This document shows, in pieces, positions 1 to 34,416 of a stretch of 34,416 nucleotides of DNA; position 1 is the first letter of the stretch, and each line of letters begins with the position of its first letter. Location: positions 1 through 34,416 of the forward strand of contig JAFKES010000087.1 in assembly GCA_017308495.1 (NCBI GenBank), given 5' to 3'. This stretch comes from Afipia sp. (lineage in GTDB: Bacteria; Pseudomonadota; Alphaproteobacteria; Rhizobiales; Xanthobacteraceae). A program made the position numbers and the translations under genes. Under the pieces are notes generated by a model that saw nothing but the letters and a program-made list of their open reading frames with translations, was not told where the DNA came from and did not search any database.

Positions 1-301
1 CCAGCATGATCGCCTCGGCGGCGAGATAGATGGTGGAGGCGAACGGCACCGGCGCCACCACCCGACCGATCTCCTCGGCGATGACGCAGAGTTCGAGATG
101 GCCCGCCCCTGCGCCACCGAACGCTTCGGGAATGGCGACACCGAGAAAGCCCATCTCGGCGAGGCCCTTCCACAGGGCCTTGTCATAGGGCGCGCCGCCC
201 TCCAGCACCGTACGCGCCGCCTGCGGCGGACAGCGCTCGGTGAGATAGCGCCGTGCCTGATCGCGCAACTGCTTCTGGTCGTCGGAGAAATCGAAGTTCA
301 T
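1..301 (-). CDS. Acyl-CoA dehydrogenase, N-terminal part (cut by window edge)
   Basis: Flavoprotein that introduces the alpha-beta double bond into acyl-CoA esters in the first step of beta-oxidation. The reading frame opens at the ATG at 301 and stays open to the window edge, giving about 100 residues starting MNFDFSDDQKQLRDQ. The all-alpha N-terminal domain is recognisable: the F-S-(D/E)-(D/E)-Q start, the MGFLGVAIPEAFGGAG segment and LCVIAEEIGRVVAPVPF. The FAD-binding middle domain and catalytic Glu lie outside the window. It is the last visible gene of a minus-strand series behind the SDR, CoA-transferase and TetR genes, which suggests a dedicated acyl-CoA degradation operon. The chain-length class cannot be told from this fragment. 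Confidence 0.85.
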   Translation of the reverse strand, partial: MNFDFSDDQKQLRDQARRYLTERCPPQAARTVLEGGAPYDKALWKGLAEMGFLGVAIPEAFGGAGAGHLELCVIAEEIGRVVAPVPFASTIYLAAEAIML

Positions 302-397
302 CTGCTTGGCCTCTGCGCGATGATCTCGTCAGGATGACATTCTCCGTCAAGACGAGCCGGCGCCTGGGCGCCGGCCCCCGTCAAGACGCTCGGCCGC

Positions 398-1156
398 TTA
401 CCGCGGCGCCATGCGGATCGCGCCGTCGAGACGGATCACCTCGCCGTTGAGCATCGGGTTCTCGACGATGTGCACCGCGAGCGCGCCGTATTCGCTGGGA
501 TCGCCGAGACGCGCCGGATGCGGCACCTGCTTGCCGAGGCTGTCCTGCGCTTCCTGCGGCAGGCCCTTGAGCAGCGGCGTCAGGAACAGGCCGGGCGCGA
601 TGGTCATGACGCGGATGTTGAGCGAGGCGAGGTCGCGCGCCACCGGCAGCGTCATGCCGACGATGCCGCCCTTGGACGACGAATAGGCCGCCTGCCCGAT
701 CTGCCCGTCATAGGCCGCGACGCTGGCGGTGTTGATGATGACGCCGCGCTCCTCGCCGATGGTCGGCGCGTTCTGCATGCGCTCCGCCACCAGACGGATG
801 CAGTTGAAGCTGCCGATCAGGTTGACCTTGATGACGCGGGTGTAATCGGCCAGCGAATAGGCGCCGTTCTTGCCCACTGTCTTGCCGGCGTTGCCGATGC
901 CGGCGCAGTTCACCAGCACGCGCACCGGGCCATGGGCCGCCTCGGCCTTGGCGATCGCCTCCTTGACCGGCGCTTCCTCCGACACGTCGCCGACCAGCGC
1001 GAGGCCGTTGATCGCCTTGGCGACGGCGTCGGCGCCGTCCTTGTTCATGTCGATCACGGCGACCTTGGCGCCCCTGGCCGCCATCGCCCGCGCCGTCGCC
1101 GCGCCGAGGCCCGAACCGCCGCCGGTGATCAGAACCGAAATATCCTTGAGCTGCAT
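398..1156 (-). CDS. SDR-family 3-hydroxyacyl-CoA dehydrogenase (HSD17B10-like)
   Basis: A 252-residue short-chain dehydrogenase that probably oxidises 3-hydroxyacyl-CoA to 3-ketoacyl-CoA with NAD. The nucleotide-binding motif TGGGSGLG is at about residues 11-18, an Asp at the end of beta-2 (VIDMN) points to NAD preference, NCAG follows at about 83-86, and the catalytic Ser and YSSSK (Tyr/Lys) are in the expected order near 145-162. The C-terminal [16 protein letters not shown] matches type II 3-hydroxyacyl-CoA dehydrogenases. The ATG is preceded by an AGGAAAA-type ribosome site. It lies between a CoA-transferase-family gene and an acyl-CoA dehydrogenase on the same strand, which supports a beta-oxidation role. 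The exact substrate is inferred only from context. Confidence 0.85.
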
Positions 1157-1213
1157 CTTGGTTTTCCTGTCTTGGGTTGGAGAGAAGCGAGGTCGGGAAT
1201 GCGAAGAAGCGTT

Positions 1214-2338
1214 CTAGGACGTGTGCGCGGCGGTCGCTTCCGACCACAGCGCGAGAATCTCGGCGGCATCGACCGGCTCCGCCGCCGGCGAGCCCTGAAT
1301 GGCGGACGGCGTTCGCGAAAACCGCGGCGCGGGCGCGGGCTGAACATAGCCATGGGCCTCCACGAAGGTCTCCCGCGCCACCAGATGCGGATGACCCGGC
1401 GCCTCGAACAGTCCACGCACGGCGGCGGCGCAGGCGTCGGAGCCTTCCAGCAGCGCCGCCCATTCGTCGCGCGTTTTGGTGCGAAACAACTCCGCCATCC
1501 TCTCCTGCAACGCCGGCCACCGGTCGCAATCGAGCTGGGCGTCATATTCCGGGCCGGTCAGGCCGGCGCGCTGGCGCAGTTCGGCGTAAAACTGCGGCTC
1601 CAGCGCGCCGATGGCGATGAAACCACCGTCCTTGCATTGATAGGTGCGATAGAAATGCGCGCCGCCGTCGAGCAGATTGGTGCGCGGCCGGTCGCTCCAG
1701 CGGCCCATGGCGTGCATGCTGTGAAACATCGTCAGCATGCTGGAGACCCCGTCGCACATCGCCGCGTCCACCACCTGCCCCTTGCCCGAGCCGCGCGCCG
1801 CGATCACCGCCGCCAGCACGCCGGCGACGAGATAGAGCGCGCCGCCGCCATAGTCGCCGACCAGATTGAGCGGCGACACGGTCTCGCCGTTGCCGGCGCG
1901 AAACGAATCCAGCGCGCCGGTGATCGCGATGTAATTGATGTCGTGGCCCGCCGCCTGCGCCAGCGGCCCGCCCTGGCCCCAGCCGGTCATGCGGCCGTAG
2001 ACGAGGCGCGGGTTGCGTTTCAGGGCGACCTCCGGCCCGAGGCCGAGCCGCTCCATCACCTGCGGGCGGAAGCCTTCGATCAGAATGTCGGCGGCGGCGA
2101 TCAGGTCGAGCGCCTGGCCGACATGATCGGGGCTCTTGAGATCCAGTTCGACGACACTGCGTCCGCGATTGACGAAATCCCGCGCGTCGCGCCGGCCCTG
2201 GCCGGGCCGCACGACCGACACCACGTCGGCGCCCATGTCGGACAGCAGCATCGACGCGAACGGCGCCGGGCCGAGACCGGCGAACTCGACGACACGCACG
2301 CCGCGCAAGGGCCCCGTCGCCGCCGTCTGCTCCTTCAT
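1214..2338 (-). CDS. CaiB/BaiF family protein, probably alpha-methylacyl-CoA racemase
   Basis: 374 residues from the chosen ATG; a GTG five codons upstream (2353) is possible, but GGGAGAGG sits just before the ATG at 2338. The class III CoA-transferase fold is evident from GLGPAPFASMLLSDMGADV near the N terminus and GFRPQVMERLGLGP. The pattern GRMTGWGQGGP followed by AGHDINYIAITGAL and then VGDYGGG matches the His and Asp catalytic residues of alpha-methylacyl-CoA racemases, and the length fits those better than the roughly 400-residue transferases. It would epimerise 2-methyl-branched acyl-CoA so that the acyl-CoA dehydrogenase can act. A true CoA transferase remains possible. It is flanked by the TetR and SDR genes on the same strand. 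Confidence 0.82.
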   Translation of the reverse strand: MKEQTAATGPLRGVRVVEFAGLGPAPFASMLLSDMGADVVSVVRPGQGRRDARDFVNRGRSVVELDLKSPDHVGQALDLIAAADILIEGFRPQVMERLGLGPEVALKRNPRLVYGRMTGWGQGGPLAQAAGHDINYIAITGALDSFRAGNGETVSPLNLVGDYGGGALYLVAGVLAAVIAARGSGKGQVVDAAMCDGVSSMLTMFHSMHAMGRWSDRPRTNLLDGGAHFYRTYQCKDGGFIAIGALEPQFYAELRQRAGLTGPEYDAQLDCDRWPALQERMAELFRTKTRDEWAALLEGSDACAAAVRGLFEAPGHPHLVARETFVEAHGYVQPAPAPRFSRTPSAIQGSPAAEPVDAAEILALWSEATAAHTS

Positions 2339-2413
2339 CCGCCTCTCCCGCACGCAACGTTGTGTCGTTTCTCGGACCGTGCCGGTCTTGCGCCGGCCTC
2401 GCCTCGATGTTGG

Positions 2414-3109
2414 TTAGCCCGGCGGCTTGCCATCCTTGTCGGTCAGCAATCCACCGAGGATCAGTTTGGTCATGTGGTCGATATATTGTCGCCGCACCGC
2501 ATCGGTGACGCCGCCGGAGCCGATCAGGTGCGCATTGATCTGCCGACCGTAGAACAGGTGATCGCAGGCGCCGTTGAGGCTGATGTAGAACAGCGCCGGA
2601 TCGACCTTGCGGAACTCGCCGGCCGCGATCCCTTCTTCAAGCAGCCGTTTCACGAAGCCGAACAGCGGCCCCACGAAGAAACGATGGACCTCTTTCGCCG
2701 TCGCCTCGCTGCCCTGATGCAGCAGCAGATGGATCAGCCGGTTGAGATACGGCACGCGATAATAGGCATTGACGATGCCGGCGATGTGGCGCCGCATCTT
2801 CTCCGTCGGCGAGATCGACTGGTCGAGCACGAAGGCGAGATTGGCCATCTCGGCGCGGGCGTCGCGCGCCAGCAGCGCCAGCAGCAGGCCGTCCTTGTTA
2901 CCGAAATGATATTTGACCAGCGCGGCGTTGACGCCGGACTTCTGGGCGATCTCGCTCAGCGAAATCTCGGTGGAGTTGCGCTCGATCATCAGGTCGCCCG
3001 CCGCCACCAGCAGCTTGGCGGCCGTCGCGTTCATCGGCGCGGCGTCCTTGCCGAAGGCCGGATGGGAGACGGCGCGCAACGGCGCTTTGCTGGATGAGGC
3101 TGGTGGCAT
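2414..3109 (-). CDS. TetR-family transcriptional regulator
   Basis: About 231 residues from the ATG at 3109; an ATG at 3034 would start closer to the DNA-binding domain and is also possible. The helix-turn-helix is clear: ISLSEIAQKSGVNAALVKYHFGNKDGLLLAL, with the signature KYHFGNKDGL at its end. The C-terminal part is a helical ligand-binding domain of the type found in regulators of acyl-CoA pathways. It is divergent from the thiolase and first in the minus-strand series of racemase, SDR and acyl-CoA dehydrogenase, so it most likely represses both arms and responds to an acyl-CoA intermediate. That role is inferred from position. A candidate operator overlaps the thiolase promoter at 3181-3193. 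Confidence 0.88.
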   Translation of the reverse strand: MPPASSSKAPLRAVSHPAFGKDAAPMNATAAKLLVAAGDLMIERNSTEISLSEIAQKSGVNAALVKYHFGNKDGLLLALLARDARAEMANLAFVLDQSISPTEKMRRHIAGIVNAYYRVPYLNRLIHLLLHQGSEATAKEVHRFFVGPLFGFVKRLLEEGIAAGEFRKVDPALFYISLNGACDHLFYGRQINAHLIGSGGVTDAVRRQYIDHMTKLILGGLLTDKDGKPPG

Positions 3110-3180
3110 TGGCAAATCCGGAAGACTGTCCGGCCGCCAGCTAACCCCATGACCGGCCCGCACTCAAGAGTTAATTGACC

Positions 3181-3211
3181 GATTGACTAAATCACTCCCC
3201 ACCCGTTTAAT
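3181..3211 (+). promoter_or_regulatory. Probable sigma-70 promoter with overlapping TetR operator
   Basis: TTGACT at 3183-3188 and TTTAAT at 3206-3211 are separated by 17 bases, a good housekeeping promoter for the thiolase at 3250. The near-palindrome GATTGACTAAATC (3181-3193; outer arms GATT/AATC pair perfectly) covers the -35 box. A divergent TetR gene begins about 70 bases away, so this is the natural place for repressor binding. Assignment of the operator to this regulator is inference. Confidence 0.5.
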
Positions 3212-3249
3212 TGCCGCCAAGATCACACAATCGCAGCAGGGAGCGCACC

Positions 3250-4422
3250 ATGGCCGAAGCCTACATCGTCGCCGCAGCACGCACCGCGGGAGGTCGCAAG
3301 GGCGGCCGCCTCAGCGGCTGGCATCCGGTCGATCTCGCGGCCTCGGTGCTGGATGCGCTGGTGGAGCGTAGCGGCGTCGATCCCGCGCAGGTGGAGGACG
3401 TCATCATGGGCTGCGTGATGCAGGTGGGCGAGCAGTCCAACAATGTGGCGCGCAACGCCGTGATGGCCTCCAAGCTGCCGGAAAGCGTGCCGGCCACGTC
3501 GGTGGACCGCCAGTGCGGCTCCTCGCAGCAGGCGCTGCATTTCGCCGCGCAGGCGGTGATGTCCGGCACCATGGACATCGTCATCGCCGCCGGCGTCGAG
3601 GGCATGACCCGCGTCCCGATGGGACTGCCCGCGACGCTCGCGGCCAAGAACGGCTTCGGCAATTACTACAGCCCGAACATCCAGGCGAAGTATCCGAACA
3701 TCCAGTTCAGCCAGTTCACCGGCGCGGAGATGATGGCGGAGAAGTACGGCCTGTCGAAGGACGACCTCGACCGCTATTCCTTCGAGAGCCACCAGCGCGC
3801 CATCGCGGCGACTGAGGCCGGCGCGTTCAGGGACGAAATCGTGCCGCTGACGATCACCCGCGCCGACGGCTCGACCGACATCCACGCCATCGACGAAGGC
3901 ATCCGCTTCGACGCAACCCTTGAAGGCATCAGCGGCGTCAAGACCATCGTCGACGGCGGCAAGATCACCGCCGCCAACGCCAGCCAGATTTGCGACGGCG
4001 CCTCCGGCGTCATGGTGGTCAACGAGAAGGGGCTGAAGTCGCTCGGCATCGCGCCGCTGGCGCGCATCCATCACCTGACCATGATGGGCCACGATCCGGT
4101 CATCATGCTGGAAGCGCCGCTGCCCGCCACCGAGCGCGCGCTGAAGAAGGCCGGGATGAGCATCGACGATATCGACCTGTTCGAGGTCAACGAGGCGTTC
4201 GCCTCGGTGCCGACCGCATGGCTCAAAACCACCGGGGCCGATCCGGCCAGGCTCAACGTCAACGGCGGCGCCATCGCGCTCGGCCATCCGCTCGGCGGAA
4301 GTGGCACCAAGCTGATGACCACGCTGATCAACGCCTTGAGGCAGCGCAACAAGCGCTACGGCCTGCAGACCATGTGCGAAGGCGGCGGCATGGCCAACGT
4401 CACCATCGTCGAGCGGTTGTGA
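3250..4422 (+). CDS. Thiolase, acetyl-CoA acetyltransferase type
   Basis: 390 residues starting MAEAYIVAAARTAGG; in-frame codons upstream of 3250 lack a sensible start. The thiolase catalytic set is complete: the nucleophile Cys89 in VDRQCGSSQQAL, His346 in GHPLGGSG, and Cys376 in CEGGGMANV close to the C terminus. NEAFASVP, the conserved NEAFA motif, is also present. It catalyses CoA-dependent cleavage of 3-ketoacyl-CoA (or the reverse condensation). It is followed by the acyl-CoA ligase on the same strand after a 199-base gap that holds a composite repeat, and it is divergent from the TetR-led genes. Catabolic use is inferred from these neighbours. Confidence 0.93.
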   Translation: MAEAYIVAAARTAGGRKGGRLSGWHPVDLAASVLDALVERSGVDPAQVEDVIMGCVMQVGEQSNNVARNAVMASKLPESVPATSVDRQCGSSQQALHFAAQAVMSGTMDIVIAAGVEGMTRVPMGLPATLAAKNGFGNYYSPNIQAKYPNIQFSQFTGAEMMAEKYGLSKDDLDRYSFESHQRAIAATEAGAFRDEIVPLTITRADGSTDIHAIDEGIRFDATLEGISGVKTIVDGGKITAANASQICDGASGVMVVNEKGLKSLGIAPLARIHHLTMMGHDPVIMLEAPLPATERALKKAGMSIDDIDLFEVNEAFASVPTAWLKTTGADPARLNVNGGAIALGHPLGGSGTKLMTTLINALRQRNKRYGLQTMCEGGGMANVTIVERL

Positions 4423-4433
4423 GACACAACAAT

Positions 4434-4557
4434 CGTCGTCCCGGCCAAGTGAGCACAGCGAGCGCGAGCCGGGACCCATAGCCACCGCCGACGATTGCCG
4501 GGCACGGATTCCCATCATCCTTCAGGGGTGATAGATCCTGGCCTTCGCCGGAACGAC
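4434..4557. repeat. Composite intergenic inverted repeat (Bradyrhizobiaceae type)
   Basis: The gap between thiolase and ligase begins with TCGTCGTCCCGGCC and ends with GGCCTTCGCCGGAACGAC, which are imperfect reverse complements. An inner GAGCCGGGACCCATAG completes a stem with the left arm. Units of this kind (GTCCCGGC...GCCGGGACCC) are scattered in intergenic space in Bradyrhizobium and Rhodopseudomonas relatives, as I recall. It may form a transcript hairpin and partly uncouple the two genes. Confidence 0.6.
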
Positions 4558-4621
4558 CAGGAGTTTTCTGCACTTCAATTCAAGAGCGGACCCATCCGCC
4601 GTCCATGAGGAAACGCGCCCC

Positions 4622-6175
4622 ATGACCCATCCCTCTCTCCACGCCCGGACCACGCCGGACAAGATCGCCTACCAGATGGCGGGCAGCGGCGAGGCCATCA
4701 CCTATCGCGACCTCGACCGCCGCTCCAACCAGGGCGCGCAGCTGTTCCGCTCACTCGGGCTGAAGACCGGCGACCACATCGCGTTTCTGATGGAGAACTG
4801 CCTCGCCTTCATGGAGATCTGCTGGGCGGCGCAGCGCGCGGGGCTGTATTACACCGCGATCAGCCGCTATCTCACTTCGGAGGAGATCGCCTACATCGTC
4901 AAGGATTGCGGCGCGCGGGTGGTCATCACCTCGCCGGCCTGCCTCGCGGCCATTGCGCCACTGGCCGGCAATGGCGCGGACGCGCCGACGTTCTTCGTCA
5001 CCGGAGCGCCGCAGGGTCCGTTCCGGTCGTGGGACGCCGCGCTGGCCACGCAGCCGGCGACGCCGATCGCGGATGAGGCCGCCGGCATCGACATGCTGTA
5101 TTCGTCGGGCACCACGGGGCGGCCGAAAGGCGTGCTCCGCGCCATGACGGAGCCATCCATTCTGGTGCCCAACGCCTTCCTGAAATATCTGTGCGCGGAT
5201 ATCTACGGCATGTCCGCAGAGAGCATCTACCTGTCGCCGGCGCCGCTCTATCACGCCGCCCCGCTGCGCTACAACATGATGGTCGGCGTACTCGGCGGCA
5301 CCGCGATCATCATGGAGCATTTCGACGCCGAGAACTTCCTCCAACTGGTGGACAAACACCGCATCAACGTCACCCAGCTGGTGCCGACCATGTTCGTGCG
5401 CATGCTGAAGCTGCCGGACGAGGTGCGCGCGCGCTACGACGTGTCCTCGCTCAGGATGGCGATTCACGCGGCCGCGCCCTGCCCGGTGGAGGTGAAAGCG
5501 CGGATGATCGCCTGGTGGGGACCGATCATCGCCGAGTACTATGCGGGATCGGAGGGCAACGGCGTCACCGTCTCCAATTCGCAGGACTGGCTCAGCCATC
5601 GCGGCACCGTCGGCCGCGCGGTGGTCGGCAAGCTCAAGATCCTGGATGATGATGACGAGGAAGTGCCGACCGGCGAGATCGGCACGGTCTATTTCGCCGA
5701 CGGCCCGCAATTCGCCTATCACAACGATCCGGACAAGACGCAGCGCGCCTACAACAGGCGCGGCTGGTCCACGCTCGGCGACGTCGGCTATGTCGATGCG
5801 GAAGGCTTTCTCTATCTCACCGACCGCAAGGCCTACATGATCATCTCCGGCGGCGTGAACATCTATCCGCAGGAGACGGAGGACGTGCTGATCACGCATC
5901 CCGCGGTGGCGGACGTCGCCGTGTTCGGCGTGCCGAACGAGGAGATGGGCGAAGAGGTCAAGGCGGTGGTGCAGCCCCACCACATGGCGCAAGCGGGCGA
6001 CGCCCTCGCAACTGAGCTGATCGCGTTCTGCCGCCGGCATCTGTCGCCGATCAAGTGCCCCCGGAGCATCGACTTCGAAGCCGAACTGCCGCGCACGCCC
6101 ACCGGCAAGCTGGTCAAGCGCCACCTGCGCGACCGCTACTGGGCCGCGGCCCGGACAACGCCGGTGCAGGCGTGA
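4622..6175 (+). CDS. AMP-forming acyl-CoA synthetase / ligase
   Basis: A 517-residue ANL-superfamily enzyme that activates a carboxylic acid to its CoA thioester through an acyl-adenylate. The phosphate-binding loop SSGTTGRPKGV is at about residues 161-171. The A5-like segment YYAGSEGNG, the hinge region GWSTLGDVGYVD, YMIISGGVNIYP and the catalytic-lysine motif PRTPTGKLVKRHL at the C terminus are all present. The ATG at 4622 follows GAGGAAACG. It lies downstream of the thiolase on the same strand and probably supplies the CoA ester that the divergent genes oxidise. The substrate (fatty, branched or aromatic acid) cannot be read from sequence. Its stop is only 12 bases from the convergent gene's stop. 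Confidence 0.92.
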   Translation: MTHPSLHARTTPDKIAYQMAGSGEAITYRDLDRRSNQGAQLFRSLGLKTGDHIAFLMENCLAFMEICWAAQRAGLYYTAISRYLTSEEIAYIVKDCGARVVITSPACLAAIAPLAGNGADAPTFFVTGAPQGPFRSWDAALATQPATPIADEAAGIDMLYSSGTTGRPKGVLRAMTEPSILVPNAFLKYLCADIYGMSAESIYLSPAPLYHAAPLRYNMMVGVLGGTAIIMEHFDAENFLQLVDKHRINVTQLVPTMFVRMLKLPDEVRARYDVSSLRMAIHAAAPCPVEVKARMIAWWGPIIAEYYAGSEGNGVTVSNSQDWLSHRGTVGRAVVGKLKILDDDDEEVPTGEIGTVYFADGPQFAYHNDPDKTQRAYNRRGWSTLGDVGYVDAEGFLYLTDRKAYMIISGGVNIYPQETEDVLITHPAVADVAVFGVPNEEMGEEVKAVVQPHHMAQAGDALATELIAFCRRHLSPIKCPRSIDFEAELPRTPTGKLVKRHLRDRYWAAARTTPVQA

Positions 6176-6187
6176 GCGGGGAGTTCG

Positions 6188-6865
6188 TCAGTCCTCGCGC
6201 AGCCACTGCTCGAGCAGCTTGACGTCGGGCGGCTGGGCGTAACGGGTGGTCCACATATCCACCGCCCACTCCACATGGCTGGCCTTCTCCGTCAGCACCG
6301 CGGTGTTGTGCGGCAATTGCATCGCGAACAGGTTGCCGCGATAGCGCGGATTGCCGACGGTGTGGTGTTTCAGCAGCCCCCATTCCTGCAGCACCAGCAG
6401 CAGGCTCGAAACATTGCGGGTGGAATCCCAGCAGTCGAAATTCTGGGCCGCGGCTCCGGTGCGGATATCGGCATGGGCGACGCGCTGGGTGGTGCCGATC
6501 ACAGGACCGATGCGCCTGTCGAACCAGATCACCGCCTTCTGCACGGCGGCGCGCTCGGCCGCGGGCGAAGCCCCACCGGCGGCGAGGATCTGCGTCAGCG
6601 CCTTGCGGTCGGCGGCGGTGAAATCCAGCTCGGCGCGGCGGCGGCAAACGAAACCGTAGCACACCGTCATCGTGCTCTCGCTCGGCGGATTGATCGACAC
6701 CGAGGTGTAAAGCTGGTTCTGCTCGGGACTGAGCTGCAGCGCGCGCGCCTGATTGATGCCGGGCAGCAGCACGAGCAGCACGACCGCAGCAAAACATTCG
6801 CGGCGCGCACGACGGGACGGCTGACGGACGAACGCACGCAGGAATAGACGTATAACTGGCCGCAT
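6188..6865 (-). CDS. Exported protein of unknown function, possible Cys-His-type fold
   Basis: 225 residues. An Arg-rich start (RQPSRRARRE) precedes a hydrophobic stretch (AAVVLLVLLPG, about 26-36) and an Ala-rich region, so it is probably exported or membrane-anchored by an N-terminal signal. I do not recognise the family. The middle has two cysteines in CYGFVCRRR, and the conserved-looking block NFDCWDSTRNVSS...HHTVG...LPHNTAVL resembles the Cys, His order of transglutaminase-like proteases, but I cannot confirm a catalytic triad. The gene ends tail-to-tail with the acyl-CoA ligase and follows the DUF488 gene on the same strand with a 50-base gap. Base composition matches its neighbours. 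Confidence 0.6.
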   Translation of the reverse strand: MRPVIRLFLRAFVRQPSRRARRECFAAVVLLVLLPGINQARALQLSPEQNQLYTSVSINPPSESTMTVCYGFVCRRRAELDFTAADRKALTQILAAGGASPAAERAAVQKAVIWFDRRIGPVIGTTQRVAHADIRTGAAAQNFDCWDSTRNVSSLLLVLQEWGLLKHHTVGNPRYRGNLFAMQLPHNTAVLTEKASHVEWAVDMWTTRYAQPPDVKLLEQWLRED

Positions 6866-6915
6866 CGAATGGAACCCCCGAAACCGGCCGCAAGCCTAGC
6901 TTCCGCCACCCGGAC

Positions 6916-7455
6916 TTACAACGCAGGACTCTCGGGATAGACCACCGTGCCATCGGGCTGGATGACGGCGCCCGGCGTCATCCGCGCGGTCTCCAGCCGT
7001 CCCGGACCCATGATGTGGAACACCGTGCGCCCACGCGCGATCAGGTAATCGGTAATGATGCGGCGATGACAGCGCCACCACACCGCCTCCGCGCACATGA
7101 CGGCGCAGCGCCGCTGCGCGGCCCGATCGAGCAGGTCCGCAAGCCCCTGCTGAAACGTGTCAGACAGGGCATAGTCGGCGTAATTGTGGAAACTCTTGTT
7201 GGTCCAGAACTCGTTGACCTCCGTCGGCACGCGCGCGGCCTTGCCGCGCAGGCCGCCGAGCGCCGCGATGTGCGCATAGGAAATCTGGACCGCCGCCAGA
7301 GTGGCGGCAAGCGCGGTGCCGTTGAACTGCGGATTGGCCCGCGACATCGGCATCTTGCGCACATCGGCGAGATCCCCGATGTCCGCGCCGCGCAGCAGGT
7401 CGACGAAATCATCGATGCTGCGATTGGAATGCCCTATGGTGAAGACCGGCAGCAC
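6916..7455 (-). CDS. DUF488 family protein
   Basis: 179 residues with the DUF488 hallmarks: the start FTIGHSNRSIDDFVDLL, DLADVRKMPMSRANPQFN, and a later CAEAVWWRCHRRIITDYLIARG segment carrying the conserved Cys and the WRCHR motif. The biochemical function of the family is not firmly established; the conserved Cys/His/Arg cluster suggests a nucleic-acid-linked or redox activity. It lies 9 bases downstream of the DUF2945 gene, which itself follows the encapsulin gene closely, so it is probably the last stress-related member of the peroxidase-encapsulin transcript. Confidence 0.85.
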   Translation of the reverse strand: MLPVFTIGHSNRSIDDFVDLLRGADIGDLADVRKMPMSRANPQFNGTALAATLAAVQISYAHIAALGGLRGKAARVPTEVNEFWTNKSFHNYADYALSDTFQQGLADLLDRAAQRRCAVMCAEAVWWRCHRRIITDYLIARGRTVFHIMGPGRLETARMTPGAVIQPDGTVVYPESPAL

Positions 7456-7464
7456 GGCACAGCG

Positions 7465-7674
7465 TCAGGCGCGACGGAGCGCGCTGCCCTTGTGGGCCGC
7501 GACGTGGTCCGTCTTGTCGCTCTTGATCTCATACTGCGGATCGCTCTCCGACGCGTGATGCGTGTACCCCTTGTACTGGAAGTCCGAGGTGTGCACGGCA
7601 ACGATCGTCCCGCTGACATGGCCGGCCTCGGAATTCCATGTGACGTGATCGCCGATCTTGAAACGCCCGGCCAT
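7465..7674 (-). CDS. DUF2945 (HVA1 / TUDOR-like) small protein
   Basis: 69 residues beginning MAGRFKIGDHVTWNSEAG. This matches the small DUF2945/HVA1 family with a TUDOR-like barrel: the FKxGDxVxWNSEAGxVxGTI start, then the central YKGYTHHASESDPQYEIKSDKTDH and HKGSALRR at the end. Proteins of this family are usually found among general-stress genes in alphaproteobacteria; the molecular role is unknown. It lies 21 bases downstream of the encapsulin gene and 9 bases upstream of the DUF488 gene, all on the minus strand, so cotranscription is likely. Confidence 0.88.
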   Translation of the reverse strand: MAGRFKIGDHVTWNSEAGHVSGTIVAVHTSDFQYKGYTHHASESDPQYEIKSDKTDHVAAHKGSALRRA

Positions 7675-7695
7675 GACGCAGGCTCCATTCGCTGT

Positions 7696-8505
7696 TCAGG
7701 ACGCCCTGCCGGAACCGAGGACCACCGACGCCTCGGTGGTCAGCACGCGGAAGGTGAACGTCTCCTGGAAGTACAGCTCCACCGTCGTACTCGAATGGCC
7801 GAGATAGCCGATCGACAGGTCCTGGCCGATATCCAGCTCGAAATCGCCGCCGCGCGTCGTCATCACAAACGCACCCTCGATAGCCGGCGCCCAGATCAGT
7901 CCGCCATCCACCAGACGCTCGATATGGCGGACCACCGGATAGCCTTCGTCGCTGCCGCCGGTGGCCGCGGTATAGGCGTCGCCGCCGAGCACCAGCGCAT
8001 AGGGCCCGTTGCAGCCGGCCAGCCGCAATTCGCTCACCGCCCGCGCCACGACATCCGGATAGGCCTTCACGCTCGCGGGCAGCGCGAGGCGCGCATTGCT
8101 GCTGGCCTCGCGAATACCCTGAATGCCGGCCTCCGCGTAACCGTCGAAAATCGCGCGGTCCTCGGCGAAGGCGATCCGGCGCGCGGCGTCCTTGACCGGC
8201 GACCAGTCGGCGTCGAGAGCGCCGCGCTCGACATCGTCGATCTGCTGACGCGACAGCTGGAACGGCACGCGCAGCTCGACCAGCGCCTTGACCTCGCGCT
8301 GTTGCGCCAAGATGCCGTCGGCCGGCCCCTTGATCGCGCGCACATGGCCGGTGCCGACCGCCGAGAAATCGACGCCCCTGGCTTCGGACACATCGACGAC
8401 GCGGCGCGCCGCAAGATGGCGCTTCAGGGTCCGCGAGGCTTCGTCCTCGATCTGGGCCCAGGCCTGGTCGGAAATCGGGGCGAGGTGCCGGTGAAGATTG
8501 TTCAT
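7696..8505 (-). CDS. Family 1 encapsulin shell protein
   Basis: A 269-residue HK97-fold capsid protein that self-assembles into a protein nanocompartment around tagged cargo. The family start MNNLHRHLAPISDQAWAQIEDEA is present, followed by KRHLAARRVVDV, the E-loop region, DWSPVKDAARRIAFAEDRAIF and the C-terminal IGYLGH...LYFQETFTFRV block typical of encapsulins (linocin-M18-like). Length is normal. The gene starts 3 bases after the stop of the DyP peroxidase, and its ribosome site AAGGAAGG (8513-8520) lies inside the last codons of that gene. The shell therefore almost certainly packages the peroxidase. Confidence 0.96.
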   Translation of the reverse strand: MNNLHRHLAPISDQAWAQIEDEASRTLKRHLAARRVVDVSEARGVDFSAVGTGHVRAIKGPADGILAQQREVKALVELRVPFQLSRQQIDDVERGALDADWSPVKDAARRIAFAEDRAIFDGYAEAGIQGIREASSNARLALPASVKAYPDVVARAVSELRLAGCNGPYALVLGGDAYTAATGGSDEGYPVVRHIERLVDGGLIWAPAIEGAFVMTTRGGDFELDIGQDLSIGYLGHSSTTVELYFQETFTFRVLTTEASVVLGSGRAS

Positions 8506-8508
8506 GTG

Positions 8509-9576
8509 CTAACCTTCCTTTTTCAGGGAGCCAATTCCGAGCGACCCGTCGCCGCCGAGCCCCGGGGCGCGGGACGCCGCCTTGCCGGCGGCAGTCGACA
8601 GAGGCGTGGGCGCATCGACCGCGGCAGCCGCGTCCGGCGCGGCGACGTCAGGGGAGACGTTGTCGAGGAACGTCGCCGACGGCACGAAGAACAGCGTGCC
8701 CGTGACGGCCCGGCTGACATCGAGCAGGCGATCGTAATTGCCGGCGGGAAGGCCAACGAACATGTTCTCCAGCATCTGCTCGATCGGTCGGGGCGAGCGG
8801 GCATAGCCGATGAAATAGGTGCCGAATTCGCCCTTGCCGATCTCGCCGAAGGGCATGTTATCGCGCACGATCTGCAGTTGCCGCCCGTCTTCCTCGATGT
8901 TGGTCAAAACATTGTGGGCGTAAGACGCCTTGACCGCGTCGTCCTGTTCGATATCGGACAGCTTGGCGCGGCCGATGATCCGCTCCTGCTCCTCGACCGG
9001 CTTGGCGTTCCAGCGCGCCAGATCGTGCAGGTATTTCTGGGTGATCACATAGCTGCCGCCCGCGAACGCCGCGTCCTCATCGCCGATGATGGCCGCATCG
9101 AGCGCGTCCTGGTCGACCGGATTTTCGGTCCCGTCGACGAAGCCCAGCAGATCGCGGTCGTCGAAATACTTGAAACCATGCACCTCGTCGACCACGGTCA
9201 CCGCGCCGCCGAGGCGGGACACGATCTGGCTCGCGACCTCGAAGCAGATATCCATGCGGGTGGAGCGGACGTGCAGGAGAATGTCGCCCGGCGTGGCGAG
9301 GGCGTCATACACGCCATGGATCTCCCGGAACGGATGGAGATCCTTCGGCCGTGGCGCGCCGAACAGCCGGTCCCACGCCTGCGATCCGAACCCCATCACG
9401 CAGGACAGCCGGGACTCGAGGTCGCGAAAACCCACCGCGCGCAGGAGCCCCGACAGGTCCGCGCACACCTGACGGACGATCACGTCGTTGTCCTGTCCGG
9501 GATTGATGGTCGCAACCAGAAAGATGGCCGCCCGCGTCAATTTCGCGACGACCGGCTGTGATACGGCAGGAGGCAC
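8509..9576 (-). CDS. DyP-type heme peroxidase with encapsulin cargo-loading tag
   Basis: 355 residues. A dye-decolorizing peroxidase: GFVDG at 145-149 carries the catalytic Asp148, His221 in SYAHN is the likely proximal heme ligand, and Arg238 in IVRDNMPFG is the likely distal Arg. After about residue 309 a flexible Ala/Pro-rich linker leads to the tag DGSLGIGSLK at 343-352, the standard signal that docks cargo inside family 1 encapsulins. The start is a GTG at 9576 supported by GAGGAA six bases upstream. The encapsulin follows after 3 bases. The likely role is H2O2-dependent oxidation inside the compartment under oxidative stress; the physiological substrate is unknown. Confidence 0.95.
   Translation of the reverse strand: MPPAVSQPVVAKLTRAAIFLVATINPGQDNDVIVRQVCADLSGLLRAVGFRDLESRLSCVMGFGSQAWDRLFGAPRPKDLHPFREIHGVYDALATPGDILLHVRSTRMDICFEVASQIVSRLGGAVTVVDEVHGFKYFDDRDLLGFVDGTENPVDQDALDAAIIGDEDAAFAGGSYVITQKYLHDLARWNAKPVEEQERIIGRAKLSDIEQDDAVKASYAHNVLTNIEEDGRQLQIVRDNMPFGEIGKGEFGTYFIGYARSPRPIEQMLENMFVGLPAGNYDRLLDVSRAVTGTLFFVPSATFLDNVSPDVAAPDAAAAVDAPTPLSTAAGKAASRAPGLGGDGSLGIGSLKKEG
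8513..8520 (-). promoter_or_regulatory. Encapsulin ribosome-binding site inside the cargo-tag codons
   Basis: AAGGAAGG on the minus strand lies 7 bases before the encapsulin ATG and encodes the last residues of the peroxidase (Lys-Glu-Gly). Shell synthesis is therefore probably coupled to translation of the cargo's C terminus. Confidence 0.7.
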
Positions 9577-9734
9577 GCCAGTTTCCTCAAACGATCCGGC
9601 CCGTCATGCGCGGCGCGCCCGCATTCGCGGTCTCCGCAGCCTGTCCGGGCTTGTCCAGTTCCCGCTCTTTAGCAGGACAATGGCCGGTTTGTACCAGATC
9701 ATTTGAGGGAATGCAGACCAGCGGGGAACGCGGA

Positions 9735-9762
9735 CCGCCACCGGTCCTTCGACCGGTGGCGG
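9735..9762. terminator. Perfect GC-rich hairpin between the 64-residue protein and the peroxidase
   Basis: CCGCCACCGGT (9735-9745) and ACCGGTGGCGG (9752-9762) are exact reverse complements around a CCTTCG loop. No T-tract follows on either strand, so it is not a textbook intrinsic terminator. It may be a transcript-end or processing hairpin separating the 9854-10048 gene from the peroxidase-encapsulin unit. The rest of the 277-base gap (9577-9853) shows no gene I can support. Confidence 0.5.
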
Positions 9763-9853
9763 ATGTCATAATAGCGACGGCTCCCGGCGACAGCCCCGCG
9801 AGAGACGGCAGGCCGCGCGAACAGCCGCGTCCCGCGCTGAACCGCCGTTGCGT

Positions 9854-10048
9854 TCAATCCATATCCCGAAACGCGTGGCCGTTGGCCTTGATATCCGCCA
9901 CAACATTCTCCGGCACGAGGTTTTGCGCCGCCGTTCCGTCGAAAACCCAGTCGCCCTTGTCCGCGAGATCGGGAAGACCTGCGCCTTTGCGGACATAAAG
10001 TCCGACCGCCGGCTTCTTCGCATTGAGGTAGAGATCGTAGCCGTCCAT
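9854..10048 (-). CDS. Small conserved-looking protein of unknown function (64 aa)
   Basis: 64 residues: starts MDGYDLYLNAKKPAVGLYV and ends ANGHAFRDMD. I chose the ATG at 10048 because AAGGAAGG lies just upstream and the longer frame has no plausible start. It is soluble and acidic-to-neutral with no signal peptide, cysteine or recognised motif. It lies between the DUF2171 gene and the DyP-encapsulin genes on the same strand, a setting typical of small general-stress proteins in Bradyrhizobium relatives; that role is inference only. Confidence 0.65.
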   Translation of the reverse strand: MDGYDLYLNAKKPAVGLYVRKGAGLPDLADKGDWVFDGTAAQNLVPENVVADIKANGHAFRDMD

Positions 10049-10157
10049 CGAAACAACCTTCCTTGTTTGGACCGTGCATGTATGACGGCGTCGCGACAGC
10101 CGGCCGTTACCGACCGGGAGGCCACGACGCGATTTCGCCGACGATCCGTTGCCGGTG

Positions 10158-10415
10158 TTACCCCAGTCGGACAGGGCGTCCCGAAGGTTCTTCTTCAAGC
10201 GTAACGGCGACGTCCGCATTGGCGGACAGACGCACCTTGCTGCCCTCCACGCCGGCGACGAACCCCATCTCGATATAGTGGTGATGCCCTTCGTGGTGGC
10301 CGAAGGCGTCGCTTTTCTTGAGCTTGATGCGACGCCCCTCGATCCGGTCCACGGTCCCGACATGGACGCCATCGGCGCCAATGACTTCCATGTTTTCCTG
10401 CACCTTGCCAGTCAT
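10158..10415 (-). CDS. DUF2171 family small protein
   Basis: 85 residues with the DUF2171 pattern: VQENMEVIGADGVHVGTVDRIEG, then RIKLKKSDAFGHHEGHHHYIEMGFV and a C-terminal VRLSANADVAV. The fold is PRC-barrel-like and the function is unknown; members are common in rhizobial stress regulons. The His cluster HHEGHHHYI is conserved in the family as I recall it. The ATG follows GAGGGAGAG. An EcfG-like promoter lies 63 bases upstream (10478-10503), so the gene can be transcribed independently of the RND pump gene that precedes it on the strand. Confidence 0.85.
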   Translation of the reverse strand: MTGKVQENMEVIGADGVHVGTVDRIEGRRIKLKKSDAFGHHEGHHHYIEMGFVAGVEGSKVRLSANADVAVTLEEEPSGRPVRLG

Positions 10416-10477
10416 CTTGCTCTCCCTCGCTACGCGTGGCCCGGGAAACGAGCCACGCGAATTCCGGCAGGGGGACT

Positions 10478-10503
10478 AACGTCGCATGTGGCCGCCCGGT
10501 TCC
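10478..10503 (-). promoter_or_regulatory. Candidate EcfG (general stress sigma) promoter
   Basis: On the minus strand GGAAC (10503-10499) is separated by 17 bases from CGTT (10481-10478), matching the alphaproteobacterial EcfG consensus GGAAC-N16/17-CGTT. It points to the DUF2171 gene. It lies at the stop codon of the upstream RND gene and would allow a separate stress-induced transcript. Confidence 0.6.
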
Positions 10504-10507
10504 ATGG

Positions 10508-13500
10508 CTATGCGCCACGATCGGCCGGCCGATCACCCCGCAACACGATATAGATCGCCGGGATCACCAGCACGGTGAGCGCCGTCGAGGACGCGAGGCC
10601 GAACAGCAGCGAGATGGCCAGGCCCTGAAAGATAGGATCGGTGAGGATGACCGCGGCTCCGATCATCGCGGCGATCGCGGTCAGCAGGATCGGCTTGAAG
10701 CGGATGGCGCCGGCTTCCAGCAGCACGTCGAGCAGCGGCTGGCCGGGCCGTCGCGCGTGACGGATGAAATCCACCAGCAGGATCGAGTTGCGCACGATGA
10801 TGCCGGCGAGCGCGATGAAGCCGATCATCGACGTGGCCGTAAACGGCGCGTTGAACAGCCAGTGACCCAGCATGATGCCGATGAAGGTCAGGGGGATCGG
10901 CGTCAGGATCACCAGCGGCAGCTTGAACGAGCCGAACTGCGCGACCACGAGAATGTAGATGCCGAGGATCGCCACCATGAAGGCCGCGCCCATGTCACGG
11001 AAGGTCACCCAGGTCACCTCCCACTCGCCGTCCCACAGCAGCGTCGACCGGGTCTCGTCGTCGGGCTGGCCATGCAGCCTGATGACGGGCTTCGGCAGGT
11101 TGCCCCAATCGATCCGGTCGATCGCCTGCTGCACAGCGAGCATGCCGTAGATCGGCGCTTCATAGGCACCGGCCAGTTCCGCCGTCACCATCTCGGCGGG
11201 GCGGCTGTTGTGCCGGAAGATCGGATAGGACGCCGGCTCGCGGGTGACGCTGACCACGTCGCCGAGCTCGACCACCCCGCGCCCCCCGGGCAACGCGTTG
11301 GCCGGCACCGGCGTGGTCAGCGCCCGCTGGTCCATCACCCCGTCCGCCTTCGGCAACGCCAGCCGGATCGCGATCGGCGTACGGCCGCCGCCGCGATGGG
11401 AATAGCCGACCGTGGCGCCGCCGTAGAGATAGCGCAGCGTGTCATACACGTCCGCCTGCTCGACCTTGTAGTATTCGAGCTTGTCCTGATCGATGGCGAC
11501 GCGCAGGCGCTGCGGCTGGTTGCGATAGCTGTCCTCGATATCGACGATGAACGGAACGCTCTGGAACGCCTCGCGGACCTTGGCGGCGACCGCGCGCCGC
11601 GTCTCCGGATCGGGACCGTAGATTTCCGCCAGCAGGGTGCCGAGCACCGGCGGGCCGGGCGGCGGCTCGACCACCTTCAGGATGGAGCCGTCCGGCAGAT
11701 CGAGACCCGCGAGACGCTGGCGGATGTCGAGCGCGATGGCGTGGCTGGCGCGCGAACGCCGGCCCTTCTCCAGAAGATTGATCGCGACGTCGCCCTGCTC
11801 GGGGTTGGCGCGCAGATAGTAGTGCCGCACCAGACCGTTGAAATCGAACGGCGCGGCCGCGCCGGCATAGGTCTGGAACGAGATGATTTCCGGCACGCCC
11901 GCCAGCCGGTCGACGATCGCCTGCAGCGTCCGGTCGGTGTCCTCGACGGAAGAGCCCTTCGGCAGATCGAGCACGACCTGCAGATTGGCCTTGTTGTCGA
12001 ACGGTAGGAGCTTCACCGTGACGTGCTTGGTGTAGAACAACCCGAGCGACGCCACGGTGGCGAGACCGACGCCGATCAGGAATATCCATGCCCGCCGCCG
12101 CGTCGCCAGAATGGGTTTGGCGACCGCCACATACAGCCGTCCGAGGCGCCCGCCGCCGGCGCTCTCGTGGCCGCCGCCGGCATGATCTTTCCCGAGCTTC
12201 ATCATCAGCCATGGCGTCAGCATGACGGCGACGAAGAAGGAAAACAGCATCGCGGCCGAGGCATTGGCCGGGATCGGACTCATATAGGGGCCCATCATGC
12301 CCGAGACGAACAACATCGGCAGCAGCGCCGCGACCACCGTCAGGGTGGCGACGATGGTCGGATTGCCGACTTCCGCGACGGCATCGATCGCGGCTTGCGC
12401 GCGCGGGCGTCCGTCATCCATCGCCCAGTGACGGGAGATGTTCTCGATCACCACGATGGCGTCGTCGACCAGAATGCCGATCGAAAAGATCAGCGCGAAC
12501 AGGCTGACGCGATTGAGCGTATAGCCCATGATCCACGACGCGAACAGCGTCAGCAGGATGGTGGTCGGAATGACGACGGCCACCACCAGCGCCTCGCGCC
12601 AGCCGATGGCAAAGGCGACCAGCACCACGATCGATACCGTCGCCAGACCAAGATGGAACAGGAGCTCGTTGGCCTTCTCGTTGGCGGTCTCGCCGTAGTT
12701 GCGCGTGACCGTCATCTCCACATCGCTGGGAAAGATCTGGCCGCGCACGTGCTCCAGCCGGCTGACGATCTCCTCGGCGATGACCACCGCATTGGTGCCG
12801 GGGCGCTTGGCGATGGCCAGCGAGACCGAGGGCGTGCGTTCGAGCTGGCCCGCCACCTTGCGGATATCGGTCACCCGGTTTTCGGCCGGAGACGTCGCCA
12901 GCACGACGCGGGCGACGTCGCGGACATACACGGGGCGGCCGTCGCGCGCGGTGAGCAGGAGGTTGCCGATGTCGGGAAGTGACTGCAGCGTCTGGCCGGC
13001 GATGATGGCGCGCTGCCGGGTGTCTTCCCGCACCGAGCCGATCCGGAACGAGCGGTTGGCGCCTTCGATCTTGGCGGCGAGCTGTTGCAGGGTGATGCCG
13101 TAGAGCGACAGCCGGTCCGGGTCCGGCTCGACGCGGAACTGCTCCGGCTGCTCGCCGACGATGTAAGTGAGGCCGATGTCCGGCAGCTTCGCCACTTCGA
13201 CCTGCAATTCGCGGGCAAGCCGCGTCAGGTCGTTCGCGGTCCAGCGCGCGGCCACCTCGGGGGTCGGGCGCAGCGTGACCACGACGATCGCGACATCGTC
13301 TATGCCGCGGCCGACGATCAGCGGCTCTGGGATCCCGACCGGAATCCGATTCATGTTGGCGCGGATTTTCTCATGCACGCGCAGAATGGCGGCGTCGGGA
13401 TTGGTGCCGACCTTGAAGCGCGCCGTGACCACCGTGCCATCGTCCTCGGTCTGCGAATAGACATGATCGACGTCGGTGATGCTCTTGACGATGGTTTCGA

Positions 13501-13714
13501 GCGGCTCGGTGACGAGCTTGACGGCGTCCTCCGCCCGAAGGCCGTTGGCGGTGACATGGATATCGACCATCGGCACCGAGATCTGCGGCTCCTCCTCGCG
13601 CGGCAGCACGATCAGGGCGACGAGGCCGAGCGACAGCGCCGCCAGCAGGATGAGCGGCGTCAGCGGCGAGGCGATGAAGGCGCGGGTGAGATTGCCGGCA
13701 ATTCCGAGTTTCAT
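10508..13714 (-). CDS. RND efflux pump, inner-membrane permease subunit
   Basis: 1068 residues, normal for an AcrB-type proton-driven permease. It has an N-terminal membrane helix (about 17-37), a large periplasmic domain, a first helix bundle after residue 350, a second periplasmic domain and a second bundle near the C terminus. GILVDDAIVVIEN (Asp417/Asp418) is the proton-relay motif of HAE-type rather than metal-exporting pumps, and IIVRNSILLVDFI is the matching helix in the second half. The gene overlaps its adaptor by 4 bases (ATGA). No TolC-like outer-membrane partner is present in the window. The substrate is unknown; the position behind a sulfide:quinone reductase gene suggests a sulfur- or redox-stress link. 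Confidence 0.95.
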   Translation of the reverse strand: MKLGIAGNLTRAFIASPLTPLILLAALSLGLVALIVLPREEEPQISVPMVDIHVTANGLRAEDAVKLVTEPLETIVKSITDVDHVYSQTEDDGTVVTARFKVGTNPDAAILRVHEKIRANMNRIPVGIPEPLIVGRGIDDVAIVVVTLRPTPEVAARWTANDLTRLARELQVEVAKLPDIGLTYIVGEQPEQFRVEPDPDRLSLYGITLQQLAAKIEGANRSFRIGSVREDTRQRAIIAGQTLQSLPDIGNLLLTARDGRPVYVRDVARVVLATSPAENRVTDIRKVAGQLERTPSVSLAIAKRPGTNAVVIAEEIVSRLEHVRGQIFPSDVEMTVTRNYGETANEKANELLFHLGLATVSIVVLVAFAIGWREALVVAVVIPTTILLTLFASWIMGYTLNRVSLFALIFSIGILVDDAIVVIENISRHWAMDDGRPRAQAAIDAVAEVGNPTIVATLTVVAALLPMLFVSGMMGPYMSPIPANASAAMLFSFFVAVMLTPWLMMKLGKDHAGGGHESAGGGRLGRLYVAVAKPILATRRRAWIFLIGVGLATVASLGLFYTKHVTVKLLPFDNKANLQVVLDLPKGSSVEDTDRTLQAIVDRLAGVPEIISFQTYAGAAAPFDFNGLVRHYYLRANPEQGDVAINLLEKGRRSRASHAIALDIRQRLAGLDLPDGSILKVVEPPPGPPVLGTLLAEIYGPDPETRRAVAAKVREAFQSVPFIVDIEDSYRNQPQRLRVAIDQDKLEYYKVEQADVYDTLRYLYGGATVGYSHRGGGRTPIAIRLALPKADGVMDQRALTTPVPANALPGGRGVVELGDVVSVTREPASYPIFRHNSRPAEMVTAELAGAYEAPIYGMLAVQQAIDRIDWGNLPKPVIRLHGQPDDETRSTLLWDGEWEVTWVTFRDMGAAFMVAILGIYILVVAQFGSFKLPLVILTPIPLTFIGIMLGHWLFNAPFTATSMIGFIALAGIIVRNSILLVDFIRHARRPGQPLLDVLLEAGAIRFKPILLTAIAAMIGAAVILTDPIFQGLAISLLFGLASSTALTVLVIPAIYIVLRGDRPADRGA

Positions 13715-14724
13715 GGCAACACGACCCGATCGCCGTCATGCAGGCCGGTGAGAATCTCGACACGTCCCTGTCCGTTCTCCTCGAAGGCTTCGCCGAGGAT
13801 GACGGCGACGTCCATCTCGCCTTTGGCGGTAATGACACGCACATAATCGACGCCGTGCACGGTGCGGACCGCCGCCGGCGGGACGGCGAGGACCTTGCGC
13901 TTGCCGACCGGAATCGACACCAGCGTGCGTTCGTTGACGAAATAGTCGCCGATGCCCTGAACCTCGACATCCGCAATCACACGCCCGTCGACGATCTCGG
14001 GATAGACCTTGACGATCCTGCCGCGATGCGCGGTCGGCAGAAGGTCCTGCGTCCGCATCAGGCCGCGCTCGCCGACCAGCACGTCGGAGCCCTGCACGAC
14101 TTCCGCCGCATGCCGCTCCGGCAGCGACAGCCGCAGATAGTACGGACCCGGCGCGATGCGGGCGATCTCCTCGCCGGGCAGGATGACCGAGCCGAGCGTG
14201 ACCGGCACGGTCAGCACCCGCCCTGCCGCCGGCGCGAACACGGTGCCCTCGCGCGCGGTCTGCTCGATGACGGTTTTTTCGGCCCGGGCGGCGGCCATCT
14301 GGTTCATCGTCACCTCGAACTGCATCTTGGCCTGATCGAGACTGACCTGCGTGCCGGTGCCGGTGGCCCGAAGCTGCTGCGCCCGGTCCAGCTGGGTCCG
14401 CGCATTGTCGAGTTGCGAGTTGAGCGCCTCGATCTTCGCCTCGGCGGCGTTGAGCTGAAGCGGGAGTTTGTCGTCGACGATGACGGCGATCGCCTGCCCC
14501 TCGGCGACATGGTCGCCCTGACTGACGCGCAATTCACGGACGGCGCCGCCGATTCGGGCGCGCGCCGGGACGACGATGCGACTTTCGACCTGGCCGAACA
14601 CCGCTTTCATTTCAGGAATCGTCCCCGCCTTGACGACAAATTCCGCGGCACCAGCCTCGGCGGTGCAGAGGATCGCCGCCGTGGCGGAGAACGCGGCCAG
14701 CAACAACACATTCAATCGAGACAT
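13711..14724 (-). CDS. RND efflux periplasmic adaptor subunit
   Basis: 337 residues from the ATG at 14724; a GTG at 14736 is the alternative. A signal peptide is visible (MSRLNVLLLAAF then an Ala-rich stretch ending near AGAAEF). The lipoyl-like half motif ARIGGAVRELRVSQGDHVAEGQ is followed by an alpha-helical hairpin rich in Leu, Gln and Glu (about 75-135) and then the second lipoyl half GTVFAPAAGRVLTVPVTLGS. A beta-barrel and membrane-proximal domain follow. It links the permease to an outer-membrane channel encoded elsewhere. It overlaps the permease by 4 bases and lies 64 bases downstream of the DUF2892 gene on the same strand. Confidence 0.93.
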   Translation of the reverse strand: MSRLNVLLLAAFSATAAILCTAEAGAAEFVVKAGTIPEMKAVFGQVESRIVVPARARIGGAVRELRVSQGDHVAEGQAIAVIVDDKLPLQLNAAEAKIEALNSQLDNARTQLDRAQQLRATGTGTQVSLDQAKMQFEVTMNQMAAARAEKTVIEQTAREGTVFAPAAGRVLTVPVTLGSVILPGEEIARIAPGPYYLRLSLPERHAAEVVQGSDVLVGERGLMRTQDLLPTAHRGRIVKVYPEIVDGRVIADVEVQGIGDYFVNERTLVSIPVGKRKVLAVPPAAVRTVHGVDYVRVITAKGEMDVAVILGEAFEENGQGRVEILTGLHDGDRVVLP

Positions 14725-14788
14725 GACACCTGTCACCTTCGCCGCAACCTCACGGCGTCACCGGACGACCCGATGACGCGGACTTTCC

Positions 14789-14992
14789 TCACTTGAACGC
14801 CACGCCCGCCGGGCAGCCGAACTTCCTGAACACCAGCGCCGCCGGACAGAAGCCGGTGATCGACGCCTGGATCTGGTTGAGTCCGATGAAGATCGTGAAC
14901 AGGACAAACCAGGGCGAGACGTAAAACGTCAGCGCCACGGATAGCAGAACCATGAAGCCGGCGAACATCATCACAGCGCGATCGATTGTCAT
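14789..14992 (-). CDS. DUF2892 (YgaP-like) small membrane protein
   Basis: 67 residues with two membrane segments: MMFAGFMVLLSVALTFYV and WFVLFTIFIGLNQIQASIT. The ending GFCPAALVFRKFGCPAGVAF has the paired GxCP-type cysteines typical of DUF2892 proteins and of the membrane tail of YgaP rhodaneses. Such proteins are regularly found beside sulfide:quinone reductases, rhodaneses and persulfide regulators, so a role in membrane-side sulfane-sulfur handling is plausible but not shown. It is 27 bases downstream of the reductase gene and upstream of the RND adaptor. Confidence 0.9.
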   Translation of the reverse strand: MTIDRAVMMFAGFMVLLSVALTFYVSPWFVLFTIFIGLNQIQASITGFCPAALVFRKFGCPAGVAFK

Positions 14993-15019
14993 TGTCGTTT
15001 CCTTCGGGTTCGGGACCGC

Positions 15020-16312
15020 CTAGTCGGCGGCCTCCATGTGGATTTCCTTCAGCTTCTTGATGCCGAGCATGTCGAGAACGAGATTCTCGTAGAATGTCTC
15101 AGGCTTGCCCTGCCGGATCTTGCGCAGGAAATATTTTTCAAAGCCGATCTTGGCGGCGTGCACCCACAGCCCCTGCGACGCCCAGTTGACGTTGCGCGGC
15201 GGGATCTGCGGCTGAGCGACGAAGGCGATGCCGTCGTCGCCGAAATCAGCGAGACAGACCGCATTCCAGCTTGCGACAGCTCGGGGCTCCTCGCCCCGGA
15301 GCAACGCGGCGATGTTCTCCGCCGTGGCCGTCACCATCGATTCGATCATGAAGCCGGTCTTGGGCACACCGACCGCGAGCGGGTTCTTGCCGACCGGCGG
15401 GATCGCCACACACACGCCGACCGAGAAGACGTTTGGGAAGGCCGGGTTGCGCTGATGCTTGTCGATCGTGATGAATCCGCGCGGATTGGTCAGGCCCTCG
15501 ATGCCATGGACCGCCGGCACCCCGCGAAAGGCGGGCAGCAGCATGGAGAACGCCTGCGGCAGTTCGTGCGTGGCCTTGAGCGAGCCGTCATCGTTGACTT
15601 CCTCGACCACGATCTTGTCGGCCTCCGCCCGGGTGGTACGGGCGTTGGTGATCCATTTGATGTGGCGATGGCGCATGGCGCTCTCGATCAGGCCCTTGGT
15701 ATCGCCGACGCCGTCGAGGCCGAGATGGCCGATATAGGGCTCGGGCGTGACGAAGGTCATCGGCACCCGATCGCGGACGCGCGCGTTGCGCAGCGCGGTG
15801 TCGAGAATGAACGCGAACTCGTAAGCCGGGCCGAAGCAGGATGCGCCCTGCACGGCGCCGATCACCACCGGCCCCGGCTTTTTCACCAGCGCGTCGAAGG
15901 CCGCCTTGGCCTGAAGCGCGTGACCGGTGTGGCAGACGGACTGGGTATGGCCATCGGGACCGAGACCTGGAATCTCGTCGAAGGCGAGGTCCGGTCCGGT
16001 GGCGATAATCAGATAGTCGTAATCGACGACGGAGCCGTCGTTGAGTTCGATTCGGTTGTCCTGGGGATGAACCCGCTTCGCCCCCTCGACCCGCAATCCG
16101 ATGCCCTGCTGCTTCAGGACCGGCCCGAAATCGACCGTGATGTCGCCCGGCTGCCGCCAGCCGACCGCGACCCAGGGATTGGACGGCACAAACGAATAGC
16201 TCGAACCGAAATTGACCACAGTCAGACGATCGTCGCGTCGAATCTTGGCCTTCATTTCGTACGCCATGATAAGACCACCGAGTCCCGCACCCAAAACCAC
16301 GATATGAGACAT
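15020..16312 (-). CDS. sqr: Sulfide:quinone oxidoreductase
   Basis: 430 residues from the ATG at 16312, which follows GGAGGG; longer in-frame extensions lack a ribosome site. It is a peripheral membrane flavoprotein that oxidises sulfide to sulfane sulfur and reduces quinone. The FAD site VVLGAGLGG lies at 5-13 and the second nucleotide region LIIATGPD at 101-108. All three catalytic cysteines are present: Cys127 (SVCHTG), Cys159 (GASCFGPAYE) and Cys353 (NAVCLADFGDDG). Their spacing is close to that of Acidithiobacillus SQR (128/160/356, from memory). The amphipathic C-terminal helices (FEKYFLRKI and beyond) fit membrane attachment. It is divergent from an SqrR-like regulator and first of a probable sqr-DUF2892-RND operon. 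Confidence 0.9.
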   Translation of the reverse strand: MSHIVVLGAGLGGLIMAYEMKAKIRRDDRLTVVNFGSSYSFVPSNPWVAVGWRQPGDITVDFGPVLKQQGIGLRVEGAKRVHPQDNRIELNDGSVVDYDYLIIATGPDLAFDEIPGLGPDGHTQSVCHTGHALQAKAAFDALVKKPGPVVIGAVQGASCFGPAYEFAFILDTALRNARVRDRVPMTFVTPEPYIGHLGLDGVGDTKGLIESAMRHRHIKWITNARTTRAEADKIVVEEVNDDGSLKATHELPQAFSMLLPAFRGVPAVHGIEGLTNPRGFITIDKHQRNPAFPNVFSVGVCVAIPPVGKNPLAVGVPKTGFMIESMVTATAENIAALLRGEEPRAVASWNAVCLADFGDDGIAFVAQPQIPPRNVNWASQGLWVHAAKIGFEKYFLRKIRQGKPETFYENLVLDMLGIKKLKEIHMEAAD

Positions 16313-16431
16313 GACATTCCCTCCGTTTGAGACCTTGCGCCCGCGCCGACGGGTCACCGTCCTGTTTCGAGTTAGGCCCCTGTCGCAACGGCTGCCCGCC
16401 GCGGCGATGGCCCTCTCGTCTTGCTTTCCGC

Positions 16432-16473
16432 TTGACTGTAACATTCAAAAATTATAAATTCAAGAAGATGAAT
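16432..16473 (+). promoter_or_regulatory. Divergent promoter region with SqrR-type operator
   Basis: An AT-rich island in otherwise GC-rich DNA. TTGACT (16432-16437) and TATAAA (16453-16458) form a promoter toward the ArsR gene, with a 15-base spacer that is shorter than ideal. ATTC-N8-GAAT (16458-16473) overlaps the regulator's own ATG (16468) and matches the sulfide-repressor SqrR site as I recall it. A wider ACATTC...GAATGT pair spans 16441-16475. The site would give autorepression and could also control the divergent sulfide:quinone reductase. Confidence 0.6.
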
Positions 16474-16815
16474 GTAAAAGACATGATCCCGGCCGCGGAA
16501 TCGGCCGCCGCGCTGATGCGCAGCCTGTCTCACCCGCAACGCCTGCTGGTGCTGTGTGCACTGGTAGATGGCGAGAAGTCGGTCGCGGACCTGCGCCATC
16601 AGCTCGACATCGATCAGGTGCCGATGTCGCAACAACTGATGCGGCTTCGATCGGACGGCCTCGTCGAAGCCCGTCGCGACGGCACCACCGTTTACTATTC
16701 CATCGTCCGGCCCGAAATTCTGACCATCGTCAGCGCGCTCCACGACGCATTCTGCGCGACGGCTCCAAGCAGCAAACGCAGACGTCCGACACGCGAGGGC
16801 CAATCGAAAACATGA
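16468..16815 (+). CDS. ArsR-family persulfide-responsive repressor (SqrR/BigR type)
   Basis: 115 residues from the ATG at 16468. The winged helix-turn-helix is clear: MRSLSHPQRLLVLCALVDGEKSV, then DIDQVPMSQQLMRLRSDGLVEARRDG and TTVYYSI. Cys30 (LLVLC) and Cys96 (HDAFC) are 66 residues apart, exactly as for the sulfane-sulfur-sensing pair of Rhodobacter SqrR (41 and 107) and Xylella BigR. Oxidation to a polysulfide bridge releases DNA in those proteins. The promoter position would make the message nearly leaderless, since no clear ribosome site precedes the ATG; a second ATG at 16483 is possible. It is divergent from the sulfide:quinone reductase gene, its likely target. Confidence 0.9.
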   Translation: MNVKDMIPAAESAAALMRSLSHPQRLLVLCALVDGEKSVADLRHQLDIDQVPMSQQLMRLRSDGLVEARRDGTTVYYSIVRPEILTIVSALHDAFCATAPSSKRRRPTREGQSKT

Positions 16816-16891
16816 TGGCCGGGCATAACGCCCATCATGGCCGCAGGACAATCAAGGGGCGCGCCACATCTGACTGATCCCCGCGCGGGAC

Positions 16892-17293
16892 ATGAGCGAC
16901 ATCCTGAGAAATGGATACCAGATGGCCACGAAGCGAACGTCAGCGCGTGCGAAAGCCAGACACAAGCCGCCGTTGCAACCACGCCGGGCCGCCGTTCGAC
17001 GGTTTTGCGCTTCGACGACGAGTATCGCCGAGGCGACGGCGTTGCTGCGGGTGTTTTCAAACGCCCGGCGACTGCTCATTCTTCACGAACTCATGGCCGT
17101 GAACGAGCTGTCTGTCGGCGAACTGGTTCATACGGTGGGCGTCCCCCAGGCCTCGCTGTCCCAGCACCTGGCAAAACTGCGCGCGGCAAAGCTGCTCTGC
17201 GCGCGCCGCGAGGGAAAGCACGTCTACTACCACATCGCGAACGAAACGGCGGTCAAACGAACCCTGCAGACCATCGATCGCCTGCTGAGATGA
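16892..17293 (+). CDS. Second ArsR-family transcriptional regulator
   Basis: 133 residues from the ATG at 16892; an ATG at 16922 would remove ten residues. A basic N-terminal tail (about 12-37, rich in Lys/Arg) precedes the winged helix-turn-helix: LRVFSNARRLLILHEL, then GVPQASLSQHLAKLRAAKLL and KHVYYHIANETA. It has cysteines at 39 and 103 but not at the SqrR sensor positions (His replaces the first), and no metal-binding CxC motif in the recognition helix region, so its signal is unknown. It starts 76 bases after the SqrR-like gene on the same strand and ends tail-to-tail with the amidase. A two-regulator transcript is likely. Confidence 0.87.
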   Translation: MSDILRNGYQMATKRTSARAKARHKPPLQPRRAAVRRFCASTTSIAEATALLRVFSNARRLLILHELMAVNELSVGELVHTVGVPQASLSQHLAKLRAAKLLCARREGKHVYYHIANETAVKRTLQTIDRLLR

Positions 17294-17349
17294 TCGTGTT
17301 TTTTGTTTCCATCAGGCGCGTGATGGCGCGATGGAAGCGGACCGATCCG

Positions 17350-18741
17350 TCATGCGGGGCACAGCTCGCCGTGCGCATTGAGGCTGGCGCTTTCGAAGGC
17401 CGACGCGATTTTCCGCAACACCCCGTCCTGTCCCGCAATCGCCGCGAAACAGAGAGCGGATGGCAACCCGTCGTTTCGGCGCTTCCCCGGCACGGACACC
17501 GCGCAAAGATCGAGCGGGTTCGCGAAATACGTATAGGTGCCCATGATCGAATTGCGCGTCATCGGTTCCGCCAGCATCTGCTCGATGGTGAAAATCGTCG
17601 GGACCGTCGGCACCGCCAGCGCGGACACACCCGACAATTGCCGAACGACATCATTGCGACGGCGCCGGAGTTCGTAGAATGCCTCGAAGGCCTCTCTGGC
17701 GGTGTAGGACAGGCCCGGCTCGATGGCGGCCCACACGGCCGGATGAATGGTGTCGGGCCGGTTCGCGATCACCTCGCCATAATCGCAGAGCCGCTCGGCA
17801 ACCAGCGGCGACTGGAACACCAGCCGACCGGCTTCCTCGAACGGTCTGAAGTCAATCTCGACCAGATCGAAGCCACACGTTCCGAGGGCTTCGATATTCG
17901 CCTGAAACGCCTCGGCAGCATGGTCATCGCCGAAGAACCGGAGCTGATCCGCCCTCGGAATCGCGATGGTTCGGACGTCCGGCTCCCTCATCGCCAGATC
18001 GATACGGCCGGCGTCCTCGCGGCTGAACGGATCATCGGCATCGTAACCCGCGATCAGTTCGAGAATTTCATACGCTTCCTCGACCTGTCGGGTGAAAACC
18101 GGAATCACATCGAGAATGCGGCTGTTGAACAGCAGCCCTCTTGTGCTGACGAGCCCGATCGTCGGCTTCAGACCGACAATTCCGTTGCAGGCGGCGGGCA
18201 CGCGACCGGAACCGCCGGTATCCGATCCGAGCGCGAACGACACGATGTCGCGCGCCACGGCGACGGCGGACCCCGAACTCGACCCTCCCGGAATGTAGTT
18301 TCGATCGATCGCATTGCAGCAGAGCGGCTCCGGGCTGCGCGTGCCGTTCAGCCCCGTCGCAAACTGGTCCATCGTGTTCTTGCCAATCAGAACAGCGCCC
18401 GCCTCCTCCACGAGACGAACCGCGCGGGCCGATTCGGCCGGCATGATCGACAGTCCCGGGCAGTTGCTTGTCGTCGCCATTCCCGCGACGTGAATGTTGT
18501 CCTTGACCGCAAATGTCAGTCCCAGCAGAGGCAGGCGCTCTCCACGATCCGCGCGCCGCTGCAACTGTTCGACGCGATCGAAAACGTCCGCTTCCGGCAC
18601 GAGCGCGGTGAAAATGCCATCGCCCGATGCGGCTCTGGCGCGGCGAACGCTTTCCTCGATCAAGGATTTGAAATTCAATCTGCGGGTGAGCGCCTCACGC
18701 ACGGAACTGAATGAAAGAGAAATCCGGGAAACGTCCGTCAT
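17350..18741 (-). CDS. Amidase-signature hydrolase, allophanate-hydrolase-like (copy 1)
   Basis: 463 residues from the ATG at 18741. The amidase-signature Ser-cisSer-Lys triad is complete: Lys80 in FAVKDN, Ser154 in GGSSSGSA and Ser178 in GSDTGGSGR. The spacings of 74 and 24 residues equal those of AtzF allophanate hydrolase (Lys91/Ser165/Ser189, from memory), and GSGRVPA rather than GSIR also points to that branch. The C-terminal domain of full-length allophanate hydrolases (about 600 residues) is missing, so it is probably a stand-alone amidase for a small amide or carbamoyl substrate. It is the last gene behind the TauE-like exporter and ABC importer. A second 463-residue homologue is at 24699-26090. 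Confidence 0.9.
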   Translation of the reverse strand: MTDVSRISLSFSSVREALTRRLNFKSLIEESVRRARAASGDGIFTALVPEADVFDRVEQLQRRADRGERLPLLGLTFAVKDNIHVAGMATTSNCPGLSIMPAESARAVRLVEEAGAVLIGKNTMDQFATGLNGTRSPEPLCCNAIDRNYIPGGSSSGSAVAVARDIVSFALGSDTGGSGRVPAACNGIVGLKPTIGLVSTRGLLFNSRILDVIPVFTRQVEEAYEILELIAGYDADDPFSREDAGRIDLAMREPDVRTIAIPRADQLRFFGDDHAAEAFQANIEALGTCGFDLVEIDFRPFEEAGRLVFQSPLVAERLCDYGEVIANRPDTIHPAVWAAIEPGLSYTAREAFEAFYELRRRRNDVVRQLSGVSALAVPTVPTIFTIEQMLAEPMTRNSIMGTYTYFANPLDLCAVSVPGKRRNDGLPSALCFAAIAGQDGVLRKIASAFESASLNAHGELCPA

Positions 18742-18755
18742 GACACTCACGCCGT

Positions 18756-19541
18756 TCAGAAAAGAGAATGGAAGATGTTTCGGGATACGCCGATCATGGC
18801 GATGCAGGAGACCGAGAAAAGAATAGCCAGACTGATCGCCCGGTAATTCGCATGGTTCGTGTTGGCAAAGACCGCTCCGCCCACCAGGACGCCGATGACG
18901 GAGCATGGCACCAGGATCAGCAACGGGACGATCGCATCGGTTGTGAGAAGGCCTTTCGCTGCGGCCAGGGCAATGCCGAGCATCGAGCTGATCGTGACGA
19001 ATGCCATGACGGTGGCGCGAACGACGCGCGGCTGCGCATCGCTCCCCAGAAGGACGATGACGATCGGCGGCGCAGCCATCCCGGCCCCGCCATTGAGAAC
19101 CCCGGAGACAAACCCGGCCACAGCCAGCGACGGCGAACCGGGCGCCCGCCTTGCAAGAACAGGCTGCCGCCACAGGACGATGACAGATAGGGCAACAAGC
19201 ATCGCGATCGTCAGCCGCATGATGTCAACAGGAACGGCGACCAGCACCGCGAGACCGATGGGCGTACCGATCAGCGTTCCGAAGAAAAGCCACCCCAGTA
19301 TCGACGACTGAACGTGGCCTCGTGCCTTCGGCAAGGCGGCACAGGAGATCACGACCTCCATGATGAGACTCGTCGGCACGGCGATGGACGGAAGCAGACC
19401 CATCGTGAGGATCGGCATTGCCGCCATTCCAAAGCCGAAGCCGGAATATCCCCGCACAAAGCCACCGATCATGCCGGCCAGCACCGTCAGCACCACCGTC
19501 GTTGCGGAGGGAAACGCGATCATGACATCGCCGTTGATCAT
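18756..19541 (-). CDS. TauE/SafE-family membrane transporter
   Basis: 261 residues with about eight hydrophobic segments. The two-fold TauE/SafE repeat is visible: GGFVRGYSGFGFGMAAMPIL in the first half and VAGFVSGVLNGGAGMAAPPIV in the second. Members export sulfite or organosulfonates, or sulfoacetate, in sulfonate-degrading bacteria. It lies 14 bases upstream of an amidase gene and 69 bases downstream of the ABC permease, both on the same strand, which fits a sulfur-compound pathway in which the anion released inside the cell has to be exported. Direction and substrate are inferred from family and context. Confidence 0.88.
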   Translation of the reverse strand: MINGDVMIAFPSATTVVLTVLAGMIGGFVRGYSGFGFGMAAMPILTMGLLPSIAVPTSLIMEVVISCAALPKARGHVQSSILGWLFFGTLIGTPIGLAVLVAVPVDIMRLTIAMLVALSVIVLWRQPVLARRAPGSPSLAVAGFVSGVLNGGAGMAAPPIVIVLLGSDAQPRVVRATVMAFVTISSMLGIALAAAKGLLTTDAIVPLLILVPCSVIGVLVGGAVFANTNHANYRAISLAILFSVSCIAMIGVSRNIFHSLF

Positions 19542-19610
19542 GGATGGATCCAGGGAATTGCGCAGGGATATCGCGATGCATCGGAGCTATCGACGACAGG
19601 ATGACGAAAC

Positions 19611-20396
19611 TTAACGTTTGCCCTCCCAATGCACAATCCTGCGGGCGAAATAGGCGATGCATCGATCGCTGACGAGGCCAATGATCCCGATCACCACGAT
19701 TCCAGCGAAGACATAGGTGGTCCGGAAAAAGCTGCTGGCGTCGAGGATCACGAAGCCGAGTCCGCGGTCGCCTCCGAGCAGTTCGGACGCCACAAGGATC
19801 GTCAGCGCCGAACTCATGGAAATGCGCAGGCCCGTCATGATTTGCGGCAGCGCCGATGGCAGAACCACATAGCGGAAGACCTGCCAGCGCGCCGCCCCCA
19901 TCGATTCCGCCGCCCGCAGCGTATCGAGCGCGCACGCGCGTGCCCCCGCCTGGGCGTTGATCATCATGATCAGAAAGACCGACAGGAAAATCAGCAGCAC
20001 CTTGGACAGCTCGCCGATGCCGAACCAGAGAATGAACAGCGGAATGAGACCGAGCGGCGGGATCGGCCGAACCAGCTCGGACGGAACGAGAAGCAACGCA
20101 TCGATCGCCGGAACGCGCCCGCGCAGCAACCCCAGGGTGCCTCCCAGCACCGATCCCGCGGCAAACGCAATCCCGACCCGCCACAGGCTCGCATTGATAT
20201 GTGTCCAGATGCTGATCCCCGAATACCCTCGCTCGAAAATGTCGAACAGACTCGTCACCACTTTGCCCGGGGACGGCAGGATCGTCGCGGGAACGGCGCC
20301 GCGCATGGACACGAAGGTCCAGAGGAGAATGATGGTGAGCGGCGACAGGATAGCGAGCGCGATATACTGGCGTTTTGCTGAAGCAGCGGATTTCAT
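19611..20396 (-). CDS. ABC transporter permease, TauC/SsuC type
   Basis: 261 residues with about six membrane helices. The cytoplasmic coupling loop is clear: RAAESMGAARWQVFRYVVLPSALPQIMTGLRI, with the EAA-type Gly. ILPSPGKVVTSL near the N terminus is typical of the nitrate/sulfonate/taurine permease family. It would form the membrane channel (as a dimer) for the adjacent ATPase and TauA-like binding protein. It lies 32 bases downstream of the ATPase gene, and GAAAGG precedes its ATG. No other permease occurs in the cluster, so the orphan binding protein at 26095-27096 may also use it. Confidence 0.92.
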   Translation of the reverse strand: MKSAASAKRQYIALAILSPLTIILLWTFVSMRGAVPATILPSPGKVVTSLFDIFERGYSGISIWTHINASLWRVGIAFAAGSVLGGTLGLLRGRVPAIDALLLVPSELVRPIPPLGLIPLFILWFGIGELSKVLLIFLSVFLIMMINAQAGARACALDTLRAAESMGAARWQVFRYVVLPSALPQIMTGLRISMSSALTILVASELLGGDRGLGFVILDASSFFRTTYVFAGIVVIGIIGLVSDRCIAYFARRIVHWEGKR

Positions 20397-20428
20397 GCCG
20401 TGGCCTTTCAGTCTCTGCGGTCGGCGCG

Positions 20429-21253
20429 TTAGTGACGCATTCTGCGGTAGATCGTTTCCCGCATCCGGATGAACGATGCATGCAGACGGTTTTCGCCGGA
20501 GTCCCGAGGAGACGGCAGATCGACCGGCATGTCGTCGAACGACCCGTTCTTCAGATCCTCGAGAAGAAAGATCCGGTCGCCCAGAAAGACCGCCTCATCG
20601 ATGCTGTGCGTCACGAACAGGATGGTGCAGCCGATCCGCGCCCTGATGCGCAACACTTCTTCCTGCAACACCTCGCGCGTCTGGACGTCGAGCGCCGAAA
20701 ACGGCTCGTCCATCAACATGACCTTCGGCTTGGCCGCCAGGACGCGCGCAAGACCGACGCGCTGCCTCATCCCCCCGGACAACTGATAGGGGTAGGCATC
20801 GATCGAAGCCGACAGTCCGACGAGGCGCGCCATGTCCTCGGCGACCTCGCGGCACTCCCGCTTTCTGCGGCCCGCGCATCGCAGACTGAACGAGATGTTG
20901 TCCGCCACCGTCATCCAGTCGAACAGCGCGGCGGTCTGGAACACGACGCCCCGATCGGGCCCCGGTCCCGCGATTTCGCGATCGTCGACCAGCGCGACGC
21001 CTTCTGTCGCCTGAAGAAAGCCCGCAACTAGATTGAGAATCGTCGTCTTGCCGCAGCCCGACGGGCCGAGCAGGGAAACGATCTCGCCGGACCGCACCGT
21101 GAACGAGACGTCGCGCATGATGGCGCGACCCTCGTAACTGAATCCGACGCGATCGAATGCGAGGATGGGTTTGACCGGAGACAAAGCCGCTCCTGCGCCG
21201 GCGTCGGGAAAGTGATCGTGCTCGGACACCAGACTGAGGGACCTTCTCGTCAT
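20429..21253 (-). CDS. ABC transporter ATPase, TauB/SsuB type
   Basis: 274 residues. Walker A GPSGCGKT is at 63-70, the Q-loop in VVFQTAALFDWMTV at about 104-117, the signature LSGGMRQR at 158-165, Walker B VMLMDEPFSALD at 178-189, and the H-loop His in VTHSIDEAVFLGDR follows. An N-terminal tail of about 25 residues is not part of the ATPase core, and a start further in is possible. The DxxxALD and TALFDW-type pattern places it with taurine/sulfonate/nitrate importers. Its start overlaps the stop of the binding-protein gene by 4 bases, so the two are translationally coupled. Confidence 0.94.
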   Translation of the reverse strand: MTRRSLSLVSEHDHFPDAGAGAALSPVKPILAFDRVGFSYEGRAIMRDVSFTVRSGEIVSLLGPSGCGKTTILNLVAGFLQATEGVALVDDREIAGPGPDRGVVFQTAALFDWMTVADNISFSLRCAGRRKRECREVAEDMARLVGLSASIDAYPYQLSGGMRQRVGLARVLAAKPKVMLMDEPFSALDVQTREVLQEEVLRIRARIGCTILFVTHSIDEAVFLGDRIFLLEDLKNGSFDDMPVDLPSPRDSGENRLHASFIRMRETIYRRMRH

Positions 21254-22269
21254 TTCCGGCTCTCCAGATAGGTCTGGACCGGCTTGGTATAGAGCAGATC
21301 GCTCCAGTTGGTCGGGATGGATTGAATGCGCTTCTCGCGCAGCAGGAACGCCGCGATGCCCTGCAGATGCTTGCCGAGACGGGAGTCCGCTTCGTGGCCG
21401 GGCGGTCCCATGAAATCCGACGTCAGCACCTGCTCAAACGTCGGGTGCGCCACGCCCTGCCCCTCGACCAGCTTGTCGAACTGGTCGGCCGTCATGTCGA
21501 TTCGTTTGGCTTCGTAGGCGCGAACTCCCGCGGGATCCTTCTTGTAGTCCTGCTGAGCCTGATCCCAGGTCTTCAAGAAGAGCTGCAATGCCTCCGGGCT
21601 GTCGTTGACGAACCCCTTGCGCGCCACCCAGACACCGCCCGTGATCATGTCGAGGCTTTTCGTCGTGGCGATCGGCTTCGCGCCGGCGCGTTCGATGGCG
21701 CCGACATTGGGCTCCCAGACAAACGCCGCATCGATCTGTCCCGCCACATAGGCCGGCGGCATGTTCGCCGGCGACAAGTTGACGAGCGTGACGTCGGATG
21801 GCTGAAGGCCGGCCTTCTCGAGGGCGCGAAGAAGATGATAGTGACTTGTCGACCCGACCGCGACGCCGATCCGCTTGCCCTTGAGATCGCTCAGCGACGC
21901 GATGCCCGCCGCAGGATTGGCCGCAAGCCGGACATTGGTCGCATCGATCCGCTCCATGAAGATGATCTGAACTGGCAGACCGTTGGCAAAGCCGGTCACC
22001 GCCGGAAATTCTCCCATCCAGGCGAGATCGATCTCACCGGCAGCAATGGCAGGAAGCATCGCCGGCCCGGCCGGGAACTGGGAGACCGTCACGTCGAGAC
22101 CGTTCTGCTTGAAAAGCCCTTTCCCCACTGCGTAGGACAGGATGACGTTGATCTCTCCGGTCTGATAGCCAATCCTGATTTTCCTGGCCTCCTGCGCCAG
22201 CAGGTGATGGGACGAGACGAGGAACGTCACCGCGGCGATGACCGCGAGGCGTGAAATGCGACGAAACAT
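21250..22269 (-). CDS. TauA-like ABC substrate-binding protein (copy 1)
   Basis: 339 residues from the ATG at 22269, which follows AGGAGG. A signal peptide is clear (MFRRISRLAVIAAVTFLVSS, cleavage near LLAQEA). The body resembles periplasmic taurine- and alkanesulfonate-binding proteins: IRIGYQTGE, AGPAMLPAIAAGEIDLAWMG, DLKGKRIGVAVGSTSHYHLL, VNLSPA and GQIDAAFVWEP. The STSHYHLLRAL segment closely parallels STTHYSLLAAL of E. coli TauA. It delivers a ligand to the ATPase-permease pair encoded directly downstream; the ligand is probably a small sulfonate or related anion. It is preceded by the M20 hydrolase gene after 32 bases. A homologue is at 26095-27096. Confidence 0.92.
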   Translation of the reverse strand: MFRRISRLAVIAAVTFLVSSHHLLAQEARKIRIGYQTGEINVILSYAVGKGLFKQNGLDVTVSQFPAGPAMLPAIAAGEIDLAWMGEFPAVTGFANGLPVQIIFMERIDATNVRLAANPAAGIASLSDLKGKRIGVAVGSTSHYHLLRALEKAGLQPSDVTLVNLSPANMPPAYVAGQIDAAFVWEPNVGAIERAGAKPIATTKSLDMITGGVWVARKGFVNDSPEALQLFLKTWDQAQQDYKKDPAGVRAYEAKRIDMTADQFDKLVEGQGVAHPTFEQVLTSDFMGPPGHEADSRLGKHLQGIAAFLLREKRIQSIPTNWSDLLYTKPVQTYLESRK

Positions 22270-22301
22270 GCTGACCTCCTGTGAATGCCGTTGCGTCAAT
22301 C

Positions 22302-23618
22302 TCACGCGTCGGCGCCGAGCAATTCGAGAACCGTGAGAGCAAGGATCTTTGTGGCCGCGACCGCCTTGTCGATGTGAATGTACTCGTTGACGGGCGGCCA
22401 TCCGTCTTCACCGGGCCCGAACGTGATCGCCGCATGGCCCCGCTCGGAAAACCGGATCGTGTCGTTGAAGGCGTTCTTGCGATAGATCGCCGGAGGCTCG
22501 CCGAGCATCCTGCTGTAGGCGCGGCTCAACGCCAGCGTGGGATGGGCGCTTTCGTCCTGCTCGCGCGTGCCGTTGACGAACATCGCTCCGGGATATCTTC
22601 GCGCCGTGGCCTCCAGCGTCGGATCGTCGCGCATGTGGCGGTCGATGACAGCCTGAATGTCGGCCATGACGCTGTCCTCGGTCATGCCGGGAAGGATGCC
22701 GACAATGGCGAGCACCGCCCGCGCACGATCCGGCGTGAATTGCATTTCGCGCTTGATGCCGCCCTGCACCCTGATGAGGGCGACCATCGGCGGCGTTCCA
22801 CCGGCGAGCCGCGCCGGCGTATGCGTGAATGTCATCGTTTCGAATGCCGTCAGCAGCCGGGCCATCTTCGCCACGGCGTTGACGCCCGTATCCGGACGCC
22901 ACAAGTGGGTCTTGATCCCGCCAGTTTCGATTTCGACAAGAAAGTTGCCGCCGTTCGCAACCGCGATCCCCATTCCCCACTGGCCATCGGGTCTGGTCCA
23001 GCCGGTCGGCTCGCAAACGATGGTGTAGTCCGCGTCAAGACCGCATTCGTCGAGCAGGAAGATCGAGCCATCAGGCCCGTTCTTTTCTTCATCCGCCGTG
23101 TAGACGCATTTGAGCGTGCCACGCAGGTCGATGCCGGCCTTCCGGATGGCGTTCACAGCGAGCAGCGTGCAGGCGAGATTCCCCCGCGTGTCCGACGTGC
23201 CCCGCGCATAGAGCTTGTCGCCATGCCGCGTCGGCCGGAACGGATGTCCGCCGGTCATCGTCCAGGCGCTCCAGTCCCCCGCCGGATACGTATCGAGATG
23301 ATCGTTGAGAATGAGGGTCGGTTCGCCGGCACGTCCCTGCAACACACCGACGACGTTCGGCCGTCCTTCACGCTTGACCGGAAGGCTGACCGAGAATCCC
23401 ATATCCCTGAGTTTGTCCGCGATGAACAGAGCCGCGCCCTCTTCGCGCGCCGGCGCTTCATCCGGATCGAGCGGGTTCTCGGCGTCGGGCTGACCTGCGG
23501 GCACGAGTTCACATGTGAGATCGAGCCATGACTGTTCGTCGATGTGGCTCAGCACACGACGTTCGATGTCCGTCAGATCACTGTTACGACTATGGGTGGC
23601 CACTTCCTGCATCATCAC
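22302..23618 (-). CDS. M20-family metallo-amidohydrolase (ArgE/DapE type)
   Basis: Up to 438 residues; the start is one of GTG 23618, ATG 23615 or ATG 23612, with GAGG just ahead. Binuclear zinc-site residues are visible: His107 and Asp109 in NDHLDTYP, bridging Asp143 in GTSDTRG, the base Glu177 and ligand Glu178 in TADEEKNG, and Glu203 in CEPTGW. The fifth ligand, normally His in a HxxxE motif near the C terminus, appears to be Pro (GEDGWPPVNEYIHID). The family removes acyl, succinyl or carbamoyl groups from amino nitrogen. It is first of the binding protein-ATPase-permease-exporter-amidase series. Without the His it may bind one metal or use another ligand; this is from an eye alignment. 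Confidence 0.9.
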   Translation of the reverse strand: MMMQEVATHSRNSDLTDIERRVLSHIDEQSWLDLTCELVPAGQPDAENPLDPDEAPAREEGAALFIADKLRDMGFSVSLPVKREGRPNVVGVLQGRAGEPTLILNDHLDTYPAGDWSAWTMTGGHPFRPTRHGDKLYARGTSDTRGNLACTLLAVNAIRKAGIDLRGTLKCVYTADEEKNGPDGSIFLLDECGLDADYTIVCEPTGWTRPDGQWGMGIAVANGGNFLVEIETGGIKTHLWRPDTGVNAVAKMARLLTAFETMTFTHTPARLAGGTPPMVALIRVQGGIKREMQFTPDRARAVLAIVGILPGMTEDSVMADIQAVIDRHMRDDPTLEATARRYPGAMFVNGTREQDESAHPTLALSRAYSRMLGEPPAIYRKNAFNDTIRFSERGHAAITFGPGEDGWPPVNEYIHIDKAVAATKILALTVLELLGADA

Positions 23619-23748
23619 CTCGCGCGATTACGGCAAGAGAAGAGCAAGACGCGTGCCAAACCATATCGTCTTGTCGAAAGGCGCTGAAACGGCCGTATTT
23701 CTCGCGTATTTCCCCGCAAATCGAGAGGTCGCGATGCGCAATGCGGCG

Positions 23749-23764
23749 TGTCAGATAATTTCCT
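23749..23764. promoter_or_regulatory. Shared 16-base motif, copy A
   Basis: TGTCAGATAATTTCCT, about 130 bases upstream of the M20 hydrolase start and about 66 bases downstream of the Crp-type gene start of the next unit's end (its stop is at 23831). The identical 16-mer is at 27276-27291 upstream of the second binding protein. In both places GCAATGCG lies shortly before it on the plus strand (23738-23745 here). It is probably a regulator site or part of a promoter shared by the two transcription units. Confidence 0.6.
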
Positions 23765-23830
23765 TCAAAGCCCGATTGGAGCTTCAATGGGCCGGGGCGG
23801 CATACGTTCTGGAGGCACGTGGCGAACCGC

Positions 23831-24571
23831 TTATTCGTCCTCGGCGGCCGCCGCCGCAGACAACAGATCGGGGCGCAGGATGATCAGCATTCCACGCTTC
23901 TGGCTGAGGATTCCGCGTTCCTGCATCCGGTTGAGACTGATGGTGACCCACTGGCGCGTCGCACCGATCAGCTTGGCGATTTCAGCATGGGTGAAGGCTG
24001 CGGCGATGGCGATAGCGCCGCCCGCTCCTTCCTCGAAACCATGCGTGTCGACGAGATGCATCAGCACCTGCGCCAGCCGCTGCGATAACGAACGCGTGCC
24101 GAGCATCTGGGCCAGCGAAGAATAGCAGCGCGCCTTGAACACCAGCGCGTCGATGATTTCGAGCGCCAGATCGGGGACCTCGCGGGCAAGCTCGCGCAGG
24201 CCGGCTCCCGGAAGGTGAATGACGGTGCTCTTTTTGGCCGCCAACGCAGACCACATATGGATGCCGCCGCCGAAAATCTCAGGGCCTCCGACAAAATTTC
24301 CGGGCAGCCAGTAAGCCAGGGTAATCTCGCGACCCGACGGCGCGGTATAGAAGCTGCGAACCAGCCCGCTTTCGATGATCGCAATGCCGTCATGGGCATC
24401 GCCCTGGAGAAACAGCCTTTCCCCCCGCTGGTACGACCTGCGCGTGCCGTGCCGCTCAACGCGCGCGCGCGCGTCCGCTGGAAGCCGGCTGACCAGACTG
24501 GGCTGGCGAACCGTTGTCCCAACGGCATCGGTCAGCCGGACGCCGGCCGTTTTCTCGCCGATTTCTGTCAT
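23831..24571 (-). CDS. Crp/Fnr-family transcriptional regulator
   Basis: 246 residues from the ATG at 24571. An N-terminal cyclic-nucleotide-type beta-roll (about 25-130: YQRGERLFLQGDAHDGIAIIESGLVR, then LAYWLPGNFVGGPEIFG) is followed by a long dimer helix and the Crp helix-turn-helix (AAFTHAEIAKLIGATRQWVTISLNRMQERGIL). There is no N-terminal cysteine cluster, so it is not an oxygen-sensing FNR. It lies between the two blocks of the amide/sulfonate cluster on the same strand, 127 bases downstream of the amidase at 24699. A local regulator of the cluster, perhaps acting at the shared 16-base motif, is the simplest guess; its effector is unknown. Confidence 0.9.
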   Translation of the reverse strand: MTEIGEKTAGVRLTDAVGTTVRQPSLVSRLPADARARVERHGTRRSYQRGERLFLQGDAHDGIAIIESGLVRSFYTAPSGREITLAYWLPGNFVGGPEIFGGGIHMWSALAAKKSTVIHLPGAGLRELAREVPDLALEIIDALVFKARCYSSLAQMLGTRSLSQRLAQVLMHLVDTHGFEEGAGGAIAIAAAFTHAEIAKLIGATRQWVTISLNRMQERGILSQKRGMLIILRPDLLSAAAAAEDE

Positions 24572-24612
24572 GGCCGTTCTTACCACGCAGACAATCGGAC
24601 CGGCAAAGCCGT

Positions 24613-24659
24613 TCTCTCCCGCCGCGTGGAACGAGGGCAACAGCCGTTGCCGGGAGAGA
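24613..24659. repeat. Nested inverted repeat between amidase 2 and the Crp-type gene
   Basis: TCTCTCCCG (24613-24621) and CGGGAGAGA (24651-24659) are exact reverse complements, and inside them GGCAAC-AGCC-GTTGCC (24636-24651) forms a second hairpin sharing one base. The 127-base gap holds no gene. It could be a transcript-end or attenuator-like structure between the two genes. Confidence 0.4.
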
Positions 24660-24698
24660 CAACAAGCCTACCTCGCAGCAGCAGGCCCAATCGATGGC

Positions 24699-26090
24699 CT
24701 AGCGCGCGCCCTGGCGGGCGGCCCGATGCGGCGCCTCCTGAACGGGCGGCAAGCGTTGTGCGAGCGCCACGAGGTTTCGATCATGCCAGGCTGGCGCAAC
24801 CAGTGTCAGGCCCGATGGCATCCCGTTATCGAGAAATCCGTTGGGCACGCTGATCGCGCAAAGGTCCAGCAGATTGACGAAGTAAGAATAGTATCCGACC
24901 TCGATATTCCTCTCGATCGGCGCAGCGTTCACCTCCTCGATGGTGAAAGGCCGGGGCGCGGTCGGGACGAGCAAAAAGTCGACGTCCTTGAACACGACCA
25001 GCGCCCGCCGCCGCAGTTCCATGAGGCGATAGGTCCATTCGAAGACGTCGACCGCCGACCACTGATCCGCACGGTCGAAGATCTTGCGGACAACGTCGAG
25101 CAACGCGTCGGGCTGCTTCTCGAAAAACGCACGTATCCCGGCTTTCCGTTCTGCGACCCACGGACCATTCAGCATCATCCGGCCGGCTTCGCGGAACAGA
25201 GCGAAGTCTATGTCACGAACCTCTCCGCCGATGTCGACAAACCGCGCCACGCCTTCGTTGAACTTGTCCGCGGGCTCGATGGCGCCATACCATTCGCGCT
25301 GGTCGGATGCCGGCACAGCGAAACGGAATGCGCCGGATAAAGCGCCGCCCCTGGGTGCCGGTTCGACTCTCTGCTTGGAGAACGGATCGCTCTCGTCATA
25401 GCCTTCGACGACCTCGAATATCTCTGCCACATCGGCGACATTGAGCGCGAAAACCGTCGGACAGTCGAAGCAACGCGAGTTTGGAACGACACCATTCAAC
25501 GAGAGCGCCCCGATGGTCGGCTTGAGGCCGACAATATTGTTGTAACCTGCCGGAATGCGTCCGGAGCCGCCAGAATCGGTGCCGAGCGCAAAACTCACCT
25601 GCCCCTTGGCGACAGCGACAGCAGATCCCGAGCTTGATCCGCCGCCAATATAGCGGGCGTCATAGACGGAAGGGCAAATGCCATAGGGCGATCGTGTGCC
25701 GGTCAACCCGGTCCCGTGCTGGTCCATATTGGTCTTGCCCAGGCAGATCGCACCGAGCTGAACCAGCTTCTCGACAATGGGAGCGGATTTGTCGGGATCG
25801 TAGGAAAACGCCGGACACGCCGCCGTGGTCGGCATTCCAAGAACATCGATGTTGTCCTTGACGGCGAAGGGCAGTCCATACAGCGGAACGAATTCCCCGC
25901 GCCTCTTTCGCTGCAATTGCCTTTCGACCTGCCCGTAAATCTCGGCGGACGACGCACGATGGATCCAGACCGATTGCGTCTTCTCGCCGTCGAGGGAATC
26001 CAGAATCGCACGGAAAACGTCGCGGATCGAATCGTCGCGACGATACAGGGCGCGCAGCGCCGAGAAGCTCAAGTCCATCCTGTCGGCCAC
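24699..26090 (-). CDS. Amidase-signature hydrolase, allophanate-hydrolase-like (copy 2)
   Basis: 463 residues from a GTG at 26090; the ribosome site GAGG lies in the last codons of the upstream binding-protein gene, four bases away. The triad is complete: Lys78 in FAVKDN, Ser152 in GGGSSSGS and Ser176 in GTDSGGSGR, with spacings of 74 and 24 identical to copy 1. Landmarks run in step with copy 1 throughout (TNMDQHGTGLTGTRSP against TMDQFATGLNGTRSP; GLKPTIG in both; a Tyr-rich TYFANPLDLCA / SYFVNLLDLCA near the end). It likely hydrolyses a related but distinct amide. Translational coupling with a TauA-like binding protein suggests its substrate is that protein's ligand. Confidence 0.9.
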   Translation of the reverse strand: MADRMDLSFSALRALYRRDDSIRDVFRAILDSLDGEKTQSVWIHRASSAEIYGQVERQLQRKRRGEFVPLYGLPFAVKDNIDVLGMPTTAACPAFSYDPDKSAPIVEKLVQLGAICLGKTNMDQHGTGLTGTRSPYGICPSVYDARYIGGGSSSGSAVAVAKGQVSFALGTDSGGSGRIPAGYNNIVGLKPTIGALSLNGVVPNSRCFDCPTVFALNVADVAEIFEVVEGYDESDPFSKQRVEPAPRGGALSGAFRFAVPASDQREWYGAIEPADKFNEGVARFVDIGGEVRDIDFALFREAGRMMLNGPWVAERKAGIRAFFEKQPDALLDVVRKIFDRADQWSAVDVFEWTYRLMELRRRALVVFKDVDFLLVPTAPRPFTIEEVNAAPIERNIEVGYYSYFVNLLDLCAISVPNGFLDNGMPSGLTLVAPAWHDRNLVALAQRLPPVQEAPHRAARQGAR

Positions 26091-26094
26091 GGCG

Positions 26095-27096
26095 TTACCT
26101 CGTTTTCATTCGCACGAAGGTCGCCACCGGAGCCTGATTGATGAGCGGGCCAAAACTGGCGGGCAGCCGGTCGATACGTTTGTTGTCGAGCAGGAACTGA
26201 CCGATAGCGCCGACCTGTGCCAGCACGGCGGAATCGGACGGCTTGTCTTGCGAGCCCAGATAGTTCGGAGAGAGCTGGGCTTCGACCGGAGGGAAGATCG
26301 CTCCCTGACGCGCGATCAGAGCCGAGAGGTCTTCCACCGTCTGGTTCAGGCGCTTTGCTTCATAGGCCAGAACGGCCTTCGGATCCTTGGCGTAGTCGGC
26401 CAGCCCGTCGGACCATGCCTGCAGGAATTTCTGGAACTCATCCTGATTTTTCGACAGGTAGTCCGTGTTGATGACACCGAACAGGCCGGTGATGGACCCG
26501 AGGCTCTGTGTCGTCGCCAGCACCTTGCCGCCCTGCTTTTCAAGCTCGCCGCTGCCGGGCTCCCATGTGAACGCAGCATCGATTTGTCCCGCCGTATAGG
26601 CTGGCACCATTGCCGCCGGCGCCAGATTGACCAGCGTCACATCTTGCTCGCTCAAGCCCGCAGCCTTGAGCGCCAGAAGCACAAAATTATGACTGGTGGA
26701 TCCGATGGTGACGCCGATCTTCTTGCCTTTCAGGTCGGCGAGCTTCTCGATCTTCGCTGCCGGGTTGGCGACAAGGCGAACATCTGTCGGCAGCAGGCTC
26801 TGCACGAGCACGATCTGAATGGGGAGGCCGTTGGCGAATCCGGTTGTCGCCGGAAACTCGCCCATCCAGCCGAAGTCGATTTCTCCCGCCGCCAAAGCAG
26901 GAAGCATTGCGGGACCCGCCGGAAACGGCTTGAGTTCAACCTTCACGCCACGCTGCGCAAATTTTCCGGTCTCGAATGCGTAGGTCAGGATCGCATTGAC
27001 GACTCCAGTCTGCCATCCGATGCGGATATCGGCACGCGCCGGAGACTGTAGCGTAACCGTGATGAACAATGCCGTGAGCAGGACAGATCGAAACAT
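26095..27096 (-). CDS. TauA-like ABC substrate-binding protein (copy 2, orphan)
   Basis: 333 residues; the ATG at 27096 follows GGAGAA. Signal peptide MFRSVLLTALFITVTLQSPA with cleavage near ARADIR. It parallels copy 1 closely (AGPAMLPALAAGEIDFGWMG, GKKIGVTIGSTSHNFVLL, VNLAPAAMVPAYTAGQIDAAFTWEP), but TSHN replaces TSHY in the likely ligand loop, hinting at a different ligand. No permease or ATPase accompanies it; the pair at 19611-21253 would have to serve it. It is first of a two-gene unit with amidase 2, and a 16-base motif shared with the other unit lies about 180 bases upstream. Confidence 0.9.
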   Translation of the reverse strand: MFRSVLLTALFITVTLQSPARADIRIGWQTGVVNAILTYAFETGKFAQRGVKVELKPFPAGPAMLPALAAGEIDFGWMGEFPATTGFANGLPIQIVLVQSLLPTDVRLVANPAAKIEKLADLKGKKIGVTIGSTSHNFVLLALKAAGLSEQDVTLVNLAPAAMVPAYTAGQIDAAFTWEPGSGELEKQGGKVLATTQSLGSITGLFGVINTDYLSKNQDEFQKFLQAWSDGLADYAKDPKAVLAYEAKRLNQTVEDLSALIARQGAIFPPVEAQLSPNYLGSQDKPSDSAVLAQVGAIGQFLLDNKRIDRLPASFGPLINQAPVATFVRMKTR

Positions 27097-27275
27097 GCTG
27101 GTTCTCCTGTGATCAGGTAAACCTCAGCAATCATCGTGCCATTCGGCGATCCCGAGTGATTGTCCCGGCGCAAGCCCGTCTTCTTGACGAACGCCCGCCG
27201 TAAATCGAACGTCGGCTCTGATGAATCCATGCAAGGCGCGGGAATGGCGTCGACGCAACCGCAATGCGCCGCCTT

Positions 27276-27291
27276 TGTCAGATAATTTCCT
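27276..27291. promoter_or_regulatory. Shared 16-base motif, copy B
   Basis: TGTCAGATAATTTCCT, identical to 23749-23764, inside the 314-base divergent gap between the second binding protein (minus) and the RidA-like gene (plus). GCAATGCG is at 27261-27268. I see no gene in the remainder of this gap. The motif could control both directions. Confidence 0.6.
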
Positions 27292-27410
27292 GCGCGGTGA
27301 CGTGTGGCGGCTTAAGCACCAATCGTGCCCAAACTCGCAACTTGATCGCGGCTCCATGATTTCGCAGATTCCATCGGCCGGCGGTTATCACATGACCATG
27401 GGATGCGGAC

Positions 27411-27797
27411 ATGGAAAAGCTTGTTGCTGAAGTTCCAGAACTCGCGAAAAGTCTGGAGGGCTGGTATTCGCCAGGCATCCGCGTCGGCAATCTCGTGTTT
27501 CTGAGCGGCCTTGCCGGCAAGAACCGCGCGACCGGACAGATACTGCCATCCGTCGAAGACCAGATCCGCCAGATCTTCGCGGACATGTCGACGATTCTCA
27601 CGGCACACGGGGCGCAGCTTTCCGACGTCGTCAAAATGACGATGTATTTCACCAACAGAAAGCGCGACTGGCCGGCGTTCGATCGGATCCGACGGGAACT
27701 GTTTCTGTCTCATCCGCCCTGCACCATCGGCGTCGGGGTGACGGAAATCGCTCTTGGCGCCGACATCGCGATCGATGCGATTGCTGTGGTGACTTGA
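27411..27797 (+). CDS. RidA/YjgF-family protein lacking the usual active-site residues
   Basis: 128 residues. The family signature WYSPGIRVGNLVFLSGLAG is near the N terminus, and SVEDQIRQIFADMSTILTAHGAQLSDVVKMTMYFTN is the typical helix and strand. Canonical RidA deaminases hydrolyse reactive enamines and imines with an Arg in P-x-R-(S/T) and a Glu nearer the end; here the equivalent stretch reads HPPCTIGVGVTE and ADIAIDAIA, so by eye both residues are replaced. It therefore belongs to one of the divergent Rid subfamilies, which often accompany amide, carbamoyl or pyrimidine catabolism genes. It is divergent from the orphan binding protein and shares its regulatory gap. Confidence 0.9.
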   Translation: MEKLVAEVPELAKSLEGWYSPGIRVGNLVFLSGLAGKNRATGQILPSVEDQIRQIFADMSTILTAHGAQLSDVVKMTMYFTNRKRDWPAFDRIRRELFLSHPPCTIGVGVTEIALGADIAIDAIAVVT

Positions 27798-28097
27798 CCG
27801 GTCCGCAGACCATCCAAGGGCCATCGACGTGGCATGCGTCTTCGCTCACGAAATGGCGCAAAGATCCGCCAGGCCCGCGGCACCCCCGCCGAGGGACATC
27901 CCGCTCGGCAAGCCAAAGCCGGCTCGCCGCTACCGGGGTAGCCTGCCAAGCTCAACAGCCAATTGATGTTCATCGGGAAAATGGTGCCAGGGGCGTCATC
28001 ACATTGATCAAGATATTATGGATATCCAAGCCTATCCGATTTAGGCCCATTAAAAACTACCAACAAAAATACCAACAATTTCGCTGAATACAGGCGA
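27798..28097. other. Gap with no supportable gene; start of AT-rich islet
   Basis: The first half is still GC-rich; from about 28000 the sequence becomes clearly AT-richer, with a short repeated ACCAACAA (TACCAACAAAAATACCAACAATT near 28058-28080). I find no tRNA, integrase or convincing ORF. It marks the left border of the islet that runs to about 31490. Confidence 0.5.
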
Positions 28098-28397
28098 TCA
28101 ACGAAAAACACTGACGGACATGAACGACGAGTTGGCTCCAACCGTCGGTTTCGGCTTCAAGGATATCTTGGGTGACCTAACAACCCGTTTTGGTGGAAAC
28201 ACCTGATACATGTCACCCCAAGCATAGCGATCATCGACGGCTTGAGCACCCTTGGAGCAATAATCGACTAAGCTCGCCAGTCCCCTCGCAGGATCGAAAT
28301 GCTTGATTCGGACGTCGCCAAATTTCTTCAGTTCATCGTCGAATCCGTTGAGCATGTGCCGGAGCGGCTTGACCGGCCCCCACTGGGTGGTCCGATT
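28098..28397 (-). pseudogene. Probable gene remnant, unrecognised
   Basis: An open frame (85 residues from the first ATG at 28355, and open upstream to a stop at about 28400) with protein-like composition: TTQWGPVKPLRHM, then ELKKFGDVRIKHFDPARGLASL and VDYCSKGAQAVDDRYAW. The HFDPARG...YCSKG pattern recalls the C-terminal part of rolling-circle-type replication proteins, but this is a weak impression. It lacks a start region and ribosome site and looks like a truncated 3' fragment. Confidence 0.35.
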
Positions 28398-28483
28398 GGA
28401 ATGTTAGTTTAGAGGGTGCATTTTGACTATCTCCTTTGGTGCTGGCCTATGACGCGAAACAACAGCGAGCGGAATCGCAGCGG

Positions 28484-29032
28484 CTAGTTCCATTTGCAGC
28501 TACCGAAGTAATAAGATAGTCGAACCGGCAATGGCTGCTCGCTGGTTGGCGGAAGCGAGCCTATTCGACTCATCGCGTCGCACTCGTTAGTGCCTGACCA
28601 GATTCTAATTACAATTTCCTCGAAATAAGGAGCGTAATCAAGATCTTTAGTTCGAATTGTAAACTGGTCAAAGTCACCTTTGTCTATATGAGCACAGTCT
28701 CTTCTTGCAGAATATGCAAAGCCGTCCGGCTCGATAATCCGAAAGGGTGTTGGCGGCGTATTCGAACGGTACTCGCAGCGATGTGAAAAGGCCGAGGTCG
28801 TTCCGCGCCAGGTTAGCGTCACATACTCTGATCCGTAAGAAATTGAATATTTGAAAGATCTCGTATCTTCGATCGGCACGCATCCGTCGGGCGTAAACTC
28901 AACAGTAGCGCAATCAAAACTAATTTGATCGCGGATTGAGAATTCAACCTCTCTCTCGAGCGCCTGTGCAGTTCTTACTGTGAACATAAGGCATGCTATG
29001 CCAACGCTCATGAAGATGCCGGATAACTTCAT
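28484..29032 (-). CDS. Secreted protein of unknown function
   Basis: 182 residues. A signal peptide is clear (MKLSGIFMSVGIACLMFTV, cleavage near AQAL). The mature part has seven cysteines (for example FDCATVEF, PDGCVPI, HRCEYRS, RRDCAHI, NECDAM and FGSCKW) and alternating hydrophobic residues that suggest a disulfide-bonded beta fold. I do not recognise the family. The ATG overlaps the stop of the upstream secreted protein (ATGA), and GGAGG lies five bases before it inside that gene, so the two are coupled. The AT-rich codon use differs from the flanking core genes, consistent with acquisition from elsewhere. Confidence 0.7.
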   Translation of the reverse strand: MKLSGIFMSVGIACLMFTVRTAQALEREVEFSIRDQISFDCATVEFTPDGCVPIEDTRSFKYSISYGSEYVTLTWRGTTSAFSHRCEYRSNTPPTPFRIIEPDGFAYSARRDCAHIDKGDFDQFTIRTKDLDYAPYFEEIVIRIWSGTNECDAMSRIGSLPPTSEQPLPVRLSYYFGSCKWN

Positions 29033-29988
29033 CTGGCCTCCGTAACATCAACGATGTCGACAGCGGGGCGACGTGTACAGACACTAAGATACCTCAACTC
29101 CTTTGTGCCGCTCGGCTCAAGGGTCGCGGGGAACAAGTAGGAAAAGAACTGACCTCCGTCGTGCGCCTCATACGATACTCGATATATCACTTTTGACTTG
29201 GCCTTGCATGAACTGACTAGCTTGCCAGTCCAATCATCCGCGCCAGGCAGCGTTGGGCAACGATTGCCGCCATCCTTCTTGCTCGGTCCGTCAAAGGTCA
29301 CTTTGCCGGCGCAGTTGTCTACGATGCGGCCTTGGCGTTCAGAGCGGGTTTTCAAAGCCAAGGGGGCAAACTTACCTTTTTCATACGGCTGCACTTCCAT
29401 TGATGGATCGATTGCCGGAACGGTCGGTTCAGGCCGGGGGGTGTATTGGAAACGCGCCTTTTTCAGGTACCAATCGACGCACTTTGGCTCGTCGAGCGTC
29501 ATCAGCGGTCCATTTCTTAAACGATAGCTACACCAAGCTCGGGCCCAACGCTCGGTACCTTCTTGCTGCTCCTTGGGATTGCCGTACCGAGCATCAAAGC
29601 AGCCCCATGAAACGCACTCGATGCGTGGCCCATCTGTAGCCGAACTGCTTGAAGTCGGAGCGGCAGATTGTCTCTGAGGTTTGTTAATTTGCCCTGCTTG
29701 GGAATTATTAGACTGAGGATAGCGACACAAATTTGCCCACTGCGATAAATCCCCGCACCTCATAACCTCCTGACGACTCATATCACCAGGTGCTAAGGTT
29801 CTCCGAATGACGTCGCTCGCCGTCCACGCGCGGCTGCCAGGATCAGCGCTGCAGCGCGATGCGAGAAAATCATAGTTCCGCCGGTCGTTTGCGCAGCCAT
29901 CGGGTCGCGTCAAAACCAACGTGTCCGCATTTGCGGCGCCCAAAGCAACCCCAGCGAATGCCGCAGCAACAAGGATCAGCCTAAACAT
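29029..29988 (-). CDS. Secreted Cys-rich protein of unknown function
   Basis: 319 residues from the ATG at 29988; an in-frame TTG at 30018 is less likely. Signal peptide MFRLILVAAAFAGVALGAANA. The mature protein has many cysteines (PDGCANDRR, SRCSADPG, MRCGDLSQWANLCRYP, IECVSWGCFD, RAWCSYR, PKCVDWYL, DNCAGK, NRCPTL, SSCKAKSK, SVCTRR) and a Ser/Gln-rich linker around residues 95-120. I do not recognise the family. It is the first gene of a two-gene unit with the smaller secreted protein, overlapping by 4 bases; the pair may act together in the periplasm or outside the cell. The low-GC islet setting suggests horizontal origin. Confidence 0.7.
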   Translation of the reverse strand: MFRLILVAAAFAGVALGAANADTLVLTRPDGCANDRRNYDFLASRCSADPGSRAWTASDVIRRTLAPGDMSRQEVMRCGDLSQWANLCRYPQSNNSQAGQINKPQRQSAAPTSSSSATDGPRIECVSWGCFDARYGNPKEQQEGTERWARAWCSYRLRNGPLMTLDEPKCVDWYLKKARFQYTPRPEPTVPAIDPSMEVQPYEKGKFAPLALKTRSERQGRIVDNCAGKVTFDGPSKKDGGNRCPTLPGADDWTGKLVSSCKAKSKVIYRVSYEAHDGGQFFSYLFPATLEPSGTKELRYLSVCTRRPAVDIVDVTEAR

Positions 29989-30333
29989 GCGAAAAGGACT
30001 CAAAAAAGAATAGAGCAATCTAAACCAAGGAAACTAAAGCAGATCGGATGTTTCTCCGCAATAAGTGGTTACCTCGGGCGCGAACCGGAGCGGGATCTCT
30101 TCTTAGCTTCCGGTAGCCGCGCGATCATATTCTATTTTTCGGGAACCGGAGTATGCTCAGTTGACCAAAGCGATTCGCTTTGACCACCGATGCCCGTTAC
30201 GCACGCTTTACGGAGGGGGGCATGGTCAATCAAGCTACTCAAGTAGCCGCGTATCTCGGTCAGATGTGTTTCGAACTTCACAAAATTGCTGCGACCACAG
30301 CAGAACTTGGCCTTCTGGCATCTATCCTTGAGA

Positions 30334-30576
30334 TAGCGACCGACGTGCACTGGACCATGTCTGGCGAAGTGGTGCTGATGACGGTGGTTGGCGGCCTCGG
30401 CCCGGTGTTCGGCCCGGTGGTCGGCGCCTTTGTGATCATCGCCATGCAGCAGTATCTGGCTGGCTTCGGCCAGTGGGGCACGGTGATTCAGGGGGGCGAT
30501 TTTCGTGATCTGCGTGCTCACCTTCCGCCGCGGCGTCATCGGCGAAATCGCACGCCATTTCAAAAGGTCGCTGTAG
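30334..30576 (+). pseudogene. livM 3' fragment with frameshift (branched-chain amino acid ABC permease)
   Basis: TDVHWTMSGEVVLMTVVGGLGPVFGPVVGAFVIIAMQQYL is the C-terminal region of LivM-type permeases; the rest of the gene is absent. After GQWGTVIQ an extra G in the run near 30490-30496 shifts the frame. Reading on in the next frame restores IFVICVLTFRRGVIGEIA and ends at the TAG at 30574-30576, the expected LivM tail. Two lesions (5' truncation and frameshift) make this a dead remnant. Region 30030-30333 upstream of it shows no gene. Confidence 0.75.
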
Positions 30577-30600
30577 AGACAAGCCTGCGCCGTCAAACGA

Positions 30601-30756
30601 TTATAAAATAGATCTGATAGGTGGTGTGATGAGAGCTCGCGCTTCTGGAATTTCAAGCTCTTCCCATTTGACGCGGAGTTGTTTCTCAAGCTCAAGTTTA
30701 CGAAGTTTTTGAGCGCGTAGCACGCATGCAAGGAGGTTCGTGTCGTCAAGCTGCAT
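30601..30756 (-). CDS. Small charged ORF (51 aa), uncertain
   Basis: 51 residues from the ATG at 30756, preceded by GGGGGTAGG. The sequence is rich in Leu, Lys, Arg and Glu (LRAQKLRKLELEKQLRVKWEE), which predicts one amphipathic or coiled-coil helix. I do not recognise it. It lies between the livM fragment and the IS3 remnant, so it may be a gene fragment carried by the element rather than an active gene. Confidence 0.3.
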   Translation of the reverse strand: MQLDDTNLLACVLRAQKLRKLELEKQLRVKWEELEIPEARALITPPIRSIL

Positions 30757-30791
30757 TTGGCCTACCCCCATGAGGTGGTCCGGTTTCAGTC

Positions 30792-31205
30792 TTAATGCAT
30801 GACCGGCTTTTCAGCCATCGCCTGTGCTGACGATGGAACCGATCCGGGTGGTTGTCGGGGCCAGATGATGGCCTGCGGTGCCGGCGGCCTGTAGCCGAGC
30901 GATGAGTGCGGCCGCCCGGTATTGTAGTAGCGCCGCCATGCCTCGATGATGACCTTTGCCTCGGCGAGGCTATAGAAGATCTCCCCGTTGAGCAGTTCAT
31001 CGCGCAGCTTCGAGTTGAAGCTCTCGCAATAGCCGTTCTCCCATGGCTTGCCCGGCTCGATGAACGCGGTCTTTGCCTCTACCGCGGCGATCCACTCCCG
31101 CACCGCCTTGGCGATGAACTCCGGACCGTTATCGGAACGAACATGGCCGGGCACACCGCGCAGGATGAACAGGTCCGACAGGACGTCGATGACGTCGGTC
31201 GAGTT
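30792..31205 (-). pseudogene. IS3-family transposase (OrfB) 3' remnant
   Basis: The last third of a DDE transposase. [19 protein letters not shown] leads into VRSDNGPEF, which carries the second catalytic Asp, and [17 protein letters not shown] carries the catalytic Glu; [18 protein letters not shown] is the standard IS3-family C terminus. The first catalytic Asp, the N-terminal region and OrfA are missing: homology stops near 31205 and an in-frame TAG lies just upstream. TGAGGTGGTCCGGTTTCAG at about 30771-30789, just past the stop, looks like the surviving terminal repeat. It cannot transpose itself. Confidence 0.88.
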
Positions 31206-31494
31206 ACAGATGGCAACTACATTACGCTATAGCCTTCTAAAATAGCGCCACGGAATCAAGCGTAACTCACTAACATGGCATCAGAAATGCAATCTGATCC
31301 TGTTCGCTGGTGATTTGCTCTTGGGAAACGGTGATAAGCGCAACGCATCTCGCACCGAATATCGCTCGTTGACTGGACCGGGTCGTCGAGTATCGACCAT
31401 GGCATGCGAACCGGAACAGACAGGCGAACCGCACATTCTGATTGCCGCTTTTGGTTGATTGCGCGAATCGTCAACAATAGGGGGCGGTTTTTGT
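31206..31494. other. Gap with no supportable gene
   Basis: Lies between the IS3 truncation point and the tonB stop. I see no ORF with convincing composition, no tRNA and no clear terminator hairpin. Composition returns to the core GC-rich type from about 31490. Confidence 0.5.
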
Positions 31495-32331
31495 TCAGTT
31501 GGCGTTGAACCGGACCGGCACAGTGATGATCCGGTTGGCGCCGGGCGGCGGCGCCGGAACGGGTGAAGAGCGACGCACCAGGGCGACCGTCTCCTGATCG
31601 AGTTCCGAGAAGCCTGACGAACGTACCAGGCTCGCCGACAGCACGTTGCCGCCGCCGTCGATGGAGAAGCGCACATAGGCAGTGCCGCGTCCGCTCACGC
31701 CGGACAGAGCGCGCTTGTGCCGCTCCAGATGCGCCATGAGCTTTGACTGCCAATTCGCCGGTGACATGGAGGACACGCCGGAGGCGGTTTGTGCAGCGGC
31801 CATGCGATCCGACTGGCGCGCCTGCACCTGCGCCTGCCGCGCAGCTCTCGAATCGGCTGCGGCCAGCTGGTTCTGAGGCTTCGGCTTCTTTTGCGGTTTC
31901 TGTTTCTCTTTCAGCTCCTTCGGCTTAGGTTTCTCCGGCGGGAGTTGGACTTCGGCTTTCTCCAGAACGACAGTGTTGTCCTTGACCTCCTCGTCCTCGA
32001 CCGGCTCGACCTTTTCCGGCTTGATCTCCTCGACCACCTGCTCTTGCGGCGTCTCCTCTTGCTTCTGTTCCTCTGCGGGGCGGCTCTCGTCCGCAGACCT
32101 CTGGTCCGGGTTGATCTCGTCTTTCTCGGTCTGAATGGCTTCGGGCGCGGAGGCAATCTCGACCATGATGGCGGCCGGCGGCGAACTGTCCGCGGCGACC
32201 ACCGGGTCGGATCGCAGCATCCATGCCACCGCCCCGGTATGAACACCGAGAGTCACCAGCGCTGCGCCGGACCACAAGATGACTTCCAATATCCTCGTGC
32301 GGCGCGTGATGGAGCCGTTGAAATCGATCAT
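31495..32331 (-). CDS. tonB: TonB-family energy transducer
   Basis: 278 residues. One N-terminal membrane helix (about 15-40, LEVILWSGAALVTLGVHTGAVAWML) is followed by a long Pro/Glu/Lys-rich periplasmic spacer (about 60-155, with KPKPKELKEKQKPQKKPKP) and a C-terminal TonB domain (RGTAYVRFSIDGGGNVLSASLVRSSGFSELDQETVALVRRSSPVPAPP). It carries proton-motive energy from ExbB-ExbD to outer-membrane receptors for iron complexes or other scarce nutrients. It overlaps exbD by 4 bases. No receptor or heme gene is in the window, so the substrate is open. The gene is intact despite the IS remnant nearby. Confidence 0.95.
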   Translation of the reverse strand: MIDFNGSITRRTRILEVILWSGAALVTLGVHTGAVAWMLRSDPVVAADSSPPAAIMVEIASAPEAIQTEKDEINPDQRSADESRPAEEQKQEETPQEQVVEEIKPEKVEPVEDEEVKDNTVVLEKAEVQLPPEKPKPKELKEKQKPQKKPKPQNQLAAADSRAARQAQVQARQSDRMAAAQTASGVSSMSPANWQSKLMAHLERHKRALSGVSGRGTAYVRFSIDGGGNVLSASLVRSSGFSELDQETVALVRRSSPVPAPPPGANRIITVPVRFNAN

Positions 32332-32801
32332 GGCGTGCCCGACGGACCGGCCTGACCTGTTGCGCCGTCTCGCGTTGGCGATGGCGTAGTTTCGAGACCA
32401 ACGAGCGCGATCTTGAGATAGCCTGCATCACGCAAGAGGTTCATCACCCCCATCAGGCTCTCGTAATCGACCGTCCTGTCGGCGCGCAGAAAGATGCGGG
32501 TCTCCTTGTTGCCCTGCGCCGCCGCTGCGATCGCAGCAGACAGTCCCTCCCGCGCGACCTGATCGTTGCCGAGATTGAGCGTGTGGTCACTCTTGAGTGT
32601 CAGATAGAGCGGCTTGTCGGGACGCGGCGTCTGCTGCGCCGTCGAAGCCGGCAGATCGACATGAACGTCGACAGTCGCGAGCGGCGCCGCCACCATGAAG
32701 ATGATGAGCAGCACCAGCATGACGTCGATGAAGGGGGTGACGTTGATCTCATGGTTGTCTTCGAGATCGTCGCCGAAATGCTCGCGGATGCCGCCGGCCA
32801 T
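32328..32801 (-). CDS. exbD: ExbD biopolymer transport protein
   Basis: 157 residues with the ExbD layout: a short cytoplasmic start, then NHEINVTPFIDVMLVLLIIFMVAAPLA with the conserved membrane Asp26 that carries protons, then a periplasmic domain (VDLPAST, LTLKSDHTLNLGN, RIFLRADRTVDYESLMGVMNLLRDAGYLKIALVG). It forms the stator or rotor core with ExbB. It overlaps tonB by 4 bases and starts 5 bases after the exbB stop, so the three genes form one operon. Confidence 0.96.
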   Translation of the reverse strand: MAGGIREHFGDDLEDNHEINVTPFIDVMLVLLIIFMVAAPLATVDVHVDLPASTAQQTPRPDKPLYLTLKSDHTLNLGNDQVAREGLSAAIAAAAQGNKETRIFLRADRTVDYESLMGVMNLLRDAGYLKIALVGLETTPSPTRDGATGQAGPSGTP

Positions 32802-32806
32802 GCGGG

Positions 32807-33805
32807 CTACTCCGCCGCGAACGCCGGGGCGGCGTGTTCGCGGGCGCCGGGCACCTTGAGGACGTCAAGATCGAGGCTGATGAGTTGCTCAACCCCGGCG
32901 GCTGCATCAGCGAGGTTCTGCCGATACCCGGTCACTGCGCGCGCGAAGACGTTGTAGATCACGACTGCCGGGATCGCGGCGACAAGGCCGAGCGCGGTGG
33001 CGAGCAGCGCATCGGCAATACCCGGCGCGACCACAGCGAGATTGGTGGTCTGGCTCTGAGAAATCCCGCTGAAGGAATTCATGATACCCCACACTGTGCC
33101 GAACAGGCCGACAAAGGGAGCCGTCGCGCCGATGGTGGCAAGGAGGCCCGTGCCCCGTGTCAGGCGGCGACCCGCCTGCGCCTCGATGCGCGCGAGCCTC
33201 GAAACGACTCGCTCCTTGACGCCGCCGTCGCCGGCATAGCTCAGCACCCTCGTCGATCGGCGAAGTTCCTCCGCCGCCGAGCGCACCATAAAGACTGCGG
33301 GGCCGCCTCGTTTGACGAGCGCCCGCTCGGCATCTTCGAGGCTCGCTGACCCTGCAATCACCTGAAATGCGCGCTTTGCCCGCGCACGGGCACAGGCGAC
33401 CTCGACGGCCTTGGCGAGAAACACCGTCCAGGTCACGAGAGAAGCGAAAGCGAGGCCGATCATGACCGTCTTCACGATCCAGTCGGCCGACATGAACATG
33501 CCCCAGGGCGACAGGTTATGCGGCAGATCGGTGCGAGCCTGGGTTTGCGGACCTGGTGACGATGTCGTGGATTGGCCGTTGGCGGCGCCATCAGGAGATA
33601 TCTGTGCGTCCGAAGGCTGCGCTGCGATGCCAGGCGATGTCGGCGCGGAATTCTCCTGTGAGGTGTCGGGCGACGCCGACGGAGGAGCCGAGGTTGCGGC
33701 AGGCGATGGGATCTGTTGCGCGACGCCGATGGACGGTCCGGCAGCCATCGCGGCCACCAGCATTCCGATCGCGATCATCGAGGTTCGCTTTGTCGCCCGC
33801 ATCAT
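32807..33805 (-). CDS. exbB: ExbB biopolymer transport protein with long N-terminal extension
   Basis: 332 residues from the ATG at 33805 (or the adjacent ATG at 33802), preceded by GGAAGGAAAAGG. A signal peptide (SMIAIGMLVAAMAAGPSIGVAQ) and a low-complexity Ser/Pro/Ala/Gln region of about 65 residues come before the usual three-helix MotA/TolQ/ExbB core: MFMSADWIVKTVMIGLAFASLVTWTVFLAKAVE, then LATIGATAPFVGLFGTVWGIMNSF and GIADALLATALGLVAAIPAVVIYN. This extended type is common in alphaproteobacteria. It builds the proton-driven motor with ExbD. It lies 20 bases downstream of the DUF454 gene on the same strand. Confidence 0.95.
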   Translation of the reverse strand: MMRATKRTSMIAIGMLVAAMAAGPSIGVAQQIPSPAATSAPPSASPDTSQENSAPTSPGIAAQPSDAQISPDGAANGQSTTSSPGPQTQARTDLPHNLSPWGMFMSADWIVKTVMIGLAFASLVTWTVFLAKAVEVACARARAKRAFQVIAGSASLEDAERALVKRGGPAVFMVRSAAEELRRSTRVLSYAGDGGVKERVVSRLARIEAQAGRRLTRGTGLLATIGATAPFVGLFGTVWGIMNSFSGISQSQTTNLAVVAPGIADALLATALGLVAAIPAVVIYNVFARAVTGYRQNLADAAAGVEQLISLDLDVLKVPGAREHAAPAFAAE

Positions 33806-33825
33806 TACCTTTTCCTTCCGGCAGT

Positions 33826-34275
33826 TCATCCATTGAGTCCTGTAATTGCGGGCCGCTCCGGCTTTGGCATCGCCCCAGTGTCGCTGCGCGGCTCCGGCCG
33901 TGAAACGACGTAGGCCGCAGCGCTCAGCATGAAGACCGCGACACAAGCGGCGAGTGGCCATCCGGGCCGCGCCTCGATCCAGAACAGTGCGTAGCCCAGC
34001 GTCATGCCAGACACCGCCATCAGCTTGGCTTTGCGCGGCACAGCGCCCTCCTCCCGCCAGCGCCGCAGGCTTGGTCCGAAGCGCGGGTGATCGAGCATCC
34101 ACGCCTCCAGCTGCGGCGACGACTTGCCGAAGCACCAGGCCGCGAGGATCAGAAAGATAGTCGTCGGCATCACCGGTAGGAAAGCGCCGATCACGCCGAG
34201 TACGAGCATGAGACAACCGAGACAGAAAAAAGCCGGGCGTATGACCGACGCACGATCTGGATTTGGTGCCGTCAT
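33826..34275 (-). CDS. DUF454 (YbaN-like) inner-membrane protein
   Basis: 149 residues with three or four membrane segments: RPAFFCLGCLMLVLGVIGAFLPVMPTTIFLILAAWCFGKSS, then MAVSGMTLGYALFW and WPLAACVAVFMLSAAAYVV. The family pattern GxxGxxLPxxPTTxFLxxAAxxFxxSSP, then the W-x-x-x-H-P-x-F-G segment (WMLDHPRFGPSLRRWREEGAVPRKAK), is clear. Function is not established; it is commonly next to exbB-exbD-tonB or heme-uptake genes. Its start overlaps the stop of a preceding gene by 4 bases (ATGA), and exbB follows after 20 bases, so it is probably part of the same transcript. Confidence 0.9.
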   Translation of the reverse strand: MTAPNPDRASVIRPAFFCLGCLMLVLGVIGAFLPVMPTTIFLILAAWCFGKSSPQLEAWMLDHPRFGPSLRRWREEGAVPRKAKLMAVSGMTLGYALFWIEARPGWPLAACVAVFMLSAAAYVVSRPEPRSDTGAMPKPERPAITGLNG

Positions 34276-34416
34276 GACGCGATGCTCACCACTGGCTGGC
34301 TACATGCCGGTGCGACCGGCTCTGGCTGGCTGGTGGCTTGCCCTCCCTCGTTAAGAGGAAAGCTGCGCACGGCAATACGGCCGGCAACCTGCGAGATCGC
34401 GCGCCCGAGACGAAGA
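34272..34416 (-). CDS. 3' end of an unidentified gene (partial)
   Basis: An open minus-strand frame runs from the window edge to a TGA at 34274-34272, which overlaps the DUF454 start as ATGA. The visible 47 residues begin LRLGRAISQVAGRIAVRSF and end PACSQPVVSIAS. The ATGA coupling seen elsewhere in this operon supports it as a real gene end, but the family cannot be told. Confidence 0.45.
   Translation of the reverse strand, partial: LRLGRAISQVAGRIAVRSFPLNEGGQATSQPEPVAPACSQPVVSIAS

Follow-up and report, generated by a model that had tools for sequence, protein, structure and literature searches.

A conserved Afipia gene cluster with an SsuA/TauA-type importer, AtzF-derived amidases and an M20 hydrolase, a candidate nitrogen-scavenging system

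What would be taken up and cut by a locus that places a sulfonate-type importer beside two AtzF-like amidases and an M20 hydrolase? The question is raised by positions 17350..27797 of the window, that is, the whole 34,416-nucleotide stretch of Afipia sp. DNA analysed here. The first-pass annotation had described ten genes, nine of them on one strand, and this was borne out: all ten open reading frames are present and match their named Pfam families (Amidase twice, at 3.4e-68 and 9.9e-77; NMT1-type binding protein (SBP) twice; TauE, BPD_transp_1, ABC_tran, Peptidase_M20, cNMP_binding with HTH_Crp_2, and Ribonuc_L-PSP for Rid). Nine genes lie on the minus strand in two runs, SBP1-AMI1-Crp and M20-SBP2-ATPase-permease-TSUP-AMI2, and Rid alone is divergent on the plus strand. 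Intergenic gaps inside both runs are -4 to 69 bp, and the 212-bp gap ahead of M20 contains promoter-like sequence. The longest open reading frames of SBP2 and AMI2 run into the upstream genes; with starts corrected to the first fitting ATGs (22269 and 18741, respectively), AMI1 and AMI2 are both 463 aa long. The features are as follows.

27411..27797, plus strand: Rid-family protein, divergent, 128 aa (Pfam, alignment)
27276..27290, minus strand: first copy of the conserved 15-bp element, GGAAATTATCTGACA, in the SBP1-Rid gap (sequence match)
27126..27141, minus strand: promoter-like site of the sigma54 (-24/-12) type, TGGCACGATGATTGCT, ahead of SBP1 (sequence match only)
26095..27096, minus strand: SBP1, SsuA-family periplasmic binding protein (Pfam, curated model)
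24699..26090, minus strand: AMI1, AtzF-like amidase, 463 aa (family models, residues)
23831..24640, minus strand: Crp/Fnr-family regulator (Pfam cNMP_binding and HTH_Crp_2)
23749..23763, minus strand: second copy of the conserved 15-bp element, ahead of M20 (sequence match)
23643..23658, minus strand: promoter-like site of the sigma54 type, TGGCACGCGTCTTGCT, ahead of M20 (sequence match only)
22302..23618, minus strand: M20 metallo-hydrolase, distinct clade (Pfam, alignment of 18 members)
21250..22269, minus strand: SBP2, SsuA-family binding protein, 339 aa from ATG 22269 (Pfam, curated model)
20429..21253, minus strand: ABC ATPase, TauB/SsuB-like (family models)
19611..20396, minus strand: ABC permease, TauC/SsuC-like (family models)
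18756..19541, minus strand: TSUP (TauE/SafE) membrane protein (Pfam TauE)
17350..18741, minus strand: AMI2, AtzF-like amidase, 463 aa (family models, residues, tree clade)

That these genes form one import-and-hydrolysis system, as first proposed, is supported by conserved synteny together with an element and promoter-like sites common to both runs. The gene set is conserved across 22 M20 loci (close kin included), which refutes a synteny limited to this strain: the permease gene adjoins M20 in all 22, an SsuA/TauA-type SBP is found in 21, the ATPase in 18, an AtzF-like amidase in 18 and an AMI2 orthologue in 14. In a class-wide sample, the M20 profile was positive in the host only (1/385). 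No equivalent cluster was recognised in the literature, in a weak search in which "TauE" matched unrelated words. The cluster is also present in Hansschlegelia zhihuaiae S 113, reportedly the subject of herbicide work. A sulfonylurea-herbicide link via this strain was set aside; the AtzF studied in Chenggangzhangella CHL1 (61 kDa; PMC9456165) is longer than AMI1 and AMI2.

Upstream of each run lie one perfect 15-bp element and one perfect sigma54-type promoter-like site, matches of equal quality to the latter being not rare within the window alone. The element and the promoter-like sites of both runs are new in this analysis, as sequence matches. The 4.02-Mb host genome contains two exact copies of the element's 14-bp core, both at the cluster (one mismatch adds no further site, two mismatches give four); across 12 genomes there are six, every one at this cluster, and the reversed control has none. 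Ten of the 22 loci encode a Crp/Fnr relative no more than 2.5 kb from M20. With at most one mismatch, the element occurs upstream of M20 in 9/10 loci with a Crp gene there versus 0/12 without, an association drawn from the same loci that gave the element and confounded by kinship; in those nine loci a sigma54-type match (at most two mismatches) stands 95-107 bp downstream of the element. Both runs would constitute one regulon via the common element and the sigma54-type site, probably under the adjacent Crp-type protein plus a sigma54 activator. Sigma54-type promoters are commoner at nitrogen or carbon genes; judged from such matches, the sites found here are no proof of nitrogen control.

The binding proteins bear on what is imported. 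SBP1 and SBP2 are 48% identical, both exceed the cut-off of the SsuA-family model TIGR01728 (177.8 and 172.2 versus 163.5 bits), and the nearest solved SBPs, as searched with SBP1, are SsuA and TauA. In TauA, Gln30, Gly61, Gly79 and Thr132 hold the sulfonate (PMC6906117), and Glu106 and Asp205 bind the amine. TauA and SsuA alike hold the sulfonate by Gln, two Gly and Thr/Ser, and the same anion-dipole arrangement also holds nitrate and other anions. Gln30, Gly61, Gly79, Thr132 and Trp176 (TauA numbering) are retained in SBP1, SBP2 and 13/13 of the nearest SBP relatives (E<=1e-40), and this five-residue set is missing from 3/3 guanidine-cluster SBPs and from the single SBP next to a ring-opening amidohydrolase that could be scored. 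By these residues, SBP1 and SBP2 carry an SsuA/TauA-type anion pocket. At the amine-binding positions Glu106 is replaced by Val, and Asp205 by Gly (SBP2) or Leu (SBP1), so that free taurine is unlikely and was rejected as the substrate. The earlier idea of a sulfonate-type importer thus held for the anion pocket, not for free taurine, and the SsuABC-like importer may, as predicted from its components, import alkanesulfonates. In a second group of M20 loci (L022 and L031-L036; 7/22), the SBPs have Glu106 and Asp205 and carry Leu for Gln30, implying that the relatives as a whole are not explained by one sulfonate substrate; in SBPa of pMRAD01, Gln and both Gly are retained but neither Thr nor Trp is, and several loci have a second SBP with a different pocket. 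The importer resembles SsuABC/TauABC in its sulfonate pocket residues and its permease and ATPase family. It differs in having two SBPs per one permease and ATPase, and the ten genes contain hydrolases, not oxygenases, with no SsuD or TauD. The SBP1 run has no permease or ATPase gene of its own, and both SBPs would feed one TauBC/SsuBC-like transporter.

AMI1 scores above the NCBI allophanate hydrolase cut-off (529.5 versus 511.05 bits), so an annotation pipeline may give it that name. VKDNI, GGSSSG and D(T/S)GGS are present in both amidases with the same spacing (74 and 24 residues); their AtzF counterparts are K91, S165 and S189, respectively. The AtzF substrate Arg is present in 36/36 amidases compared, AMI1 and AMI2 included, a set that leaves out the amidase-signature proteins of L018, L025, L074 and L082 (~27-31% identical to AMI1). 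The position of the AtzF substrate Tyr is Leu in AMI1 and Phe in AMI2; this Tyr and Arg are presumably Y299 and R307 of Granulibacter allophanate hydrolase. Phe or Leu replaces Tyr in 22 of the 36; all 22 have D(T/S)GGS, and none of their loci encodes the AtzF C-terminal domain. The domain is not fused to AMI1 or AMI2, and tblastn (E<=1e-3) gave no match to it in any of the 22 M20 loci, the window included, whereas 10 control loci match and have both domain and Tyr. An amidase gene without this domain is not in itself diagnostic, since in L075-L078 and L082 the domain is encoded directly downstream of a short Tyr-type AtzF; L079-L081 have the Tyr without the domain, and L083 stops at a contig end. 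AMI2 belongs to a clade (support 100/100) of 14 rows, all from M20 loci. Its AlphaFold2 model has a mean pLDDT of 64, falling below 50 around the active site. Like AtzF/TrzF, the two proteins have the amidase domain, the Lys-Ser-Ser motifs and the substrate Arg; unlike them, they have no C-terminal domain, fused or split, Phe/Leu for Tyr and D(T/S)GGS for DTAGS. Family models and motifs place AMI1 and AMI2 as descendants of allophanate hydrolase; that either is a true allophanate hydrolase was rejected on the replaced Tyr and absent domain.

Because of this descent, the ureide alternative of the first-pass annotation is retained: a small anionic ureido or amide compound free of sulfur would be imported, and M20 and the AtzF-like enzymes would strip ammonia from it, in a urea-like nitrogen system of the kind seen in guanidine and cyanurate-type clusters. 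In the clusters examined, three of guanidine type (uca/UAAP) and two with a ring-opening amidohydrolase, NMT1-type ABC importers do adjoin AtzF, and branched-chain/urea-type ABC genes, one of which weakly matches UrtA, occur in the vicinity of some M20 loci. However, the domain and Tyr shared by the control loci are missing here, the SBP pocket differs from those scored in the guanidine, ring-opening-cluster and Tyr-type AtzF (L075-L078) SBPs, and the ten genes include no urea carboxylase or ring-opening amidohydrolase. Guanidine (uca/UAAP/AtzF) and cyanurate-type clusters likewise pair an NMT1-type ABC importer with an AtzF-type amidase, but with other SBP pockets, true AtzF and other accessory enzymes. 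We consider a sulfur-free ureide substrate rather unlikely.

In the alignment of 18 M20 members, H107, D143, E177, E178 and E203 are invariant, and the position of the DapE C-terminal His is P, A or S in all 18 (P408 in the window protein, in a weakly scoring C-terminal alignment). This His belongs to the full metal-ligand set of M20 ArgE/DapE deacylases. The 18-member profile best matches 5-nitroanthranilate aminohydrolase (1.3e-26), and the window protein as a single query best matches DapE (1.3e-18 versus 1.5e-15 for the aminohydrolase); with 48 NCBIfam models matched, it is below cut-off in all 25 among the matches listed. It shares the M20 family with these deacylases and the aminohydrolase and, as aligned, is of a distinct clade without the usual C-terminal His.

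TSUP matches Pfam TauE at 98.4 bits and no NCBIfam model, and its family predicts that it may export sulfite or sulfonate. It is present in 4 of the 22 M20 loci and Rid in 3, so neither is core, and the export of a sulfur-bearing remainder put forward earlier cannot be a general trait. The Rid protein has Thr at the position of Arg105, the catalytic residue of RidA; its relatives in M20 loci L019 and L025, 51-53% identical, have the same Thr. Compared by description, the acesulfame clusters of the alphaproteobacteria Bosea and Chelatococcus have, according to PMC10413263, an ABC importer whose SBP is distantly TauA-like, enzymes of the amidase-signature family and a TauE-like protein; the last was proposed there to clear the sulfamate that hydrolysis leaves behind. 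They differ in a first cut by an MBL-type sulfatase, none being found among our ten genes by Pfam, and in recent plasmid/transposon assembly, and the cluster table of PMC10413263 contains no M20, Crp or Rid gene.

Could the hydrolases serve only to uncover a sulfonate or N-sulfo compound as a sulfur source, with a desulfonating enzyme encoded elsewhere? SsuD is carried by 7/12 M20-positive genomes, which may therefore use the sulfur; luciferase-like monooxygenases of NtaA/DmoA or SfnG-like type are encoded close to L016, L018, L019 and L023; and PRK08275, a flavoprotein family akin to APS/PAPS reductase, occurs no more than 10 kb from M20 in L021 and L037 and in 10/12 M20-positive versus 15/285 M20-negative genomes, a co-occurrence confounded by genus. 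In the 97%-complete host assembly, however, SsuD has no match at E<=1e-100, Xsc none over cut-off, and PRK08275 was not found. The earlier statement that taurine dioxygenase, Xsc and desulfonating enzymes are lacking stands for the ten genes (Pfam), while a single TauD-family match is present in the host, 79 residues long and scoring 36.5 bits (Pfam cut-off 27, broad family). With TSUP and the sigma54-type promoters also speaking against it, we regard a sulfur-source role as improbable. An aminopyrimidine system akin to the ThiXYZ-YlmB thiamin-salvage pathway, which uses M20 deformylase logic, would share the importer superfamily (Pfam NMT1) and an ArgE/DapE-like deformylase, but is very improbable, as THI5 is only a marginal match (4.9e-4, SBP1) beside SsuA and TauA, no TenA-like gene is among the ten, and AtzF-like amidases have no place in it.

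Taken together, the first reading survives in part: the system, the pocket and, apart from the short TauD-family match in the host, the lack of a standard desulfonation enzyme stand, whereas free taurine, general export and Rid as a core member do not. Our preferred explanation, held tentatively, is the scavenging of nitrogen from an amide or ureido sulfonate without a free amine, by import and hydrolysis. Under sigma54-dependent control, the system would draw nitrogen, and perhaps carbon as well, from an organic anion. This anion would most probably be a sulfonate that has its nitrogen in an amide or ureido group and lacks a free amine; N-acyl- and N-carbamoyl-aminoalkanesulfonates and sulfo-amides are examples. 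In the cytoplasm, M20 and the two Ser-Ser-Lys AtzF-derived amidases, in whichever order, would cut C-N bonds and so set ammonia free. In this host and some others, the Rid-like protein may clear an enamine or imine product, and TSUP may export the sulfonated remainder in place of desulfonation.

For the family, it is possible, on a more doubtful footing, that Hyphomicrobiales possess a route that takes nitrogen from N-acyl/N-carbamoyl sulfonates with the C-S bond intact, via a Phe/GG-type amidase branch, a His-less M20 clade and a dedicated operator with sigma54 promoters. Genes annotated as "allophanate hydrolase", "aliphatic sulfonate ABC transporter substrate-binding protein" and "M20 family metallopeptidase", as on M. 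radiotolerans pMRAD01, would belong to one pathway. In the set compared, two simple markers separate these amidases from true allophanate hydrolases: Phe or Leu in place of the Tyr that precedes the conserved Arg, and a locus without the C-terminal domain. Should the sulfonate reading be right, nitrogen-only use would be added to what is known of organosulfonates, and the genes would be directly testable in Methylobacterium.

All ten genes named in the first-pass annotation are present in the window, with family matches as named, and intergenic gaps inside the two minus-strand runs are -4 to 69 bp.

Gene layout of the cluster
Run 1, minus strand: SBP1 (binding protein), AMI1 (AtzF-like amidase), Crp (regulator)
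Run 2, minus strand, 212 bp after run 1: M20 (metallo-hydrolase), SBP2 (binding protein), ATPase, permease, TSUP (TauE-like), AMI2 (AtzF-like amidase)
Rid gene: divergent from the two minus-strand runs

The window is one contig (C228) of a host assembly of 251 contigs that is 97% complete. Acquisition of the cluster is possible: its region is lower in GC than window bases 1-16800 (61.6% vs 65.7%), and at 30792-31154 there is a fragment of an IS3-type transposase; across 28000-31500, which contains this fragment, GC falls to 53%. Adjoining AMI2, window 15020-17293 holds two ArsR-type regulators that resemble BigR with scores below cut-off, and an oxidoreductase that weakly matches type-III SQR, a block that is possibly sulfide- or sulfite-responsive. 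An RND efflux pair follows at 10508-14736, and an encapsulin-type shell protein (Linocin_M18, 3.6e-97) is encoded at 7696-8505.

The gene set, whose synteny the first-pass annotation had proposed to check, extends beyond this strain. In a sample of 297 genomes of the order, 12 (host counted) have an M20 match at E<=1e-60. A named-genome collection holds 11 M20 loci (Methylobacterium, Methylopila, Hansschlegelia, Aquabacter and MAGs, one of the MAGs labelled Rhodospirillales), two of which coincide with matches from the order sample, and a further locus lies on plasmid pMRAD01 of M. radiotolerans. At E<=1e-90, M20 was found in 1 of 385 genomes of a class-wide sample, the host itself. The resulting set comprises 22 distinct loci, the window among them and one (L019) a short contig piece; they are not independent, as L018/L023, L024/L028/L029 and L031/L032/L033 are close kin. 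M20 is accompanied by a permease in 22/22, a binding protein in 21/22, an ATPase in 18/22, any AtzF-like amidase in 18/22 and an AMI2 orthologue in 14/22, while Crp (10), TSUP (4), Rid (3) and the PRK08275 flavoprotein (2) are less constant neighbours.

Several loci share two motifs in the DNA upstream of M20: a 15-bp element, GGAAATTWTCWGACA, and a -24/-12 site of sigma54 type. The window has two perfect copies of each on the minus strand, one ahead of M20 and one ahead of SBP1. With mismatches allowed, two matches arose in 10 (element) and 17 (sigma54-type site) of 100 shuffled windows, and such paired matches inside the window alone are not remarkable. Genome-wide restriction of the core 14-mer to the cluster is stronger evidence: the host has two sites and the 12 M20-positive genomes six, 6/6 at this cluster (present in five genomes, absent from seven), compared with none for the reversed 14-mer. 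One mismatch added no site in the host genome, and two mismatches added four (reversed control, one). The element (<=1 mismatch) lies upstream of M20 in 9 of 10 loci with a Crp gene there, L022 being the exception, and in none of the 12 loci that lack one (Fisher p 2e-5, in a test that includes the loci that supplied the element and ignores kinship). In those nine loci the element start is followed, 95-107 bp downstream, by the start of a sigma54-type match (<=2 mismatches), and one with <=1 mismatch occurs in 11/22 M20 upstream regions vs 0.2% of shuffled regions. Judged from these motifs, the two gene runs may form one regulon. If the sigma54-type promoters are real, an AAA+ activator must exist, because a Crp-type protein by itself is not known to open one.

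Gln30, Gly61, Gly79 and Thr132 of E. coli TauA hold the sulfonate and Glu106, Thr132 and Asp205 the amine (PMC6906117); X. citri SsuA holds the sulfonate with Gln36, Gly68, Gly86 and Ser141, and its Trp185 faces the pocket (PMC3839906). SBP1, SBP2 and all 13 nearest relatives (E<=1e-40) keep the Gln, Gly, Gly, Thr and Trp, whereas Glu106 is replaced by Val and Asp205 by Gly (Leu in SBP1). In contrast, three guanidine-cluster binding proteins have Ser/Thr, Tyr and Thr in place of Gln, Gly and Gly, and the one scored beside a ring-opening amidohydrolase, from pMK-3, has Gln, Ser and Asn (a second, truncated, was left out). SBPa of pMRAD01 keeps Gln, Gly and Gly, with Thr changed to Ala and Trp to Phe. 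Among 26 further SBP-like ORFs, the TauA-like proteins of a second M20 group (L022, L031-L036) keep Glu106 and Asp205 with Gln30 changed to Leu, and second binding proteins of other M20 loci show yet other pocket residues. This variety speaks against a single substrate.

In AtzF, a Tyr and an Arg position allophanate. We compared 36 AtzF-like amidases, 24 from M20 loci and five plasmid controls and 12 from other genomes. The Arg is conserved in 36/36; the Tyr is replaced in 22, including AMI1 and AMI2 (Phe 21, Leu 1). All 22 carry D(T/S)GGS, and no locus of theirs encodes the C-terminal domain of AtzF, either fused to the amidase or on its own. Of the 14 that keep the Tyr, 10 have the domain in their locus; three of one clade (DAAGS) lack it and one, cut by a contig end, is not scorable. 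In L075-L078 and L082 the allophanate hydrolase is split, a short Tyr-type AtzF having the C-terminal domain sequence outside it, directly downstream. A maximum-likelihood tree (n=34) places AMI2 and 13 others, every member from M20 loci, in one clade (support 100/100); L021, L031, L032, L034 and AMI1 are the five M20-locus amidases outside it. AMI1 groups with L072 and L073 (100/99), neighbours 53% and 47% identical from two genomes of the same family; the loci examined contain no close AMI1 orthologue, and the host no further AtzF-like protein at E<=1e-90. The closest solved structure for both AMI1 and AMI2 is allophanate hydrolase.

As for M20 itself, all 18 members compared share H107, D143, E177, E178 and E203, and the DapE C-terminal His position is Pro, Ala or Ser in 18/18, where the DapE alignment scores weakly. 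The best solved-chain match is 5-nitroanthranilate aminohydrolase for the profile (1.3e-26) and DapE for the single window sequence.

No Xsc match passes the cut-off in any of the 12 M20-positive genomes, and SsuD occurs in 7/12, the host not one of them; the host does carry one 79-residue match to the TauD family (36.5 bits; Pfam cut-off 27). This match aside, standard C-S-breaking routes were not found in the host, a result in favour of the nitrogen part being used; Methylopila-like relatives with SsuD possibly use both nitrogen and sulfur. In the order sample, the flavoprotein family PRK08275, which is related to APS/PAPS reductase and has a PAPS reductase alpha subunit as its nearest solved chain, followed by AprA, occurs in 10/12 M20-positive vs 15/285 M20-negative genomes. 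This co-occurrence favours a sulfur setting but is confounded by genus, and the flavoprotein is absent from the host. Its gene clusters also encode a small 4Fe-4S protein, a HEAT-repeat protein, a Crp regulator and SsuA-family ABC genes, and NtaA/DmoA-family luciferase-like monooxygenases, with one SfnG-like (below cut-off), lie near M20 loci.

Possibly sulfur-related genes in the compared loci
PRK08275 clusters (DUF971 in 3/4): L037:4903-13881; L021:491-7877; L074:13369-19900; L075:9364-15999
Luciferase-like monooxygenases (relatives in L019 and L023): L016:5786-7237; L018:14171-15448; L018:18801-20138

A precedent is known from Bosea sp. 100-5, whose acesulfame clusters unite an ABC importer, its binding protein distantly TauA-like, with two amidases and a TauE-like protein for which sulfamate export was proposed (PMC10413263). 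The likeness to the window cluster is one of described gene content; from these clusters it is clear that one system can join import and hydrolysis with the export of sulfur-bearing waste. Taken together, the first-pass observation is confirmed and strengthened, and its interpretation is supported in part: the most likely working, put forward tentatively, is that the system scavenges nitrogen from a sulfonate that bears an amide or ureido group and has no free amine. Use of ureides alone is less likely, and a role as sulfur source less likely still. In searches of open-licence papers, we recognised no description of the amidase subgroup or the regulatory element.
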